Below are positions 1 to 64,000 of a stretch of 64,000 nucleotides of DNA, piece by piece. The notes beneath the pieces are model-generated. The model did no database searches. It worked only from the letters and a program-made list of their open reading frames with translations, and was not told where the DNA came from. Numbering within the stretch: position 1 is the first letter of the stretch; each line of letters opens with the position of its first letter. This stretch comes from Aminobacter anthyllidis (GTDB lineage: Bacteria; Pseudomonadota; Alphaproteobacteria; Rhizobiales; Rhizobiaceae). Location of the stretch: contig NZ_JAFLWW010000004.1 of assembly GCF_018555685.1 (NCBI RefSeq), positions 124,001 to 188,000 of the forward strand, given 5' to 3'. Both the position numbers and the translations under genes were made by a program.

Positions 1-748
1 GCGGGTCGGATAGCACCGGCGTTTCCTCGACCAGCTGTTCGAGCCTCAAGGCGGCGACCTCGCTGCGGCGACGGCCGCCGGAGGCAAAGGCGAAAAGCAG
101 CAGGGCCCGGTCGCGGCAATCAGTCATGCTGTCGCCAGCGCAGGCCTGCAGGACAGCTGCCAGTACGTCCGCCGTGACCGCCTTCTGGCTCTTGCGGAGG
201 CGCGGCCGGCCGGCGGCGCGGACCGCGAGTTTGATCGCGCTGTTGAGCCCGGGTGCGTTGAAGTGGCCCGTCAGGCCGCGCCATCTGGTCAAGGTCGACC
301 AGCTCGACAGCTTGCGCCGGACGGTTGCCGGAGCGTGCGGCTTTTTTGTTACCCGCAACACACCCTGAGCTGCCAATGCCGAAGCGACTTCGGCGGGCAT
401 GCCGTGTGCCGCGTCGCTTTCGCGGCGGGAAAAATCCCATAGATGGTGGGCGACAAACTTCAGCAGCAGCGGCTCGGGTGCCGGCCACGGCAGCACGGTG
501 CCGGTCGCAGCCAGGCACCAGGCCTCGATGTAGAACAGGTCCGAAGCCAGAGCGCGCAGCGAGTTTTCGCCCAGGCCCTGGTTGGCGAGGTGGCGCAAGG
601 TGGCGACGTCGTCGTCGCTGAGCACCAACGCCAGGCGGTCGCGGCGGTCGAAGGGCAGAATGCCGTCAAGCGCATCGAGTGCCTCGGCGCGGCGGGCGAT
701 GCTTTGCGCCTCGTCGCGGTTGGTGCCGGGTTTTGGACGTTTGGCCAT
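1..748 (-). CDS. Tyrosine site-specific recombinase (integrase family), C-terminus beyond window edge
   Basis: Reading the minus strand from ATG at 748 gives an uninterrupted frame of about 249 codons that runs off the left edge. The first residues are MAKRPKPGTNRDEAQSIARR. Residues about 45-135 look like the N-terminal SAM-like core-binding domain of XerC/D-type recombinases. Near residue 212 begins DRALLLFAFASGGRRRSEVA, the box carrying the first catalytic Arg (about residue 225). The later HxxR box and the nucleophilic Tyr lie outside the window, so activity cannot be judged. Enzymes of this family cut and rejoin DNA during integration, excision or dimer resolution. It is divergent from the DUF1612 gene at 946. 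Family assignment is firm; what it mobilises is unknown. Confidence 0.82.
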   Translation of the reverse strand, partial: MAKRPKPGTNRDEAQSIARRAEALDALDGILPFDRRDRLALVLSDDDVATLRHLANQGLGENSLRALASDLFYIEAWCLAATGTVLPWPAPEPLLLKFVAHHLWDFSRRESDAAHGMPAEVASALAAQGVLRVTKKPHAPATVRRKLSSWSTLTRWRGLTGHFNAPGLNSAIKLAVRAAGRPRLRKSQKAVTADVLAAVLQACAGDSMTDCRDRALLLFAFASGGRRRSEVAALRLEQLVEETPVLSDP

Positions 749-945
749 GAGGCCCCATTTTTCAGCGCAATTTCGTGCCGCAAACGGCTGGGTTCGGGCC
801 TGATTCTAGCGATTTTGAGCCTGAAATCCATCACTATCGATAAGAAGACATTATCGTTAGTTAATTTCGAGAAATCGACGATCCCGCATGACTCAAGTAA
901 ACAGCGAGATGGCTTTATAATCGACTATTGTGTTAAGGTTAATCA
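749..945. promoter_or_regulatory. Divergent intergenic region with an 11-bp inverted repeat
   Basis: This AT-rich gap separates the recombinase from the DUF1612 gene. It holds an inverted repeat with 11-bp arms and one mismatch: ACTATCGATAA (833-843), a 7-nt spacer, TTATCGTTAGT (851-861). This is a plausible operator. A perfect TATAAT at 916-921 lies 25 bp before the ATG at 946 and could be a -10 box, although no good -35 box is visible upstream. The promoter reading is inference from base content and position. Confidence 0.45.
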
Positions 946-2124
946 ATGCCTTACGCGCTAACCGATTTGCCTCTAGGAGACCTCGTCGGACCCGCCATGC
1001 GGGCATCCGAGGCGCTGGTGCGTCTCGATGAACGCACCAGCCGCTCGCCGGTCGGACCGGGCTTTGTCGAACGCGCGCACTTCGCCGATGCGGTCTCGGC
1101 ACTGTGGCTCGATGGTGAACTGGTGCATGTCGAGGACCTGGTGCTGCACGACGCCCACATGGATCTGCGGGCGCCGACGCATGAACTCACCCGCGCCCAT
1201 GAAATCCTGCGGCTCAGGCGCCAGATCCTGGCCAACAAGCCGGACTGGGCTCTTGGCCGCGACGGGCTTGCCGTATTGTGCGGAAGGTTTGCTGCGGCGG
1301 GGCCGATGCGGCCGGATTCGCAGTTGCCGGGGGAGGGCAGCGCTGCCGACGGCCAGGATCACGAGCAGGAACCGGAGGACGACAGCCTCGGCTCAGGGAG
1401 CCTCAGCGCCGAACTGGCGGCGCTGGATGCAGCGCTTGGCCGCGCCAATGCAGTGCTCGACGCGGCACGGGCGCCCGCCACGGCCGGACGCGATGCAACG
1501 GTGCGTGCAGAGGCGGGGACCGCCACGAAGGGCGATGCTGCAGCTGACCGGAATCCGCTGCTCTATGACAGCGACTGGGACGAGCCGGAGCGGCTGGCCG
1601 AGTGGAAGGCCGTGCTTGCCAAAGTCGAGGGTTTGCCGGCGATGCTGCGCGGTGCGGTCGCCTTTGACGCCTGGACCGCGATTGCGCCGCTGCAGCACGC
1701 GCCGTGGCTCGGACGTCTGCTCGTCAGCGCATTGTTGCGGCAGGCCGGCACGACCACCGGCCAGCTTGCGGCGCTATATGTCGGGGCGCGAGCTATTGGA
1801 CGCGAGCGCCGGCAATCGCGCGACCGCACGACGAGATTGATCGCCTTTCTCGACGGTGCCCACGAAGGTGCGGCGGCGGGGATCAGGGAGCATGACCGGC
1901 TGATGCTTGCCAGGGCGCAGATGGAGCGGCGGCTCAAGGGCCGGCGCTCGACGTCGAGACTGCCAAAGCTCATTGACCTGGTGTTGTCGCGACCGCTGGT
2001 CAGCAGCGGCATGATCGAGAAGGAACTCGGCGTCACCACCGCGGGCGCGCTCAATCTCATCGGTGAGCTCGACCTGCGCGAAATCACCGGCAGGGGACGC
2101 TATCGCGCCTGGGGCATTATTTAG
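946..2124 (+). CDS. RHE_PE00001-family protein (DUF1612 with C-terminal HTH)
   Basis: This 392-residue protein resembles the rhizobial RHE_PE00001 family. An N-terminal DUF1612-like region (about 1-120) carries the segments FADAVSALWLDGELVHVEDL and VLHDAHMDL. A low-complexity acidic linker follows (about 125-160), then a helical middle part and a C-terminal helix-turn-helix (about 335-390: a VSSGMIEKELGVTTAGALNL helix pair, then a wing). The C-terminal layout recalls the HTH that ends many Fic-like proteins, but I see no Fic HxFxxGNGR motif. DNA binding is inferred and the function is not known. Homologues sit on rhizobial plasmids and accessory islands. Here it diverges from a tyrosine recombinase. 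Confidence 0.75.
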   Translation: MPYALTDLPLGDLVGPAMRASEALVRLDERTSRSPVGPGFVERAHFADAVSALWLDGELVHVEDLVLHDAHMDLRAPTHELTRAHEILRLRRQILANKPDWALGRDGLAVLCGRFAAAGPMRPDSQLPGEGSAADGQDHEQEPEDDSLGSGSLSAELAALDAALGRANAVLDAARAPATAGRDATVRAEAGTATKGDAAADRNPLLYDSDWDEPERLAEWKAVLAKVEGLPAMLRGAVAFDAWTAIAPLQHAPWLGRLLVSALLRQAGTTTGQLAALYVGARAIGRERRQSRDRTTRLIAFLDGAHEGAAAGIREHDRLMLARAQMERRLKGRRSTSRLPKLIDLVLSRPLVSSGMIEKELGVTTAGALNLIGELDLREITGRGRYRAWGII

Positions 2125-2414
2125 GCCGGCACAGTGACGCTAACTGCACAGGCAGGCGCGAGCATCCAGCAGCCATCGCCGGCACCACGGGTGGAGACGG
2201 CAGGGCGACCGCGACATTGCCATCACGCGCTACCGGGACAGCTTGGCGGACGAGGCTGACCGACGGCACAAGCCTGAATGTTCACGGTTGCCGCTACCGG
2301 CATTGGCGGAACCAGTGCCGGCTCCGCAAGTCAAACTGGTCTTTTGATTGGCGTGGCAAAAGTACCGGCTCGGTGGCTCGCGGACTCCGGTCTTATCCCA
2401 CGTCTCGATCCAGC
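2125..2414. other. Intergenic gap between convergent genes, with a coding-like remnant
   Basis: No complete gene is supported. On the plus strand one frame stays open from about 2172 to a TGA at 2345-2347 and reads like real protein (for example RYRDSLADEADRRHKPECSR), but it has no start codon or ribosome binding site. It could be the decayed tail of a gene lost when this junction formed. No clear terminator hairpin with a T-run is visible for either flanking gene. Confidence 0.3.
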
Positions 2415-3239
2415 CTAGGTGTTGCTGCCTGTCCTTGCTGGCACCTTCACTTCCGGCATCGCGCCGATCAGCATGCGGGCATATTCGCTCTTCGGAGCGT
2501 CGAAGATCTGGGCACAATCGCCCTGTTCGACGATCTCGCCGCGGTTGATCAGGGCCACACGGTCACAGAGATAACGCACCACCGCCAGATCGTGGCTGAT
2601 GAAGAAATATGTCAGGCCGAGGCGATCCTGCAACTCGCACAGCAGATTGAGAACCTGCGCCTGCACCGAGACGTCGAGCGCCGAGGTCGGCTCGTCGAGA
2701 AGCAGTAGCTCCGGTCCCGAGGCGAGGGCGCGGGCGATGCAGATGCGCTGGCGCTGGCCGCCGGAGAATTCGTGCGGATAGCGGTGGAGGTGCTGGGGAC
2801 CCATGCCGACGAGCGACAGAAGCTCTGCTGCGCGGTCGCTGCGCTGCCTGTTGGTCAGGCCCAGCGTCTCGTGGTGGATGACCAATGGCTCGGTCACGAT
2901 ATCGTAAACGGACATGCGCGGGTTGAGCGAGGCATAGGGATCCTGGAAGACAATCTGGACGCGCGCGCGCAGCCGCCGCAGCTCGGCATCGGACAATTTT
3001 CCGAGGTCCTGGCCCTGCACGCGGATGCTGCCCGAAGTCGGCGTTTCCAGATGCAGGATGGAGCGGGTGAGCGTCGTCTTGCCCGAACCGCTTTCGCCGA
3101 CAAGGCCAAAGCTCTCGCCCTTGCGCACGCTGAGCGACACATTCTTCAGCGCATGGACTTCTTGCGATGTCCCGAAGATGCCGCGACGCCCGGGGTAGAT
3201 TTTCGAGACGTTGTCGATCTCAAGCATGATCTCAGTCAT
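2415..3239 (-). CDS. Dipeptide/oligopeptide-type ABC transporter ATPase, DppF-like
   Basis: This 274-residue ATP-binding subunit is the second of two that power the peptide-type importer encoded just upstream. Visible motifs are Walker [10 protein letters not shown], signature [15 protein letters not shown], Walker [13 protein letters not shown] and the switch His in [10 protein letters not shown]. The chosen start ([13 protein letters not shown] 3237-3239) overlaps the upstream ATPase stop by 8 bp, which implies translational coupling; a longer frame is open but would overlap the neighbour by nearly 200 bp. It is the last gene of the iclR-hyuAB-SBP-dppBCDF operon. The substrate is unknown; the hydantoinase-like neighbour suggests a cyclic amide, hydantoin or pyroglutamyl-type compound. 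Confidence 0.9.
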
Positions 3240-4269
3240 CGACGAGCGCCTCCATCTCGGTCGCGCGAATGCAGGCGACGGCATGGCTGTCGCCGACGGG
3301 TACCGACGCCGGCATCGCCGCAACGCAAGCGGGCAGGGCGAACTGGCAACGGGGCGCAAAGCGGCAGCCCGGCGGCGGCACAATGAGGTTCGGGACCGAG
3401 CCCGCCAGGCCGCGAAGCGCGCCACGCTTGGTTTCCCGGGTCGGGATCGCCGACATCAGGGCACGCGTGTACGGATGGACGGGGTTGCCGATGACCGCGG
3501 CAACCGGCCCGCTTTCGACGATGTTGCCGGCATACATGACAGCGACATGGCTGCATGTCTGGGCGACAACGCCGAGATTGTGGGTGATGAGCACGACGCC
3601 CATGTCGAAGTCCTTGACGCTGTTCTTGATGAGCTCGAGGATCTGGGCCTGGACCGAAACATCGAGTGCCGTCGTCGGCTCGTCGGCGATCAGCAGGTCA
3701 GGACGGCCGATCAGCGCCATGGCGATCAGCACGCGCTGGCGCATGCCGCCGGAGAACTGATGCGGGTAGTCGTCGAGCCGGGCCAGTGCGTTGGGGATGC
3801 CGACGCGGGCCAGCATCTCGCCTGCCAGCTTGCGCGCGGCCTGGCGGCGTGCGTGCCGGCTGGCGTTGGGCGGGCAGTCCATGACCGCGGGATCGTGCTG
3901 CGCTGCCGCCAATGCCACGTCGACGAGCTGTTCGCCGATGCGGAACGCAGGATTAAGGTTCGTCGTCGGGTCCTGGAAGATCATGCCGATGCGGTTGCCG
4001 CGCAGGCGCTGCATCTGGGCAGGGCTGAGCTTGAGAAGGTCCTGGCCGTCGAGCAGGATTTCCCCTGCGGTGTAATGCGCCGGCGGCGTCGGCTGCAGGC
4101 GCGAGACCGACAGGCCGGTCAGCGATTTGCCGCAACCGCTTTCGCCGACAAGGCCCCAGATCTCGCCCCGGTTCACGGTGAGATTAATGCCGTTCAGGAC
4201 ATGTGCCCGGCCGTCGAAGCTCGACATCCTAAGGTGCAGGTCGCGGATTGAAAGGAGAGGGACAGTCAT
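3232..4269 (-). CDS. Dipeptide/oligopeptide-type ABC transporter ATPase, DppD-like
   Basis: This 345-residue ATPase starts at [10 protein letters not shown] (ATG 4267-4269), one base downstream of the preceding permease stop. Motifs are Walker [11 protein letters not shown], signature [15 protein letters not shown] and Walker [13 protein letters not shown]. Its C-terminus has the oligopeptide-transporter extension (oligo_HPY type) with the Cys-containing GCRFAPRC motif, which in this family can hold an Fe-S cluster. That tail marks it as the DppD/OppD member of the pair. It works with the DppF-like protein on the cytoplasmic face of the permeases at 4271-6171. Confidence 0.9.
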
Positions 4270-4270
4270 C

Positions 4271-5167
4271 TCAGCGCCTCGCTTTCGGATCGAGGATGTC
4301 GCGCAGGCCGTCGCCGAGAAGATTGAAGCCGAACACCGCAAGGAACATCGCCATGCCTGGCGCCATCGCCGTCCACCAGTAGTCGGGCATGTAGGAACGC
4401 GAGATCGAAAGCAGCGTGCCCCATTCGGGGGTCGGCGGGCGGACGCCGATGCCGATGAAGCCAAGGCCCGCCACTGTGAGAATCGCAAAGCCCATGTCGA
4501 GCGACATCTTGACGATGATGGGCGAGACGACGTTGGGCAGGATATGGCGGAAGAGGATGCGCTTGGGTGTGGCGCCAAGCGCGCGAGCGGCGGTCACGTA
4601 GACTTCCTCGCGCGCGGCCAGCACCTCGCCGCGCACCAGTCGCGCATAGCCAGGCCACCATGACAGGGCGATCGCGATCACCATATTGCCGAAGCCCGAG
4701 CCGAGGGCCGCGGCAATCGCCATGGCAAGGATCAGTCCGGGGATGGTCAAGGTGAGGTCGGTCAGCCGCATCAGCACCTCGTCGACCCAGCCGCGGGCGA
4801 AGCCGGCAACGGCGCCGACCAGCGTGCCGATCACCGAGCCGATCAGCACGACACCAAGGCCGGCGAGCACCGACACGGTGGTGCCGGCCATGACCAGCGA
4901 CAGCACGTCCTGGCCCAGTTCGTTGGTGCCGAACGGGTGGGCGGCGGATGGAGCCATGAAGCGGGAGGCGGTGTCGACGCCACCGGCGATGTGCTCGGGG
5001 TAGGGGGCGAGCACGGTGCCGAAGACGGTGAAGAACACCACCACCGCGACGATGACGGCACCCAGCATCGACAGCTTGCTCTGCGAAAAGCGGAAGAAGG
5101 CGCGGCGCAGCCTGTCGCGGCGCGGCGTGGCGAAATCGTCCGCGGTGTTGTGCTCGGTGGTGGTCAT
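4271..5167 (-). CDS. Dipeptide/oligopeptide-type ABC transporter permease, DppC-like
   Basis: This 298-residue inner-membrane permease has an N-terminal cytoplasmic tail, a first transmembrane helix (about 35-57), the periplasmic GTNELGQDVLSLVMAGT segment typical of DppC/OppC, then the ABC permease core. The EAA loop (AARALGATPKRILFRHILPN) contacts the ATPases. The start MTTTEHNTADD at 5167 overlaps the DppB-like stop (5164) by 4 bp. The frame is open much further upstream, but that part overlaps the neighbouring permease and lacks family similarity. It forms the channel as a heterodimer with the DppB-like subunit. Confidence 0.9.
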   Translation of the reverse strand: MTTTEHNTADDFATPRRDRLRRAFFRFSQSKLSMLGAVIVAVVVFFTVFGTVLAPYPEHIAGGVDTASRFMAPSAAHPFGTNELGQDVLSLVMAGTTVSVLAGLGVVLIGSVIGTLVGAVAGFARGWVDEVLMRLTDLTLTIPGLILAMAIAAALGSGFGNMVIAIALSWWPGYARLVRGEVLAAREEVYVTAARALGATPKRILFRHILPNVVSPIIVKMSLDMGFAILTVAGLGFIGIGVRPPTPEWGTLLSISRSYMPDYWWTAMAPGMAMFLAVFGFNLLGDGLRDILDPKARR

Positions 5168-6171
5168 GAGTAGCGGACCTTGGGGTTGATGACGCCGTAG
5201 AGCAGGTCGATGACGAGGTTGGCGAAGACGAACAGCAGGCCGATCACCAGGGCGACGCCGATCACCGGCATCATGTCCTGCGAGACGATGGCCTTGGTGG
5301 CGTAGAGGCCGAGACCGGGCCAGTCGAAGACTGTTTCCACCAGCACCGTGCCGCCGAGCAGCCAGCCGAAATAGAGGCCGATCACGGTCAGCGTCGCCGA
5401 GACGGCGTTGCGGGCGACGTATTTGGTGATGATCTTGCGCGAGGGCAGGCCGAGCGCGCGCGCGGTCATCACATAGTCCTGCTGCATCACCTCGATCGTC
5501 GAGGCACGCATCATGCGCATGATCGTGGCGAGCGGCGACAGCGACATGGCGATGGCCGGCAACGCCAGATGGCGGAGCGACATGAAGAAGGCATTCCAAT
5601 TGCCCGCGATCAATGAATCGATGGTCAGGAAGCCGGTGACGAAGCGCGGCGGGATGACGACGATCGGCAGGCGGCCGCCGAGCGGCAGCCACATCAGCCA
5701 CATGGCAAAGCAGAGCTGCAGAAGCAGGCCGAGGAAGAAGCGCGGCATGGAGATCGCGCCGATGGCGCCGACCTGGGCAAGATAATCTGGCCAGCGGTTG
5801 CGCCAGACGGCGGTGACGAGGCCGAGCGGGATGCCGACCACGACTGCGATGAACATCGCGGCGAAGACGAGTTCGAGGGTCGCGGGGAGATAGGCCTTGA
5901 TATCGGCGGCGACGGGACGGCGTGTCAGCAGCGACGTGCCGAGGTCGCCATGGACCAGTCCGGAGACATAGGTGCCGTATTGCACCCAGATCGGTTTATC
6001 GAGACCGTATTCCACGGCAAGTGCTGCGATTTCGGCTTGCGTTGCGTTTGGACCTGCGGCGAGCGCCACCGGATCGCCCGGCAGAAGGCGCGCGATGGCG
6101 AACATGATGATCGTCAGCCCGACGATGACCGGTATGAGCAGCAGAAGCCGCCGCAGGATGAAATGCAGCAT
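5164..6171 (-). CDS. Dipeptide/oligopeptide-type ABC transporter permease, DppB-like
   Basis: This 335-residue permease begins MLHFILRRLLLLIPVIVGL, the usual DppB start with a first helix right at the N-terminus, followed by the GDP motif (ARLLPGDPV) and a periplasmic loop. The EAA loop is ARALGLPSRKIITKYVARNA. ATG 6169-6171 was chosen because an AGAGGA site lies a few bases upstream; the frame is open 16 codons further, but those residues fall in the intercistronic hairpin region. It is the first permease after the binding-protein gene, from which it is separated by a very stable hairpin. Confidence 0.9.
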   Translation of the reverse strand: MLHFILRRLLLLIPVIVGLTIIMFAIARLLPGDPVALAAGPNATQAEIAALAVEYGLDKPIWVQYGTYVSGLVHGDLGTSLLTRRPVAADIKAYLPATLELVFAAMFIAVVVGIPLGLVTAVWRNRWPDYLAQVGAIGAISMPRFFLGLLLQLCFAMWLMWLPLGGRLPIVVIPPRFVTGFLTIDSLIAGNWNAFFMSLRHLALPAIAMSLSPLATIMRMMRASTIEVMQQDYVMTARALGLPSRKIITKYVARNAVSATLTVIGLYFGWLLGGTVLVETVFDWPGLGLYATKAIVSQDMMPVIGVALVIGLLFVFANLVIDLLYGVINPKVRYS

Positions 6172-6194
6172 TGCCGATGTCCTCTGTTTGGAGC

Positions 6195-6220
6195 TTTGGC
6201 GGGCCCGAAGGCCCGCCAAA
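6195..6220 (-). other. Intercistronic hairpin with UUCG tetraloop between binding protein and permeases
   Basis: A perfect 11-bp GC-rich stem (TTTGGCGGGCC / GGCCCGCCAAA) encloses four bases that read UUCG in the minus-strand transcript, closed by C-G. This is the unusually stable cUUCGg tetraloop. There is no T-run, so it is more likely an mRNA 3'-end stabiliser or partial terminator that raises binding-protein levels over permeases than a full terminator. Confidence 0.7.
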
Positions 6221-6228
6221 TGTTCGAC

Positions 6229-7800
6229 TTAGCCGAGCGACAGGGCCCAGGCCTCGATCGCGTTGGAGGCGACCGGCGTGAAGTGGTAGTCCTTCACATT
6301 GTCGCGCATGGCGAGCTTGCGGCGCTCCAGCACGCCGAAGACGTCAGGGGCGTCCTCGACGACCTTCTTCTGGAATTCGCCGTAGATCGCGACGCGCTTG
6401 GCCTGGTCGATCTCCTTGCGGCCGGCATCGATGAGAGCGTCGACTTCCGGGTTCTTGTAGACGGCGTTCTGCCAGGCGCCGTTGCGCGACGAGTGGTAGG
6501 CCGCATAGGCGATGTTGTCAGGATCGCCGTAGTTCGCCGTCTGGTAGACCGGGAACAGGTCAGGGAAGGTTTCGGGCGATTTGCAGGCGGTGACCATGTC
6601 GGGCCAGTTCATGGGCACGATCTCGAGGTCGATGTTGAGCTGCTTGAGGCTGTCGAGCATGATCAGCGCCCAGCGGCGCTGCTGCTCAAGACCCGAGACG
6701 TGGTACATCTTGAGCTTGAAGCCGCCTTCCGGCTTGGCCGACTTCGCCATGTATTCCTTCGCCTTGGCCATATCGGTGCCATAAGCGACGAGGTCGGGAT
6801 TGAAGCCGAGGATGCCCTTGGGCAGCGGGCCATTCATAGGGTCGGCATAACCCGCGGCGTCGAGAATCGCCTTGTAGTTCGTAGCGTAAGAGATCGCCTT
6901 GCGCAGGTTGATGTCGGCGCAGGGACCGTGCTGCGTGTTCATCTTGATCGAGAAGGTGCGGTATTCCGGTTCGATGACGCTGACGACGCCGGGGGCATCC
7001 TTCAGCGCGTCCATGTCTTCGCTGGTGAGGTCGGTGGCGATATGCGCCTCGCCTCGCTGGATCATCAGCCGCTGGGTGGCGGTCTCACGCACGATCTGCC
7101 AGATCACGCCCTCGAGGTTGCCGCCACCGGCCTGCCACGCTTCGGGCGCGCGTGCCAGCTGGTAGAGCGTGCCGACCTCGAAGCGGGCGACAGCGAACGG
7201 ACCCGAGCCGGCAGTATTGGTCATGAGATAGGTCTCGCCAGCATCGCTGCCGAGATTGGCCTCGACCACCGCCTTCTCGACGACGAAGATCCACGGCAGC
7301 ACCTGCAGGAACGGCGCGAACGGTGTTGCGAGCTTGAATTTCACCGTGCCGGCGTCGACCGCTGTCACGCCTTCGGCGGTGACGATGTCGCGGATCATCC
7401 AGGAGTTGCCCTTGGCGAGCTTCAGGGCGCGGGCGAAGGAGTAGACGACGTCGTCGGCGGTGACGGCATTGCCGGAGTGGAACTTGGCGGCCTTGTTGAG
7501 GACAAAGGTATACTCGGTGCCGTCGGCGCTGACGGTCCAGCTCTCGGCGATGCCGGGTGCCGGCACCGGCGGATTGCCCGAGATGCGCACCAGCGGGTCA
7601 TAGACGTTGCGCATGAAGAACGAGGACGAATAGCCCGTCGCGGTGTGCGGATCGAAATTGGGGATGTCCTGGCCTGCGGCGATGATCAGGACGCCGCCCG
7701 ACTGCGCGAAGAGTGCGCGGGGAAAAACTGATGTGGCGAGGCCCACGCCGGCCAGGGCCAGCAGGCCGCGCCGCGAGATGTTGAACTGGTCAGAGGTCAT
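6229..7800 (-). CDS. ABC transporter substrate-binding protein, SBP family 5 (DppA-like)
   Basis: This 523-residue periplasmic receptor of the peptide/nickel class (SBP_bac_5) has an N-terminal export signal MTSDQFNISRRGLLALAGVG ending near AlaGln at about residue 33. It contains a twin Arg (SRRGLLAL), so Tat export is possible. The body shows the class features: DIPNFDPHTATG, AESWTVSADGTEYTFVLNKA, KFHSGNAVTADDVVYSF. It is encoded between the hydantoinase-like enzyme and the DppBCDF-type permeases and ATPases. Proteins of this class bind peptides, opines, glutathione, nickel chelates or other compounds, so the ligand cannot be read from sequence. Confidence 0.9.
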   Translation of the reverse strand: MTSDQFNISRRGLLALAGVGLATSVFPRALFAQSGGVLIIAAGQDIPNFDPHTATGYSSSFFMRNVYDPLVRISGNPPVPAPGIAESWTVSADGTEYTFVLNKAAKFHSGNAVTADDVVYSFARALKLAKGNSWMIRDIVTAEGVTAVDAGTVKFKLATPFAPFLQVLPWIFVVEKAVVEANLGSDAGETYLMTNTAGSGPFAVARFEVGTLYQLARAPEAWQAGGGNLEGVIWQIVRETATQRLMIQRGEAHIATDLTSEDMDALKDAPGVVSVIEPEYRTFSIKMNTQHGPCADINLRKAISYATNYKAILDAAGYADPMNGPLPKGILGFNPDLVAYGTDMAKAKEYMAKSAKPEGGFKLKMYHVSGLEQQRRWALIMLDSLKQLNIDLEIVPMNWPDMVTACKSPETFPDLFPVYQTANYGDPDNIAYAAYHSSRNGAWQNAVYKNPEVDALIDAGRKEIDQAKRVAIYGEFQKKVVEDAPDVFGVLERRKLAMRDNVKDYHFTPVASNAIEAWALSLG

Positions 7801-7882
7801 TGCATTGCTCCTGTCGGATGTCTGGTCGTCATTGCAAATGGGCGGCGCCAGATGGCCGGGCGCCGCCGGATCTCGATGGGGC

Positions 7883-10800
7883 TCACGCCCAGGCCACGTT
7901 CTCTTGCGGCGTCACGGTGCCCGGCGTTCCCGGTTCCTTGCGGTAGTTGAGCGCGACGTGGTCCGGCGTCACGAAGCCGAGCGCCAGATCGCGGGAGATT
8001 GCGGCTGCGTCGCGCTCGGCGGAGTTGCCGTAGCCGGAGCCACCGGCGAGGACGAGTTCCACCACCTGGTCGGTCCGGTGCAGCGAGACCAGCTCGCCGG
8101 TGCCGCAATCGCGCAGCACGCGGCCGTCTGTGGAGAGCACGCGTCCACGAGCCCCGCCGCCAGCCTGTCCGCCGAATAGGCCATCGATCGGATTGTCGAC
8201 GCCCTCGGGGTAGACGGAGACGAGCATCTCCAACCCGTCCTCGTCGCGCTTGCGGAAGCGAATGACCTGGCCAAGCCCGCCGCGCTTCTTGCCGGCGCCG
8301 CCGCTGTCCGCACGGAACGCCTTCTCGAGCACCAGGACCGGCACGCGGCTTTCCATCAGTTCGATGGAGGTGTTGGCCGCCGAAGTCGGCCACAGCAGCG
8401 AGGAGTGGCCGTCGCCGCGCTCGGAGCCGCCCTGGCCGCCGCCGCAGAAGAGCATGTCCGAATAGAACTGCCCGTCCTTGGTCTGGCCATAGACGTTCGC
8501 CGCAACCGCAAGTCCGGTGAACGACTGGACCATGTCGGGCGAGGCCGATGCGAGCGCCGAAAAGATATTCGGCGCGAGATACCAGCCGGTACGGGTACGC
8601 AGGTTCACGGCAGCCGGATAGGTCGGGTTCAGGATCGAACCTTCGGGCGCGGTCACGGTGAACGGACGATAGCAGCCGGCATTGCCGCGCACCGTCGGAG
8701 TGAGCATGCACTTCAGCGGGTAGGTCGCATGTGCTGCCGTGTAGTTCAGCGTCGAGTTCAAGCCGCCTTGCGGCAGCTGCGGCGGGGCGCCGGCGAAATC
8801 GACCGAGATGCTGTCGCCTTCCACCTTGACCAGAACCGGATAGCTGATCGTTTCGCCCAGCGGGTTGTTGGTGATGACCGAGCGGTATTCGCCATCGGGC
8901 AGCGCCCGGATCGCGTCGCGCATGGCCTTTTCCGACAAGCCCTGAACGACTTCGGCAAGGGCGCCGAGATCATGCATGCCATAGTCATGCATGAAGGCGT
9001 CGAGCCGTTCCGCCCCGAGCTTGTTGGCCGCGACGAAGGAGAAGATGTCGCCCAGCACCTGGTCGCCGTTACGGACGTTCTGGCGGATGAGCTGGATCAG
9101 CGTCTCGTTGGGCCTACCCTCCTCGAAGATCTTCATCGGCGGGATCTGCAGGCCCTCCTCGTAGATCTCGCGGGCATGGAGCGAATCCTTGGTGCCGCCG
9201 ATGTCCGAGACGTGGCCGACAGTACCCATCAGGCCGACAAGCTTGCCGTTGCGGAAGGCAGGCGTGACGATGGCGATGTCGAAGAGATGGCCGGCGCAGA
9301 GCCACGGGTCGTTGGTGATCAGAACGTCGCCGGGCTTGAGTGTCTCCGCCGGATAGCGCTCCAGCAGCGCCTTGACCGCGCGGGGAAGCGTCAGGTTGAA
9401 GACCGGCATTGCGCGCGGGCTGTGAGCCAGCGTTTCGCCGTCCTTGTCGAGCAGTTCGCAGGCAAAGTCCTGGGCCTCGGCGATAACCAGCGAAAATGCC
9501 GTCCGGCACACGGTGAGCCACATCTCCTCGACAACATTGACGAGGCGCGACCACATGATCTCGAGGCCGATCGGGTCGCCCTTGATGCGGGACACTGCCT
9601 CGGCCCGCGTCATGTCGGCGGTCACGAATGCATCGATGGCCTTGAGTGCGCCGACTTGAACGCAGAGGTTCTGGCCTGCGTCGATCGTCACGCTGTCCGA
9701 CGGGCCGACGACGGTGGTGGACTCCCGTTCCTCGATGATTGCAGGTCCGGGGATGGTATCGCCGGTCCGCAGCGCGTAGCGGTCATAGACCGCCGTCTCG
9801 AACTTGCCTTCGTCGAACCAGCAGACGCGGTGGCCCTTGATCCGGGCCGCGGTGTCGCCGCCGCCGGTGGCGCCGGTGAGCGAAAGCTGCGGCGTGGGGC
9901 CTGCGACACGAACGCGGAAGTTGACGGACTCGAAGCGCGCGCCTTCGAAAGGTGCGGCATAGCGGGCGGAATATGCGCGTATAAAGGCCTCGCGTATCGC
10001 CGGCAGATCGGCTTCGCTCAGCTCGGAAGCGGGAAGTGGCACGCTGATGTCATGCATCTGCCCCACAAGGCGCATGTCGGCGCTGCGCTCGACCACAGTA
10101 TCCGCTGCAGCGATGTCCGAACGTGACAGCTGGTGGCGGCCCTCGTCTTCGAGGCTCGTCAGCACGCGATTGACTGCTTCCGCGTCGAAACCGGACTTCA
10201 GCTCGACACGCAGCGAGCGCACGCCTTCGAAGGACAAGGGAGCTGCAAGGAAACCGAGCGCCGATGCGGCACCCGATGCCGGCGGGATCAGCACGGAGCT
10301 GATGCCCATGGCGCGCGCCACGTCGACCGCGTGCGCCGGGCCGGCGCCGCCGAAACCGACCATGGAATATTCGCGCGGATCCTTGCCGCGCTCGACCAGA
10401 TGCACGCGCGCGGCCGAGGCCATGCTCTCGACGACCACCTTGTGGATGCCGAGTGCAGCTTCCTCGATGGTCAGGTTCAAGGGCTCGGCCACGCGCGCAA
10501 TGGCAGCACGTGCCGCCTCAAGGTCGAGCTTCATGCGACCGCCGAGGAAAAAGTTGGGATCGTAATAGCCGAGCGTGAGGTTGGCGTCGGTGACCGTCGG
10601 CTGCTTGCCGCCCATGCCGTAGCAGGCCGGGCCCGGATCGGAGCTCGCGGAGTGAGGGCCGACCTTCAACAGGCCGACGTCGTCGATGGCGGCGATCGAA
10701 CCGCCACCGGCGCCGATCTCGATCATCTCGATGACAGGCGCCTTGATCGGCAGGCCGGAACCCTTGACGAAACGATGGACGCGCGCGGCCTCCATCATCG

Positions 10801-11734
10801 GCGAGATTTCGGCGCGTCCGTTCTCGATCATGCAGGCCTTGGCGGTGGTGCCGCCCATGTCGAAGGAAATGACGTCGGACAGGCCGGCAGCCTTGCCGAA
10901 CAGCGCGGTGGCGAGGCCGCCGCCCGCCGGGCCGCTTTCCAGCAGCCGGATCGGGAAGTCGCGTGCAGTCTCCAGCGACATCAGGCCGCCAGCGGAATGC
11001 ATGAGACGAAGCGGGCCCGCAAAACCCACGCTACGCAAGGATTTCTCCAGCTTGGTCAGGTAGCGATGCATCAGCGGCTGCACGAAGGCGTTGGCGCAGG
11101 TCGTGACCGTGCGCTGGTATTCGCCCATTTCTGCCACGACCTCGCTCGACATCGAGATCGACAGCTCGGGGAAGGCGGCGCGGATGATGTCGGCGGCACG
11201 GCGCTCGTGCGCCGAATTGGCATAGGAATGGATGAAGGCGATGGCCACCGCCTCGCAGCCCTGTGCGACAAGCGCCTTGGCTGCCAGCAGGACCTGGGCT
11301 TCGTCGAGCGCGGTTTCCACGTCGCCCGATGCGGTCATGCGTTCGTCGACCTCGAGGCGCAGGTCACGGCTGACCATCGGATCGGGGAACGAAACGAACA
11401 GGTCATAGATGTCGTAGCGCTGCTCGGTGCCCATTTCGAGCAGGTCGCGGAAGCCGCGTGTCGTGATCAGGCCGACCGGCGCGCCCTTGCGTTCGATGAC
11501 AGCGTTGGTGACCAGCGTGGTGCCGTGGACGATTTCGCCGACGTCGCCGTGCTTGATGCTCTGCAGGTCCAGCAGTTCCTGCAGGCCAAGGAGTGCGGCC
11601 TGGGACGGGTCATGCGGCGTGGTCAGTCGCTTGTGCAGCGTGACGGAATGGTTCTGGCTGTCATAGAGCACGAAGTCGGTGAAGGTTCCACCAATGTCGA
11701 ACCCGACGCGCCAGCGGTTGGGCAGATCACTCAT
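7883..11734 (-). CDS. Fused hydantoinase A/B (5-oxoprolinase-type) protein
   Basis: This 1283-residue protein joins two subunits that many bacteria encode separately. Residues 1 to about 690 are HyuA (hydantoinase/oxoprolinase A), with the actin-like ATPase segment VGFDIGGTFTDFVLYD at 10-25 and the later phosphate motif SFDMGGTTAK. Residues about 718-1283 are HyuB, starting GDPIGLEIMWSRLVNVVEEM. Relatives use ATP to open or carboxylate cyclic amides and ketones: 5-oxoproline, N-methylhydantoin, acetophenone, acetone. The fused form and length match eukaryotic-type 5-oxoprolinase, so pyroglutamate or a related lactam is a reasonable guess, but the substrate is not proven. It lies 18 bp downstream of the iclR gene and is followed by a peptide-type transporter. 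Confidence 0.88.
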   Translation of the reverse strand: MSDLPNRWRVGFDIGGTFTDFVLYDSQNHSVTLHKRLTTPHDPSQAALLGLQELLDLQSIKHGDVGEIVHGTTLVTNAVIERKGAPVGLITTRGFRDLLEMGTEQRYDIYDLFVSFPDPMVSRDLRLEVDERMTASGDVETALDEAQVLLAAKALVAQGCEAVAIAFIHSYANSAHERRAADIIRAAFPELSISMSSEVVAEMGEYQRTVTTCANAFVQPLMHRYLTKLEKSLRSVGFAGPLRLMHSAGGLMSLETARDFPIRLLESGPAGGGLATALFGKAAGLSDVISFDMGGTTAKACMIENGRAEISPMMEAARVHRFVKGSGLPIKAPVIEMIEIGAGGGSIAAIDDVGLLKVGPHSASSDPGPACYGMGGKQPTVTDANLTLGYYDPNFFLGGRMKLDLEAARAAIARVAEPLNLTIEEAALGIHKVVVESMASAARVHLVERGKDPREYSMVGFGGAGPAHAVDVARAMGISSVLIPPASGAASALGFLAAPLSFEGVRSLRVELKSGFDAEAVNRVLTSLEDEGRHQLSRSDIAAADTVVERSADMRLVGQMHDISVPLPASELSEADLPAIREAFIRAYSARYAAPFEGARFESVNFRVRVAGPTPQLSLTGATGGGDTAARIKGHRVCWFDEGKFETAVYDRYALRTGDTIPGPAIIEERESTTVVGPSDSVTIDAGQNLCVQVGALKAIDAFVTADMTRAEAVSRIKGDPIGLEIMWSRLVNVVEEMWLTVCRTAFSLVIAEAQDFACELLDKDGETLAHSPRAMPVFNLTLPRAVKALLERYPAETLKPGDVLITNDPWLCAGHLFDIAIVTPAFRNGKLVGLMGTVGHVSDIGGTKDSLHAREIYEEGLQIPPMKIFEEGRPNETLIQLIRQNVRNGDQVLGDIFSFVAANKLGAERLDAFMHDYGMHDLGALAEVVQGLSEKAMRDAIRALPDGEYRSVITNNPLGETISYPVLVKVEGDSISVDFAGAPPQLPQGGLNSTLNYTAAHATYPLKCMLTPTVRGNAGCYRPFTVTAPEGSILNPTYPAAVNLRTRTGWYLAPNIFSALASASPDMVQSFTGLAVAANVYGQTKDGQFYSDMLFCGGGQGGSERGDGHSSLLWPTSAANTSIELMESRVPVLVLEKAFRADSGGAGKKRGGLGQVIRFRKRDEDGLEMLVSVYPEGVDNPIDGLFGGQAGGGARGRVLSTDGRVLRDCGTGELVSLHRTDQVVELVLAGGSGYGNSAERDAAAISRDLALGFVTPDHVALNYRKEPGTPGTVTPQENVAWA

Positions 11735-11752
11735 TACTGATGTCCTTTTTCT

Positions 11753-12490
11753 TCAAATCCGGGGGGCGACGAAGGCGCTGTCGCCCAGGTCCTCGGCGAT
11801 GCGGGCCGCCCCTTTGGCGAGGGCGGCGATCATCTCGTCGCGGCCTTTGATGTCCACGAGTGCGTGGGGGTAAACGATGCAGAGGCTGACGGCCTCGTCA
11901 GTGCGCGGGTCGGCGATCGATATCGCGATGGCGTCGACGCCGGGTGTCGCCTCCTGGCTCGAATAGGCGAAGCCCTGGTGCCGTACTTTCGAGAGTTCCT
12001 CGGTCAGATCAGCCAGCGCGCCGTGTCCAGCGTAGAGCGCATGGACGGCCTCTTCGCCAAGCCGCGCCAGCAGCGAGCGGCCGGTCGCGCTGAGATGGGC
12101 AGGCAGGCGCCGGCCGATGTTGCTGACGACGCGCAGTGCGTTGGTGCCCTGGAAGTCGGCAACGGCGGTCACTTCCTTGCCGTCGCGGACGGAGATGTAG
12201 CCGGTGTGGCCATAGATGGCGCTGGCTTCGGCGACCACTTCGCTGGCGCGGCCGATCAGCAGCGAGGAACGTCGGTAGGCTGCGGCTAGGTCGAGCATCA
12301 GGCGGCCCGGGCGGTGCCGGTGGCTGTCGCCGATTGTCTCCAACATGTTGGCCTCGCGCATCGCCTTCAACAGGCGCGACGCATTGGCCTTCGGCATGCC
12401 GAGCAGTCTCACGACGTCCGAAACCGTCAGGTCAGGACAGTCCTTGCCGAAGCACCTCAGCACATCTGCGGCATTGTTCAGGACCGACAT
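11753..12490 (-). CDS. IclR-family transcriptional regulator
   Basis: This 245-residue regulator begins at MSVLNNAADVLRCF. The N-terminal winged HTH (about 1-65) contains LTVSDVVRLLGMPKANASRL; the C-terminal IclR effector domain follows (about 80-245), with the conserved stretch RLPAHLSATGRSLLARL. ATG 12488-12490 was chosen because GGAGGAG lies 4 bases upstream. The frame is open to 12541, but the extra residues would translate the operator palindromes. It is the first gene of the operon and probably regulates itself and the hyuAB-transport genes in response to their substrate. Confidence 0.9.
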   Translation of the reverse strand: MSVLNNAADVLRCFGKDCPDLTVSDVVRLLGMPKANASRLLKAMREANMLETIGDSHRHRPGRLMLDLAAAYRRSSLLIGRASEVVAEASAIYGHTGYISVRDGKEVTAVADFQGTNALRVVSNIGRRLPAHLSATGRSLLARLGEEAVHALYAGHGALADLTEELSKVRHQGFAYSSQEATPGVDAIAISIADPRTDEAVSLCIVYPHALVDIKGRDEMIAALAKGAARIAEDLGDSAFVAPRI

Positions 12491-12505
12491 TGCTCCTCCG
12501 AGTCG

Positions 12506-12531
12506 TTCCATTAAATGGAACTCGAGTTCCA
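12506..12531. promoter_or_regulatory. Two overlapping palindromes, probable IclR-family operator
   Basis: TTCCATTAAATGGAA (12506-12520) and TGGAACTCGAGTTCCA (12516-12531) are both perfect palindromes and share five bases. The second matches the TGGAA...TTCCA form described for IclR-family operators. They sit 16 bp before the chosen iclR start, where a bound regulator would block its promoter. Dyads seen directly; regulator match is inference. Confidence 0.75.
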
Positions 12532-12593
12532 CTTTGCGCAACTAATGCTCTCGTCCGTGCATACGGTCAAGCTAAAAAATGAGCCGACTTCCC

Positions 12594-12616
12594 GATGCCG
12601 CCGGGCTGGCGGCATC
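12594..12616 (-). terminator. Hairpin in the gap between iclR and the M20 gene, possible terminator
   Basis: A perfect 9-bp stem GATGCCGCC / GGCGGCATC with a 5-nt loop lies downstream of the minus-strand M20 gene that ends at 12715. In the minus-strand transcript a T-rich run (rc of aaaaaa at about 12574-12579) follows about 14 bases later, which is too far for a textbook intrinsic terminator. The rest of 12532-12714 shows no gene. Confidence 0.4.
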
Positions 12617-12714
12617 GCGGATCGCAAAGGCAAAGCTCCGCCCATCCCGGCAGCGATGTCGGGATCGAGCGAAGTCCTCAGATCAAGAAATTGATTTTAT
12701 TGGCGCGGCCGCGC

Positions 12715-13869
12715 TCAGGCTGCGCCGCGCACCTCGACGAGCCGGGCCAGCAGGCTGGCGCCGACAGGCAGGATCGTGTCGTCGAAAATAAATCCGGAAT
12801 TGTGCAGCGGAACGGTTCCGCCATGCCCCAGATTGAAGAAAGCACCCGGAACCACGCGTAGCAGATCGGCCATGTCCTCCGATCCCATCGTCAGTTCCGC
12901 GCTCGGCTGTGCCTTGTCGCCGACGATCTCCTGAGCCACCTCGATGAGGTTGCCGACCCGCTCCGGATCATTCGACAGCACGTCGAAGATGTTGCGGATA
13001 TCGGCCACGATCTCGATCTCGTGGGCGAGCGCGAAGCCGGCACAGAGCTTGCGAATGCGGTCTTCGATCATCACGCCGTCGGCCTCGTCGAAGTAGCGGA
13101 AGGTGCCGCGCAGCACGGCAGTTTCCGGAATGACGTTGTACGCCGAGCCGGCATGGAACTGCGTGACCGAAACGACGGCGGGGTGCGTCGGGTCCATGTT
13201 GCGCGACACGATCTCCTGCATCTCCTTGATCAGGCCGGAGCCAATGGCGATCGGATCGCGGCTGGCCTGGGGCATGGCGCCGTGGCTGCCGCGGCCATGC
13301 AGCGTGATGTCGAAGAAGCTCGCCCCGGCCTGTGCCTTGCCCGGCCGGATCGTCAGCTGGGAGTGTCCCTGGTAGGGCGAATTGTGCATTCCATAGAGTT
13401 CGTCGCAGGGGAAGCGGTCGAAGAGGCCGTCGCGCAGCATCGCTCTGGCACCACCGAGACCTTCCTCCGCCGGCTGGAAGATCAACACGGCGCGACCGGA
13501 GAAATCGCGATTGCCGGCGAGATAGCGCGCGGCGCCGAGCAGCATGGTGGTGTGTCCGTCATGGCCGCAGCCATGGAACACGCCGGGGTTCTTCGAGGCG
13601 TAGGGAAGGTTGGTCAGCTCATCCATCGGCAGGGCGTCCATGTCGGCGCGCAAGCCGATGCTGCGCCCCGGCCTGTTGCCCTCGATGACGCCGACCAGCC
13701 CGGTGCCGCCAATGCCGCGCTCGACGGTGACGCCCCAGCTGGCAAGCAGATCCGCCACCCGCTGGGAGGTGCGATGCTCCTCGAAGCCGAGTTCGGGATG
13801 CTGGTGGAAGTCCTGGCGTATCGCGGTGAGATCGTCGGCGAACTGGGCGATCTGTTCAATTACAGGCAT
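12715..13869 (-). CDS. M20-family amidohydrolase (hippurate hydrolase-like)
   Basis: This 384-residue metal-dependent hydrolase is of the M20D group (HipO/AbgB/IAA-amino-acid hydrolase type). The metal-site motifs are present: GLRADMDALPM (about 71-81), HGCGHDGHTTML (about 102-113), the Glu pair in FQPAEEG and a late His in FNLGHGG. The dimerisation lid domain lies between. Such enzymes release amino acids from N-acyl amino acids in the cytoplasm. It is transcribed toward the iclR operon and is divergent from a second, only moderately similar M20 enzyme at 14025. Substrate unknown. Confidence 0.88.
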   Translation of the reverse strand: MPVIEQIAQFADDLTAIRQDFHQHPELGFEEHRTSQRVADLLASWGVTVERGIGGTGLVGVIEGNRPGRSIGLRADMDALPMDELTNLPYASKNPGVFHGCGHDGHTTMLLGAARYLAGNRDFSGRAVLIFQPAEEGLGGARAMLRDGLFDRFPCDELYGMHNSPYQGHSQLTIRPGKAQAGASFFDITLHGRGSHGAMPQASRDPIAIGSGLIKEMQEIVSRNMDPTHPAVVSVTQFHAGSAYNVIPETAVLRGTFRYFDEADGVMIEDRIRKLCAGFALAHEIEIVADIRNIFDVLSNDPERVGNLIEVAQEIVGDKAQPSAELTMGSEDMADLLRVVPGAFFNLGHGGTVPLHNSGFIFDDTILPVGASLLARLVEVRGAA

Positions 13870-14024
13870 GGCGGACCGTCATTCGTGGCTTTGGCCCGTC
13901 TGTGGCACTGGCGTCTTGTGAAGGCAAGCGTTTCGTCCTAGGCGTCGAAGACGTGAACGCAGGCGCGGGTCCACTGACCGCCGCGCGTCGACACGCCAGA
14001 TCCAGCCGCCTGAAAGAGGACGAG

Positions 14025-15206
14025 ATGCCAGCAAAACAGACGATCGAGACGATTGCGGAAGAAGCCGCGCAGTGGCGCCGTCACCTCCATCAGCATCCCG
14101 AGCTCTTGTTTGATCTGCCCGCGACGTCGACCTTCGTCGCCGACAAGCTGAGGTCGTTCGGCTGCGACGAGGTCGTCACCGGCATTGCCACGTCGGGCGT
14201 CGTCGCGGTGGTGAAGGGCAAGCTCGGCGTCGGCCGCACCATCGGCCTACGGGCCGACATGGATGCGCTGCCGATCGCCGAACAGACCAATTTGGCCCAT
14301 GCTTCGAAGAACCCGGGCAAGATGCATGCATGCGGCCATGACGGTCACACGGCGATGCTGCTCGGTGCTGCACGTCACCTTGCCTCGACCAGGGATTTTG
14401 CCGGCACGGCCGTGCTCATCTTCCAGCCGGCCGAGGAGGGCGGCGCCGGCGGACGCGTGATGATCGAGGAAGGCCTGCTCGAACGCTTCGGCATCGACGA
14501 GGTCTTCGGCATGCACAACGAGCCCGGCCTGCCTGTCGGCTCCTTCGCTATTCGGCCGGGTCCGATGCTGGCGGCCGCTGACCGCTTCGTGGTCACGCTG
14601 ACTGGCAAGGGCTCCCATGCCGCTTCGCCGCACGAATCGCGCGACCCCGTTCTGATCAGCGCGCATCTGGTGCTGGCGCTGCAGTCGATCGCCTCGCGCA
14701 ACGTCGATCCCTTCGACCCGGTTGTCGTGTCGGTCACCTATCTCGCCGGAGGCAGTACCGGCGCTTTGAACGTCATCCCTGAGACGGCCGTCATAGGCGG
14801 CACGATCAGGACGATCGACGCGAAAACGCGCAAGGCCGTCGAACAGCGTTTCAGGGATATCGTTGCCAACACCGCGCGTCTCTTCGAGGCTCAGGCCGAA
14901 ATCGAGTGGCGCCCCGGTTACCCCGTGACCGTCAACGACCCAGAGATGACGAAGGCGGCGATCGCAGTCGCCGCCGATGTCGTCGGCGCCGACAAGGTCA
15001 ACGGCAACTGCCAGTGCACGATGGGCGCGGAGGACTTCTCCTACATGCTCGAAAAGCGGCCCGGCGCCATCATCTGGCTGGGCAACGGCGACTCTGCCGG
15101 GCTTCACAATCCCGCATACGATTTCAACGACGAGGCCATTGTCCACGGCGTTCGCTACTGGACGGCACTCGTCAGTGACCGGCTCGATCCGCCGGCGGAG
15201 CGGTAG
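14025..15206 (+). CDS. M20-family amidohydrolase, second copy
   Basis: This 393-residue enzyme begins MPAKQTIETIAEEAAQW; ATG 14025 is preceded by AAAGAGGAC, whereas a longer open frame from 13902 has no such site and covers the divergent promoter region. Motifs match M20D enzymes: RRHLHQHPELLFD, GLRADMDALPI, MHACGHDGHTAML, FQPAEEGGAGG and a C-terminal FSYMLEKRPGAIIWLGNG. It is a paralogue of the gene at 12715 (shared HQHPEL, RADMDALP and CGHDGHT cores). It probably hydrolyses an N-acyl or N-carbamoyl amino acid; the neighbouring hydantoinase-like protein makes an amide of that sort attractive but unproven. Confidence 0.88.
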   Translation: MPAKQTIETIAEEAAQWRRHLHQHPELLFDLPATSTFVADKLRSFGCDEVVTGIATSGVVAVVKGKLGVGRTIGLRADMDALPIAEQTNLAHASKNPGKMHACGHDGHTAMLLGAARHLASTRDFAGTAVLIFQPAEEGGAGGRVMIEEGLLERFGIDEVFGMHNEPGLPVGSFAIRPGPMLAAADRFVVTLTGKGSHAASPHESRDPVLISAHLVLALQSIASRNVDPFDPVVVSVTYLAGGSTGALNVIPETAVIGGTIRTIDAKTRKAVEQRFRDIVANTARLFEAQAEIEWRPGYPVTVNDPEMTKAAIAVAADVVGADKVNGNCQCTMGAEDFSYMLEKRPGAIIWLGNGDSAGLHNPAYDFNDEAIVHGVRYWTALVSDRLDPPAER

Positions 15207-15224
15207 AAGCCGCGAAAGAGGTTC

Positions 15225-15244
15225 GGCCGGCCAAATAGCCGGCC
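15225..15244. terminator. Hairpin between convergent genes
   Basis: A perfect 7-bp GC stem GGCCGGC / GCCGGCC with a 6-nt loop lies between the stop of the M20 gene (15206) and the dgoD stop (15267). No T-run follows on either strand. It may serve as a weak bidirectional terminator. Confidence 0.45.
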
Positions 15245-15266
15245 AACGGCCTCCCGCCGCTTCGAC

Positions 15267-16415
15267 TCACCACTCGGCGAACGAACCATCCTTGTGGCGC
15301 CAGATGGGGTTGCGCCAGCGATGGCCTTCCTTGGCGCGTTCCTTGACGTATTCCTCGTCGACCTCGATGCCGAGCCCAGGGCCGTCGGGAATGGTGACAT
15401 AGCCGTCTTCGTAGCGGAACACGTCCTTGTTCTTGGCGTAGTCCATCAGGTCGTTGGTCTTGTTGTAGTGGATGCCCAGGCTCTGCTCCTGGATGAAGGC
15501 ATTGTAGCTCACCGCGTCGAGTTGCAGGCAGGCAGCGAGCGCGATCGGGCCGAGCGGGCAGTGGGGGGCCACGGCGACGTCATAGGCTTCGGCCATGGCG
15601 GCGATCTTGCGACATTCGGTAATGCCGCCGGCATGCGAAAGATCCGGCTGGATGATGTCGACAACGCCTTCCTGGAGCACGCTCTTGAAGTCCCAGCGGC
15701 TGTAGAGGCGTTCGCCAAGCGCGATCGGCGCCGACGACAGTGCCGCGATCTCCTTCAGCGCCTCGCGGTTTTCGCTGAGCACCGGCTCCTCAATGAACAT
15801 CAGCCTGTAGGGCTCGAGCTCCTTGACCAGTACCCGGGCCATCGGCCGGTGAACGCGGCCATGGAAGTCGACGGCGATGCCGATATGCGGGCCGACTGCC
15901 TCGCGTACCATGGCGACACGTTCGATCGCCGCATCGATCTTGTCGTGGCTGTCGACGATCTGGAGTTCTTCGGTTCCGTTCATCTTGAGCGCGGTGAAGC
16001 CGCGCGCGACGACGTCCCTGGCGCCGGCCGCGACTTCCGATGGCCGATCGCCACCAATCCAGGAATAGACCTTGATGCTGTCGCGGCAACGTCCGCCAAG
16101 CAGCTCATGCACCGGCACGCCAAGCGCCCGCCCCTTGATGTCCCACAGCGCCTGGTCGATGCCGGCAATCGCACTCATCAGGATCGGACCGCCGCGGTAG
16201 AAGCCACCGCGATACATGACGTTCCAGTGGTCCTCGATGAGCCGGGGATCCTTGCCGATCAGATAGTCGCCGAGTTCATGCACCGCGGCCTCGACAGTGT
16301 GGGCGCGGCCCTCCACGACCGGTTCGCCCCAGCCGCTGACGCCTTCGTCGGTCTCGATCTTGAGAAACAGCCAGCGCGGCGGGACGATGAATGTCTTGAG
16401 TGCAGTGATCTTCAT
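15267..16415 (-). CDS. dgoD: D-galactonate dehydratase
   Basis: This 382-residue protein has the same length as E. coli DgoD and is a mandelate racemase/enolase superfamily dehydratase. It converts D-galactonate to 2-keto-3-deoxygalactonate. The metal ligands are visible as the Asp in AVDFHGR, the Glu in MFIEEPVL and the Glu in [12 protein letters not shown]; the catalytic His residues are in DFHGR and APHCPLGP. The C-terminus ([20 protein letters not shown]) is characteristic of DgoD. It is encoded 32 bp after a GntR regulator and divergent from the transport and catabolic operon that contains dgoK and dgoA, which completes the De Ley-Doudoroff route. Confidence 0.95.
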
Positions 16416-16447
16416 GGTGTCGGCACTACTCCAATGTATGCGCCCGC

Positions 16448-17191
16448 TCAGTCTTGCTTCTTCTGGCTCTTCGCCCGCGCGAGATCGCGTGCCGCAAGGT
16501 CCAGAATCTCGTTGGCGGCACGGCGCGCGGCTGCGGCGTCGCGCATGCGCAGCGCTTCAACGACGCCGTAGTGAACCCTCACGGCCTCGTCGCGCCGGTC
16601 GACCGAATTGGCCGTCGCCTCCAGCGCGAAATTCAATGCTGTCTCGATCATGCCGCCGATCTGGCGGAAGATCGGGTTGTGGCAGGCGCCGTAGAGCACC
16701 TGGTGAAAAGCGGCGTCCGAGCGGGCAAAGCGCGCAACGTCGCTTCCGGCGTCCTCCATGCCTTTCCATGCGAGCTCAAGGTCGGCGATCTCCTGCAGCG
16801 ACGCGCGCGTCGCTGCAAGTTCGGCGACCAGCGGCTCGATGGCACGGCGGGTTTCCAGGATGGAATCGAACAATTTGGGGTCGAGTGTGTTCGGCGCGTG
16901 CCACTCGAGCACCTGCGGGTCGATGATGTTCCAGTTGTCGCGCTCGCACACGACGGTGCCGATGCGCGGCCGGCTGAGAACAAGACCCTTGGCGGCGAGC
17001 GTCTTGAGTGCCTCGCGGATGACGGTGCGGCTTACGCTGTGTTCGGTGCAGAGATCGTTCTCGCTCGGCAGCGAGCTGCCGACCGGATAGTTGCCGGCAA
17101 GGACCTCGGCAGCAATCGCACGCACCACGTCAGGCAGCACGCGCGGGCGGCGCGATTTCGCTGCCGCTGCTGGCGCCTCTTTGATGTTCAT
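16448..17191 (-). CDS. GntR-family (FadR/FCD subfamily) sugar-acid regulator
   Basis: This 247-residue regulator has an N-terminal winged HTH (about 20-85, with [20 protein letters not shown]) and a helical FCD effector domain (about 105-240). Likely metal-binding His residues are in [16 protein letters not shown] and [13 protein letters not shown]. It is cotranscribed with dgoD and divergent from the sugar operon, so it is the likely repressor of both units, released by galactonate, arabonate or a ketodeoxy acid. DgoR of E. coli is a functional parallel. The large palindrome at 17299-17333 is the obvious binding site. Confidence 0.9.
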
Positions 17192-17282
17192 GCGTTCTCC
17201 TCCCCCAAGAGCGTTTTCTCGTTCTTATGTCCGCTTCGCATGCCGGACAATGCGCCCTGCGATCATCCCTGACGGCGTCGCA

Positions 17283-17346
17283 AAAAGAAGCTAGCTCATT
17301 TATCATACCAGTGCAATTGACTGGTATGATAAAAGAAGCTAGCGTT
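17283..17346. promoter_or_regulatory. Operator region of the divergent sugar regulon
   Basis: A perfect 14-bp inverted repeat, TTTATCATACCAGT (17299-17312) and its complement (17320-17333), is separated by 7 bp. It is flanked by two direct copies of AAAAGAAGCTAGC, at about 17283-17295 and 17331-17343, each ending in the palindrome GCTAGC. A short GC hairpin, CCGGGC / GCCCGG (17353-17369), follows in the leader before the sugar-binding protein gene. The site lies between divergent gntR-dgoD and the transport operon and should let one regulator control both. Confidence 0.75.
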
Positions 17347-17389
17347 TGTCATCCGGGCTGAGCGCCCGGGACTTTTGGGAGGAGTTCAC

Positions 17390-18382
17390 ATGCGATTGTT
17401 GAAGACGGCGCTCGTCGCGGGCGCCCTTGCGGTTCTGTCTGCCACCACCATTGCTTCTGCCTATGCGCAGGAAACCAAGATCGGCTTCATCGTGAAGCAG
17501 CCCGAGGAACCCTGGTTCCAGGACGAATGGAAGTTTGCCGACCAGGCCGCCAAGGAAAAAGGCTTTACGCTGGTCAAGATCGGCGCCGAGGACGGCGAGA
17601 AGCTGATGTCGGCGATCGACAACCTCGGCGCCCAGGGCGCGCAGGGCTTTATCGTCTGCACGCCCGACGTCAAGCTAGGGCCTGGCATCGTCGCCAAGGC
17701 AGCGGCCAACAACCTCAAGGTGATGACGGTCGATGACCGTCTTGTCAGCGCCGACGGCAAGCCGATCGAGGAGGTCCCGCATATGGGCATCTCCGCGACC
17801 AAAATTGGCGAGGCTGTCGGCCAGGCCATCGTCGACGAAATGAAGGCCCGTGGCTGGAAGGCCGAAGAGGTTGGCGCCATCCGCGTCTCCTACGACCAGC
17901 TTCCGACCGCCGTCGACCGCGTCGAGGGCGCGATCTCGGTGCTCAAGGCCAATGGCTTCAAGGCCGAGAACATCTTCGATGCGCCGCAGGCCAAGACTGA
18001 CACCGAAGCAGCGCTCAATGCCGCGACGGTTGTCCTGAACAAGAACGCCAACATCAAGAAGTGGGTCGCCTTCGGCCTCAATGACGAGGCAGTTCTGGGT
18101 GCCGTGCGTGCATCGGAAGGCGTTGGCATCGCGGCTGACGGCATGATCGGTGTCGGCATCGGCGGCGCGGACTCGGCGATCAACGAGTTCAAGAAGCCCG
18201 CGGCCACCGGTTTCATCGGCTCGGTGATCATCTCGCCGAAGCGCCATGGCTATGAGACCGCGCTCAACATGTACGAGTGGGTTGCCAACGGCAAGGAACC
18301 GGAGAAGCTGATCCTGACCGCCGGTGCGCTTGCCAAGCGCGACGACTTCGAAAAGGTCCGTGCGGAACTCGGCATCGAGTAA
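17390..18382 (+). CDS. araF: L-arabinose/galactose-type sugar ABC transporter, periplasmic binding protein
   Basis: This 330-residue protein is close in length and sequence type to E. coli AraF. The signal peptide MRLLKTALVAGALAVLSATT... ends at AYAQ (about residue 24). The mature part starts ETKIGFIVKQPEEPWFQDEW, typical of AraF. ATG 17390 follows a strong GGGAGGAG site at 17378-17384; an upstream start in the same frame would add MGGVH, which overlaps that site. It is the first gene of an operon for a CUT2-type importer plus oxidative sugar catabolism. AraF-type proteins bind L-arabinose and often D-galactose and D-fucose, which fits the two catabolic routes encoded downstream. Confidence 0.88.
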   Translation: MRLLKTALVAGALAVLSATTIASAYAQETKIGFIVKQPEEPWFQDEWKFADQAAKEKGFTLVKIGAEDGEKLMSAIDNLGAQGAQGFIVCTPDVKLGPGIVAKAAANNLKVMTVDDRLVSADGKPIEEVPHMGISATKIGEAVGQAIVDEMKARGWKAEEVGAIRVSYDQLPTAVDRVEGAISVLKANGFKAENIFDAPQAKTDTEAALNAATVVLNKNANIKKWVAFGLNDEAVLGAVRASEGVGIAADGMIGVGIGGADSAINEFKKPAATGFIGSVIISPKRHGYETALNMYEWVANGKEPEKLILTAGALAKRDDFEKVRAELGIE

Positions 18383-18450
18383 TCGCTGCAACATTGAACG
18401 GTGTCCGGCGGCGGTGCTTTGCTGCCGCCGGACATTCAGGAGGACCGTCG

Positions 18451-19962
18451 ATGTCATTTCTCGAATTTTCCCACATCTCCAAGGCCTATCCTGGCGTCCA
18501 GGCTCTGTCCGACGTGTCGTTTTCTGTCGCAAAGGGGGCCATCCATGGCCTGATGGGCGAAAACGGTGCCGGCAAGTCGACGATGATCCGGGTGCTTTCC
18601 GGGGACCAGCACGCTGACACTGGCGACATCGTCATTGACGGCCAGGTCCAGAAATACGCTTCGACGCGCGACGCTTTTCATGCCGGCGTCATCGTCATTC
18701 ACCAGGAGTTGCAGCTGGTTCCGGAGCTTACGGTCGCGGAAAACCTGCGGCTCGGCCGCTTCCCGGCCAACGCCGGCGTCATCCAGGCCAGGCAGATGTT
18801 TTCGGAAGTCGGCGAGAAGCTGAAATCTGCGGGCATCGACATCGACCCGCGTCGCAAGGTCAAGACTTTGTCGATCGGCGAACGCCAGATGGTCGAGATC
18901 GCCAAGGCGATCATGCTCGATGCACGCGTGATCGCGCTCGACGAACCGACCTCGTCACTGTCGTCGCGTGAAAGCGAAATCCTGTTTGCCCTGATCGAGC
19001 GCCTGCGCGCCGAAGGCAAGGTCATCCTCTATATCTCCCACCGCCTTGACGAGGTGTTCCGGCTTTGCGACAGCCTGACGGTGCTGCGCGACGGCAAGCT
19101 GGCCGCCCATCATCCGAGCCTCGAAAACGTCACGCGCGAACAGGTGGTGGCCGAGATGGTCGGCCGCGAGATCTCCAATGTCTGGGGCTGGCGCGCCCGC
19201 ACCGTGGGCGATGTCAGGCTGAAGGCCGAAGCCATCGCGGGCGACAAGCTCATGCAGCCGGCGAGCTTCGAGGCCAGGGCCGGCGAAATTCTCGGCTTCT
19301 TCGGACTGATCGGCGCCGGCCGTTCCGAATTGATGCGCCTGGTCTATGGCGCTGACCTACGCAGCGGCGGAACGATCAGCGTTGACGGACAAGCAATACG
19401 CGCAGTCGATCCGCGCCAGGCTATCCGCGCAGGAATCGTGCTCTGCTCCGAGGACCGCAAGCATGACGGCATCATCCAGGGGCGCTCGCTGGAGGAGAAC
19501 ATCAACATCTCCTCGCGTCGTCACAACACGCGTTTCGGCATCCTCAATCCGCGCAAGGAAGCCGAAATCGCCGAGACCTACATCAAGAAGCTCAAGGTGC
19601 GCACGCCTTCGCGCAAGCAGGACATCCTGAACCTGTCCGGCGGCAACCAGCAGAAGGTCATCCTCGGCCGCTGGCTTTCCGAACAGGGCGTCCGCGTCCT
19701 GATCGTCGACGAGCCGACACGCGGCATCGATGTCGGCGCCAAATCCGAAATCTACGAAATCCTCTACCAGCTTGCTGAGCAAGGCATGGCGATCATCGTC
19801 GTGTCCAGCGAACTGCCCGAGGTGATGGGCATCTGCGACCGTATCCTGGTCATGTGCGGCGGCCGCATCTCGGCACACATCGACCGCAACGATTTCAGCG
19901 AGCGTGCAATCCTGGCGGCAGCGCTTCCCGACAAGAAGACGCCAGACGCAATCGCTTCCTAA
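18451..19962 (+). CDS. araG: Sugar ABC transporter ATPase, AraG-like (two nucleotide-binding domains)
   Basis: This 503-residue CUT2 ATPase has two fused nucleotide-binding domains. Domain 1 shows Walker A GENGAGKST, signature LSIGERQMVEIAKAI and Walker B VIALDEPTSSL. Domain 2 has the usual divergent P-loop (GFFGLIGAGRSELMRLVYG), LSGGNQQKVILGRWL and LIVDEPTRGIDVGAKSE. The start MSFLEFSHISKAYPG at 18451 has AGGAGGA upstream; the longer frame back to 18277 overlaps the binding-protein gene. Length equals that of AraG (about 504). It energises import of the sugar delivered by the AraF-like protein. Confidence 0.92.
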   Translation: MSFLEFSHISKAYPGVQALSDVSFSVAKGAIHGLMGENGAGKSTMIRVLSGDQHADTGDIVIDGQVQKYASTRDAFHAGVIVIHQELQLVPELTVAENLRLGRFPANAGVIQARQMFSEVGEKLKSAGIDIDPRRKVKTLSIGERQMVEIAKAIMLDARVIALDEPTSSLSSRESEILFALIERLRAEGKVILYISHRLDEVFRLCDSLTVLRDGKLAAHHPSLENVTREQVVAEMVGREISNVWGWRARTVGDVRLKAEAIAGDKLMQPASFEARAGEILGFFGLIGAGRSELMRLVYGADLRSGGTISVDGQAIRAVDPRQAIRAGIVLCSEDRKHDGIIQGRSLEENINISSRRHNTRFGILNPRKEAEIAETYIKKLKVRTPSRKQDILNLSGGNQQKVILGRWLSEQGVRVLIVDEPTRGIDVGAKSEIYEILYQLAEQGMAIIVVSSELPEVMGICDRILVMCGGRISAHIDRNDFSERAILAAALPDKKTPDAIAS

Positions 19963-19973
19963 GGGGACTGAGC

Positions 19974-20924
19974 ATGACAAACTCTTTCAAGAAGATACTG
20001 CTCGGCGACCAGGGCCTCGTCGTGATCTTCGTGCTGGCCTTTGCGCTGGTGTCGGTCTTCGTCCCGAACTTCCTGACCGAGCGCAACATGCTGGGCCTGC
20101 TGCAGTCGGTCGTCACCGTCGGCATCGTTGCCTGCACGATGATGTTCTGCCTGGCCGCGAGGGATTTCGACCTGTCGGTCGGCTCGATCGTCGCCTTTGC
20201 CGGCATGGTCGCCGTCATGGCCTCGAATGCCACCGGTTCGATCATGGTCGGAATCCTCGCAGCCCTGCTTTGCGGCGGCGCCGTCGGCCTGATCAACGGC
20301 GTGGTCATCGCCAAATTCCGCATCAACGCGCTGATCACCACGCTGGCAACCATGCAGATCGTGCGCGGCCTCGCACTGATTGCGTCGGACGGCCGTGCGG
20401 TCGGTATCAATGATCCGAACTTCTACCAGCTCGCGCTGTCCAAGCTCTTCGGCATTCCGTCGCCGATCTGGGTATTGGCGATCCTGTTCGTGGTGTTCGG
20501 TTTCGTTCTGAACCGTACCGTCTTCGGCAAGAACACGCTGGCCATCGGCGGCAATCCGGAAGCGTCGCGTCTTGCCGGCGTCAATGTCGACTGGACGCGC
20601 ATCTGGATCTTCACGCTGCAGGGTATGGTCTGCGCCATCGCCGGCATCCTGCTCGCCTCGCGCATCACCTCTGGCCAGCCCAATGCGGCCATTGGCCTCG
20701 AGCTCTCGGTCATCTCGGCATGCGTGCTCGGCGGCGTTTCGCTGGCCGGTGGCCGCGCGGCCATTGCCGGGGTGATCGTCGGTGTGATGATCATGGGCAT
20801 CGCCGAGAATGTCATGAACCTGCTCAACATCCCGGCCTTCTACCAGTACATCGTCCGTGGCGTGATCCTGCTGCTCGCCGTGTTGCTCGACAACCTCAGG
20901 TCCAGCGCGCTCGGACGCCGTTGA
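19974..20924 (+). CDS. araH: Sugar ABC transporter permease, AraH-like
   Basis: This 316-residue CUT2 permease begins MTNSFKKILLGDQGLVVIFV at 19974, 11 bp after the araG-like stop; the frame is open back to 19854 but that part overlaps araG. It has 8-10 hydrophobic helices and the family segments CLAARDFDLSVGSIVAF, NGVVIAKFRINALITTLATM and GGNPEASRLAGVNV. It is followed at a distance of one base by the mutarotase gene, so the operon is tightly packed. Confidence 0.92.
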   Translation: MTNSFKKILLGDQGLVVIFVLAFALVSVFVPNFLTERNMLGLLQSVVTVGIVACTMMFCLAARDFDLSVGSIVAFAGMVAVMASNATGSIMVGILAALLCGGAVGLINGVVIAKFRINALITTLATMQIVRGLALIASDGRAVGINDPNFYQLALSKLFGIPSPIWVLAILFVVFGFVLNRTVFGKNTLAIGGNPEASRLAGVNVDWTRIWIFTLQGMVCAIAGILLASRITSGQPNAAIGLELSVISACVLGGVSLAGGRAAIAGVIVGVMIMGIAENVMNLLNIPAFYQYIVRGVILLLAVLLDNLRSSALGRR

Positions 20925-20925
20925 G

Positions 20926-21804
20926 ATGCAAGGGTTTGTCGAGCTTGAAAACGACCGCCTGTCGCTGCGGGTGAGGTTGAAGGGCGGGGCGGTCGTTGAC
21001 GGCCAGACGAGCGATGGCCGGCCCTTCCTGCGCCGGCACGGCGACGGCGCGTTCGATGTTTTGCGTTCGGCGTGCTTTCCGCTGGTTCCGGTCGGCAATC
21101 GCGTCGAAGGAAACGGTTTCGAGCTGGGTGGCAGAAGCTATCGCTTCAAGCCCAACACGGCCGAGCCGAACTACATCCATGGCGACGGCTGGCTGGCCGA
21201 ATGGAACATTGAAGATGCATCGGCCACGCATGCCCAGCTCGCTTTCAAGCAGCTGCGGCCGGCGAAGTCGCCACACGTCTATCGCGCGGTCCAGGCCGTC
21301 ACACTCGACGGTCCAACCGTAACCCTTGGGCTTGCGGTGACGAACCTGGGTAGCGAGACGTTGCCGTTTGGCATCGGCTTCCATCCCTATTTTCCCCGCA
21401 CCGAGGACACCCGGTTCATGGCCCCGGCGACAGCTTGGTGGACCGAGCGCGAGGGCTGTCTGCCAGGCGTGCGCACGCCGATTCCGGACAATGCCGATTT
21501 CGCGACGCTGCGCCGGTTGCCGCGCCGCAGGCTGAACAATTGCTTCGAAGGCTGGAACGGGCAGGCACGGATCATCTGGCCCGAGATGAAGCTCGCGGCG
21601 GACATCGCTGCCGATGCGTTGTTCTCGCGCTACATGCTCTATGCGCCGGTAGACGACCGCAGCTTCATCTGCCTGGAGCCGATGTCGCATACGCCCAATG
21701 CGCTGGCGCTTGCCGGGCCGGAAGCGCTGCACCTTCTAGCGCCCGACGAGACGCTCTCCGGCGTTTTCTCGATCACTGTTTCTGACTGCGAGGATTTCCA
21801 ATGA
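20926..21804 (+). CDS. Aldose 1-epimerase (mutarotase) family protein
   Basis: This 292-residue protein interconverts the alpha and beta anomers of an aldose, here presumably galactose or arabinose, to feed the pyranose-specific dehydrogenase encoded next. The catalytic elements are visible: His in NYIHGDGW, His in GIGFHPYFPR and the C-terminal Glu in ICLEPMSHTPNAL. The start codon overlaps the end of araH by spacing of one base, and the stop overlaps the next gene by 4 bp (ATGA), so translation is coupled. Confidence 0.85.
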   Translation: MQGFVELENDRLSLRVRLKGGAVVDGQTSDGRPFLRRHGDGAFDVLRSACFPLVPVGNRVEGNGFELGGRSYRFKPNTAEPNYIHGDGWLAEWNIEDASATHAQLAFKQLRPAKSPHVYRAVQAVTLDGPTVTLGLAVTNLGSETLPFGIGFHPYFPRTEDTRFMAPATAWWTEREGCLPGVRTPIPDNADFATLRRLPRRRLNNCFEGWNGQARIIWPEMKLAADIAADALFSRYMLYAPVDDRSFICLEPMSHTPNALALAGPEALHLLAPDETLSGVFSITVSDCEDFQ

Positions 21805-22583
21805 GCGACCGTCTTGTCGGCAAACGCATTTTCGTGACCGGTGCAGCACAGGGCATTGGCCTGGCCATAGCCCAGGAATGTCTGAAGGAAGGCGCGAAAC
21901 TATTCATCGTCGATCGCGATGGACCACTGCTGCGCGAGACCGTCGAACGGCTCAATGCAGACGAAGGCGCACTTGGCTATGCCGAAGCCGATATCTCTGA
22001 TGCTTCGGCTATCACTGCCGCCATGGCGCAGGCCGACAAAACGATCGGCCCCGTCAACGCGCTGATCAATAATGCCGGCATCAACGTCTTCAATTCGCCG
22101 CTCGAGACCACCGATGCCGAGTGGCAGCGTTGCTTCGACGTCAATCTCAAGGGCGCATGGAATTGCTGCAAGGCAGCGTTGCCAGGCATGATTTCGGCCG
22201 GCGGCGGGGCGATTCTCAACATCGCCTCGACGCATTCCTTCACCATCATTCCGCACACCTTCCCCTATCCGCTCGCCAAGCACGCGCTGCTTGGTCTCAC
22301 CAAGTCCCTGGCGCTCGAATATGCGGCTGCCGGCGTGCGCGTGAATGCGCTCGCGCCCGGCTATGTCGAGACGCAGAAGAACATCGACTACTGGAACAGC
22401 TTTGCCGATCCGGCGAAGGCACGTGCCGAAACCCTGGCGCTCCATCCCGGCAAGCGCATTGCCACCACCACCGAGATCGCCAAGGCAGCGGTGTTCATGA
22501 TCTCGGACGAATGCCCGTTCATGAACGCCGCCTGCCTGGTCGTCGACGGTGGGTTGAGCGTCCTCCAGCACGCCGCGCAGTGA
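21801..22583 (+). CDS. SDR-family sugar 1-dehydrogenase (probable galactose/arabinose dehydrogenase)
   Basis: This 260-residue classical short-chain dehydrogenase has the nucleotide motif TGAAQGIG (about 14-21), the structural NNAG (LINNAGINVF), a Ser in ILNIASTHS and the active-site YPLAK. An Asp at the end of beta-2 (VDRDG) suggests NAD preference. Its place between a mutarotase and downstream ketodeoxygalactonate kinase, aldolase and lactonase genes indicates it oxidises D-galactose and/or L-arabinose to the lactone. The exact sugar is inferred from context. Confidence 0.82.
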   Translation: MSDRLVGKRIFVTGAAQGIGLAIAQECLKEGAKLFIVDRDGPLLRETVERLNADEGALGYAEADISDASAITAAMAQADKTIGPVNALINNAGINVFNSPLETTDAEWQRCFDVNLKGAWNCCKAALPGMISAGGGAILNIASTHSFTIIPHTFPYPLAKHALLGLTKSLALEYAAAGVRVNALAPGYVETQKNIDYWNSFADPAKARAETLALHPGKRIATTTEIAKAAVFMISDECPFMNAACLVVDGGLSVLQHAAQ

Positions 22584-22590
22584 GGGGACG

Positions 22591-23529
22591 ATGAGCACAT
22601 CACCCGTCATAGTGGCGATCGATTGGGGAACCACCCGCATGCGGGCATGGCTCCTCGATACCGAAGGTGCCGCCCTTGCCGAAAATCGCAGCGACGAAGG
22701 GCTGACCACCGCCCAGACGGTCGGCTTCGAGCCCATTCTCGAACGATGCCTTGCTGCCTTGCGCGCGCCGGACGGTCTACCTGTCATCATCTGCGGCATG
22801 GCCGGCGCGCGCCAGGGATGGATCGAGGCGCCTTATGTCGACGTCCCGTCCTCGATTACGGCGATCCTGAGGGGCGCTGTCCGCGTTCCCCATGCGGGAC
22901 GCGATATCCGCATTGTGCCTGGCCTTGCCCAGCGCAGTACTGACGCCCCCGACGTGATGCGGGGCGAGGAGACACAACTCGCCGGCTCAAGGCTCGAGGA
23001 TGCCGGCAGACATGTGGTTTGCATGCCGGGTACCCACTCCAAATGGGTGGTCGTCGACAGCGGTGTCGTCGAGACTTTCCGGACGTGGCCAACCGGTGAA
23101 TTGTTCGCGCTGCTTTCAAGCCACTCCATCCTGCGCCATTCGATTGGCGAGCAGCCGTCCCCCGTCCGGGCAGAGAACCCGGTGTTTGCAAGAGCTTGCG
23201 AGATCGCGCTGGCCGAAGGCGGCGATTTCGCGTCTCGTCTGTTTTCGATCCGGGCCGGTTCGCTGCTTCATGGTCTGACGCCTGAGGGCGCGGCGGCTAT
23301 GCTTTCCGGCCTGATGATAGGCAGCGAGGTAGCATCGGCTCGGCGACAGTTCCTCCTTGCTGATCGGAGTGTGACCCTCGTTGCTTCCGGCACGCTCGCC
23401 ACCCTGTATCGCCATGTCTTCAAGATCGCCGGGCTCGAAGTCCGCGACATCGATGCCGACGCCGCTGTGCGCATCGGTCTATGTGAGGCCGCGCGCCAGA
23501 ACGAAATGATCCAAGGAGTGCGGGCATGA
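22591..23529 (+). CDS. dgoK: 2-dehydro-3-deoxygalactonokinase
   Basis: This 312-residue kinase phosphorylates 2-keto-3-deoxygalactonate at O-6. It begins with the phosphate loop VAIDWGTTRMRAWLLD and carries the family motif CMPGTHSKWVVVDSGVVETF followed by TWPTGELFALLSSHS. ATG 22591 follows GAGGGGACG. It overlaps the start of dgoA by 4 bp, so kinase and aldolase are translated together. With dgoD on the opposite strand it forms the De Ley-Doudoroff route for D-galactose. Confidence 0.94.
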   Translation: MSTSPVIVAIDWGTTRMRAWLLDTEGAALAENRSDEGLTTAQTVGFEPILERCLAALRAPDGLPVIICGMAGARQGWIEAPYVDVPSSITAILRGAVRVPHAGRDIRIVPGLAQRSTDAPDVMRGEETQLAGSRLEDAGRHVVCMPGTHSKWVVVDSGVVETFRTWPTGELFALLSSHSILRHSIGEQPSPVRAENPVFARACEIALAEGGDFASRLFSIRAGSLLHGLTPEGAAAMLSGLMIGSEVASARRQFLLADRSVTLVASGTLATLYRHVFKIAGLEVRDIDADAAVRIGLCEAARQNEMIQGVRA

Positions 23530-24176
23530 CCAGGACAGCGGAATTTCCGAAACTGCGGCGCGGGCTGGTCGCGATCCTGCGCGGCCTCACTCCCGATCAG
23601 GCCGTTGCAGTGGCCGGCGTGATCTACGAGGCCGGCATCGAGGCGATCGAAGTGCCGCTCAACTCGCCGGAGCCTTTCACATCCATTGCCGGCATCGTCC
23701 AGAGTCTGCCTGCATCCGCGCTCATCGGCGCGGGCACGGTCCTTGAAGCAACTCAGGTCGATAGCCTGGCTGAGGTTGGCGGTCGTCTTGTCGTCAGCCC
23801 CAACATCGATGCCGAAGTCATGGCCGCGGCTGCCCGCCATCGCATGGTGACCATGCCCGGGGTGATGAGCCCGACCGAGGCGTTCAAGGCAATGCAACTG
23901 GGTGCCTCGGCGCTCAAGTTTTTTCCTGCCAGCGTGCTCGGTGTCGGTGGCATTGCCGCCATGCGCGCGGTGCTGCCTAAAGATACGATTGTCGGCGCCG
24001 TCGGCGGGGTTTCAGATCGCGACTTCGCCAGCTATCGCGCAGCCGGCGTCACCGCCTTCGGGCTTGGCACCAGCCTGTTCCGCCCTGGCATGGGCGTCGA
24101 GGAGGTGGCGGCGCGGGCAAGGTCCGCGGTTGCCGCCTGGGACGAGGCTTTCGAGGGCAACAGCAATGCCGACTAA
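23526..24176 (+). CDS. dgoA: 2-dehydro-3-deoxy-6-phosphogalactonate aldolase
   Basis: This 216-residue class I aldolase splits KDPGal into pyruvate and glyceraldehyde 3-phosphate. Visible are the family start LVAILRGL, the Glu-containing IEAIEVPLNSPEP and the Schiff-base Lys at residue 131 in ALKFFPAS. In E. coli the old dgoA reading was split into aldolase and dehydratase; here it is aldolase only. The start overlaps dgoK by 4 bp and the stop overlaps the lactonase start by 11 bp. Confidence 0.94.
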   Translation: MTRTAEFPKLRRGLVAILRGLTPDQAVAVAGVIYEAGIEAIEVPLNSPEPFTSIAGIVQSLPASALIGAGTVLEATQVDSLAEVGGRLVVSPNIDAEVMAAAARHRMVTMPGVMSPTEAFKAMQLGASALKFFPASVLGVGGIAAMRAVLPKDTIVGAVGGVSDRDFASYRAAGVTAFGLGTSLFRPGMGVEEVAARARSAVAAWDEAFEGNSNAD

Positions 24177-25038
24177 CGTTTCGGTACTGTCCGACCATGC
24201 CTGCGAACTCGGCGAGGGGCCGAGCTACGATCCGGTCAGTGACACGCTTTACTGGTTCGACATCGTCAACGGCCTGCTGCTGGAGAAGTGCCTGGGCAAG
24301 GACGGCACCACCACAATCCAGCTCGGCCAGATGGCGAGTGCCCAGGCGAACATCGATGGCGAGCGCCAGCTGATCCTGACCGAGACCGGCCTTCATGTCA
24401 GGGACAGGACGTCTGGCCGCCTGGTCCTTCACACATCGGTGGAGGCGACGAACGCGGCCACGCGCTCCAACGATGCCCGCGTGCATCCCTGCGGCGCCTT
24501 GTGGTTCGGCACGATGGGCAAGCAGGCAGAGACAGGTGCCGGCAGCGTCTACTGGTTTTTTCGCGGCGAATTGCGCCAACTTTACAGCGGCATCTCGATC
24601 CCCAATTCGATCGCGTTCTCCCCCGACGGCACCATTGCCTATTACGCAGACACCGCGGTCGGACGGATCATGCGCGTCGCTTGCGACGCAAGGACCGGCC
24701 TGCCCGAAGGCGAGCCCAAGGTCTTCGCCGAAAGCGAGAGTGCGGGCAGCTTCGACGGATCGGTGGTCGACGCCGACGGAACCCTGTGGAACGCGCGCTG
24801 GGGCGAAGGGCGGCTCGCCGCCTACGCGCCCGGTGGCGAACTTGTCCAAGCGGTCCTGCTGCCGGTGAGCCAGCCGTCATGCCCGGCATTCGTCGGCAAA
24901 AATGCCGACCGTCTTGCGGTGACTTCCGCCTGGATCGGCCTAAGCGATGACGCGCGTCGTGCCGAGCCGGATGCCGGCAGGACTTTTCTGGTCGACCTGT
25001 CGGTCAAGGGCCGGCTGGAACCTGATGTGCTGATCTAG
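24166..25038 (+). CDS. SMP-30/gluconolactonase-family sugar lactonase
   Basis: This 290-residue six-bladed beta-propeller lactonase starts MPTNVSVLSDHACELGEGP at 24166. The Glu in CELGEGP and the segments TRSNDARVHPCGALWFGTMG (metal-site Asn and Asp) and SFDGSVVDADGTLWNARWGEG match the family. It should open galactono- or arabino-lactone made by the SDR enzyme. The frame is open to 23902, but that stretch is dgoA in another frame. Its first 11 bp overlap the end of dgoA. Confidence 0.87.
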   Translation: MPTNVSVLSDHACELGEGPSYDPVSDTLYWFDIVNGLLLEKCLGKDGTTTIQLGQMASAQANIDGERQLILTETGLHVRDRTSGRLVLHTSVEATNAATRSNDARVHPCGALWFGTMGKQAETGAGSVYWFFRGELRQLYSGISIPNSIAFSPDGTIAYYADTAVGRIMRVACDARTGLPEGEPKVFAESESAGSFDGSVVDADGTLWNARWGEGRLAAYAPGGELVQAVLLPVSQPSCPAFVGKNADRLAVTSAWIGLSDDARRAEPDAGRTFLVDLSVKGRLEPDVLI

Positions 25039-25091
25039 CGGCATGGCCGTGCGGCCGCTTTTGGCGGCTGTTCAACTACGGGAATACGATA

Positions 25092-26807
25092 GTGACACGG
25101 AAATTGCGTTCACAGGCCTGGTTCGGCGGCTTCGGCAAGGATGCCTTCATCCACCGCAGCTGGATGAAAAACAATGGACTGCCAGACGATGCTTTCGACG
25201 GTCGTCCGGTGATCGGCATCTGCAATACGTTCTCCGAACTCACACCTTGCAATGCGCATTTCCGCGGGCTGGTCGAGCATGTAAAAGCCGGCATCCTTGA
25301 GGCTGGTGGTCTGCCGCTCGAATTCCCGGTCTTTTCCTGCGGCGAATCCAGTCTGCGCCCGACCGCCATGCTGTTCCGCAATCTCGCTTCAATGGATGTC
25401 GAGGAAGCGATCCGCGGCAACCCGATGGACGGCGTGGTGCTGATGGCCGGTTGCGACAAGACCACCCCGTCGCTGGTCATGGGGGCTGCGTCCTGCGACG
25501 TGCCGGCGATCGTCGTTTCGGGTGGCCCGATGCTCAACGGCCGCTTCCGTGGCAAGCCGATCGGCTCTGGCACCGACGTCTGGAAGTTCTCCGAAGATGT
25601 TCGCGCCGGTCTGATGACCGAGCAGGAATTCGCCGCCGCGGAGAGCGCAATGTCGCGTTCGCCGGGCCATTGCATGACAATGGGCACCGCTTCGACAATG
25701 GCGTCGATGGTCGAGTCGCTCGGCCTGGCTTTGCCCGGCAACGCCGCCTATCCCGCCGTGGATGCCCACCGCGCGCGGCTTGCCCGCCTGTCGGGTCGGC
25801 GTATTGTCGAGATGGTCAAGGAAGATCTGCGGCTGTCCCAGATCCTGACCCGCAAGGCGTTTGCCAATGCGATCCGCATCAATGGCGCCATTGGCGGTTC
25901 GACCAATGCGGTCGTGCACCTGCTCGCCATCGCCGGCCGCATAGGCGCTGAACTGACCCTCGACGACTGGGATCATTTCGGCCGCGACATCCCGACCATC
26001 CTCAACCTGATGCCCTCGGGCAAATTCCTGATGGAAGAGTTCTGCTACGCTGGCGGCCTGCCGGCGGTGATGAAGGAAATCGCCGACCTGCTCGATCTCG
26101 ACGCTTTGACGGTGACCGGCAAGTCGGTCGGTGACAACATCGCATCGGCCGAGAATTTCAACCACGAGGTCATTCTTCCCCGCGCGCAGGCGCTGACCCA
26201 GCAGGGCGGCATCGCCGTTCTGCGCGGCAACCTCGCGCCCAACGGTGCTATCCTCAAGCCTTCGGCGGCATCGCCCGACCTGATGCGCCATCGCGGCCGC
26301 GCCGTGGTGTTCGAAAACATCGAGCACTACAAGGCGCGTGTCGACGACCCCGCGCTCGACATCGACGAGACCTGCGTCATGGTGCTGAAGAACTGCGGCC
26401 CCAAGGGCTATCCCGGCATGGCTGAGGTCGGCAACATGGCCCTGCCACGGAAGCTCTTGGAAAACGACGTACGCGACATGGTCCGCATTTCTGACGCGCG
26501 TATGTCGGGCACCGCGTTCGGCACCGTTGTCCTTCATGTGGCACCCGAAGCTGCCGTCGGTGGTCCGCTCGCGCTGGTCCAGGACGGCGACATGATCGAA
26601 CTCGACGTCGAGAACCGTCGCCTGCACATCGAAGTCGGCGACGACGAACTGGAACGCCGCCGCATGCTGTGGACCCCGCCGGTCGCCGAGATGCAGGGCG
26701 GCTACCAGAGTCTTTATGTCGAGCGCGTCATGCAGGCCGATCGCGGTGCCGACCTCGATTTTCTCGTTGGCTGCCGCGGCCATGACGTTCCGCGCGAAAG
26801 CCACTGA
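25092..26807 (+). CDS. IlvD/Edd-family sugar-acid dehydratase (probable L-arabonate dehydratase)
   Basis: This 571-residue Fe-S dehydratase of the IlvD/Edd family starts at a GTG (25092-25094). The cluster Cys residues appear in SCGESS (about residue 82), MAGCDKTTPS (about 122) and RSPGHCMTMGTAST (about 195), with the NGAIGGSTNAVVHLLAIA core. The C-terminal LWTPPVAEMQGGYQSLYVERVMQADRGADLDFL is typical of the arabonate/xylonate-dehydratase branch rather than biosynthetic IlvD. With a DgoD already present for galactonate, this second dehydratase most likely handles L-arabonate. Substrate is inference from subfamily and operon. Confidence 0.85.
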   Translation: MTRKLRSQAWFGGFGKDAFIHRSWMKNNGLPDDAFDGRPVIGICNTFSELTPCNAHFRGLVEHVKAGILEAGGLPLEFPVFSCGESSLRPTAMLFRNLASMDVEEAIRGNPMDGVVLMAGCDKTTPSLVMGAASCDVPAIVVSGGPMLNGRFRGKPIGSGTDVWKFSEDVRAGLMTEQEFAAAESAMSRSPGHCMTMGTASTMASMVESLGLALPGNAAYPAVDAHRARLARLSGRRIVEMVKEDLRLSQILTRKAFANAIRINGAIGGSTNAVVHLLAIAGRIGAELTLDDWDHFGRDIPTILNLMPSGKFLMEEFCYAGGLPAVMKEIADLLDLDALTVTGKSVGDNIASAENFNHEVILPRAQALTQQGGIAVLRGNLAPNGAILKPSAASPDLMRHRGRAVVFENIEHYKARVDDPALDIDETCVMVLKNCGPKGYPGMAEVGNMALPRKLLENDVRDMVRISDARMSGTAFGTVVLHVAPEAAVGGPLALVQDGDMIELDVENRRLHIEVGDDELERRRMLWTPPVAEMQGGYQSLYVERVMQADRGADLDFLVGCRGHDVPRESH

Positions 26808-26818
26808 GGGAAGTTGCG

Positions 26819-27781
26819 ATGTCACGTTTCGCCGTTGCCGACATGCATGGCATCCACGCCATCCTCTACGCGCTGTTCGATGACCAGGAACGGCTGAACC
26901 GGGCGGCGATGCGCCGCCAGGTCGAGGTTTGCCTCGAGGTCGGCGTGCATGGCATGGCGGCACTCGGTCTTGCTACCGAAGTGTCGAAGCTAACGGAGGC
27001 CGAGCGTCGTACTGTCATGGACTGGATCGCCGAGGACACCGGCGGAAAGGTGCCGCTGGCGCTCACCATCTTCGGTTCGTCGGTCGCCGAGCAGATCACA
27101 CAGGTGCGTCACGCCGAAAGCGTCGGCGCCGACTGGCTGATCCTGCAGCCGCCGATGGTTGGCCAGCATGGCGCGGCGGAATACATCCGCTTCTTCGGCC
27201 GCGTGGCCGAGGCGACGGATTTGCCGGTCGCCATCCAGAACGCGCCGGCCTTCATGGGACGCGGGCTGAGCTCGACCGAGATCAGCGACCTCGTGCGCCA
27301 ACATCCCAACATCCAGTTGGTCAAGGGCGAGGGTCCGGTGGTCGACATTGCCGGCCTTGTCGAGGCAACCGGCGGCAAGCTGCCGATCTTCAACGGGCGT
27401 GCCGGGTTGGAAATGCTCGACAACCTGCGTATCGGTTGCCGCGGCCTGATCCTGGCGCCGGATTGCATCGACTATGCGGTCGCGGCTTATGACAGCTTCA
27501 AGGCCGGCGACGAAGCTGGCGCGCTTGCGACCTACCGCCAGATGCTGCCGGCGGTCGTTTCGACCATGCAGGGACTTGAGAATTTGCTGTGCTACGGCAA
27601 GCGTCTCTTCGCCCTGCGCTGCGGCTTGTCTGTGCATGATCGTGGACCGGCATTGCGCCCCAATGCGGCTGGCCTTGCCATGATCGAGCGCTTCGCCGCG
27701 GAGATGGGGCCTTTGCAGCTTCGGTCATGCTCCCATGTACACGGAAACGGCAAGGCCGTTCTAGGGCAGCCACAACGCTAG
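26819..27781 (+). CDS. DHDPS-family aldolase/dehydratase (probable 2-keto-3-deoxy-L-arabonate processing)
   Basis: This 320-residue TIM-barrel protein belongs to the dihydrodipicolinate synthase family. The Schiff-base Lys is K169 in NIQLVKGEG; the usual GTTGE substrate loop is changed to GLATEVSKL (residues 50-58), which argues against DHDPS itself. Placed directly after an arabonate-type dehydratase, it is probably an L-2-keto-3-deoxyarabonate dehydratase (giving 2-oxoglutarate semialdehyde) or an aldolase (giving pyruvate and glycolaldehyde). No oxoglutarate-semialdehyde dehydrogenase is in the operon. It is the last gene before a strong hairpin. Confidence 0.82.
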   Translation: MSRFAVADMHGIHAILYALFDDQERLNRAAMRRQVEVCLEVGVHGMAALGLATEVSKLTEAERRTVMDWIAEDTGGKVPLALTIFGSSVAEQITQVRHAESVGADWLILQPPMVGQHGAAEYIRFFGRVAEATDLPVAIQNAPAFMGRGLSSTEISDLVRQHPNIQLVKGEGPVVDIAGLVEATGGKLPIFNGRAGLEMLDNLRIGCRGLILAPDCIDYAVAAYDSFKAGDEAGALATYRQMLPAVVSTMQGLENLLCYGKRLFALRCGLSVHDRGPALRPNAAGLAMIERFAAEMGPLQLRSCSHVHGNGKAVLGQPQR

Positions 27782-27828
27782 TCGCGGCGTTCCGCGCGGC
27801 GGGCGCGTTCAAGCACCTGGTCGAGTAT

Positions 27829-27869
27829 CGCCACGGGGTGGGAGTCCCCGTGGCGCTACTTTTATTGGA
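27829..27869 (+). terminator. Terminator of the sugar operon
   Basis: A perfect 10-bp stem (CGCCACGGGG 27829-27838 and its complement 27846-27855) with a 7-nt loop is followed by CTACTTTTATT. It lies 48 bp after the last sugar-operon gene and also separates that gene from the convergent DUF1344 gene. Confidence 0.8.
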
Positions 27870-27886
27870 GGCTTTGGCCGGGCCGA

Positions 27887-28129
27887 CTAACGCGACTTCA
27901 GCACGGCGGTCACGCGGTCGCCTTCCCCGTTTAGCTGGATCGATACCTTCTCACCTGCCTGGAGCGGGGGCAAGGCGACATCGCGGGGCACCGTGTAGCT
28001 TCTGCCGTTCTCAAGCGTGATGACACGTACGTCGTGGTTGTATCTAGCGACAACGCCGTCCGAGGAGGCTGCAAATGCTGCGCCTGCAAGGAAAATGAGA
28101 GGCGAAGCGATGAGGAGAATGGTCTTCAT
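27887..28129 (-). CDS. Small secreted DUF1344-type protein
   Basis: This 80-residue protein has a cleavable signal peptide (MKTILLIASPLIFLAGAAFA, then SSDGVV) and a short beta-rich domain with RVITLENGRSYTVPRDVALP and KVSIQLNGEGDRVTAVLKSR. This matches the DUF1344 family of small periplasmic proteins found in rhizobia; the function is unknown. ATG 28127-28129 was chosen because the signal peptide begins there; the frame is open to 28453 but the extra residues look non-coding. It converges on the sugar operon and diverges from the RND genes. Confidence 0.75.
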   Translation of the reverse strand: MKTILLIASPLIFLAGAAFAASSDGVVARYNHDVRVITLENGRSYTVPRDVALPPLQAGEKVSIQLNGEGDRVTAVLKSR

Positions 28130-28644
28130 TTTAGGTGTGCCTTCTGTTTTTGTACAATGGAGGGGCGTTACCCGGCATCGCTTGATGCCTGGATTGTCCA
28201 CGCCAGTTTTTTCGTAGAGATCTGACTCGGTCCGATGACCGGTGATGCGGGCCTGCGGACTGGCCGCAAGCCATGTTCGATTCAGCAGAGCATTCCGTTT
28301 CCTTCCTGGTTGGCGGCTTTTCGAGCCGTTGTTGAAGGCTGCGCTTTCCAGTTGCTGGAAAGTCAAGCGTGACAACGGATGGCTGTTTCTGATGGCCTTG
28401 CCGGCAGAAATCCCTCTGAGAATCGGCAGTAAGCACCATCGAAGCGTGGGCATCTGGCCATCCTCGTGAGGATGCGAGCGCGGTTGATTCGTTGCCGATC
28501 AGAGGTTTTCTGCGGCGACGCATGCAAATTGGCCGCAGCAACAAAAGACGGTTGACCTTCCAGTCACCGGAAACACTAGCGTCGCCGAAAATCATTCAGC
28601 GGTGTCGTCATAGACCTCGCGCATTGTCGACGGGATCGTTTCAA
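28130..28644. promoter_or_regulatory. Long intergenic region before the RND operon with repeated dyads
   Basis: No gene is supported in these 515 bases. Three related dyads built as TTTCCAG-N3-CTGGAAA occur: a perfect copy with 8-bp arms at 28344-28362, a copy with two arm mismatches at 28557-28573 (CTTCCAG TCA CCGGAAA), and a weaker one at 28639-28655 (TTTCAAA TGA CTGGAAA) that overlaps the start codon of the membrane fusion gene. They are plausible operator copies for a regulator encoded elsewhere. Confidence 0.5.
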
Positions 28645-29883
28645 ATGACTGGAAAGACTAGAATAATGCTGGTGACCGCAGCGGCGTTGAGTGGCGCCGC
28701 ATGGTTCTCCTACATCGATGGCGTACCGGCCTATGTCAGACAGGCTCTGGCCTCGGGCGAGGCGAACCAGACCGCGCCAACACCCCCGCCTCCGCAGGTG
28801 CCGGTGGCGGAAGTCGTCACCCGCGTGCTTGCGCCGTCGTCCGAGTTTACCGGTGTCGTCGCAGCCGCCAAGACCGTCGAACTCCGCTCCCGCGTCGGCG
28901 GGGCAATCGAAACGGTCAGTGTTCCCGAAGGTGGACTCGTCGAGCGCGGCCAGTTGCTCTTCCAGATCGACCCCAGGCCGTTCGAAGTCGCGCTCCAGAA
29001 TGCGGAAGCGCAGTTGCAACGTGCCGAGGTTCTGCTGTCCCAGGCCGAGACCGACCTCGATCGATCGCAGCGGCTGCTGCCTAGCGGAGCCATCGCCAGC
29101 AAGACCTATGATGACGACGTGTCCGGGAAGCAGGAGCGGCAAGCGCAGGTGCAGGAGGCAAAGGCGGCAAGTGCCGCAGCCAGGCTCGATCTTTCCTATT
29201 CCCGCGTGACCGCACCGATCTCCGGGCGCGTCGACAGGGTACTTGTGACAGAAGGAAACCTCGTCACCGGCGCATCAGGAGGCGCCGCGACATTGCTCAC
29301 CACGATCGTGTCGGTCGACCCTGCCCATGTCTATTTCGATATCGATGAAGCGACTTATCTGAACTTTCTGGGCCAATCTCGCCCGGAGGCGGTCGGGCGC
29401 AAGGGCGCCTCGTTCCCGGTGGAAGTCGGGCTCGCCACCGAGAACGGCTACCCGCATTCGGGTACCTTGGACTTCCTCGGAAATCGTCTCGATCGTGGCA
29501 CCGGTACGATCCGCGCCCGAGCGGTGCTGGCCAATCCCGATGGCCGGCTGACACCGGGCCTTTTCGCGCGGGTGAAACTTGCGACCAGCGCGCCACAAGA
29601 AACCGTTCTCATCGACGACCAGGCAGTCGGGACCGATCAGGGGCGCCGCTACGTCCTGGTGCTGGGTGCCGGTGACATGGTCGAATACCGGCCTGTCGAA
29701 TTGGGCGCGATGAACGATGGACTGCGCGTTGTTGCAAGCGGCCTCAACCCTGGTGACACGATCATCATCAAGGGGCTCGTCCGGCCCGGCATGCAGGTGA
29801 CCCCGAACCGGGTCGCGATGGCGCCCGATCAGCGTTCGGTCGATGGCGTTGCCGACGGCAACACGCAGGAGGCACGTCGATGA
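28645..29883 (+). CDS. RND efflux pump periplasmic adaptor (membrane fusion protein)
   Basis: This 412-residue HlyD/AcrA-type adaptor starts MTGKTRIMLVTAAALSGAAW at 28645, giving an N-terminal membrane anchor, then a Pro-rich linker (TPPPPQVPV) and the family cores: a lipoyl half (VELRSRVGGAIETVSVPEGG), an alpha-helical hairpin (about 100-165), the second half (YSRVTAPISGRVDRVLVTEGNLV) and a beta-barrel (LTPGLFARVKL). It bridges the inner-membrane pump and an outer-membrane channel; no TolC-type gene is adjacent, so the channel must be encoded elsewhere. Its stop overlaps the pump gene by 4 bp. Confidence 0.92.
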   Translation: MTGKTRIMLVTAAALSGAAWFSYIDGVPAYVRQALASGEANQTAPTPPPPQVPVAEVVTRVLAPSSEFTGVVAAAKTVELRSRVGGAIETVSVPEGGLVERGQLLFQIDPRPFEVALQNAEAQLQRAEVLLSQAETDLDRSQRLLPSGAIASKTYDDDVSGKQERQAQVQEAKAASAAARLDLSYSRVTAPISGRVDRVLVTEGNLVTGASGGAATLLTTIVSVDPAHVYFDIDEATYLNFLGQSRPEAVGRKGASFPVEVGLATENGYPHSGTLDFLGNRLDRGTGTIRARAVLANPDGRLTPGLFARVKLATSAPQETVLIDDQAVGTDQGRRYVLVLGAGDMVEYRPVELGAMNDGLRVVASGLNPGDTIIIKGLVRPGMQVTPNRVAMAPDQRSVDGVADGNTQEARR

Positions 29884-32800
29884 GTCTGCCGCACTTTTTC
29901 ATCAATCGCCCGATCTTTGCGATCGTGTTGTCGGCGCTCATGCTGATCGCCGGCGCGATGGCGCTGTTCCGTCTCTCGCTCAGCGAATATCCGTCCGTCA
30001 CCCCGCCGACGGTGCAGGTGACGGCAAGCTATCCTGGTGCAAATCCCGAAGTGATCGCCGAGACGGTGGCCTCTCCGCTCGAACAGTCGATCAACGGGGT
30101 CGAAGGCATGCTCTATATGAGCTCTCAGGCCGCGACCGACGGCCGGATGACGCTCACCGTCACCTTCGCGCAGGGCACCGATCCTGACATGGCGCAGATT
30201 CAGGTGCAGAACCGCGTGTCGCGGGCGCTGCCACGCCTGCCGGAAGAAGTTCAGCGCATCGGCGTCGTCACGCAAAAGACGTCCCCCGACATCCTGATGG
30301 TGGTTCATCTCGTATCACCCGACAAACGCTACGATCCGCTCTACATCTCCAACTTTGCCACCCTCCAGATCCGCGACACGCTCGCCCGCCTGCCCGGGGT
30401 CGGCGACGTCATCATTTGGGGCGCCGGCGAATACGCCATGCGCGTCTGGCTGGACCCCGCCAAGGTTGCCGCGCGCGGCATGACCGCGAGCGATGTCGTC
30501 GCCGCCATTCGCGAACAAAACGTCCAGGTCGCAGCCGGCTCGGTTGGCCAGCAGCCGTCGGCGGCAGCCAGCTATGAGGTCACGGTCAGTACGTTGGGGC
30601 GACTGTCCCGCGAGGAACAATTCGGCGAAATCGTCATCAAGACAGGTGATGACGGGCAGATCGTGCGCCTGCGCGACGTTGCCCGGATTGGTCTCGGCGC
30701 CGATGGCTATGCGTTGCGTAGCCTGCTCGACGGTGAGCCGGCCGTCGCGATACAGATCATCCAACGGCCTGGTGCAAATGCGCTGGATGTCTCCAACGCC
30801 GTGCACGCCGAGATGGAGCAGTTGCAGCAAGGTTTTCCAGAGGGCCTGGAATACCGGATTGCCTACGATCCGACCGTCTTCGTACGCGCGTCGCTCGCCG
30901 CCGTCATGACGACGTTGCTCGAAGCGATCGTCTTGGTCGTCATCGTCGTCGTCCTGTTTCTGCAGACGTGGCGTGCTTCCATCATTCCGCTGGTTGCCGT
31001 GCCCATATCGCTCGTCGGCACGCTTGCGGTGATGTATCTCATGGGTTTCTCGCTCAACACATTGTCGCTGTTTGGCCTGGTTCTTTCGATTGGCATTGTG
31101 GTCGACGACGCCATCGTTGTGGTCGAGAATGTCGAACGGCACATCGGTCTTGGCGAAACGCCGAAGGAAGCGGCCCGCAAGGCGATGGATGAGGTGACCG
31201 CCCCGATCATCGCGATCACTTCAGTCCTTGCCGCTGTGTTCATTCCGTCCGCGTTTCTGTCGGGCCTTCAGGGTGAGTTCTACCGCCAGTTCGCGGTGAC
31301 GATCGCGATCTCGACGGTACTTTCGGCGATCAACTCGCTGACGCTTTCGCCGGCATTGGCCGCCATGCTGCTGAAACCGCATCATGATGGAGCCCGCCGC
31401 GATTGGCTGACCCGTGGCATCGACTTCATGTTCGGAAGGTTCTTCCGGCTGTTCAACCGCTTCTTCGACAGGGCGTCGAATGCCTATGTCGGAACCGCGC
31501 GCCGCGCCATCCGCATCAGCGGCGTGGTCTTCGTCATCTATGCGGGGCTTCTGGGGGCGACGTATCTCGGCTTTCAAAGCATCCCGAGCGGCTTCGTGCC
31601 TGCGCAGGACAAATACTACCTCGTCGGCATTGCGCAGTTGCCCTCGGGTGCCTCGCTCGACCGCACCGAAGCCGTCGTCAAGGAGATGTCCAGGATTGCG
31701 CTGGCCGAGCCCGGCGTCGAAAGCATCGTTGCCTTTCCAGGCCTCTCGGTGAACGGCTTCGTCAACCTGCCCAATGCCGCGGTGGTCTTCGCCATGCTCG
31801 ACCCCTTCGATCAGCGCAAGGATCCGTCGCTTTCGGCCAACGCCATCGCCGGGCGCTTGATGGGCAAATACAGCCAGATCCCCGACGGCTTCGTCGGCAT
31901 CTTCCCGCCGCCGCCTGTCCCCGGGCTCGGCACGACAGGTGGCTTCAAGCTTCAGGTCGAGGATCGCGCCGGCATGGGGCTCGAGGCCCTGGCCAAGGTG
32001 CAGGGCGAGATCATGGCCAAGGCGGCTGCGGCACCTGAACTCGCTGGCATGATGGCGAGTTTTCAGGTCAATGCGCCGCAGGTCCATGTCGACCTCGACC
32101 GCGTCAAGGCAAAGACGCAGCACGTTCCGCTGACGGGGATTTTCGAGACCCTGCAGGTCAATCTCGGCTCGCTCTACGCGAACGACTTCAACCGCTTCGG
32201 CCGCACCTATCGCGTCATCGTGCAGGCCGATGCGCCCTTCCGCGCCGAGGTGGACGACATCGCACGCCTGAAGGTTCGCAATGCCGCCGGCGAAATGGTG
32301 CCGCTTGCGGCACTTGCCACCATTGCTACCAGCTCGGGCCCCGACCGTGTGATGCACTACAACGGCTATCCATCAGTGGACATTACGGGAGGGCCTGCGG
32401 CCGGCTATTCGTCCGGTCAGGCGACGGCGGCAATGGAGAAGATCTTGCGCGAGACGCTACCGGCCGGCATGGCGTTCGAGTGGACCGATCTGATATTCCA
32501 GGAGAAACAGGCCGGCAATACCGCCATGATCGTGTTCCCGCTCGCAGTCCTGCTGGCGTTCCTGATCCTGGCGGCACAGTACAACAGCTGGTCCTTGCCG
32601 TTTGCTGTCCTGCTCATCGCGCCGCTGGCCGTGCTCTCGGCAATCGGAGGGGTTTGGCTCTCGAACGGCGACAACAACATCTTCACGCAGATCGCGTTTG
32701 TCGTCCTTGTCGGGCTTGCGGCCAAGAACGCGATCCTCATCGTCGAGTTTGCCCATGAGGAGGAAAAGAAGGGCAGCGATCCTCTGGCGGCGGTGCTCGA

Positions 32801-33065
32801 AGCCGCGCGCCTGCGTTTGAGGCCGATCCTGATGACCTCGCTTGCCTTCATCGCCGGCGTCGTGCCCTTGGTCATCGCGACCGGCGCCGGTGCCGAGATG
32901 CGCCATGCCATGGGCATCGCCGTGTTCGCCGGCATGCTTGGCGTCACTGTGTTCGGATTGGTGCTAACGCCCGTCTTCTACGTCGTGATCAGACGGCTCG
33001 TGCTGCGTCGCGAGCGCAACATCGGAGCGACGATGGCCGCCTCCGACAGCGATCTCGTTCACTAG
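29880..33065 (+). CDS. RND multidrug efflux pump, inner-membrane transporter (AcrB/MexB type)
   Basis: This 1061-residue pump has the normal length of the HAE1 family. It begins MSLPHFFINRPIFAIVLSALM, has 12 predicted transmembrane helices and two large periplasmic loops, and keeps the proton-relay acids of helix 4 in IGIVVDDAIVVVENVERH and the helix 10 Lys in LVGLAAKNAILIVEFA. The family-defining GQATAAMEKI and LPPGM-like (LPAGMAFEWTDL) segments are present. It exports amphiphilic or toxic compounds by proton antiport. The tight overlap with the adaptor gene shows an adaptor-pump operon. Confidence 0.95.
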   Translation: MSLPHFFINRPIFAIVLSALMLIAGAMALFRLSLSEYPSVTPPTVQVTASYPGANPEVIAETVASPLEQSINGVEGMLYMSSQAATDGRMTLTVTFAQGTDPDMAQIQVQNRVSRALPRLPEEVQRIGVVTQKTSPDILMVVHLVSPDKRYDPLYISNFATLQIRDTLARLPGVGDVIIWGAGEYAMRVWLDPAKVAARGMTASDVVAAIREQNVQVAAGSVGQQPSAAASYEVTVSTLGRLSREEQFGEIVIKTGDDGQIVRLRDVARIGLGADGYALRSLLDGEPAVAIQIIQRPGANALDVSNAVHAEMEQLQQGFPEGLEYRIAYDPTVFVRASLAAVMTTLLEAIVLVVIVVVLFLQTWRASIIPLVAVPISLVGTLAVMYLMGFSLNTLSLFGLVLSIGIVVDDAIVVVENVERHIGLGETPKEAARKAMDEVTAPIIAITSVLAAVFIPSAFLSGLQGEFYRQFAVTIAISTVLSAINSLTLSPALAAMLLKPHHDGARRDWLTRGIDFMFGRFFRLFNRFFDRASNAYVGTARRAIRISGVVFVIYAGLLGATYLGFQSIPSGFVPAQDKYYLVGIAQLPSGASLDRTEAVVKEMSRIALAEPGVESIVAFPGLSVNGFVNLPNAAVVFAMLDPFDQRKDPSLSANAIAGRLMGKYSQIPDGFVGIFPPPPVPGLGTTGGFKLQVEDRAGMGLEALAKVQGEIMAKAAAAPELAGMMASFQVNAPQVHVDLDRVKAKTQHVPLTGIFETLQVNLGSLYANDFNRFGRTYRVIVQADAPFRAEVDDIARLKVRNAAGEMVPLAALATIATSSGPDRVMHYNGYPSVDITGGPAAGYSSGQATAAMEKILRETLPAGMAFEWTDLIFQEKQAGNTAMIVFPLAVLLAFLILAAQYNSWSLPFAVLLIAPLAVLSAIGGVWLSNGDNNIFTQIAFVVLVGLAAKNAILIVEFAHEEEKKGSDPLAAVLEAARLRLRPILMTSLAFIAGVVPLVIATGAGAEMRHAMGIAVFAGMLGVTVFGLVLTPVFYVVIRRLVLRRERNIGATMAASDSDLVH

Positions 33066-33158
33066 ATGTTGAGTCCAGGCATTGGTGTTGGTGGCAAGCC
33101 CAAGACGACATTCTTCCGGCCGGCCCTGGCGAGTGACGACAAAGCACGAACGAGAGCG

Positions 33159-33721
33159 CTACGCTTGGCGATGAGCCACGATAGACAGGCAGCGGACGGG
33201 CAATTTGGCAAGCTCGTCGGCACCGTGCTGGGTCGCTGCGTCGAAGAACAGGCTGTCACCTGGGGTCAGCCTGTAGGGGATTGCCCCATGCCGGAACACG
33301 ATTTCGCCTTGCAGTATGTAAAGGAAAACCATGCCTTGATGACTGCTTACCGGGAACACGTCGGTCTCGCATGTGAGAGTGATACAGGGCTCGACACGCA
33401 GTCCGGGCCAAGGGACTTGCATTCATGGCTGGCTGGCTCGAAGCCAGGAGCAGCGTCGCTGCCGGATCTTACGAAGACGGCAGTGCGCTCAGATTCGAAG
33501 CGGCTCACCAACCAGGTAATCGGCACGGCCAGGCCGCGTGATATCGCTTGCAAAGTCGTCAGGGAGGGTGAAATACCTCCGTTCTCGATTGTCGACAGCA
33601 TGCCGACCGACAGGTTGGCAGCCATCGCCAGGTCGCTCACCTTCATGCCGTGCCTGGTTCGAAAGGCGCGGACCTCCCGACCAATTGCGTTGTGCAACAA
33701 TGGTTCCCTGGCTTTTTTCAT
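33159..33721 (-). pseudogene. XRE-cupin transcriptional regulator, frameshifted
   Basis: Two adjacent minus-strand frames together make one regulator of about 185 residues. The first (from ATG 33719-33721; upstream ATG at 33799 also in frame) gives an XRE HTH: MKKAREPLLHNAIGREVRAF, then LSVGMLSTIENGGISPSLTT. Near 33420 similarity moves to a second frame giving the cupin sensor domain: ITLTCETDVFPVSSHQGMVF, EIVFRHGAIPYRLTPGDSLF, ending at 33159. The join is also shorter than in family members. Such regulators often control amine or amino-acid genes. Either it is inactivated or there is a sequencing error. It lies beside the NCS1 permease gene. Confidence 0.7.
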
Positions 33722-33824
33722 GATCGCTGGAATCCGGAACCATGTGCTGATGCAGGGGTGCGGCGTTGGCAAGTTCAGGTGACTTGGGTGATCCGTCACA
33801 TGAACGGATCACCCAAAATCGAGA

Positions 33825-35240
33825 TCAATATCCGCCGCGCCTTGCCGGCATCACCATCGTCCTGGTCAGGACGTAGTGAACGATCGCCGCTACAAAGCAG
33901 GCGGGCACCGAGGCGCTGACCCAGACGAACGGACCATGCGCTGCCAGCGATTGCGGATCGAACAGCGCATAATAGACAGCGCCGCCGGCGGCCAAAGCCA
34001 CGAACGATGCCGGGTTGATGCCGCCCCAGAAGGCGTAGTCGGAATCGGCACCGTCGTTGAAGACATCGCATTGCTTGATGCGGCCGCGACGCAGGATCAG
34101 GTAATCGACCGCCGTCACGCCTGAAAGGGGTGCAAAGCCGAGCGCGGTCCAGGCCAGAAACTTGAAGAAGTTGTCGTAGATCTGGCCAGGGAAGAAGGCG
34201 ATGACGATGACTGGAAGAAACAGCGCGCCAGTCAGCACCCCCCATGGGAGCGCTTCGAAATAGCGCCCACCCGCTTGCCGCATCGCCAGGCACATGCCGT
34301 AGAAGATGCTGACGATGGCGGTAATGTTTGCCAGGCCAACGAACAGCAGGGCTGTCACGCCGACAAAGGCGCCACCCAGCGGGATCATCCAAGCGGTAGG
34401 GTCATGCGATCCCAGGCTGAGCGCTGCAAACAGGCCAACCAGTTCGCCGAGCACAGCTGCTGCGAAGATGCCGATCAGGTTTGGCCACAGCGCTGCGCGC
34501 GGGGTGCGCGTGAACCGCGAGATGTTGCCCAGCACCGGCCACCAGCCAAAACCGGCCGCCAGATTGAATTCGACCGCGATCATGAAGTTGATCCGCTTGT
34601 CATCAAACGGCGCAAGAGGCGCGGCATTGGCGATGTCGCTCCAGCTCTTGTGGCTGAAGATGAGAAACAGGATGCCGAAGCATAAGATGAGCTTGCCAGG
34701 GCCGACAAAGCGGTTGAGCCATTTGACGGCGGTTGGGCCCTTCCATAGCAAGAGCCACGAGATCGCGATCGCGAGGATTGCGAACAGCGTGACCCCGAGG
34801 TCGTTTTCGCCGATATGCGTGCCGCCGACCTGGTTCATGACGCCGCTGATCGCGCGCCCGAACATGATCGACAGAACCGCCGACCAGCCGACGCCGTAGA
34901 TGGCCAGGAAAAATCCGACAAGGATCAGGATGCCGGTTGGTCCAAAAACGCTGCGCATCAGAGTGAACTGCTCGATGCCGAACTTGCCGGTCGAGATGCA
35001 GACGCTGACGGCCATGATCGACACGCCGATGACGTTGCCGATGATGATCGCATAGATGCCGTCGCGTGCTCCGACGACCAGGGCGGTGCTGCCGCCGAGC
35101 AGGAAGGCCCATGTGGCTATGGCGAGACCGATATTGATCCATGAATGATCGATGAAACCTAGCTCGCGCTCTTCTTTCAGCACCGGCAGCGTGCCGAAGG
35201 CGGCACTGGCGCCGGTGAATTTTGGTGCGGGGGCGGCCAT
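33825..35240 (-). CDS. NCS1-family permease (purine/cytosine/allantoin-type)
   Basis: This 471-residue transporter starts MAAPAPKFTGASAAFGTLPV at 35240; GGAGGGAAC lies just upstream. It has about 12 hydrophobic segments and NCS1 features (FIDHSWINIGLAIATWAFLLGG; GPGKLILCFGILFLIF; GFAPLSGVTAVDYLILRRG). NCS1 proteins import nitrogen heterocycles and related polar compounds by cation symport. Its start codon shares one base with the stop of a small membrane protein gene. It is divergent from the tetR-hypBA-ureohydrolase operon, so a guanidine- or biguanide-like substrate for that enzyme is likely, but this is inference. Confidence 0.88.
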   Translation of the reverse strand: MAAPAPKFTGASAAFGTLPVLKEERELGFIDHSWINIGLAIATWAFLLGGSTALVVGARDGIYAIIIGNVIGVSIMAVSVCISTGKFGIEQFTLMRSVFGPTGILILVGFFLAIYGVGWSAVLSIMFGRAISGVMNQVGGTHIGENDLGVTLFAILAIAISWLLLWKGPTAVKWLNRFVGPGKLILCFGILFLIFSHKSWSDIANAAPLAPFDDKRINFMIAVEFNLAAGFGWWPVLGNISRFTRTPRAALWPNLIGIFAAAVLGELVGLFAALSLGSHDPTAWMIPLGGAFVGVTALLFVGLANITAIVSIFYGMCLAMRQAGGRYFEALPWGVLTGALFLPVIVIAFFPGQIYDNFFKFLAWTALGFAPLSGVTAVDYLILRRGRIKQCDVFNDGADSDYAFWGGINPASFVALAAGGAVYYALFDPQSLAAHGPFVWVSASVPACFVAAIVHYVLTRTMVMPARRGGY

Positions 35241-35431
35241 CAGTTCCCTCCACTCCACATGGCGAGCGCGCCGATCAATATCGCCGCCGTTACGATGAAC
35301 CAGATGCCGATCTCCCGACCCGATATGTCGGCCCGGGCCGGATCTTCATAGCCGGGGGCTGAAATGATGTTCAGTCGTCGGTTCAATTCCCGACGTATTT
35401 CATTGTCTGGATTTTCTGAAGCGATAGTCAT
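35240..35431 (-). CDS. Small single-span membrane protein co-translated with the NCS1 permease
   Basis: This 63-residue protein starts MTIASENPDNEIRRELNRRL; ATG 35429-35431 follows a strong GGAGGAGG. The first 40 residues are polar and charged (LNIISAPGYEDPARADISGR) and the C-terminal part is one hydrophobic helix (EIGIWFIVTAAILIGALAMW). Its TGA overlaps the permease ATG by one base, so translation is coupled. I do not recognise the family. Size, topology and coupling suggest an accessory subunit of the transporter. It could be compared with small partner proteins known for other secondary carriers. Confidence 0.7.
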   Translation of the reverse strand: MTIASENPDNEIRRELNRRLNIISAPGYEDPARADISGREIGIWFIVTAAILIGALAMWSGGN

Positions 35432-36135
35432 TTCATCCTCCTCCAAAGATTAAATGAACACGAATACAGGATCCGATCGCTGTTTCGGGCCTGTTTCGAA
35501 ATCGATAGGCGTTCCCTACCTGCCGGAGCCGGCATAGCGCTGACCCGGGGCTTGCGCGGCAGCTATGTCTGTTTTGGGTTCGGGAATTTGCGGCGGGGTT
35601 CTCCTTGTTTGAATGGCCCCAGTTTCCAGCGGATTTTGGGATGAGGGGCGCACCACGAACTCTGTCGCCAGGGTTGCCACTCATCTGGCTATTACGTTGC
35701 GGCAGTTTGTTTTTGCTGTCAAACGATATCGTTGACATTGATGTAAAAAGATTAGCGCTGGTGCATATATGGAGCTGCCGTGGGCTCCTTGTTGCATTTA
35801 GTGTGCGATGGAGAGCGGGTAACTCCGTTGGGGGAGACTGACACCAGGACGGTGCCAATTTTCGCTGTAATTTCAACTGCCATGACAAGTTAAGCGCAGC
35901 TTGCCCGGATCCTGGGAAGTTTGAATTGGCGCGTTTTTGGGGCGGCCACTTTGGACCTCGAACGCCAGGCTGAGCAAAAAAGGTCGTTGACACCGATGTC
36001 AAAGCTACGTAGCGTCAAGGTCGAAAGAGCAATCGCAAGCCCTACCGCCCTCGACATCTGAGGCAGTACTTTGACCTCCTTCAGATATTGAAGCGACGCA
36101 CTGCGTCGAACCTTGCTCGAAGTCAGGAAGCATCA
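35432..36135. promoter_or_regulatory. Long divergent control region between NCS1 and TetR operons with repeated dyads
   Basis: About 700 bases, more AT-rich than the surroundings, with no convincing gene. Two near-identical elements are seen: CGTTGACATTGATGTAAAAA (35730-35749) and CGTTGACACCGATGTCAAAG (35985-36004). The second contains a perfect dyad TTGACA-N4-TGTCAA (35987-36002). In front of the first copy lies TGTCAA (35717-35722) and a CGATATCG palindrome (35724-35731). These are probable operators for the TetR protein encoded at 36136, placed to control both divergent units. One TTGACA could also be a -35 box. Confidence 0.6.
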
Positions 36136-36840
36136 ATGGTATCCGCTGCCCTCATTCATCTTGAAGATCGCGTGAAATCGGTCAAACGGGCCAAGGTCCG
36201 CTTCTACCGCAATCCTGGTGTTCGGGCGGAGTCTCTCCTGGAGGCGGCGCTCGAATGCTTCGCTGAAGAAGACTATGAGAGCGTGACGATCCCGCTTATT
36301 GCCAAAAAGCTGGGTGTTGCCCATTCCCTGATCTACTATTACTTCAAGAACAAGGACTCGCTTTACCAGTCTTCGGTGCTTCATGCGCTCGACCGACTGA
36401 TGACCAATTATGGCGAGGTCGTTGCACGGCATGACAGTCCGGCCGAGTTGCTGAGTGCCTACCTGGATCTCAATGTCGAGATGTCGGAAACGCTACGCAG
36501 CCTCGTGCGCATCATGTTCGTCAATGCCGGGGGCGCCAGCGATGCCGGCCCCAAGTTCATCGATAGCTTCGTCGAGGACTTCTATGAATCGGAAAAGCGA
36601 ATTCTTGCAGATTGCATCCGCCAGGGCGTCGAGATCGGAATGTTTACCTGCCCGGATCCCGAAGAGATGGCGGCATTCATCTCGCGCAACATAGACGGCA
36701 TCTACTTCGGCAGCTTCATGCCGCATGGCGCGCCGATCCCGGCGGCGATGCGTTACCTCAAGGAGGTGACCTGGGGCCTGCTGCATTATGCGGGAGATGC
36801 CAGGACCAAGACTCCGTCCACGACCAAAAGCGGGAGATAG
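36136..36840 (+). CDS. TetR-family transcriptional regulator
   Basis: This 234-residue protein starts MVSAALIHLEDRVKSVKRAK; AGGAAG lies 5 bases before ATG 36136, while an in-frame ATG at 36088 lacks one. The N-terminal HTH shows LLEAALECFAEEDYESVTIP and IAKKLGVAHSLIYYYFKNKD, the classic TetR recognition helix and YYxFxxKxxL end. The C-terminal ligand-binding domain is divergent. It is separated from hypB by only 2 bp, so it is cotranscribed with the Ni-ureohydrolase genes and probably senses their substrate or product. Confidence 0.9.
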   Translation: MVSAALIHLEDRVKSVKRAKVRFYRNPGVRAESLLEAALECFAEEDYESVTIPLIAKKLGVAHSLIYYYFKNKDSLYQSSVLHALDRLMTNYGEVVARHDSPAELLSAYLDLNVEMSETLRSLVRIMFVNAGGASDAGPKFIDSFVEDFYESEKRILADCIRQGVEIGMFTCPDPEEMAAFISRNIDGIYFGSFMPHGAPIPAAMRYLKEVTWGLLHYAGDARTKTPSTTKSGR

Positions 36841-36842
36841 CC

Positions 36843-37829
36843 ATGTGCCAGGTATGCGGCTGCGGGCCTGAGAACATTCGTATCGATGGCAAAGGCGATG
36901 CCGAGCTCGATGGAAGCCATGAGCATCACCATCACCATCACGATGGCCACCACCATCATCATGACGGGCACGACCACGGTCATTCCCATCATCATGGTCA
37001 TGATGGCGATCATCATCACGACAACGATCCCCGCCAAGTCGAAAATCCGCGCCACAGCGACCTGCATTTCGGCAAGGACGCCGCGAAGACCCACGTGCCG
37101 GGCATGAGCCAGAAGCGGTTGGTGCAGATCGAGCAGGAGATCCTAGCCAAGAACGGCATGTTTGCCGACGACGTCCGAGGCGAACTCTGTGGCCATGGCG
37201 TGCTTGGGCTCAATCTGATCGCCAGCCCCGGAGCGGGTAAGACCACCTTGCTGGTCGAAACGCTGCAGCGGTTGAAAGGCACGTTCCCGACCTGGGTGAT
37301 CGAGGGCGATCAGGAAACCTCCAACGACGCCGACCGTATTCGCGCCACCGACACCCAGGCGGTGCAGATCAACACCGGCAAGGGCTGCCACCTGGACGCC
37401 GATATGATCCAGCGCGCGCTTGCATCGCTTTCGCTGCAGCAGGGCGGAGTACTGTTCATCGAAAACGTCGGCAATCTGGCGTGCCCAGCCGGCTTCGATC
37501 TTGGCGAAGCGCACAAGGTGGTCATCTTGTCGGTGACCGAAGGCGACGACAAGCCGGTCAAATATCCGGAGGCGTTCGCCGCGGCCGACCTTCTGGTTAT
37601 CTCGAAGTCGGATCTGGCGCCCTACTGCGATTTCGACATCGAGGCCTGCGTTGCCCGCGCTCGTGAAGTCAACCCGTTGATCGAAACCATCGTGGTTTCG
37701 GCGCGTGACGGCACGGGCATGACGGAATGGCTCGACTGGATTGTCCGCGCCCGCCAACAGCAATTGCAGGACCTCGCGCGAGACCTGCAGACACGGGTCG
37801 AATCCATCCGCAATACATTGCACGCGTGA
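36843..37829 (+). CDS. hypB: HypB-type nickel-insertion GTPase with long His-rich region
   Basis: This 328-residue GTPase begins with the MCQVCGCG high-affinity nickel motif of HypB. A His-rich segment follows (residues 26-59) with 22 His mixed with Asp and Gly, expected to store nickel. The G domain shows P-loop ASPGAGKTT (127-135), GDQETSNDADRI, ENVGNLACP and the base-recognition SKSD. ATG 36843 is 2 bp after the tetR stop. No hydrogenase genes are present; its partners are HypA and the ureohydrolases immediately downstream. This matches dedicated Hyp-like accessory proteins known to load nickel into guanidine-type ureohydrolases. Confidence 0.93.
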   Translation: MCQVCGCGPENIRIDGKGDAELDGSHEHHHHHHDGHHHHHDGHDHGHSHHHGHDGDHHHDNDPRQVENPRHSDLHFGKDAAKTHVPGMSQKRLVQIEQEILAKNGMFADDVRGELCGHGVLGLNLIASPGAGKTTLLVETLQRLKGTFPTWVIEGDQETSNDADRIRATDTQAVQINTGKGCHLDADMIQRALASLSLQQGGVLFIENVGNLACPAGFDLGEAHKVVILSVTEGDDKPVKYPEAFAAADLLVISKSDLAPYCDFDIEACVARAREVNPLIETIVVSARDGTGMTEWLDWIVRARQQQLQDLARDLQTRVESIRNTLHA

Positions 37830-37839
37830 GGTTGGCGTC

Positions 37840-38229
37840 ATGCACGAACTCACTATCGCCTCAAGCATGATTGATCTCGCCAGCGATCACGCATCGCGCA
37901 ACGGCAGCGCGCGGGTCACCGGAATGCATGTGCGCCTTGGCGTCATGTGCGGCATTGCCCGCTCGCTCTATTTCTGCTTCGGCCCGGCGACGCGCGGCAC
38001 GCTTTGCGAAGGCGCCAAGCTGCACATCGAAGAGGTGCCGCTGACAATATTCTGCGAGCACTGCGCCGAGGCGCGCTCGCCGATCTCTCTTTCCAATCTT
38101 CGCTGCCCCGACTGCGGGAGGCCTTCACGCAAGGTGCTGTCCGGGCGCGAGATGGAACTGACCCATATCGAGCTTGAGGAAAAAGCTCCACATCCGGCGT
38201 TGGCCCCGGTTGGGCAAACACTTCAGTAG
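37840..38229 (+). CDS. hypA: HypA-type nickel metallochaperone
   Basis: This 129-residue protein starts with the nickel-binding MHE motif (MHELTIASSMIDLASDHA) and has the structural zinc site CEHC...CPDC (about residues 71-96). ATG 37840 lies 10 bp after hypB. HypA hands nickel to the target enzyme together with HypB; here the target should be the adjacent ureohydrolase, since no hydrogenase or urease is encoded in the window. The C-terminal 20 residues (LEEKAPHPALAPVG) are a variable tail. Confidence 0.93.
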   Translation: MHELTIASSMIDLASDHASRNGSARVTGMHVRLGVMCGIARSLYFCFGPATRGTLCEGAKLHIEEVPLTIFCEHCAEARSPISLSNLRCPDCGRPSRKVLSGREMELTHIELEEKAPHPALAPVGQTLQ

Positions 38230-38255
38230 TTACATCTGTTGGGAGGAACAGCAGC

Positions 38256-39329
38256 ATGCTTGATCGAAAAGCAGACATAGCCAAGTGGCAGTTCACGCCA
38301 CATCAACATCGTGGCCCTGCCGAGCAATTCGGCGAGAACGACCATATCTATTCCCCGAAACTGCACAACGGCTCGTTCAAATCCCGGGGTCTCGCGACCT
38401 TCATGGGCGCGCCCTATTGCCCGCCGGACCGCCACAAGATCCGGGAAATGGGCGCGAAGATCTGCTTTCTGGCCGTGCCTTGGGACCAGGGCCAGATCGT
38501 GCGCGCCGGTGCTTCGCAGGGTGCTTCAGGTCTGCGTGAGGCAACGACGCAGTACTTCCCCTACATGTTCGAATACGACGTCGACCTGCTGAGCTATTTC
38601 CGCATCGTCGACTGCGGCGATGTACCGACAGTGCCCGGCAACAACATCAAGTCGCAGGAATACACCACCGACTACGTCACCGAATGCCTCGAAGGTGGCG
38701 CCAAGGTGATCCTGTTCGGCGGCGATCACTCTCTGCCGATCCCTGGCGCCAAGGCGCTGTCGCGCTTCACCGGCGCCGGCAAGATGGGTTACCTGCACGT
38801 CGACAGCCATCTCGACGCCGGACCCGATTGGGCCGGCAATCTGATCACCAACTGCTCCGGCGCGCCGCGCGCTCTCGACCTGCCCAACTGCAATGCCAGA
38901 AACATGGCGCATATGGGCTCGCGCAACGGCCTCAATCCCAAGGACTGGTGGGACTTCTACGTCGACAACGAGATCCGCGTCGTCACCATGCCCGAGATGA
39001 TCGAGCGCGGGCTGGAGGTGTGCGCCAACGAGATTTTCGAACGGGTGAAGAAGGACGCCGACACACTCTACTTCACCTGGGATACGGACTCGATCGACAT
39101 GAGCTGCATGCCCGGCTCGACTTCGCCGGAATGCTACGGCCTGAAGGGGCGCGAAGCGATCCAGTTCGCGCGGATCGCCGGCCGACACGGCTGCGACATT
39201 CTCGATGTCGTCGAGCTCTGCCCTTACTTCGACTCGAGCCAGATCAGCGCCAAGATGACGGTCAACATGATCTACCACTATCTCGGCTCGCGAGCCCAGA
39301 CGCTGCGTCAGCAGGGCAAGCAACCGTAA
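38256..39329 (+). CDS. Ni-dependent ureohydrolase, catalytic (alpha) subunit; substituted-guanidine or biguanide hydrolase type
   Basis: This 357-residue member of the arginase/agmatinase family keeps all six metal ligands: His158 (FGGDHSL), Asp183, His185 and Asp187 (HVDSHLDAG), Asp276 and Asp278 (TWDTDSIDMSCMPG). An N-terminal extension (about 1-45) precedes RGLATFMGAPYCP, as in the guanidine-hydrolase branch rather than classical agmatinase. GGGAGGAAC precedes ATG 38256. Linkage to hypBA and a HupE permease argues for nickel instead of manganese. A second, ligand-poor paralogue follows, the arrangement known for metformin hydrolase and the related dimethylguanidine hydrolase. Products would be dimethylamine plus urea or guanylurea. 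Which substrate it uses cannot be decided from sequence alone. Confidence 0.85.
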   Translation: MLDRKADIAKWQFTPHQHRGPAEQFGENDHIYSPKLHNGSFKSRGLATFMGAPYCPPDRHKIREMGAKICFLAVPWDQGQIVRAGASQGASGLREATTQYFPYMFEYDVDLLSYFRIVDCGDVPTVPGNNIKSQEYTTDYVTECLEGGAKVILFGGDHSLPIPGAKALSRFTGAGKMGYLHVDSHLDAGPDWAGNLITNCSGAPRALDLPNCNARNMAHMGSRNGLNPKDWWDFYVDNEIRVVTMPEMIERGLEVCANEIFERVKKDADTLYFTWDTDSIDMSCMPGSTSPECYGLKGREAIQFARIAGRHGCDILDVVELCPYFDSSQISAKMTVNMIYHYLGSRAQTLRQQGKQP

Positions 39330-39354
39330 GAATTCTCAGGGAGGAGATACAGTC

Positions 39355-40401
39355 ATGAACCCAGCAAAATCCTACGCCCACCTGTTCTCGCCACTAGGCG
39401 GCGACGCTGGTGACAACTACCGCGCACCTGGCCTGATCACGTTCCTGCGTTCGGCCCACGTGCCGCTGAACGCCGAAGCGCTCAAGGCCTGCGGCGCCAA
39501 ATATGCCTTCGTCGGCGTGCCCTTCGATGAGGGCAATGTCGGCAAGCCCGGATCGGAGGACGGACCGCGCGAATTCCGCCTCGTCTCGCAGGAGTACTTC
39601 TCCTATTGGTTCGAATACAATGTCGACCTGCACGGCGCGGCTGTCGATTGCGGCGACGTTTCGATGCCGAAGGTCAGCCCGGAGGTGGCGCACGAGCGCA
39701 TCTATCGTGCGGTCCGCGAAGTGCTGAAATCCGGCCTCACGCCGATCATCTGCGGTGGCGACCGCTCGATCTCGATCGCCGCGGCGCGCGCGCTTTCAGA
39801 CCATATCGGCGCAAACAAAAAGATGGGCTACATGCATTTCAGCGCCCAGCTCGACATGGCCGACAGCTGGGCCGGCGAGCGCAATCTCGCCCCTTGCGCC
39901 ATGGCCCGCATCACAGAGCTGCCCAACCTCGATATCAAGAATGTCGCGCATCTGGGTGCTCGCAATGCTATGAACCCGAAGGACCATATCGACCTGTCGA
40001 AGGAGAGGGGGCTTCAGTTCGACTCGATGTTCGATCTGTTTGACGGGGGCATCTACCCGTTGGTCGAGCGCTCGATCGAGCGGGTCTGGGGCGATACCGA
40101 CGCGCAGTATCTCAGCTTCAATTTCAACGTCATGGATTCGTCGGCAGCACCCGGCGTCACCTCGACGGAACCAGGCGGCATCGAGTCGCGGGAGATGATG
40201 CGCATCGCCGACATGATCGCCAAGCGAGGCAGTGTCAGCGTCATCGATCTCACCGAGCTTTGCCCGATCTTCGACATCAGCGGCACGGCGGCGCGGCTCG
40301 CAGCCTGCGTCATCATGCGGTTGATGGCGTCGTTGGCGGCACAAAATGGCGACGTGATCGACGCCAACCTGCGCCGCACCGACCTGGTCGCCGCTGAGTA
40401 A
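39355..40401 (+). CDS. Ureohydrolase-family non-catalytic (beta) subunit
   Basis: This 348-residue paralogue of the preceding gene has lost five of six metal ligands: Arg137 replaces the His (GGDRSI), Ser163 and Gln165 replace Asp and His (HFSAQLDMAD; Asp167 remains), Asn256 and Asn258 replace the last Asp pair (FNFNVMDS). The fold is otherwise well kept (GLITFLRSAHVPL; PIICGGDRSISIAAARAL; LCPIFDISGTAARLAA), so it is a maintained structural partner, not a decaying copy. In metformin hydrolase a comparable beta subunit completes an alpha4beta2 hexamer. It is preceded by AGGGAGGAG and lies 25 bp after the alpha gene. Confidence 0.87.
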   Translation: MNPAKSYAHLFSPLGGDAGDNYRAPGLITFLRSAHVPLNAEALKACGAKYAFVGVPFDEGNVGKPGSEDGPREFRLVSQEYFSYWFEYNVDLHGAAVDCGDVSMPKVSPEVAHERIYRAVREVLKSGLTPIICGGDRSISIAAARALSDHIGANKKMGYMHFSAQLDMADSWAGERNLAPCAMARITELPNLDIKNVAHLGARNAMNPKDHIDLSKERGLQFDSMFDLFDGGIYPLVERSIERVWGDTDAQYLSFNFNVMDSSAAPGVTSTEPGGIESREMMRIADMIAKRGSVSVIDLTELCPIFDISGTAARLAACVIMRLMASLAAQNGDVIDANLRRTDLVAAE

Positions 40402-40448
40402 CAGACAAACACTTGGACAAGGCCGGCTGCGGCCGGCCACAGGAGTTG

Positions 40449-41069
40449 ATGGTGAACACGATAACGAACACGAAGAAGATGACGCAGTTCGCTGCAGCGG
40501 TTGCTGTTGCCTATGTCGCGTCGACGATGCCGAGCTACGCGCATTTTCTGCCCGAAGCCGGCGGCCTTGGAGCGGGTCTATCTCACCCGCTCTCCGGGCT
40601 CGACCATATCCTTGCCATGGCCGGAGTCGGCATCTGGGCCGGGCAGAATGCCGACAACGAGCCGGTGTTCCGTTGGCTGCCGCTGGGCTTCGTCATCGGC
40701 ATGATCGCCGGCGCGGTGTTTGGCATGACCGGGCTGTCGCTTCCCTTCGTCGAACTTGGCATTGCCGGATCGGTCGTTCTTCTTGGAGCAATCGTTGCAC
40801 TGGGCAGCCGAGTGCCGTTCGGCGCGGCCTTTGCGATGACCGTTGTCTTTGGCGGCCTGCATGGCTTTGCCCATGGTCAGGAATTGCCAATCGCCAGCAA
40901 TGCCTTCCTCTACGGGCTGGGCTTTGTCGCTTCGACCGTGGTCCTGCATGCGATGGGCTTTTCGTTGGCAACCTTCGTTGCGCGCCTGTCCTGGCGCACA
41001 GCGCTCAAGGTGGGCGGCGGCGGCATCGCCGCAGCGGGCGTTGCCCTGGCCGCCGGCCTGGCTGGCTGA
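40449..41069 (+). CDS. hupE: HupE/UreJ-family nickel permease
   Basis: This 206-residue membrane protein starts at ATG 40449 after CAGGAG. It has a signal-like first helix ending at SYAHFLPEAGG, then the family motif HPLSGLDHILAMAGVG with His and Asp, FGGLHGFAHGQE with further His, and six hydrophobic helices. HupE/UreJ proteins carry nickel into the cell and are usually found with hydrogenase or urease genes. Its presence here supports nickel as the cofactor of the ureohydrolase pair. Confidence 0.9.
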   Translation: MVNTITNTKKMTQFAAAVAVAYVASTMPSYAHFLPEAGGLGAGLSHPLSGLDHILAMAGVGIWAGQNADNEPVFRWLPLGFVIGMIAGAVFGMTGLSLPFVELGIAGSVVLLGAIVALGSRVPFGAAFAMTVVFGGLHGFAHGQELPIASNAFLYGLGFVASTVVLHAMGFSLATFVARLSWRTALKVGGGGIAAAGVALAAGLAG

Positions 41070-41273
41070 TCAGTTGAACCAGGTGATCGGCGGAGCCGGC
41101 GCGGCCGCGCTCCGCCTGGCCTGAGCGTTGGAGGGCGCTCAGGCCCATCGCCTCCACAAAAAATCCTGAAATTCTGTCGCTGGCCATACTCATGTGGAGC
41201 GACGAACGAAAGTTCTGGCGCATGTCTGCCGCGCCGGCACGAAATCTGTTTGCCAAAATTACCGGAGGATACA
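41070..41273 (+). other. Intercistronic region with two GC-rich hairpins
   Basis: Between hupE and the gcvT-like gene are two stems. The first is GGCGGAGC / GCTCCGCC (about 41089-41116). The second is GGCCTGAGCG (41118-41127) and its complement (41136-41145) with an 8-nt loop. No T-run follows, so partial termination or RNA processing is more likely than full termination. The gcvT-like gene has its own strong CGGAGGA site (41264-41270). Confidence 0.5.
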
Positions 41274-42407
41274 ATGACTTTGAGCTGGCGCTTTACCGCC
41301 CTCGGCGACCGCCATCGCGCGCTGGGTTCCAATCTCGAGGATTGGAGCGGCATGGGCACCGCGTGGACTTACGATGCCGACCCGTTCGACCAGCATGTTG
41401 CGATCCGCACCAAGGCCGGCCTTATGGACGTTTCGGGCTTGCGCAAGATGCACCTGATTGGACCGCATGCGATCGCGGTTCTTGAGTATGTCACGACGCG
41501 CAGCGTCGCAAAGATTCAGCCGGGTCGTTCGGTCTATGCCGCCATGCTCAACGAGCGCGGCCATCTGATCGACGATTGCGTGATCTACCGCAACGGCCCC
41601 AACTCATGGATGCTGGTCTCCGGCACCGGCACCGCGCATGAAGAGATCATCAAGCAGGCGGCGGGCCGCAACTGCGCCGTGCTGTTCGACGACGACCTGC
41701 ACGATCTTTCGCTGCAGGGGCCGGTGGCGGTCGATTTCCTTGCCAAGCACGTGCCAGGCATTCGCGAACTCAACTATTTCCACCACGTTCACACCACGCT
41801 GTTTGGTGCTCCGGTGACCATTTCGCGGACCGGCTACACCGGCGAGCGCGGCTACGAGATCTTCGTACGCGGCCAGGATGCACGCCTTGTCTGGGACACC
41901 ATCTTGTCCGAGGGCAAGGAGATGGGCATCATTCCGTGCTGCTTCAGCACGCTCGACCTGCTGCGCGTCGAGAGCTATCTGCTGTTTTTCCCCTACGACA
42001 ACTCGCAGATGTACCCGCTTCCCGGTCAACCGGCCGGCGACAGCCTGTGGGAACTCGGCCTCGACTTCACCGTTTCGCCTGGCAAGACCGGCTTCCGCGG
42101 TGCCGAGGAACATTACCGCCAGAAGGGCAACGAGCGCTTCAAGATCTTCGGCATGCTGATCGAAGGCGACAAGATGGCCGATCTCGGCGACGAGGTCTGG
42201 GCCGATGGAAAGAAGGTCGGCGTCATCACCTGCCCATCCTATTCGAAGCTGACCAAGCGTTCGATGGCGATTGCCCGTCTCGACGTGCCCTACGCCAGGC
42301 AGGGCGTGAAGCTCGAGGTGCGCGGCAAGTCGCTCAATGCCAGTGCCATCGCCCACACGCTGACCTTCGACGATCCGGAAAAGAAAAAGCGTACCGCAAA
42401 GGGCTGA
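41274..42407 (+). CDS. GcvT-like tetrahydrofolate-dependent aminomethyltransferase family protein
   Basis: This 377-residue protein starts MTLSWRFTALGDRHRALGSN after CGGAGGATACA. It has the GcvT folate domain, including VAIRTKAGLMDVSGLRKMHL, MLNERGHLIDDCVIYR (Asp pair at the folate site), SRTGYTGERGYEIFV, and the C-terminal barrel (VGVITCPSYSKLTKRSMAIA). Family members move one-carbon groups to tetrahydrofolate (glycine cleavage T protein, DmdA, dimethylglycine oxidase tail). No glycine-cleavage P, H or L genes are nearby, so it is not the housekeeping GcvT. At the end of a ureohydrolase operon it may handle a methylated amine or methylated guanidine product; this is inference. Confidence 0.82.
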   Translation: MTLSWRFTALGDRHRALGSNLEDWSGMGTAWTYDADPFDQHVAIRTKAGLMDVSGLRKMHLIGPHAIAVLEYVTTRSVAKIQPGRSVYAAMLNERGHLIDDCVIYRNGPNSWMLVSGTGTAHEEIIKQAAGRNCAVLFDDDLHDLSLQGPVAVDFLAKHVPGIRELNYFHHVHTTLFGAPVTISRTGYTGERGYEIFVRGQDARLVWDTILSEGKEMGIIPCCFSTLDLLRVESYLLFFPYDNSQMYPLPGQPAGDSLWELGLDFTVSPGKTGFRGAEEHYRQKGNERFKIFGMLIEGDKMADLGDEVWADGKKVGVITCPSYSKLTKRSMAIARLDVPYARQGVKLEVRGKSLNASAIAHTLTFDDPEKKKRTAKG

Positions 42408-42736
42408 GACGCACGGGTGATGCTTTGATCGCTGCGCTGCTCGATCGCCCGGTCGATTGTGGCGCAGTGTGATAGCGAAGCGGGCACTTCGACTTCGAAG
42501 CGCCCGCTTCGGGAATGGATAGGCCAGGTCCAAGTTGGGACCTCAGGCTTGGTCGTCTCCGCGACTGGTTTTCAACCGAGCCAGATCAAATAACATGCTG
42601 GCTGAAATCCGCTGCTCAGCGCTATTACGCCTGATGGCCCATCAGCCGCTTGGCGTAGCCGGGTATCTCAAGCACTGTGGAGCACCCAGTGGCGCATGAC
42701 GCCATTGCGGAAAGCCATGACGCCGCCGGCGACGAC
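42408..42736. other. Gap between convergent operons with a strong hairpin
   Basis: No complete gene. A perfect 10-bp stem CGAAGCGGGC (42476-42485) and complement (42502-42511), with an inner CTTCG/CGAAG pairing, lies 68 bp after the gcvT-like stop. It is a likely terminator region although no T-run follows. The remaining bases up to the permease stop at 42737 show short minus-strand coding-like scraps but nothing supportable. Confidence 0.5.
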
Positions 42737-43390
42737 CTAGCGTCGATGGAGGCGCTGGCGGGATTCGTAGAGATATTGCAGGCAGATGATAACTGCGGCG
42801 ATCAGCAGATAAAAAACCGACACGACCAGCAGCACTTCGATTGCCTTGTAGGTCTCGGCGATGATCGTGGTCGATGCTGCGGTCAGCTCGTCGATGGCGA
42901 CCAGGCTGGCCAACGAACTGCCCTTGACCATCTGGATGGCGTTGGAAAACAGCGACGGTGCGGCGAGCCGATAAGCCTGTGGGGTCATCACCTTCCAGTA
43001 GATGGCGAAGGGTTTCAGCCCGAGCGCCTTGGCCGCGTCGAGCTGGCCCGCGGGCACGCTTTCGAAGCCGGAGCGCAGGAATTCGAGATTGTAGGCGGTC
43101 GAAGCGAATATCAGGCCGATCAGCGCAGAGGGCACCGGCTCGAGATAGATGCCGAGCCGGGGCAGCCCGTAATAGAGTGCAAACAGCAATGCCAGCACGG
43201 GTGCAGCGCGAGCGAAGAAGCTGTAGGCGATGATCAAGCGCCGGAAGACGCCATCCGGCCGCTGCATGTAGATGGCGAGCGGCAACGCAAGAAGGTTCGA
43301 CACGACAATGACAATCACGGAGATCAGCAGCGTCATGCCGAGCCCGTTGAGCAGCATGTGCTGGTAGCTGGGGTCGAGAAGGATGCTCAT
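42737..43390 (-). CDS. Polar amino-acid-type ABC transporter permease (second)
   Basis: This 217-residue permease starts MSILLDPSYQHMLLNGLGMT at 43390 and overlaps the preceding permease by 4 bp. It has the His/Glu/Arg-opine-type core: five hydrophobic helices, the RSGFESVPAGQLDAAKALGL EAA loop and IYWKVMTPQAYRLAAPSLFS. A long upstream extension of the frame to 44137 is a shadow of the neighbouring permease. It pairs with the protein at 43387. No ATPase gene is linked, so the ATPase must be supplied from another locus. Confidence 0.9.
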   Translation of the reverse strand: MSILLDPSYQHMLLNGLGMTLLISVIVIVVSNLLALPLAIYMQRPDGVFRRLIIAYSFFARAAPVLALLFALYYGLPRLGIYLEPVPSALIGLIFASTAYNLEFLRSGFESVPAGQLDAAKALGLKPFAIYWKVMTPQAYRLAAPSLFSNAIQMVKGSSLASLVAIDELTAASTTIIAETYKAIEVLLVVSVFYLLIAAVIICLQYLYESRQRLHRR

Positions 43391-44031
43391 CGCGCCATCG
43401 CCTGCGTCGGCTTGCGCTCGTTGAAGACGAGCAGCGGCGTCACGATCAGGATGTACAGGCCGACGGCAAGCGCCAGGAAGGTGAAGGGCGCGTTGGTGGC
43501 GGCGATGCCCTGCTTGGTGACGTAGAGGATTTCGCTGACCGACACCGCCGAGGCGATCGACATGCGCTTGACCGTGCCGATGGCGTAGGTGATCCAGCCC
43601 TTGCGTGCCAGCGGCAATACCTGCGGGATGAGAATGCGCCGGAACACCGTTTGCGACGACAGGCCGAGCGCCTTGCCGGCCTCGTACTGGCCGAACGGGA
43701 TGGTTGCCAGCGCGCCCTTGAACACCTGGTAGTCGAAGGCGATGCCGACCAGCGTGAAGGCGATGATGGTCGAGCCGATGGGGCCAAAATCGATGCCTAT
43801 CTGTGGCCCGCCAAAGAAGAACAGGAACAGGACGACCAGTTCCGGCACCGAGCGGAAGAAGGCGCTGAATGCCTCGATGCCCTTGCGCGCCAGCGATTTC
43901 TCGCGGCCGTAATGGACGAGCGACAGCAGGAGGCCAAACAGCGCCGACAGCGTGAAGATCACTGCCGACAGCGCAATCGTTAGAACTGCCGCGGTCAACA
44001 GCCGCGGCAGCCAGGCAATCGCAATTTCCAT
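43387..44031 (-). CDS. Polar amino-acid-type ABC transporter permease (first)
   Basis: This 214-residue permease begins MEIAIAWLPRLLTAAVLTIA. Family features are AFFRSVPELVVLFLFFFGGP, the EAA loop PFGQYEAGKALGLSSQTVFR and RRILIPQVLPLARKGWITYA. It lies 27 bp downstream of the binding-protein gene and overlaps the next permease by 4 bp. It forms the membrane channel as a heterodimer with that protein. Substrates of this class are amino acids, opines or related amines. Confidence 0.9.
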   Translation of the reverse strand: MEIAIAWLPRLLTAAVLTIALSAVIFTLSALFGLLLSLVHYGREKSLARKGIEAFSAFFRSVPELVVLFLFFFGGPQIGIDFGPIGSTIIAFTLVGIAFDYQVFKGALATIPFGQYEAGKALGLSSQTVFRRILIPQVLPLARKGWITYAIGTVKRMSIASAVSVSEILYVTKQGIAATNAPFTFLALAVGLYILIVTPLLVFNERKPTQAMAR

Positions 44032-44058
44032 GTCCGGCCGCCCCTCCGGCTACGCTAG

Positions 44059-44862
44059 CTACTGAGCCTTTGACCAATCGATCGACGCGCCGAACCACTT
44101 GTCGGCGAGGCCCTGCAGCGTGCCATCCTTGCGCCATGTCTCGAACAGGGCGTCGATAGCGTCTGCCAGCGGCTTGTTCTTGTTGTTGACGGCGACGCTC
44201 TGGGTCACGGTGGAGAGCAGATCGTCAAGCGTGACGACGCCCGAGAGCTTGCCCGATTTGGCGAGATATTTTGGCCCGAGGAAGTCGTGCGCTGCGAAGT
44301 CGATGCGGCGGTTCTCGAGGTCGAGGAATAGCTCCGTCGAGCCGGGATACTCGCGGCTCTCGGTGACGCAGTCTGCCGGCAGCTTCTCCTTGGCGACCTT
44401 CTGGAACGAGCCGCCGCGCACGGCACCCATGGTCTTGCCGCAAACATCCTTCCAGCCTGTGATGCCGGTGTCGGCCTCGCGGCGGGTCACGGCGACGCCG
44501 TTGACGATGTAGGGCGACAGCAGGAAGAAGTCCTTCGAGGCAAGCCGCTCCGGCGTACGGCTTACGCCTGAGGCGATGGCATCGAAGCGTCCGGCGGTCA
44601 GCCCCGGCAGCAGGCCGGCAAAGTCGAGCTTCTCGAACTTGGCGGTAACGCCGAGCGATTTCGCGATCAGGTTGATGACGTCGATATCGAAGCCTTCAAG
44701 CTCGCCCGTGGCGTTGGTCATGCTGAATGGCGGCGCCGAACCCGATGTACCGACCGTGATCGTGTCGGCGTTGACGAGGGCGGCCTTGTAGTCCTGCGCA
44801 CTTGCCGCGCTCACGCCGAAAACCGCGATGAGGGCCAGCAGTGCTGTCCGCGCAAATCCCAT
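44059..44862 (-). CDS. ABC transporter substrate-binding protein, family 3 (polar amino-acid type)
   Basis: This 267-residue receptor has a signal peptide MGFARTALLALIAVFGVSAA ending near ASA-QDYK. The mature part carries the family 3 pattern: ITVGTSGSAPPFSMTNATGE, LEGFDIDVINLIAKSLGV, GRFDAIASGVSRTPERLAS, and DLENRRIDFAAHD. ATG 44862 follows AAAGGAG with 5-bp spacing; a GTG two codons earlier is possible. It is the first gene of the three-gene importer and divergent from the NMT1-like gene at 45016. Ligand not predictable. Confidence 0.9.
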   Translation of the reverse strand: MGFARTALLALIAVFGVSAASAQDYKAALVNADTITVGTSGSAPPFSMTNATGELEGFDIDVINLIAKSLGVTAKFEKLDFAGLLPGLTAGRFDAIASGVSRTPERLASKDFFLLSPYIVNGVAVTRREADTGITGWKDVCGKTMGAVRGGSFQKVAKEKLPADCVTESREYPGSTELFLDLENRRIDFAAHDFLGPKYLAKSGKLSGVVTLDDLLSTVTQSVAVNNKNKPLADAIDALFETWRKDGTLQGLADKWFGASIDWSKAQ

Positions 44863-44981
44863 GATCACTCCTTTGATGGGTAGCTTGAAAACAGAATGTT
44901 TGGGTTATATCACAAACCGCTAAAGCCACCAAGGCGGCAGCCAATTTGGATACGATACTTTCTGGAGAATCTGTTTCTCAA

Positions 44982-44993
44982 GAACGGCCGTTC
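44982..44993. promoter_or_regulatory. Perfect 12-bp palindrome between divergent genes
   Basis: GAACGGCCGTTC is a perfect palindrome in the 153-bp gap between the family 3 binding protein and the NMT1-like gene. It is a candidate operator. Its position 23 bp before the NMT1-like ATG would affect that gene directly. Confidence 0.4.
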
Positions 44994-45015
44994 CGAAAGT
45001 TCGAGGTTTTGTGGA

Positions 45016-45930
45016 ATGGAACTGCGTTTCAAGCTCAACTACCTGTTTCAGGGGCAGAATTCGCCGTTCCTGCACGCCGTTGACGCCGGCTATTTCGGCG
45101 ACCATGGCCTGTCTTGCACGTTCGTCGAGGGCTTCAGTTCGTCGCTGGTGACACGCGCCCTTGTGGGCGGCGAAGCTGATATCGGATACGGTGATGTATC
45201 CTCGGTTTTCGAGCGCGCGCTGCGCACTGGCGAGACTGAGATCTCATGCCTCGTGCCGATTTACGACCACACGCCTTGCTGCCTCGGTTATCTCTCCGAC
45301 GGCAATCGCCTCACGCTGGCTGACATTCCTGGCAGCACCTTGTGCGGGCCGAACGGCGACACCTCGGCGCGCCTGCTGCCGCTGCTGCTCAAGCGCAACG
45401 GCCTTGCGCCGGACAGCTACACCTATCTTGGCGTCCAGCCGGAGGAACGCGACCGGCTGGTGGCGCAGCGTTCGGTGCTTGCGGCCACATGCTTCGATGC
45501 GACGCTGAAGTTTGCCATGCAGATGCGCGGCTATGACACCAGTGCCCTCGAGTTCCTCTACTTCGCCGATAACGGTCTCGACACCTATTCAGGCGCGCTT
45601 GTGGCGCTCAACTCGGTGTTGGAGACGGAGCCGGGCCTTGCCGGCAGGCTGCAGGCTATCACCCGCCAGGCTTGGCACGATTGCCGGGCAAACCCGCAGC
45701 TCGGCGTCGAAGCGGTTATCAGGCGCTCGCCTGACATGGATCCCGAAATCGTCCGCAACCAGCTGACTTGGATCCTCGAGCGCCAGGTATTCCCGAATGG
45801 GGCACTGCGGATGGAATTCGATCTCGAAGGTGCCAAGATGGCCGACACGCTCGAATGCGCGGTCTTTACGGTTGGTGGGGATGCGCGTCGGTCGGCCGAA
45901 GGGCTGGCGGCCGCTATATGCCAAAACTAG
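45016..45930 (+). CDS. NMT1/THI5-like (periplasmic-binding fold) protein without signal peptide
   Basis: This 304-residue protein starts MELRFKLNYLFQGQNSPFLH and has the NMT1/SsuA-like binding fold: FLHAVDAGYFGDHGLSCTFV, TRALVGGEADIGYGDVSSVF, PGSTLCGPNGDTSARLLPLL. Most relatives are periplasmic receptors, yet the chosen start gives no signal peptide, and the upstream in-frame extension to 44896 (MFGLYHKPLKPPRR...) does not look like one either. It may be a cytosolic enzyme or sensor, as Thi5-type proteins can be. It is divergent from an ABC importer lacking an ATPase; no permease gene of the SsuC type is next to it. Confidence 0.72.
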   Translation: MELRFKLNYLFQGQNSPFLHAVDAGYFGDHGLSCTFVEGFSSSLVTRALVGGEADIGYGDVSSVFERALRTGETEISCLVPIYDHTPCCLGYLSDGNRLTLADIPGSTLCGPNGDTSARLLPLLLKRNGLAPDSYTYLGVQPEERDRLVAQRSVLAATCFDATLKFAMQMRGYDTSALEFLYFADNGLDTYSGALVALNSVLETEPGLAGRLQAITRQAWHDCRANPQLGVEAVIRRSPDMDPEIVRNQLTWILERQVFPNGALRMEFDLEGAKMADTLECAVFTVGGDARRSAEGLAAAICQN

Positions 45931-46169
45931 GCAAATTGCAGCGATCCGCCGGGCGCTTTGGAGTAGGGCTGCGAAGTCCGCGGTACCTGCTGTCGGCGTC
46001 GAACGGATGGACGCCCCGGTGTGGGCAGCCCATTTTCGATTGGTCCCACCATGCTTGTATGTTAGGAATAACTAATTCCTCGCAGGGGTGGCTTTCGGCA
46101 GCAGCGTCATAAGTTGCGCCGGCCATGGCCGGAAGCCGGCTGACGAGGGGCTGGAAGGCGGAGGATAAG
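45931..46169. promoter_or_regulatory. Promoter region of the amiC-amiR operon
   Basis: No gene is supported here. A small inverted repeat AGGAAT-N5-ATTCCT at 46064-46080 lies about 90 bp upstream of the first start codon and could bind a regulator. I looked for a sigma-54 -24/-12 pair near TTGGTCCCACCATGC (46040-46054) but the spacing is one base short. Confidence 0.35.
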
Positions 46170-46205
46170 ATGTTCGCATTTCATCTTGCCATGGACGGCA
46201 GTTGA
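46170..46205 (+). CDS. Possible 11-codon leader peptide upstream of amiC
   Basis: ATG 46170 follows a strong GGAGGA site (46160-46165) and opens an 11-residue frame (MFAFHLAMDGS) that stops 2 bp before the amiC ATG at 46208. The amiC start itself has no good ribosome binding site, so ribosomes finishing the short peptide could re-initiate on amiC. Seen in sequence; function is inference. Confidence 0.45.
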   Translation: MFAFHLAMDGS

Positions 46206-46207
46206 GC

Positions 46208-47317
46208 ATGGGCTCGACGGGCGAGCCTTGGCGCGTCGGCGTCCTCTTCTCGCAATCCGGAGATACCGGGGCGATCGAGGAGACGCAGCTCAAGGGCACG
46301 ATGCTGGGCATCGCCGAAATCAACGCGGCCGGCGGCATCAATGGCCGTGAGATCGTGCCAATCATCTATGATCCGACATCCAGCACCGAACTCTATTCCC
46401 ATTATGCGCGGAAGCTTTTGATCGAGGATCGCGTCACGACAATCTTCGGTTGCTACACTTCGACAAGCCGCAAGGCCGTGCTGCCGCTGGTAGAGCGGGT
46501 CAATGCGCTGCTCTGGTATCCGACGCGCTACGAGGGCTTCGAATTCTCGCCCAACATCATCTACACCGGGTCCTCGCCCAACCAGAACACCATCGAGCTG
46601 ATCAACTACCTGCTCACGACCCACGGTAACCGGTTCTACCTGCTCGGCACCGACTATTGTTATCCCAGGCGGACCAACCGGATCGTTCGCGATCTGGTGT
46701 GTGGCCAGGGTGGCACGATCGTCGGCGAGGAATATCTGGGTTTCGGTGCGAGCCCGAACGATTTTCGACCGATCATCCGCGACCTGCGCAACAACAAGCC
46801 CGACGTCATCTTTTCGACGGTCGTCGGTCAGGCGATCTCTCACTTCTACCAGGCCTACACTGACGCCGGCTTCACCCCCGACAACATGCCCATCGGCAGC
46901 TTGAACACCTGCGAGGCGGAACTGCGGCTCATGGGAACGGACGTCGGGGCCGGACACATCACCGCTGCGACCTATTTCGAGAGCGTGGAGAATGAAGAAA
47001 ACGACCGCTTCGTTCGCCTCTTTAAGCAGCGTTTCGGCGAAGATGAGTCGACCAACATGTGTGCCGAGGCTGCATATTTCCAGGTTCACCTCTTCGCCCA
47101 GGCCGTCGCCGAGACGAACAGCATGGACACCGACACCTTGCGCCCGGCGGTGCTTGGCCGGGAAATCGCAGCCCCTCAGGGGCGGATTGGCATCGACTAT
47201 AAGAACAGCCATGCCGAGCTTTGGACGCGGATCGGTAAGGCAGACGACCACGGCCGGTTCGACATTCTGCGGGAATCGATGGTCGCGCTGCGGCCCGACC
47301 CATTTCTCGTGACGTGA
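46208..47317 (+). CDS. amiC: AmiC-type cytoplasmic amide/urea-sensing regulator
   Basis: This 369-residue protein has the periplasmic-binding-protein fold (Peripla_BP_6 type) without a signal peptide, as in Pseudomonas AmiC. Features: VGVLFSQSGDTGAIEETQLK, GTMLGIAEINAAGGINGREI, CYTSTSRKAVLPLVERVNAL, LWYPTRYEGFEFSPNIIYTG. In Pseudomonas AmiC binds AmiR and releases it when amide is present. An alternative TTG start at 46202 adds two residues. It is followed by amiR and then by an amide/urea-type transporter operon, which fits a sensor of the transported compound. Confidence 0.9.
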   Translation: MGSTGEPWRVGVLFSQSGDTGAIEETQLKGTMLGIAEINAAGGINGREIVPIIYDPTSSTELYSHYARKLLIEDRVTTIFGCYTSTSRKAVLPLVERVNALLWYPTRYEGFEFSPNIIYTGSSPNQNTIELINYLLTTHGNRFYLLGTDYCYPRRTNRIVRDLVCGQGGTIVGEEYLGFGASPNDFRPIIRDLRNNKPDVIFSTVVGQAISHFYQAYTDAGFTPDNMPIGSLNTCEAELRLMGTDVGAGHITAATYFESVENEENDRFVRLFKQRFGEDESTNMCAEAAYFQVHLFAQAVAETNSMDTDTLRPAVLGREIAAPQGRIGIDYKNSHAELWTRIGKADDHGRFDILRESMVALRPDPFLVT

Positions 47318-47360
47318 GGGTGACCGACTTGCCTGAGAGCTCAGCATACGAGGTTCGGTC

Positions 47361-48032
47361 ATGAGCGGTCCTTCTGCTTCTCGCGGATACCACGGAGCGG
47401 GCGCCGATGGGTCGCAGCGTGCAAGCGGTGCGCAACCAAGGGCTACGCGCGGATCGGGCAGCGTGCAGGCGGAATTGCGCCAGTCGACAGTGCTGCTTGT
47501 CCATCCGCGCGACAGTGAGGGCGATGCCGTCGCGCGTGAGGTCAGGCGAGTTGGATGCCGCGTCGAGATGGCCTGGCCAGCGCCAACACTGCCGCCAATC
47601 GGATTCGACTTCGCACTGGTGGCAATCGATGCCGAAGTGCTTGCGGCCGCCCCATGGCTTTCCGGTGCGCCGCCGGTGCCCGTCGTGGCAGTCGTCGACG
47701 GCGACAAGGGCGTGCCTGTCGACGTGCTCAGGCTTTCCAATGCTCAGGCGGTATTAGTCAAGCCATGCCAGCCAGCCGCGATCCTGTCCAACTTAGCGCT
47801 GGCGCGAAATGTGTTCAGCTACGAACGGCGGTTGCTCAACAAGGTAGCGAAACTCGAAGAGACGCTGCATGCCTCGCGGCAGATCGAGCAGGCCAAGCTC
47901 ATCCTGATGACGCAGAAGAAGCTGCGTGCCAACGAGGCTTATGACTACCTGCGACGGCAAGCCATGACCAAGCAGATGTCGGTCGCCGCAATTTCCGCCG
48001 CCCTGGTTGACGCCTACGGCCTGATGGAATAA
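47361..48032 (+). CDS. amiR: AmiR-type ANTAR-domain transcription antiterminator
   Basis: This 223-residue protein has an N-terminal pseudo-receiver domain (about 45-140: STVLLVHPRDSEGDAVAREV, FDFALVAIDAEVL), a coiled-coil linker (SYERRLLNKVAKLEETLHAS) and a C-terminal ANTAR RNA-binding domain (about 165-220: AKLILMTQKKLRANEAYDYL, RRQAMTKQMSVAAISAALVD). AmiR binds leader RNA and stops premature termination. A strong terminator lies directly downstream, in front of the hydrolase-transporter operon. The N-terminal 40 residues are an extra low-complexity stretch compared with the 196-residue Pseudomonas protein. Confidence 0.9.
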   Translation: MSGPSASRGYHGAGADGSQRASGAQPRATRGSGSVQAELRQSTVLLVHPRDSEGDAVAREVRRVGCRVEMAWPAPTLPPIGFDFALVAIDAEVLAAAPWLSGAPPVPVVAVVDGDKGVPVDVLRLSNAQAVLVKPCQPAAILSNLALARNVFSYERRLLNKVAKLEETLHASRQIEQAKLILMTQKKLRANEAYDYLRRQAMTKQMSVAAISAALVDAYGLME

Positions 48033-48344
48033 TATCAAAGTGTTCGTGAGGCCTCGTGGCTTCCGAAGGCTCCAAGTGAGCCAATCTCCGCAGCAAAAGC
48101 GCTGCGTTTCATAGAGGATCAAGATTGACCTCGCGCAAACTCAGGTTTCTGAGTGCGCGGGGTTTTTGCGTTTTTCTACCGCCTGTGGCTCGCGCCAGGA
48201 GAAATACGCCAGGAGGTTTGAGGTAGGCATCAACTGACCCTCGCGGGTCGGAAAGAATACTTATTGCCTGATCGGAACTATCGCAACGGCTGCCCCGAGT
48301 GGGGCGGCTGAACCCTGAACTATTGCCAAATGCAGGAGGTAGCT
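48033..48344 (+). promoter_or_regulatory. Leader region, probable AmiR antitermination target
   Basis: No gene. Two small hairpins lie in tandem, GGCTC-N5-GAGCC (48068-48082) and CGCAGC-N6-GCTGCG (48089-48106), six bases apart, followed 22 bp later by a strong intrinsic terminator (48129-48176). ANTAR proteins recognise paired stem-loops with six-base loops, of which only the second hairpin has a six-base loop, so the exact recognition element is uncertain. The hydrolase gene follows with a strong AGGAGGT site (48334-48340). Confidence 0.6.
48129..48176 (+). terminator. Intrinsic terminator in front of the hydrolase/urea-transport operon
   Basis: A long stem pairs CCTCGCGC and ACTCAG with CTGAGT and GCGCGGGG (one GU pair, a 2-nt bulge), with a 4-nt loop, followed by TTTTTGCGTTTTT. 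It lies between amiR and the operon that AmiR should control, as in an attenuator. Confidence 0.88.
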
Positions 48345-49382
48345 ATGGCGCAGTGGAAGATAGACAAGGAAGTTGACTACGAAATCTTCGAGCTTGGAGA
48401 TCTGAAACTCCAGAAAGGGATGACCCTTCCCAACGCAAAGCTGGCATACAAGACGTTTGGCAGGCTCAATGCCGACAAGAGCAATGTCATTCTCCTGCTG
48501 ACCTACATGGCCTCGACCCACTACGACAACCAGTGGGTCATCCGTGAAGGCGGCGCGCTCGACCCGAGCAAGTATTTCATCATTATCCCCAACGTCTTCG
48601 GCAACGGCCTGTCGTCCTCGCCGAGCAACACGCCGGCGCCCTACAACAAGGCGCGCTTTCCGCATGTCACCTACTACGACAACATCAAGGCCCAGCATCG
48701 CCTGCTGACCGAGAAGTTCGGCATCACCAAGATCAAGATGGTCACCGGTTGGTCGATGGCCGCTGCGCAGACGTTCCATTGGGCCGCGCTCTATCCCGAC
48801 ATGGTCGAGACCATCTGCCCGACTGCCGGCTCAGCGAAGACGGCAAAGCATAACCACGTCATGCTGGAGGGCGTGAAGGCGGCACTGACGGCCGACGATT
48901 CCTTCAAGGAAGGCTGGTATGACGACCAGCCGTTCAAGGGCCTGCGCGCTATGGGGCGCGTCTATGCCGGCTGGGGCTTCTCGCAGGAATTCTTCCGTAA
49001 GGAGGAATATCTCGAGCTCGGCTACGCCTCCGTCGAGGACTTCATCGTCGGCTATTGGGAGCAGTGGTTCAACCTGCGCGACGCCAACAACATGGTCGCG
49101 ATGATCCGCACCTGGCAGTCCGGCGACATCAGCGACAACGAGCTCTACAACGGCGACTTCCGCAAGGCGCTCGGCGCCATCAAGGCCAAGGCGATCGTCA
49201 TGCCGGGCGACTGCGACCTCTACTTTCCGCCGGAAGACAGCGCGTTCGAGGTCGAACACATGCCGAATGCGGAACTTCGCCCCTTCCGCTCGAGCCACGG
49301 GCACTTCGCCGGCGGCTCCGGCCTCAGGCAGGCGGATGTGAAGTTTCTTGACGAAGCCTGGCGGGAGTTGCTGGCGAGCTGA
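48345..49382 (+). CDS. Alpha/beta-hydrolase (MetX-like fold) of an amide/urea transport operon
   Basis: This 345-residue hydrolase starts MAQWKIDKEVDYEIFELGDL after AGGAGGT. It shows the MetX-like N-terminal region (LPNAKLAYKTFGRLNADKSN), a nucleophile elbow GWSMAA (Ser near residue 134), a C-terminal Asp in MPGDCDLYFPPED and His in RSSHGHFAGG. This completes a Ser-Asp-His triad. The motif GWSMAA differs from the GGSMGG of homoserine acetyltransferases, so acyl transfer to homoserine is unlikely. It occupies the position that amidase or formamidase genes take in ami/fmd operons, so an amide- or ester-cleaving role is inferred. Confidence 0.8.
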   Translation: MAQWKIDKEVDYEIFELGDLKLQKGMTLPNAKLAYKTFGRLNADKSNVILLLTYMASTHYDNQWVIREGGALDPSKYFIIIPNVFGNGLSSSPSNTPAPYNKARFPHVTYYDNIKAQHRLLTEKFGITKIKMVTGWSMAAAQTFHWAALYPDMVETICPTAGSAKTAKHNHVMLEGVKAALTADDSFKEGWYDDQPFKGLRAMGRVYAGWGFSQEFFRKEEYLELGYASVEDFIVGYWEQWFNLRDANNMVAMIRTWQSGDISDNELYNGDFRKALGAIKAKAIVMPGDCDLYFPPEDSAFEVEHMPNAELRPFRSSHGHFAGGSGLRQADVKFLDEAWRELLAS

Positions 49383-49421
49383 GCCGCAACGTCTTTCCTT
49401 TCCGATCATGAACTTGGACCG

Positions 49422-49443
49422 GGCCTATCCGCACGGATAGGCC
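49422..49443 (+). other. Perfect intercistronic hairpin
   Basis: GGCCTATCCG (49422-49431) and its complement (49434-49443) form a perfect 10-bp stem with a 2-base centre, located 21 bp before the binding-protein start. No T-run follows. Likely a processing or stability element between the hydrolase and transporter messages. Confidence 0.6.
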
Positions 49444-49464
49444 TCAAAGCAAAGGGGAACGCAA

Positions 49465-50712
49465 ATGATAATAAATTCAAGCGTCAATCGCCGGTCATTC
49501 CTGAAGACGACAGCAACTGCTGCTGCAAGCCTGGGCCTGATCGGCGCGGGTGGCCGCGCTTTCGCGCAAGAAGACACGATCAAGATCGCCAGCTTGCTCG
49601 ATCTTTCCGGCGGTCTCGATGCGGCCGGAAAGCCGATGCAGGACGCCATCACCTTCGCCGTCGAGGAGATCAACCAGGCAGGCGGGTTGCTGGGCAAGCA
49701 GATCAGCCTGATCACCTACGATACCCAGACCGACATGCGGCTCTATCCGCAGTATTCCCAGCAGGCGGCTTTGAAGGACAAGGTGTCCGCCGTGTTTGGC
49801 GGCATCACGTCAGCCTCCCGCGAGGTGATGCGGCCGGTACTTCGGCGGCTCAACACGCTGTATTTCTACAACACCCAATATGAAGGCGGCGTCTGCGACC
49901 GCAACATTTTCTGTACCGGCATTACGCCGGCCCAGAAACAATCCAAGCACGTGCCCTATGCCATGAACAAATGGGGCAAGAAGATCTACACGCTGGCTGC
50001 TGACTACAATTACGGCCAGATCACCGCCGCCTGGACCCGCAAATACTGCACTGAGAACGGCGGACAGATCGTTGGCGAGGATTTCTTCCCGCTCGACGTA
50101 ACCAACTTCGGATCGACCATCCAGAAGATCCAGGAGGCCAAGCCCGACTTCCTCTATCTCGTCCTGGTCGGTGGCGCGCATCAGTCGTTCTACCGGCAAT
50201 GGGCGGCCGCCGGCATGAACAAGCAGATCCCGATGGCGTCGACGACGATGACCATCGGTGGCGAGCAGATGGTGCTTTCGCCCGAGGAGACCAACGGCAT
50301 CCTGTTGTGCTTCAATTATTTCGAGGCGCTCGAAACACCAGCCAACAAGGCCTTCCTGGAGCGCTTCCACAAACGCTTTGGCGCCGACTACCCTTATGTG
50401 ACCGAGCTGGCCATGGCGACCTACCAGTCGGTCTATCTGTGGGCGGAAGGTGTCAAGAGGGCAGGCACCGCCGAGCGCATGCCGGTGATCGAAGCGCTCG
50501 AGTCCGGCATCAGCCTCGACCTGCCCAGCGGCAAGTTCTCGATCGATCCGCAGACGCATCACTGCGTCATGGACATCAATATCGGCCAGATCCAGGACCG
50601 CAAGATCAACATCCTGGAGAGCTTTTCGCAGCAACAGCCGCTCGACACCTCGGGTGTCTGCGATCTCAAGAAGAACCCTGACGACAACTCGATGTACGTC
50701 ATCAAGGTCTGA
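49465..50712 (+). CDS. urtA: Urea/short-chain-amide ABC transporter, substrate-binding protein (UrtA/FmdD-like)
   Basis: This 415-residue receptor has a twin-arginine signal (NRRSFLKTTATAAASLGLIG, cleavage near AFAQ at about residue 33). The mature part has the urea/amide branch features: KIASLLDLSGGLDAAGKPMQ, VNQ-like FAVEEINQAGGLLGKQI, FGGITSASREVMRPVLRRLN, LYFYNTQYEGGVCDRNIFCT. Length fits UrtA. Regulation by AmiC/AmiR suggests the ligand is an amide or urea. It is distantly related to the cytoplasmic AmiC sensor encoded upstream, which may bind the same ligand. Confidence 0.88.
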   Translation: MIINSSVNRRSFLKTTATAAASLGLIGAGGRAFAQEDTIKIASLLDLSGGLDAAGKPMQDAITFAVEEINQAGGLLGKQISLITYDTQTDMRLYPQYSQQAALKDKVSAVFGGITSASREVMRPVLRRLNTLYFYNTQYEGGVCDRNIFCTGITPAQKQSKHVPYAMNKWGKKIYTLAADYNYGQITAAWTRKYCTENGGQIVGEDFFPLDVTNFGSTIQKIQEAKPDFLYLVLVGGAHQSFYRQWAAAGMNKQIPMASTTMTIGGEQMVLSPEETNGILLCFNYFEALETPANKAFLERFHKRFGADYPYVTELAMATYQSVYLWAEGVKRAGTAERMPVIEALESGISLDLPSGKFSIDPQTHHCVMDINIGQIQDRKINILESFSQQQPLDTSGVCDLKKNPDDNSMYVIKV

Positions 50713-50731
50713 GCGACCCAAAAAAGCTTGC

Positions 50732-50763
50732 GGGTCGTTCGGTCGCGTTGGAGCGAACGACCC
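50732..50763 (+). other. Intercistronic hairpin after the binding-protein gene
   Basis: GGGTCGTTCG (50732-50741) and its complement (50754-50763) form a 10-bp stem with a 12-nt loop between the binding-protein gene and the first permease gene. This is the usual place for RNA elements that raise binding-protein expression. Confidence 0.6.
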
Positions 50764-50786
50764 TGCAGCGTTCCAGGAGGCCTGAA

Positions 50787-51653
50787 ATGGACCTGCTCGT
50801 AGTACTTTCCTTTGAGGCTCTCAAAGCCGTTGCAAGCCTGGCGCTGATCAGCGTCGGACTTGCCATCATCTTCGGCATGATGAGGGTCATCAACCTCGCC
50901 CATGGCGAGTTCCTGATGCTTGGCGGCTACGCGGCGATTGTCGCCACCAAGGCCGGGATCAACATCTGGATCGCCACGCTGCTTGTCAGCCCGCTCGTGG
51001 TGGGGGTGATCGGTGTGGTGATCGAACGGACGATCATCCGCTTCCTTTATGGCCGGCCGCGCGACACCATGCTTGCAACCTGGGGGCTGAGCCTTCTGCT
51101 CGTCGGTCTGGCCACCACCATTTTCGGCAATACCACCGAGGGCATATCGGCACCGGCCGGCTCGCTACAGATCGGCGACTATCGCATCGCTGCCTACTCG
51201 CTGATCATCATCGTCATCGCAATTGCTGTGTTTGCCGCGATCTGGGCGGTCTTCCGCTTCACGCGCTACGGGCTGATCGCACGCAGCACGATGCAGAATG
51301 CCGACATGGCCGCCGCACTGGGCGTCAATCCATCGCGTGTCTATGCCGTCACATTCGGCGTCGGCGCCGGGCTTGCGGGCCTCGCCGGCGGCGTCATGGC
51401 ACCGATCACCGGCATCGTGCCGACGATCGGTGCTGCCTATGTCGCCAAGGCTTTCATCACCGTCATCGGCGGCGGCCCGGCTATCCTCGCGGGCACGGTT
51501 TCGGCCTCCGTCATGTTCGGGGCGATCGACCAGATCATCACATATCTCTCTACCCCGGTTATCGGCGAGGTGGCGCTTTTGGCCGCTGCCGTCGTGCTGC
51601 TGCGGTTCATGCCGCAAGGCATCACCGGGCGCTTCTTCAGGAGGGCGGCATGA
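50787..51653 (+). CDS. urtB: Urea/short-chain-amide ABC transporter permease (UrtB/FmdE-like)
   Basis: This 288-residue LivH-family permease starts MDLLVVLSFEALKAVASLAL after CCAGGAGG; an in-frame ATG at 50748 would place start codon and first residues in the intercistronic hairpin. Family segments: GLAIIFGMMRVINLAHGEFL, MLATWGLSLLLVGLATTIFG, MQNADMAAALGVNPSRVYAV. It lacks the long N-terminal periplasmic domain of some UrtB proteins. Overlaps the next permease gene by 4 bp. Confidence 0.88.
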   Translation: MDLLVVLSFEALKAVASLALISVGLAIIFGMMRVINLAHGEFLMLGGYAAIVATKAGINIWIATLLVSPLVVGVIGVVIERTIIRFLYGRPRDTMLATWGLSLLLVGLATTIFGNTTEGISAPAGSLQIGDYRIAAYSLIIIVIAIAVFAAIWAVFRFTRYGLIARSTMQNADMAAALGVNPSRVYAVTFGVGAGLAGLAGGVMAPITGIVPTIGAAYVAKAFITVIGGGPAILAGTVSASVMFGAIDQIITYLSTPVIGEVALLAAAVVLLRFMPQGITGRFFRRAA

Positions 51654-52681
51654 CCGCGAATTGGCAAGGAAACGGCGGACTGGTTGCCGCCACTGTATTG
51701 GGCCTGGTGCTGTTGCTGGCGCTGCCGCAGATCGTTGACCCGGTCATGATGATCGAGCTGACGTCCTATGTGATCATGGCGATCCTGGCGCTCAGCCTCG
51801 GGCTGATCTGGGGCTATGGCGGTATCCTGTGCTTTGGCCAGTCGGCTTTCTTCGGCATCGGCGCCTATGCCTATGCCATCGCCGTCATCAATTTCGGCGA
51901 CAGCACCATTCCGCTGCTGCTTTCGATCATCGTCCCCGGGCTGTTTGCGGCATTGCTCGGCTATTTCCTGTTTTACGCGCGCATCACCGACGTCTATTTC
52001 GGGGTTATCACGCTGACGGTGACGTTGATCCTCTACAAGGTCATGGGTGCGACTTCAGGTTCTCAATATGTCATCGGGGCTGCGCCCTTGGGTGGCTACA
52101 ATGGCATTCCGGCTGTCCCCCCCTTGAATTTTCCGGGCCGACCCGAGCTGGCACTGTCCTTTGATGGCCTTTTCTATTTGTCCGGTGTCACCTTGCTGGC
52201 GGTGTATGTCGGCCTTCGGCTGATGCTGAAGAGCCGCTTCGGCCAGGTCGTCGTTGCCATCCGCGAAAACGAACGCCGTGCCGAACTGCTCGGATATGAC
52301 GCGCGGTTCTACAAGCTGGCGACCTTCGCCATCGGCGGCGCGATCGCTGGCCTGGCAGGTTGCCTGTTCGCCAATTGGGGCATGTTCATCAGTCCCGACG
52401 TCTTCGGACTGGCGCAGTCGGCGCAGGTCATCATCTGGGTGATCGTGGGGGGCACCGGCACGCTGCTCGGTCCTATCGTCGGATGCTTCGCCATCCAGTG
52501 GATCGCGACGAAGCTCGGCGCCCAGCAGCTCCTCAATGCCAACCTGGTGCTCGGCACGATCCTGATCGGCTTTGTCCTGCTGGTCCCGAAGGGCGTAGTG
52601 CCGACCATTGGTGATGCTCTTCGGCGGCTGAAATTCTGTCCCTATGTCGCACCGCTGGTCGAGCAGAGGAGGGTGCCATGA
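51650..52681 (+). CDS. urtC: Urea/short-chain-amide ABC transporter permease (UrtC/FmdF-like)
   Basis: This 343-residue LivM-family permease has nine or ten hydrophobic segments and the segments LSLGLIWGYGGILCFGQSAF, FGIGAYAYAIAVINFG, and FGQVVVAIRENERRAELLGY, RFYKLATFAIGGAIAGLAG. The EAA-like RENERRAELLGYD loop contacts the ATPase. Starts with an ATGA overlap on urtB and ends with an ATGA overlap on urtD. Confidence 0.88.
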   Translation: MTANWQGNGGLVAATVLGLVLLLALPQIVDPVMMIELTSYVIMAILALSLGLIWGYGGILCFGQSAFFGIGAYAYAIAVINFGDSTIPLLLSIIVPGLFAALLGYFLFYARITDVYFGVITLTVTLILYKVMGATSGSQYVIGAAPLGGYNGIPAVPPLNFPGRPELALSFDGLFYLSGVTLLAVYVGLRLMLKSRFGQVVVAIRENERRAELLGYDARFYKLATFAIGGAIAGLAGCLFANWGMFISPDVFGLAQSAQVIIWVIVGGTGTLLGPIVGCFAIQWIATKLGAQQLLNANLVLGTILIGFVLLVPKGVVPTIGDALRRLKFCPYVAPLVEQRRVP

Positions 52682-53406
52682 CTTCGCCCGATTGCATCTT
52701 GGAAACCCGGGGCCTCGAAAAACGCTTTGGCGGCGTCGTTGCCATCGCAAGCGTCGACTTCACGCTGAAGCAGCGTGAACTGCGCTGCCTGATTGGCCCC
52801 AACGGCGCTGGCAAGAGCACCTTCTTCAAGATGCTCACCGCACAGCTCAAGCCGACGACCGGCCGGATATTGTTTGACGGCGTCGACATCACCCGGGCCC
52901 AGCCGCATCACGTCAGCCGGCTGGGCATCGGCATCAAGAACCAGGTGCCCGATGTCTTCAACAACCTGACGGTTGCGGAAAACATCTCCGTTGCCGCCCG
53001 TTCTCGTCATGGCAAGGCGCGCGCGGGGGCAAAGGGCAAGGATGTCATGGAGCGGTTGGGCCTGACCGCCCTGACAGGCAGGCTGGTCGGCGAATTGGCC
53101 CATGGCCAGCGCCAATGGGTCGAACTCGCCATGGTAGTGGCGCTCGAACCGAAGCTCATATTGCTCGACGAGCCGGCCGCCGGAATGACGGCTGATGAGA
53201 CCAACAAGACCGCCGAACTCATCCTCGAGGTCAACAAATCGGCGGCAATCGTGGTGGTCGAGCACGACATGCAGTTCATCAAGCAGATCGCGCAAACGGT
53301 GACCGTCTTCCACCAGGGGCGCGTGCTGATCGAGGACACGATGGAAAAGGTTCAGGGCAACGAGTTGGTCCGCGAAGTCTATCTGGGGAAGTCAGAAGAT
53401 GATTGA
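52678..53406 (+). CDS. urtD: Urea/short-chain-amide ABC transporter ATPase (UrtD-like)
   Basis: This 242-residue ATPase of the LivG class has Walker A GPNGAGKSTFFKML, the signature replaced by the urea-branch ELAHGQRQWVELAMV, and Walker B LILLDEPAAGMTADE. IGIKNQVPDVFNNLTVAENI is typical of this branch. It overlaps urtC by 4 bp and urtE by 8 bp. Confidence 0.9.
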   Translation: MTSPDCILETRGLEKRFGGVVAIASVDFTLKQRELRCLIGPNGAGKSTFFKMLTAQLKPTTGRILFDGVDITRAQPHHVSRLGIGIKNQVPDVFNNLTVAENISVAARSRHGKARAGAKGKDVMERLGLTALTGRLVGELAHGQRQWVELAMVVALEPKLILLDEPAAGMTADETNKTAELILEVNKSAAIVVVEHDMQFIKQIAQTVTVFHQGRVLIEDTMEKVQGNELVREVYLGKSEDD

Positions 53407-54091
53407 GGTCAAGAATCTGCACTCCGGCTACGGTCGGATCCCAATCCTGCACGGCATCAACTTCACGATGAAGCCAGGCGAGGTCGTCGGTATCCTCGGC
53501 CACAACGGCATGGGCAAGACCACGCTGTTGCGGACGCTCGTCGGCCAGATCAAGACGACGCAGGGGCGCATCGAGTTCGACGGCCGCGACGTCACTTTTG
53601 CCAGCCCGTCCGAGCGCGCTCGCGCCGGCATCGGTTACGTGCCGCAGGGGCGTGACATCTTTCCGCTGCTCTCCGTCATGGAGAACCTGAAGATGGGCGA
53701 GATCATGCGCGGCGGCGAAAGCGCGATACCTGAGATGCTCGGCCATTTTCCGGTGCTGAAAGACCTGCTCGAGCGGCCCGGTCGTGGGCTCTCAGGCGGA
53801 CAGCAGCAGATCCTGGCGCTGGCTCGCTGCCTCGCCGGGCGGCCCAAGCTGATACTGCTCGACGAGCCGACCGAAGGCATCCAGCCCTCGATCGTCGATC
53901 TCATCGCCGAAAAGCTCGGCGAACTAAAGGCCAGTCTGGGCCTGGGCATCATTCTCGTCGAGCAGGATATCCGCTTCATCCGCCAGTTGGCCGACCGCGT
54001 GCTGATCATCCAGAAGGGCGCGTTCGTTGCCGAGATTTCTCCTGATCAGCTCTACGACAGGGAAGTCGTCGACGCGCATCTGGGGATCTGA
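53399..54091 (+). CDS. urtE: Urea/short-chain-amide ABC transporter ATPase (UrtE-like)
   Basis: This 230-residue LivF-class ATPase has Walker A GHNGMGKTTLLRTL (the GMGKTT variant is common in UrtE), signature LSGGQQQILALARCL and Walker B LILLDEPTEGIQPS. The start MIEVKNLHSGYGRIPILHGI overlaps urtD by 8 bp. It completes a five-subunit importer that follows the alpha/beta-hydrolase gene. Confidence 0.92.
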   Translation: MIEVKNLHSGYGRIPILHGINFTMKPGEVVGILGHNGMGKTTLLRTLVGQIKTTQGRIEFDGRDVTFASPSERARAGIGYVPQGRDIFPLLSVMENLKMGEIMRGGESAIPEMLGHFPVLKDLLERPGRGLSGGQQQILALARCLAGRPKLILLDEPTEGIQPSIVDLIAEKLGELKASLGLGIILVEQDIRFIRQLADRVLIIQKGAFVAEISPDQLYDREVVDAHLGI

Positions 54092-54164
54092 CATGGGCGG
54101 CCCGCTGCCGCGCGAGTTCGCCACGGGTCCGGAACTTGTGGCCAATTGTTCCAGGGGACGTTGA

Positions 54165-54617
54165 ATGTTGAAGCTGAATTCGATTGTCGGATTGGCGGCT
54201 GACCAGCAGTTGAGCGCCCGGCTCCATCTGCTGGATCACGAAGGCCGTGTCGAGTTCATCATGCTCGACACCGCCGAAATCGCCCGCCGGCGCCTGTCGG
54301 TGACAACAGACCGTGGCACGCTCTGTGCGATTTCCCTGCCGCGCACGCAGCGGCTTGTCGATGGCGCGGTGCTGTTGCTGGAGGACAAACGCGCCATCGT
54401 TGTCCGCGCCGAGCCGGAACGGTGGCTGGTCTTCAAGGCCGCCGATGCCGCGGCCGGGATCGAGCTTGGATATTGCGCCGGCAACATGCACTGGCCGGTT
54501 CGTTTCGAAGGCGACCATCTCTACGTCGTTGGCGAACTTGGATCGGGCCACGTTCTCGACCGGCTGCACCACGTACTCGACAGGGGCGACGTGATTTTCC
54601 TCGGCGAAGACAGGTGA
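54165..54617 (+). CDS. ureE: UreE-family urease accessory nickel chaperone, orphan copy
   Basis: This 150-residue protein has the UreE N-terminal domain (ARRRLSVTTDRGTLCAISLP, RTQRLVDGAVLLLEDKRAIV) and the metal-binding C-terminal domain (YCAGNMHWPVRFEGDHLYVV, with the conserved His in CAGNMHWP). A C-terminal His-rich tail is absent; it ends HHVLDRGDVIFLGEDR. UreE delivers nickel to urease, but no urease subunit or UreDFG gene is in the window. Its place at the end of a urea/amide transport operon suggests a link between urea uptake and nickel delivery to a urease encoded elsewhere, or to another Ni enzyme. Confidence 0.85.
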   Translation: MLKLNSIVGLAADQQLSARLHLLDHEGRVEFIMLDTAEIARRRLSVTTDRGTLCAISLPRTQRLVDGAVLLLEDKRAIVVRAEPERWLVFKAADAAAGIELGYCAGNMHWPVRFEGDHLYVVGELGSGHVLDRLHHVLDRGDVIFLGEDR

Positions 54618-54685
54618 CGGCTGCCCATCAGGAAATGCCGACGGTATCCCAAATCGGCAACCCTCGAACGTTCCGTTGGCGCTTC

Positions 54686-57103
54686 TTACGCCAGCGTTAG
54701 CATGGCGCGCTGGTCTTCGAGATATCGCCTGAGATGTGCGGCCGACATCGGTGCGCTGAAGAAGTGCCCCTGGACGGCGTCACATCCGGTCGCCCGGACG
54801 ATCAACAGCTGTTCTTCGGTCTCGACGCCTTCTGCGACAGTGGTCATTTCCAGTGCATGTGAAAGGTTCACGATCGCGCTGACAATCGCCCAATGGTCGC
54901 GGTTGCCGACGATTTCGGCGATGAAGGAACGGTCAATCTTGACCTTGTCGACGGGAAAATTCCTGAGGTAGCTGAGGGACGAGTAGCCCGTCCCGAAATC
55001 GTCGAGCGAAATCTTGACGCCGAGCGCGTGCAGCCGGTTCAGGGCGAGCAAGGTTTCCTTGTTGTCGCCGAGCAGCAGGGATTCGGTGATTTCGAGTTCA
55101 AGGCGCTCGGGTGCAAGGCCTGTCAGCGACAGCACGTTGGCAACGGTGCCGACGATGTTTCCCCGCCTGAACTGACCCGGCGACAGATTGACCGCAACAC
55201 TCACGTGGCCCGGCAATTTCACCGCTTCCCGGCAGGCTTTCTCGAGTACCCAGGCGCCGAGTTGCACGATCAGACCCGTGCTTTCGGCGATCGGGATAAA
55301 CTCGTCGGGCCGGATCTGACCGCGCTGGCAGCCCGGCCAACGCAGCAACGCCTCGACCACGGCGACTTGCTTGCTCTGGAGATTGACGATTGGCTGGAAG
55401 GCCAGCTCAAACTCCTTGTCGAAATCGGCTCCCCTGAGATCGAGTTCGAGCATGCGCCGGCGTTGGAGCCGGTCATCCATCTCCGGCGCATAAAACTGAT
55501 AGCTTCCACGTCCATCGCTCTTGGCGCGGTAAAGTGCCAGATCGGCATTCTTCACCAGGTCATCGGCAACGCCGTCGCAATCTGATGCAAGCGCTATTCC
55601 GATACTTGCGCCGATGACGACATGGTGGGCGTCGAGGTGATACGGTTCTTCAAGAGCTTCGATCAGCCGCTGTGCCACATGCGCTGCCTCATCGCGCCCT
55701 ACTGCGGGCTGGACGACGAGAAACTCGTCGCCGCCAAGGCGGGCAACGACATCATATTCGCGGACCATGCCAGAGATGCGATTGGCAACCTCGCGCAGCA
55801 ATGCATCTCCGACGGGGTGGCCTAGCGTGTCGTTGACGTTCTTGAAGTTGTCGAGATCGAGGCAGAGAACCGCGGTGTCCTGATGGTGCCTGCGGCCATG
55901 CGCCAGCTCCTGTTCCAGACGCTCGCGCAGCAACAGGCGGTTTGGCAGCCCGGTCAGTGGATCATGGCGCGCCATGTGGGCAATGCGCTCTTCCGAAAGA
56001 TGGCGCTCGGTGATGTCCTCATAGGTGGCAACCCATCCGCCTGAATCCATTGGCTGATGCAGGATCGAGACGATGCGGCCGTCTACAAGCTTCTGCAGCA
56101 GGACGCCTGGCTGGCCCTTTTCGATCAGCTGCTGCTGGGAGCGATAGGCAAGGTCGGCGCCTTGTTGCGTGGACGTCGCGGCGTCGATCGATGCCTGCAT
56201 GATCTGTTGGGGGGTGGTCCCGGGCGCAAGGCTGCTGTCGGGGAGGCCGTACATCGCGGCGAACTTGCTGTTGCTGACGATAAGCCGCTGGTCCGCATCG
56301 AACATGCACAGGCCCTGCGACATGTTGCTCAAGGCGGCATCGAACAGGCCGTTCTGGGTGGCGAGGGCGTGGTTCGCGCCGAGCACTGCGGCGTTGGCCG
56401 TTTCAAGGTCATCGGAGGTGCGGCGAAGATCCTCGTTTGCGGCATTGAGGGCATCGGAAGTCTGCGTTAGCAGCCGGTTGTGCCACCGCAGAAGTGCTAT
56501 GAAGGCAAGGCTGCACAAGAAGAAGCCAATCGCCACCCCAGAGAAGCTGCTATGCAGGCTCAGCAGCTCGTCGTCGACCTTGGCTGCCTGCACGGCGCTG
56601 TACTGGTTGGCTTCCGAGGCCAGGCCGATAAGCTCGGCCTCCAGCGCGCGCATCGAGGTGAGGACGGATCGCGCCTGGTCGGGTTCGTCGATCTGGGCAA
56701 TGACGCTGTCCATGTTTTCGACAAACGCGGACAGTTGGGCAATGATCGCCTTTCGCTCGGGCGCCTCGTCGACAAATGCCTCGAATTGGCCGGTGGTAAA
56801 GCCACCGAGCCGGCTCTTCAGAATCTCGAAGCGGAGCTTCGTGTCGGCCTTGAGCTGATCGTTTGGAGAAGCAGCCAGCGAGGCCACCCGCTGGTAGAGG
56901 CGCAGATATTCGTTGACGCCCTGGCTGGCACTCCACGCCACGTCGTATCGCGAGAGCTTTCCAATAGATGCCTGACGTTCGAAGATGACGACGGACAAAT
57001 AAGCCGCGGCGATAGCGAACGCGGCAATGGTGCCGATCAGCAGTGCCTTGAGCAGATGGAACGCAAGTGCACGGCGGGACCCAGGCGCTAACAAAGCAGC
57101 CAT
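54686..57103 (-). CDS. Membrane-bound GGDEF-EAL protein with PAS domain
   Basis: This 805-residue cyclic-di-GMP enzyme has a transmembrane helix at about 14-40, a helical periplasmic sensor region (about 45-185), a second helix (about 188-208), a coiled coil (about 215-250), a PAS domain (about 255-375: GLCMFDADQRLIVSNSKFAA), a GGDEF domain (about 385-540) with intact RLGGDEF, and an EAL domain (about 560-800) with intact EALLRW, a NLSPGQF motif and DDFGTGYSS. Both catalytic signatures are kept, so it could make or break c-di-GMP. It is downstream of the molybdopterin-fold protein on the same strand (10-bp gap), a pairing that suggests the latter acts as a sensory or redox partner. Confidence 0.93.
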   Translation of the reverse strand: MAALLAPGSRRALAFHLLKALLIGTIAAFAIAAAYLSVVIFERQASIGKLSRYDVAWSASQGVNEYLRLYQRVASLAASPNDQLKADTKLRFEILKSRLGGFTTGQFEAFVDEAPERKAIIAQLSAFVENMDSVIAQIDEPDQARSVLTSMRALEAELIGLASEANQYSAVQAAKVDDELLSLHSSFSGVAIGFFLCSLAFIALLRWHNRLLTQTSDALNAANEDLRRTSDDLETANAAVLGANHALATQNGLFDAALSNMSQGLCMFDADQRLIVSNSKFAAMYGLPDSSLAPGTTPQQIMQASIDAATSTQQGADLAYRSQQQLIEKGQPGVLLQKLVDGRIVSILHQPMDSGGWVATYEDITERHLSEERIAHMARHDPLTGLPNRLLLRERLEQELAHGRRHHQDTAVLCLDLDNFKNVNDTLGHPVGDALLREVANRISGMVREYDVVARLGGDEFLVVQPAVGRDEAAHVAQRLIEALEEPYHLDAHHVVIGASIGIALASDCDGVADDLVKNADLALYRAKSDGRGSYQFYAPEMDDRLQRRRMLELDLRGADFDKEFELAFQPIVNLQSKQVAVVEALLRWPGCQRGQIRPDEFIPIAESTGLIVQLGAWVLEKACREAVKLPGHVSVAVNLSPGQFRRGNIVGTVANVLSLTGLAPERLELEITESLLLGDNKETLLALNRLHALGVKISLDDFGTGYSSLSYLRNFPVDKVKIDRSFIAEIVGNRDHWAIVSAIVNLSHALEMTTVAEGVETEEQLLIVRATGCDAVQGHFFSAPMSAAHLRRYLEDQRAMLTLA

Positions 57104-57113
57104 GACATCTTCC

Positions 57114-57644
57114 CTACCGGATGATTAAACGAGCCAGCTGCCAAACCGAGCGTGAATAGAACTTCTGGCTTTGAAGCTCCGGTTCGCTGTCATACGGATA
57201 GACGATGAACAGCGGACCCTTGTCGCTGACCTCCATGTACTGGCCGTCACGCTTGAGGGCTAGCAGCACGTTGTGGCGGGCAAAATCCTCTGTCGGGATC
57301 GTTGTCTTGTAGTCGTTGAGTGCAACGGCGACGGCTTCCTTTCCGTCGGCGCCAACAAGCTCCATGATCTTTTGAAGCTGGACGCCCTCGAATTTGACCA
57401 TGCCGGTAAACCACGGCGTCGTCGTCTCGATCGAGGTGATGCCGAGCGCTTCGAGCATATCGCGGTCAAACGAAGCCACGCCATTGCCGTTTGTGACGCT
57501 GATCTTGCCTTCGATGATCAGGATTGGGGGGCCTTTGGGGGCTTGGAGTTTGCCGTCTTCAGCCTGAGCCGCAGACAGCGCGAAAAGTGCCAATGACGTT
57601 GCCATTGCCACTGCTCGTACGATGGAAGACAAAAGATGGTTCAT
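57114..57644 (-). CDS. Periplasmic oxidoreductase molybdopterin-binding-fold protein
   Basis: This 176-residue exported protein has a signal peptide (about 1-28, ending SAAQAED) and a short sulfite-oxidase-type Mo-binding fold: GKISVTNGNGVASFDRDMLE, TTTPWFTGMVKFEGVQLQKI, NDYKTTIPTEDFARHNVLLA, GPLFIVYPYDSEPELQSQKF. I see no Cys that could ligate Mo in the mature part, so it may be a non-enzymatic sensor. It is encoded 10 bp before the GGDEF-EAL gene and probably supplies it with a periplasmic signal. Confidence 0.78.
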   Translation of the reverse strand: MNHLLSSIVRAVAMATSLALFALSAAQAEDGKLQAPKGPPILIIEGKISVTNGNGVASFDRDMLEALGITSIETTTPWFTGMVKFEGVQLQKIMELVGADGKEAVAVALNDYKTTIPTEDFARHNVLLALKRDGQYMEVSDKGPLFIVYPYDSEPELQSQKFYSRSVWQLARLIIR

Positions 57645-57859
57645 TGCGCGTTCTCCCCGGCACCGTCAGTTTGCATTGGACGATGACAAAGGTCACTGAA
57701 AAACACATTAACGACGTTGAATATGCCACAATAATCAGCACGATATCGTGTATCTGCAAGTAGCAGACCGTATTGCCTGCTTCGATCGAATTGACCGACT
57801 CAGGAGCTGGTGGCAGATATCCAGCACTGCGTTGAACGCGACAAGGGTCAGGACAGGAA
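57645..57859. promoter_or_regulatory. Divergent gap with a 12-bp palindrome
   Basis: This gap separates the molybdopterin-fold gene (minus) from the PTPS-like gene (plus). It contains the perfect palindrome CACGATATCGTG at 57739-57750. No gene is supported. Confidence 0.35.
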
Positions 57860-58231
57860 ATGATCGAGACTTTCAAGGAGTTCACCTTCGAGGCCGCGCA
57901 CCAGCTGCAGCCTTACTCGGGCCTCCACGGTCATTCGTTCCGGGTCAGCGTTCACCTAGTCGGCGAACCCGACCCCGTCTATGGCTGGCCCGCCAATCTC
58001 TATGAGCTGGAGCAGCAGATAGAGGTCGTCCGCAAGACCATCGACCACACCTATCTCAATGACATCGAGGGACTGGCGGTCCCTTCGCTTGAGAACGTCG
58101 CGCGCTGGATTTGGGATAAATTGGAATCGCAGTTCCCGCAACTTGATCGCGTGGAGGTTTGCCGGGGAGCACAAGGGCAAGCCGAGGGCACGGTGTACAG
58201 CGGGCGCGCGCTACACAAGGCCGGCGCCTGA
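57860..58231 (+). CDS. 6-pyruvoyl-tetrahydropterin synthase/QueD-family protein
   Basis: This 123-residue protein has the family fold, with zinc-ligand His residues in FEAAHQL and LHGHSF (about 14, 27 and 29) and the DHTYLND and PSLENVARWIWDKL segments. QueD makes 6-carboxy-tetrahydropterin for queuosine, but the other que genes are absent here, and the catalytic Cys usually placed next to the second ligand region is not evident. It may therefore be a paralogue with another pterin-type reaction. Confidence 0.75.
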   Translation: MIETFKEFTFEAAHQLQPYSGLHGHSFRVSVHLVGEPDPVYGWPANLYELEQQIEVVRKTIDHTYLNDIEGLAVPSLENVARWIWDKLESQFPQLDRVEVCRGAQGQAEGTVYSGRALHKAGA

Positions 58232-58254
58232 ACGGCAGCTCTCGACTTGCCCAG

Positions 58255-59664
58255 CTACACGTATCCGATCGATTGCAGATCCATGTGGGGTTTGGGCTGC
58301 GAGTTGAGCAGGCCCATCAGCCGATTCAGGCCGAGCGCGATCTGCGGCAGGGAGTGAGCTGCTCCCAGGCAGAGCCTGACCGCATGAGGGGCATGGTCGC
58401 GCTTGACCGCAAATGCGTCGGCGGTGATCACACGGACGCCCTCACGCAAGGCTGTCGCAGAGAAGGAATCCATTCGCCAGGGTTCCGGAAGCTGTAGCCA
58501 GAGATGATAGCACGACGTGGAAGCGTGCTCCGCATGCGGGCCGAGGATCCGGTGGGCCACTTCCTGGCGTTCGTGCGCCTGATTGCGGTGCCAGGCGATC
58601 AGCTTGTCGGCGTACCCGTTTGCCATCCAGCTGGTTACCACGGCCGCCATGAACGGTGGCGACATCCAGTTGCTCATGGTGACGATCTCTTGGATGGAGC
58701 GGCTCAGCTTGGCCGGTACCACCAGAAAGCCGATCCGCAGTCCAGGGGCCATGCTTTTGGAGGCGCTGGTGAGATAGACGGTTCGCTCTGGAATGATGGA
58801 CGCAAAGGGCCGCGGCCTGTGCTCGGCCAGAAAGCCGTAGACGTCGTCTTCAATGATCCAGAGGCCGTACTCCTCGACGATCGCTGCAATCTCCCGCATC
58901 CGCTGTTCGGACATGGTGATCGTCGTCGGGTTCTGCAGGACGGGCATGCAATACAGGGCCTTCGGCCGCTTGGTCTCGCATAGTTCGCGAAGGGCTGCCG
59001 GGTCCAGGCCCTGGTCGTCCATTTGAACCGCTGCGAGATTGATGCCGAGTTGATGGGCAATGGCCCTTGCACCCGGATAGGTGAGTTGCTCCGTGGCAAT
59101 GGCCTCGCCATGGCCAGCCAGCGCCATCATGCTAATCAGCAGACCGTGCTGCCCCCCATTGCAGATGATCACATTGTCCGGATGAGCCCGTATTCCGATG
59201 CCCTCCAGCCATTGTGCCGCGATGGCCCGGTGCGCGATCATCCCCGCGCTGGGCTGATAGGTGAGAAGCGCGTCAAGGGACCCTGACCGCGACAAATCCT
59301 TCAAGGTCGATCTGAGGATTTCGTCCGCTTCGCCAATGGCAGACAGGTTCAGCCCGAGGTCGATCACCTCCGGCTGGGGCTTCTCCGGCACCACCAGCCG
59401 GGTGATGTCGTCGCGATGGTTATCGAAGTCGTTGATGAACGTGCCGCGACCGACCTCGCCGACAACGAGGCCTCTTACCGCCGCCTCCGCATAGGCTCTC
59501 GCTATCGTTCCAACTGTCACGCCCAGTCGATAGGCGAGGTCGCGGTGTGGCGGCAGCTTCTCCCCGGGCTGCAGCTGGCCTTCGGCTATGCCGCGCTCCA
59601 GCGCATCACATATCGCCACGTAGATCGGCCCGGCGCCCTTTCTGATCTCCGGCTTCCAGTTCAT
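58255..59664 (-). CDS. MocR/PdxR-type GntR-aminotransferase regulator
   Basis: This 469-residue regulator starts MNWKPEIRKGAGPIYVAICD. The N-terminal GntR winged HTH (about 10-75) has ALERGIAEGQLQPGEKLPPH and LAYRLGVTVGTIARAYAEAA. The C-terminal fold-type I aminotransferase domain (about 110-460) has LLTYQPSAGMIAHRAIAAQW, PVLQNPTTITMSEQRMREIA, IIEDDVYGFLAEHRPRPFAS and the PLP Lys in YLTSASKSMAPGLRIGFL. It is divergent from an amide/amino-acid-type ABC operon and most likely controls it. The in-frame start at 59709 would read through the TTGACA operator, so the later ATG was chosen. Confidence 0.9.
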   Translation of the reverse strand: MNWKPEIRKGAGPIYVAICDALERGIAEGQLQPGEKLPPHRDLAYRLGVTVGTIARAYAEAAVRGLVVGEVGRGTFINDFDNHRDDITRLVVPEKPQPEVIDLGLNLSAIGEADEILRSTLKDLSRSGSLDALLTYQPSAGMIAHRAIAAQWLEGIGIRAHPDNVIICNGGQHGLLISMMALAGHGEAIATEQLTYPGARAIAHQLGINLAAVQMDDQGLDPAALRELCETKRPKALYCMPVLQNPTTITMSEQRMREIAAIVEEYGLWIIEDDVYGFLAEHRPRPFASIIPERTVYLTSASKSMAPGLRIGFLVVPAKLSRSIQEIVTMSNWMSPPFMAAVVTSWMANGYADKLIAWHRNQAHERQEVAHRILGPHAEHASTSCYHLWLQLPEPWRMDSFSATALREGVRVITADAFAVKRDHAPHAVRLCLGAAHSLPQIALGLNRLMGLLNSQPKPHMDLQSIGYV

Positions 59665-59679
59665 GTGGCTCTCGCTACT

Positions 59680-59805
59680 TTGACACCATGTCAATGAAAT
59701 AATTGACACCTTCTGGTCTCAGACTTACGCTCAAATAATAACAAAAACAAGGGAACACAACTGCGAAATCTGAGCATATTGAACCAATTGACACGGGTTC
59801 AATTG
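59680..59805. promoter_or_regulatory. Operator/promoter region between MocR gene and transporter operon
   Basis: Three TTGACAC direct repeats occur at 59680, 59703 and 59788. The first is part of a perfect dyad TTGACA-N3-TGTCAA (59680-59694); the third lies in CAATTGA-N7-TCAATTG (59785-59805). MocR regulators bind repeated sites of this kind near their own promoter and that of their target. No gene is supported between the two starts. Confidence 0.65.
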
Positions 59806-59839
59806 CAGATGAAGGACGAGTTTCACAATGGAGGACAAG

Positions 59840-61048
59840 ATGATTTTGCGTCAGCAAAGACAAAGTGCCCTGCGCAGGGCGCTTATATTAGGTGCGGCTG
59901 CCGGAGCGTTGGCCTTTGGGACTTCGGCGTATGCCGAAGAAACTCTGAAGATCGGCGCGCTGGGTGTAATGAGCGGGCCGTTTGCCGGTTGGGGCGGCGT
60001 CATGTGCCAGACGTTCAAGTCTCGGGCTGGCATGTGGAATGACGATGGCGGCGTGGCAATCGGCGATAAGACCTACAAGGTCGAGGTCGTGTGCGTAGAC
60101 GACAAGGGCGATCCTAAGGGCGCCCAGACTGGTGCCGAAAAGCTGGTGTCGGAAGGCGTTAAATACATCCAGGGGCCGAACACGGACTCCACGGCTGAAA
60201 GTGCGAAGACCGTCATGGAGGCGAACGGCACGATCAACATGCCCTACGCCTTCTCCAAGTCGCTCTACAAGGCGCCGGCCTCCCAGTCGATCCTCGGCAT
60301 GGTTGCGTCCTACCAGGTTGGCCCGGTCATCTACAAATGGCTGATGGAAAACAAGGGCGTGAAGAAGATCGCGTTTGTTTCCGAAAACAATGCCGATCCG
60401 ATCAAGCAGCGCGACGAGGGATCCGCCGGCGCAAAGGCGCTCGGCCTGGAGGTCGTCTCAGACCAGGAGACCTATGAGTCCGGTACGACGGATTTCTTTC
60501 CGATCCTGACCAAGGTGATCGGCACCGCGCCGGACCACATCGTCTTGTCGGGCGTTTCGCCTTCGGATGTCGGCCCTCTGATCAAGGCGGCGCGCGAACT
60601 GGGCTTCACCGGTACCATGAGCACCGAAACCGGGCAGGATCCGAAGGCCATCTATGAGGTGGCCGGCGATGCTTCGAACGGCTTCATCGCGGCCGGCGGC
60701 GCGAGCACCGAAGCCATCCGCAGTGACTTCATGGTCAAGTTCATCGAGCGCTACACCAAGGACTGGGGCGAGTGGAACGATGTCGCCGGCCTCTATGTCT
60801 ACGGCCCGGAGATCATGATCCAGACGTTGCAGAGCGCAGGCCCGAAGGCTCTCGAAGATACCGAAGTATTCAAGGCTGCGCTAACCGGCTTCGTCGGCAA
60901 GAACCCGTTCCTCAAAGACGGCGGCGAACTGAAGTATGTCGGCCGAACTGACTATGGGCAGGCGCGCCAGGTTTCCGTGCCCATCGTCGTTCAGGCGGTT
61001 GAAAACGGTGAATACAAGCCGCTGTTCGTCGGAAAACTCCCAGACTGA
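59840..61048 (+). CDS. Branched-chain-amino-acid/amide-type (HAAT) ABC transporter substrate-binding protein
   Basis: This 402-residue receptor begins MILRQQRQSALRRALILGAA; GGAGGA lies 4 bases upstream of ATG 59840 (an ATG at 59828 overlaps that site). The signal peptide ends near AYAEE. The mature part is a Peripla_BP_6 protein: LKIGALGVMSGPFAGWGGVM, KTYKVEVVCVDDKGDPKGAQ, GAEKLVSEGVKYIQGPNTDS. HAAT proteins bind amino acids, amides, urea or aromatic acids. It is the first gene of an operon divergent from mocR. Confidence 0.9.
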   Translation: MILRQQRQSALRRALILGAAAGALAFGTSAYAEETLKIGALGVMSGPFAGWGGVMCQTFKSRAGMWNDDGGVAIGDKTYKVEVVCVDDKGDPKGAQTGAEKLVSEGVKYIQGPNTDSTAESAKTVMEANGTINMPYAFSKSLYKAPASQSILGMVASYQVGPVIYKWLMENKGVKKIAFVSENNADPIKQRDEGSAGAKALGLEVVSDQETYESGTTDFFPILTKVIGTAPDHIVLSGVSPSDVGPLIKAARELGFTGTMSTETGQDPKAIYEVAGDASNGFIAAGGASTEAIRSDFMVKFIERYTKDWGEWNDVAGLYVYGPEIMIQTLQSAGPKALEDTEVFKAALTGFVGKNPFLKDGGELKYVGRTDYGQARQVSVPIVVQAVENGEYKPLFVGKLPD

Positions 61049-61054
61049 CGAACC

Positions 61055-61088
61055 CGGGCGGCGGTCTGCCCCCCATGGCCGCTGCCCG
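61055..61088 (+). other. Intercistronic hairpin after the binding-protein gene
   Basis: CGGGCGGCGG (61055-61064) pairs with CCGCTGCCCG (61079-61088) with one GU pair and a 14-nt loop. It is in the same place, between binding protein and first permease, as the hairpins at 6195 and 50732. Confidence 0.5.
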
Positions 61089-61163
61089 CATTTCTTCGCA
61101 CGAGGTCCGCATGGCGCGGGCCCGGATGGGCGAAAATGCCGGTCCTCGCACAGGAGACTTCGC

Positions 61164-62024
61164 ATGACGCAGGTTATGCTCAACGCGCTTGTCGTCGGAA
61201 CGACCTACGCTCTGATCGCGCTCGGCATCACCATCATCTTCAGCATCATGAAGGTGGTGAATTTTGCCCATGGTCAGCTCTACATGATCGGCGGGTTCGT
61301 CGTTTACTACTTCAATGTCGTGTTCGGCCTGCCTTTCTGGTTTGGCCTCGTCATGTCCTTCCTCATAGTCGGCCTGCTCGGCGTGGCCATGGAACTGTTC
61401 CTGTTCCGGCCAGTGATGCTGCGCGTCAAACGCGAGGAGGTGACCATGCTGCTCGCCATGGGCACGGCTGTATTCCTCGAAAGCTTGGCGCTGCTTGTCT
61501 TTGGCGAGAAGCAGCGTGGGGTGCCGCCGATTGCTACCGGCATCGTCGAACTCTTCGGTGCCAGGCTGCCCACCGGACGCATCGTCGTTATCGTTGTCGC
61601 AGCGATGCTGATCGCCGCCTTGATGGCCTTCATCGGCTACACCAAGACCGGCCGGGCGCTCAGGGCCATGGCGCAGGACCGCGAAGCGACGGCCCTGCAG
61701 GGCGTCAATCTCAAATGGCTCTCCGCCATGGGCTTCGGCCTCGGCACCGGCCTTGCCGGCCTGTCCGGCGGCCTGCTCGTGGCGATCTTCGCCGTCCACA
61801 CCGGCGCCGGCACGGCGATCTCGATCAAGGCCTTCCTGATGATCATGATCGGCGGCGCCGGCGTGCTCTCCGGCGCCATTCTCGGTGGCTTCGTCCTGGG
61901 TTTCCTCGAATCCGTCGGCTACGCGCTGCTGCCGGGCTCGCTGACCTTTCTCATCATCTTCCTGATCGTGATCTGCTTCCTGATCGTGAGGCCGAACGGG
62001 ATCATGGGTAAGCCCTGGGGCTGA
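61164..62024 (+). CDS. HAAT-type ABC transporter permease, LivH-like
   Basis: This 286-residue permease starts MTQVMLNALVVGTTYALIAL after AGGAGA (61152-61157); the frame runs upstream to 60936 but that part overlaps the binding-protein gene. Family features: LGITIIFSIMKVVNFAHGQL, MLLAMGTAVFLESLALLVFG, MAQDREATALQGVNLKWLSA. It has about eight transmembrane segments. The operon order (SBP, LivH, LivM, LivG, LivF) is canonical. Confidence 0.9.
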   Translation: MTQVMLNALVVGTTYALIALGITIIFSIMKVVNFAHGQLYMIGGFVVYYFNVVFGLPFWFGLVMSFLIVGLLGVAMELFLFRPVMLRVKREEVTMLLAMGTAVFLESLALLVFGEKQRGVPPIATGIVELFGARLPTGRIVVIVVAAMLIAALMAFIGYTKTGRALRAMAQDREATALQGVNLKWLSAMGFGLGTGLAGLSGGLLVAIFAVHTGAGTAISIKAFLMIMIGGAGVLSGAILGGFVLGFLESVGYALLPGSLTFLIIFLIVICFLIVRPNGIMGKPWG

Positions 62025-62031
62025 GACGACC

Positions 62032-63066
62032 ATGCAAAAGACAATCTCCATGCCGAATGTGAACCTGCCCCAAAGCGTGCAGCGAAGCTCCGCGCTTAAG
62101 CCCATCGGGCTGGGGCTCTTGATCGCGGCGGCCTATTTCATCGCCATTCCGCTGGTCTTTGGTGCCAACGGCTACCTGCTCAACGTGTTCACCACCATGG
62201 CCGCCGTCAGCTTCATCAGCTTCGGCGTCTGGCTGACCTTCGCTATTGGCCGAATCAATCTTGCCCAGGCGGGATTTGCGCTGATCGGTGCCTATGTCAC
62301 CGCCATCCTGGTGTCGCGTCTCGGCGTCTCGTTCTGGATCTGCCTGCCGCTCTCGGGAGCCGTCGCGGCCCTGCTCGGCGGACTGATCGGCTGGCCGGTG
62401 CTGCGCCTCAAGGGCGTCTACTTCGCGATGATTACCCTGTGTATCACCGAGGCCTGCCGGCTGACCGCCCTGAGCTTTCCGGCACTCACTAGGGGTGCGC
62501 AAGGCATTGTCGACCTGCCGCTTCCAGGCGAACTGTCGCTGTTCGGGCTGACCATCATTCCCGCCTTTGAAAAGGGCGCGCGGCTGCCGTTCTTCTATCT
62601 AGCCGGCACGCTGATGCTGCTCGGACTCGGGTTCATGTGGTTGCTCGATACCAGCCGAGTCGGTGCGGTGTTCCGCTCGCTCAGGCAAAACGAGGATCTC
62701 GCTTCCAGCCTGGGGATCAACGTCGCCAAGTACCGCGTCGTCGCCTTCATGGTGAGCTGCTTCTACGCGGGCGTTGGCGGCGCCTTTTTCGCCACGCTCC
62801 AGCAGAACGTCTACCCGACCACCTTCCAGGTCCTCGATAGCGTCTACTTCATGGTCTACTGCTTCGTCGGCGGCCTGGAATTCGTCATCGGTCCATTGGT
62901 CGGGGCGCTGGTGATGATGATCAGCTTCGAATTGCTGCACGAATTCCAGCGCTATCAGACTGTCATCTTCTCCGGGCTGATGATCCTGTGCATCCTGTTG
63001 ATGCCGAACGGAATCCTGAGCGTCGTCAATCGCTCCGGCAAGCCGGAGGAGGCAACCAATGCTTGA
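62032..63066 (+). CDS. HAAT-type ABC transporter permease, LivM-like
   Basis: This 344-residue permease starts MQKTISMPNVNLPQSVQRSS. LivM features: SFGVWLTFAIGRINLAQAGF, ALIGAYVTAILVSRLGVSFW, FRSLRQNEDLASSLGINVAK, YRVVAFMVSCFYAGVGGAFF. It overlaps the next ATPase gene by 8 bp. ATG 62032 lies 7 bp after the previous stop; a later ATG (MPNVN) is also possible. Confidence 0.88.
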   Translation: MQKTISMPNVNLPQSVQRSSALKPIGLGLLIAAAYFIAIPLVFGANGYLLNVFTTMAAVSFISFGVWLTFAIGRINLAQAGFALIGAYVTAILVSRLGVSFWICLPLSGAVAALLGGLIGWPVLRLKGVYFAMITLCITEACRLTALSFPALTRGAQGIVDLPLPGELSLFGLTIIPAFEKGARLPFFYLAGTLMLLGLGFMWLLDTSRVGAVFRSLRQNEDLASSLGINVAKYRVVAFMVSCFYAGVGGAFFATLQQNVYPTTFQVLDSVYFMVYCFVGGLEFVIGPLVGALVMMISFELLHEFQRYQTVIFSGLMILCILLMPNGILSVVNRSGKPEEATNA

Positions 63067-63829
63067 AGTTCGCGGACTGACCAAGATCTTCGGTGGGTTG
63101 ACGGCAGTGAAGGATCTGAACTTCACGCTAGATGCGGGAGAGATTCTTTCCATCATCGGCCCCAATGGCGCCGGCAAAAGCACCTGCTTCAAGCTGATCG
63201 CCTCCTTCCTCAACCCGACGACTGGCACCGTCCGTTTCAACGGCAAGGACATTACCGGCATCGGACCGCATGCGGTGGCTCGCCACGGCATAGTGCGGAC
63301 GTTCCAGGAAAACACCAGTTTTCAGGACATGACCGTGCGCGAAGCGGTGCTGCTCGGTTACCAGAAGGATTGTAAGGCCTCGCTGGCCGGCATGATCTTC
63401 CGGTCGCCACGAGCCAGGAGAGACGAGCGCGAGGCCGGCGACTATGCCGATCACGTGCTCGACATGCTCGGTATGACAGGCCTGGCCAATACGGTTTCGG
63501 CGGCCTTGCCGCACGGCATGCTGCGCAATCTCGGCATCGCGGTGGCACTTGCGGCCAGACCCAAGCTCATCCTGCTCGATGAGCCGTTCGCCGGCCTAAA
63601 CTCGGACGAGACCAAGCGCGGCGTCGAGCTGATCCGCAAGATCCGCGACGATGGCGTCACGCCCATCCTGGTCGAGCACGACATGACCGCGGTCATGTCG
63701 GTCAGCGAGCGCATTGTGGTTGTCAGTTTCGGCAGCAAGATCGCCGAGGGAACGCCGGCGGAGATCCAGCAGAACGAGAAGGTCATTGAAGCCTATCTCG
63801 GTGCCGAAGACACGGAGATCGGGCTATGA
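63059..63829 (+). CDS. HAAT-type ABC transporter ATPase, LivG-like
   Basis: This 256-residue ATPase has Walker A GPNGAGKSTCFKLI, the family VRTFQENTSFQDMTVREAVL, a signature region ALPHGMLRNLGIAVALA that is divergent from LSGGQ, Walker B LILLDEPFAGLNSDE and the switch His in VEHDMTAVM. The altered signature is noticeable but is seen in some HAAT systems. It overlaps the LivF-like gene by 4 bp. Confidence 0.9.
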   Translation: MLEVRGLTKIFGGLTAVKDLNFTLDAGEILSIIGPNGAGKSTCFKLIASFLNPTTGTVRFNGKDITGIGPHAVARHGIVRTFQENTSFQDMTVREAVLLGYQKDCKASLAGMIFRSPRARRDEREAGDYADHVLDMLGMTGLANTVSAALPHGMLRNLGIAVALAARPKLILLDEPFAGLNSDETKRGVELIRKIRDDGVTPILVEHDMTAVMSVSERIVVVSFGSKIAEGTPAEIQQNEKVIEAYLGAEDTEIGL

Positions 63830-64000
63830 GCGCGCAATTCTCGATCCGGGACTTGGCTGTGTCCTATGGCAGGGTTCGCGCCGTGAAGGGCGTCTCCCTG
63901 ACCGCCGGCGAGGGACAGATCATTTCCCTCATTGGCGCCAATGGCGCCGGCAAGTCTTCCATCCTTCGCGCTATCACGGGTCTGACCGCGCCTGAGAGCG
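63826..64000 (+). CDS. HAAT-type ABC transporter ATPase, LivF-like (truncated by window edge)
   Basis: The first 58 codons are in the window: MSAQFSIRDLAVSYGRVRAV then Walker A GANGAGKSSI (about 37-46). It starts within an ATGA overlap on the LivG-like gene. As the LivF-type partner it completes the five-gene operon; the rest lies beyond the right edge. Confidence 0.88.
   Translation, partial: MSAQFSIRDLAVSYGRVRAVKGVSLTAGEGQIISLIGANGAGKSSILRAITGLTAPES

Follow-up and report, generated by a model that had tools for sequence, protein, structure and literature searches.

The gene cluster at positions 36136-42407 of the window (the whole 64,000-nucleotide stretch of Aminobacter anthyllidis DNA analysed here) very probably encodes a dimethylguanidine hydrolase (DmgH) system, a nickel enzyme that would convert N,N-dimethylguanidine to urea and dimethylamine. 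We favour this reading because the residues of the published specificity switch are in the DmgH state and because the alpha subunit is 98.6% identical to the enzyme of A. niigataensis DSM 7050. Gene content, metal ligands, specificity residues, phylogeny, and the identity of a DmmD gene were all read from the sequence of this strain. The system is already known: the cluster is a near-copy of the DmgH system published in 2024 and a close relative of metformin hydrolase.

All seven genes of the original prediction, from TetR to a GcvT-like gene, were recovered at 36136-42407 by their coordinates and Pfam domains. The divergent upstream NCS1 transporter gene is also part of the cluster and was added to it. 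The features were as follows:

33825..35258, minus strand: NCS1-type transporter, MetT homologue (Pfam Transp_cyt_pur, 6.2e-23)
35732..35747, no strand assigned: operator-like site on the NCS1 side, TTGACATTGATGTAAA (conserved TGACA-N4-TGTAAA)
35987..36002, no strand assigned: operator-like palindrome on the TetR side, TTGACACCGATGTCAA (candidate TetR site)
36136..36840, plus strand: TetR/AcrR regulator, MetR1 homologue (Pfam TetR_N, 2.3e-15)
36843..37829, plus strand: HypB-type nickel GTPase with a His-rich tail (Pfam CobW/HypB/UreG, 3.9e-21)
37840..38229, plus strand: HypA-type nickel metallochaperone (Pfam HypA, 3.5e-25)
38256..39329, plus strand: putative DmgH alpha, catalytic ureohydrolase subunit (334/357 residues identical to 8x3g_A)
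39355..40401, plus strand: putative DmgH beta, non-catalytic ureohydrolase subunit (324/348 residues identical to 8ryi_C, the metformin hydrolase B chain)
40449..41069, plus strand: HupE/UreJ nickel permease (Pfam HupE_UreJ, 2.4e-44)
41089..41145, plus strand: pair of strong hairpins in the interval from hupE to the DmmD-like gene (RNA fold)
41274..42407, plus strand: DmmD-like folate-binding protein of dimethylamine catabolism, GcvT fold (Pfam GCV_T, 2e-58)

The intergenic gaps, from TetR through to the GcvT-fold gene, were 2, 10, 26, 25, 47, and 204 bases. The earlier description of one tight operon held for the first six genes and failed for the GcvT-fold gene, which stands 204 bases off behind the hairpins and, because of this gap and these hairpins, may be a separate transcription unit. 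The interval (41070-41273) folded at -90 kcal/mol (z -3.84); the hairpins had no U tract and lay outside the terminator-like sites called there.

The GcvT-like label was correct for the fold of this last protein and could be refined to DmmD. Its identity to the DmmD proteins encoded in dmmDABC of R. leguminosarum and S. meliloti (PMC5520151) was 79-80%, and it fell within a 12-row clade of DmmD proteins encoded beside dmmABC (support 100/100). A glycine cleavage T protein was rejected, since the protein scored below the cut-offs of those models and grouped with DmmD. Unlike the published dmmDABC copies, the gene adjoins dmgH and not dmmABC; the only dmmABC found is on contig C12, in a complete dmmDABC with a DmmD of its own that is 69% identical to the window's copy. 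In M. silvestris, by implication, dmmD is not strictly co-located with dmmABC either. The dmmABC genes were reported to be active on their own. The gene could be a mere neighbour with no functional part in the system, given the gap and hairpins and given that 33 of the 37 related loci, a number of which are short, did not show it, nor did the examined stretch of one Pseudomonas metformin plasmid. We consider this unlikely, as the gene adjoined dmgH in 5/5 Aminobacter dmgH loci seen, the window included, and its family acts on the DmgH product.

The alpha subunit carried all six metal ligands (H158, D183, H185, D187, D276, and D278), while beta aligned R, S, Q, D, N, and N at these positions and retained one of the six, in agreement with the predicted pairing of a ligand-complete ureohydrolase with a ligand-poor paralogue. 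Both matched Pfam Arginase (1.2e-47 and 3.8e-53, respectively) and were 93.6% (alpha) and 93.1% (beta) identical to crystallised metformin hydrolase, which bears out the proposed heteromeric nickel architecture. The nickel content, hexameric assembly, and substrate would be those established elsewhere for proteins 93-99% identical to these.

The substrate, left open originally, can now be narrowed to dimethylguanidine as the predicted one by the active-site comparison proposed at that time. In the published switch, S184 with STS at 288-290 marks DmgH and C184 with NSA at 288-290 marks metformin hydrolase (PMC11399263). Read directly, alpha has S184 and S288-T289-S290, so that 4/4 specificity residues were in the dimethylguanidine hydrolase state and the MefH state (C184, N288-S289-A290) was absent. 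DmgH of DSM 7050 (PMC11399263; locus L022) has the same switch residues, with 98.6% identity in alpha and 97.7% in beta, and the same gene order of NCS1, TetR, hypB, hypA, alpha, beta, hupE, and dmmD. It belongs to a separate strain and differs at 5/357 alpha residues, and the copy in the window is known by its sequence. The DSM 7050 enzyme was expressed and assayed, and hydrolysed dimethylguanidine and not metformin; the strain grew on dimethylguanidine as its sole carbon, nitrogen, and energy source and did not grow on metformin (PMC11399263). A Hyphomicrobium DmgH, 70% identical, was also assayed.

The same architecture might natively serve another substituted guanidine, with dimethylguanidine hydrolysis as a side activity. 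The KM is millimolar, and dimethylguanidine has not yet been identified in biological systems (Sinn et al.). The related loci also divide into residue and transporter types, as several substrates would suggest. Across the 37 loci, residues 288-290 tracked the neighbouring transporter, which suggests that the related family covers more than one substrate class. Fourteen loci combined C184 and TSC, and 14/14 of these had a PotD-like ABC transporter. In the literature consulted, the wider substrate panel is that of the metformin enzymes. However, DSM 7050 DmgH cleaves dimethylguanidine and its host grows on this compound alone, and the adjoining DmmD indicates dimethylamine as the product, so that we regard another native substrate as improbable.

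Natural hydrolysis of metformin to guanylurea and dimethylamine is less probable still. The cluster resembles the metformin hydrolases MefH, MetCaCb, and MfmAB (PMC11271267, PMC11399263, PMC11647477) in its subunit pair, ligands, nickel genes, and NCS1 and TetR homologues; the gene order from NCS1 to HupE matches the metformin plasmid examined, and alpha differs from MetCa at 23/357 residues. In contrast, all four switch residues (S184 and STS288-290, against C and NSA) are in the DmgH state, and the window has a DmmD, a gene that did not turn up on the examined part of the Pseudomonas plasmid. DSM 7050, whose alpha is 98.6% identical to that of the window, does not grow on metformin, and its MetT failed to restore metformin uptake, for which the authors allow differences in expression. 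Counting against the DmgH reading, some metformin hydrolysis was seen with a 93.8% identical homologue, at a level about 20,000-fold below that of MetCaCb (Li et al.).

An ordinary manganese agmatinase or guanidinobutyrase beside an unrelated pseudo-paralogue can practically be dismissed: membership of the arginase family and a sub-threshold agmatinase match (117.8 bits against a curated cut-off of 174.3) give it generic support, but nickel genes flank the pair on both sides and the pair separates in the tree from seven further ureohydrolases that the genome encodes. Agmatinase, arginase, and formimidoylglutamase were each rejected for alpha and beta on scores under the curated cut-offs; the agmatinase cut-off was passed by 5/7 of the genome's other ureohydrolases in the tree. 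In this tree the alphas (38 rows) and the betas (21 rows) each formed one side of a branch (SH-aLRT 99 and 100) and were separate from the remaining Arginase-family matches of the genome, of which seven out of eight were included. The tree was a quick one, with long outgroup branches and a program warning, and the eighth match (C12:846296) was left out. On this quick tree, the placement of alpha inside agmatinase or guanidinobutyrase clades, named originally as the outcome that would count against the prediction, did not occur.

HypB contained 26 His within its first 120 residues and the NCBIfam HypB prefix domain, and scored 265.5 bits with TIGR00073 hypB (cut-off 121.2); HypA scored 92.3 bits with TIGR00100 (cut-off 88.1). 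The hypA and hypB genes adjoin alpha, as expected of a member of the DmgH group. Among the 37 related loci, hypA was present in 33 and hypB in 30, counts in which hypB of locus L045 lies downstream and some contigs start just upstream of alpha. The HypAB homologues were dispensable in vitro yet required for growth on metformin (Li et al.), and enzyme activation depended on them (Sinn et al.). Genome-wide searches gave no match to the [NiFe]-hydrogenase large subunit anywhere in the genome, and no Urease_alpha domain inside the window, and to that extent the reported lack of hydrogenase and urease genes was correct. The genome nevertheless has one urease copy (C25:202112), on the same contig, about 36 kb downstream and past the right end of the window. 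In the census, none of the 7 loci that share the residue type of the window showed a urease gene alongside.

The NCS1 transporter is a probable substrate importer. Its identity to the metformin plasmid permease was 91.3% across 435 aligned residues, and such a gene stood beside dmgH in 4/37 related loci, all four from Aminobacter. TetR was 81.6% identical to its metformin plasmid homologue and probably controls both divergent units via the two operator-like sites. The palindrome on the TetR side (TTGACA-N4-TGTCAA) was present in 5/6 aligned loci, with one mismatch in the sixth (the metformin plasmid) and a conserved flank. The site on the NCS1 side (TGACA-N4-TGTAAA) was conserved in 6/6 aligned loci; this pattern was chosen by eye, so that its chance count is partly circular. 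Control by a guanidine riboswitch was rejected, as Rfam at gathering thresholds gave no RNA family in the window. Between 35240 and 42750, we found no consensus sigma-70 promoters (2.4 expected by chance) and 5 intrinsic terminators (6.2 expected), which is no signal.

In the proposed pathway, the NCS1 transporter would import N,N-dimethylguanidine and HupE would import Ni2+, and HypB and HypA would load two Ni2+ into alpha. Alpha and the metal-free beta would assemble as an alpha2-beta4 hexamer and cleave N,N-dimethylguanidine into urea plus dimethylamine, with TetR probably regulating both divergent units through the two sites. The downstream urease may consume the urea in this strain. Oxidation of dimethylamine by DmmABC of contig C12 would yield methylamine and formaldehyde, the latter of which the dmgH-linked DmmD copy may help to transfer to tetrahydrofolate.

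Synonymous distances between the window and the metformin plasmid were 0.36-0.82 across seven genes, similar to those between Aminobacter dmgH loci. Because of this match, the split between the two clusters should predate metformin. These distances are a simple test of the recency of the metformin enzyme, in which only the specificity switch and its spread may be recent, and not the divergence of its cluster from those dmgH lineages that have been sampled.

The strain adds one more Aminobacter to the dmgH carriers, the presumed source group of metformin degradation, and the residue and transporter types of the family are ready targets for substrate screens. The DmmD gene beside dmgH independently supports, at the genomic level, dimethylamine as product and hence a natural substrate that is a dimethylated guanidine, a point that the discoverers left open. 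Tentatively, and with doubt slightly outweighing belief, we propose for the family as a whole that dmgH clusters in Aminobacter serve in nature as a dedicated carbon and nitrogen module for dimethylguanidine (importer, nickel loading, hydrolase, and its own DmmD), that the family holds at least one further hydrolase type (the C184 and TSC loci), and that the origin of metformin hydrolase is a dmgH lineage, as yet unsampled, whose separation from the known ones long predates the drug. If such a dedicated module is real, dimethylguanidine, or a compound closely related to it, should occur in nature.

We examined the cluster at 36136-42407. All seven genes of the original prediction (TetR, HypB, HypA, the ureohydrolase subunits alpha and beta, HupE and a GcvT-fold protein) were found at their predicted positions, all on the + strand. 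The tight operon it had described was seen from TetR to HupE, with intergenic gaps of 2, 10, 26, 25 and 47 bases, but did not extend to the GcvT-fold gene, which lies 204 bases beyond HupE. Folding against shuffled sequences showed two strong hairpins in this gap (-90 kcal/mol, z -3.84, 0/200 shuffles equally stable), so the GcvT-fold gene may have its own transcript, separate from that of the upstream six genes. A divergent transporter gene extended the cluster upstream, and two operator-like sites sat between this gene and TetR:

33825-35258, divergent from the TetR-led genes, NCS1 transporter
35732, operator-like site TTGACATTGATGTAAA, TGACA-N4-TGTAAA in 6/6 aligned loci
35987, operator-like site TTGACACCGATGTCAA, TTGACA-N4-TGTCAA in 5/6 aligned loci, with one mismatch in the metformin plasmid

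A pattern search of the window, with a pattern derived from these same sites, returned only the two (4 matches counting strands; 0.25 expected), and both are putative binding sites of TetR. The annotated order on a Pseudomonas hydrolytica plasmid, which is counted among the metformin plasmids (PMC9800807), was XRE, cytosine permease, TetR, hypB, hypA, alpha, beta and HupE. Three plasmid records carried relatives of alpha, and the gene neighbourhood was examined on one of them. MetT and MetR1 are described as members of the metformin cluster (PMC11271267; PMC13390362). The combination of metT with metCaCb-type genes is not new, because PMC13390362 reports homologues of both in 10 strains that are not known metformin users. 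The XRE regulator adjoining the NCS1 gene (window 33347-33799) had 150 aa, shorter than the 642-base XRE gene at the corresponding position of the metformin plasmid, and is possibly truncated.

The best solved relatives of both subunits were crystallised metformin hydrolases, with 334/357 identical residues (93.6%) between alpha and 8x3g_A and 324/348 (93.1%) between beta and 8ryi_C. Alpha carried all six metal ligands named by Sinn et al. (PMC11399263), H158, D183, H185, D187, D276 and D278. In our alignment beta had R, S, Q, D, N and N at these positions (5/6 differ); four ligands are replaced in the beta subunit of the metformin hydrolase MefH (PMC11399263), and three to five across the clade (PMC11271267). 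Among 36 beta rows (34 census loci, the window and one plasmid), one ligand was kept in 8, two in 25 and three in 3, with one row containing an unread residue.

In A. niigataensis DSM 7050, DmgH cleaves N,N-dimethylguanidine but does not hydrolyse metformin; swapping four residues confers metformin activity on it (PMC11399263). These are S184 and S288-T289-S290 in DmgH, and C184 and N288-S289-A290 in metformin hydrolase (PMC11399263). The original prediction had left the substrate undecided and proposed comparing such residues; the window alpha carried S184 and STS at 288-290, the DmgH state, whereas metformin hydrolase has C184/NSA. It differed from the metformin hydrolase alpha MetCa at 23/357 positions, and 23 differences are likewise published between DmgH and metformin hydrolase (PMC11399263). 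Identity was 98.6% to the DSM 7050 alpha, which has the same switch residues, and 99.7% to the nearest named relative, A. carboxidus DSM 1086. As judged from sequence, the cluster thus most likely encodes a DmgH system that closely resembles one already published. Where N,N-dimethylguanidine comes from in nature is described as elusive so far (PMC12508155). The analysis also drew on PMC11647477 and PMC9699525.

A quick tree of 68 rows included 38 alphas, 21 betas, seven of the eight other Arginase-family matches of the genome and two single ureohydrolases. A branch with SH-aLRT 99 set off the alphas and another with SH-aLRT 100 the betas, both separate from the remaining nine proteins, although the deep branching order is unsure because the outgroup branches are long and drew a program warning. 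By NCBIfam, 5/7 of the genome's other ureohydrolases scored above the TIGR01230 agmatinase cut-off and 1/7 above the arginase cut-off. Placement of alpha among agmatinases or guanidinobutyrases, which the original prediction had set against its own reading, did not appear in this long-outgroup tree. Both metformin hydrolase alphas nested within the Aminobacter alphas.

A search of the whole genome gave no NiFe hydrogenase large subunit, so a hydrogenase does not account for HypA and HypB. The absence of hydrogenase genes in the original prediction therefore held, but that of urease did not extend beyond the window: Urease_alpha matches lay on contig C27, at C25:202112 on the window's own contig, about 36 kb past the GcvT-fold gene, and weakly on C12 (E 6.8e-4, in a frame that contains a stop). 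A urease downstream of the cluster is also mentioned in PMC11399263. The two groups differ on chaperone need: activation depended on HypA and HypB in PMC11399263, whereas PMC11271267 reports that they are dispensable in vitro, although growth on metformin requires them.

We found dmgH in 5/10 genomes of the genus searched. It is rare in the even draws of the order (5/397 genomes, E <= 1e-100) and the phylum (1/398, E <= 1e-90), all three counts including the window's genome. One contig scan with an eight-alpha alignment gave a census of 37 loci, not genomes, since some genomes gave two; it relied on two peptide patterns, and distant relatives were therefore missed. By residues 288-290 the loci were type I (STS, 7), type II (TTA, 13), type III (TSC, 14), TTY (1) and cut by a contig end (2). 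The six ligands were intact in 35/35 uncut alphas. Neighbours included beta in 34/37, hypA in 33/37 and hypB in 30/37. C184 occurred in all type II and III loci, S289 in type III and A290 in type II, so only N288 of the metformin-switch residues was unseen among these relatives. Neighbouring genes also varied by type:

Type III (C184, TSC), gene for a PotD-like ABC transporter close to alpha and beta in 14/14: L034, L035, L037, L038, L040, L043, L044, L046, L049-L052, L054, L055
Type II, UreF and UreC downstream: L029, L031, L032, L041, L045
Type II, only UreF downstream: L028, L053

The gene for the PotD-like solute-binding protein was present in 14/14 type III, 0/13 type II and 1/7 type I loci (L025). 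UreF occurred in 7/13 type II loci (UreC in 5), in 0/7 of type I and in 0/14 of type III, and none of the 14 type III loci showed any urease gene on the stretch examined. Many contigs are short, so absences in these counts are weak. Type III and L048 (TTY, PotD-like transporter not seen) formed one 15-row clade. These residue and neighbour-gene patterns suggest, short of proof, that the types differ in substrate. For type II, the downstream urease genes fit urea as the reaction product; they do not bear directly on the window's own type. Urease-linked type II pairs frequently also had a glutamine-synthetase-like gene and an NMT1-type ABC transporter. An extra single ureohydrolase lay near the pair in two Rhodospirillales MAGs (L038, 19090-20301; L027, 12164-13393), and the two grouped together.

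Nei-Gojobori dS was 0.36-0.82 for the window against the KHPS2 metformin plasmid (seven genes), 0.24-0.68 for the window against DSM 7050 (six genes), 0.14-0.75 in other Aminobacter comparisons and 0.236 between the DSM 7050 and plasmid alphas. For the window alpha, dN/dS was 0.091 against the metformin enzyme and lower, 0.023, against DSM 7050. Judged against general bacterial substitution rates, such dS values could not have accrued since metformin came into use, so recent evolution would be confined to the specificity change and its spread. This change probably occurred on a lineage whose unswitched ancestor lies outside the present sample, and this reading agrees with PMC11399263, where it arose within Aminobacter.

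Elsewhere, window 46208-54091, downstream of the cluster, held Peripla_BP_5 and AmiR/ANTAR proteins, which we take to be AmiC/AmiR-like, an alpha/beta hydrolase and a branched-chain type ABC transporter. Sugar-acid catabolic genes lay at 17390-27781 (sugar-type solute-binding protein, ABC ATPase, 2-keto-3-deoxy-galactonokinase, gluconolactonase-like, IlvD/Edd dehydratase and DHDPS-like), and one 1283-aa ORF at 7883-11734 combined hydantoinase/oxoprolinase A and B domains.

The closest plasmid relatives of the GcvT-like protein were, where annotated, aminomethyltransferase-family genes (among the matches listed, 40 of 151 records). In 6/6 annotated regions examined (60-81% identity; R. leguminosarum, S. 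meliloti, P. aminophilus, Rhizobium CCGE531, Paracoccus MA and Acinetobacter ANC 7454) the gene directly adjoined DmmA, DmmB and DmmC, the S. meliloti DmmA being annotated as hypothetical and recognised by tblastn; a seventh region (38% match) carries no annotation. In a careful 18-row tree the five dmgH-linked proteins formed a clade (100/100) inside a 12-row DmmD clade (100/100). Their neighbours there were the DmmD proteins of Rhizobium and Sinorhizobium (93/91, short of the program's star). By neighbourhood and phylogeny we assign the window protein as DmmD.

The genome's dmmDABC lay on contig C12 (L063), with identities to R. leguminosarum of 74.5% (DmmD), 50.8% (DmmA), 53.6% (DmmB) and 76.9% (DmmC). 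Its DmmD was only 69% identical to that of the window; the genome thus carries two DmmD genes, and the window copy seems to have descended separately. According to PMC5520151, E. coli oxidises dimethylamine with dmmABC alone, and dmmD is required for R. pomeroyi growth on methylated amines and non-essential in M. silvestris and P. aminophilus; its proposed role is loading formaldehyde onto tetrahydrofolate.

None of the papers searched mentions dimethylguanidine together with dimethylamine monooxygenase. The metabolic link to DmmABCD is not new, because DmmABCD is reported as chromosomal in Aminobacter sp. MET in a metformin paper (PMC9800807) and a genus survey lists dmmDABC in Aminobacter (PMC8235418). 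A DmmD gene adjoined dmgH in the window and in 4/37 census loci, all four Aminobacter; the 26-kb stretch examined on the Pseudomonas metformin plasmid showed none. What the present analysis adds is this physical linkage of a DmmD gene to dmgH.
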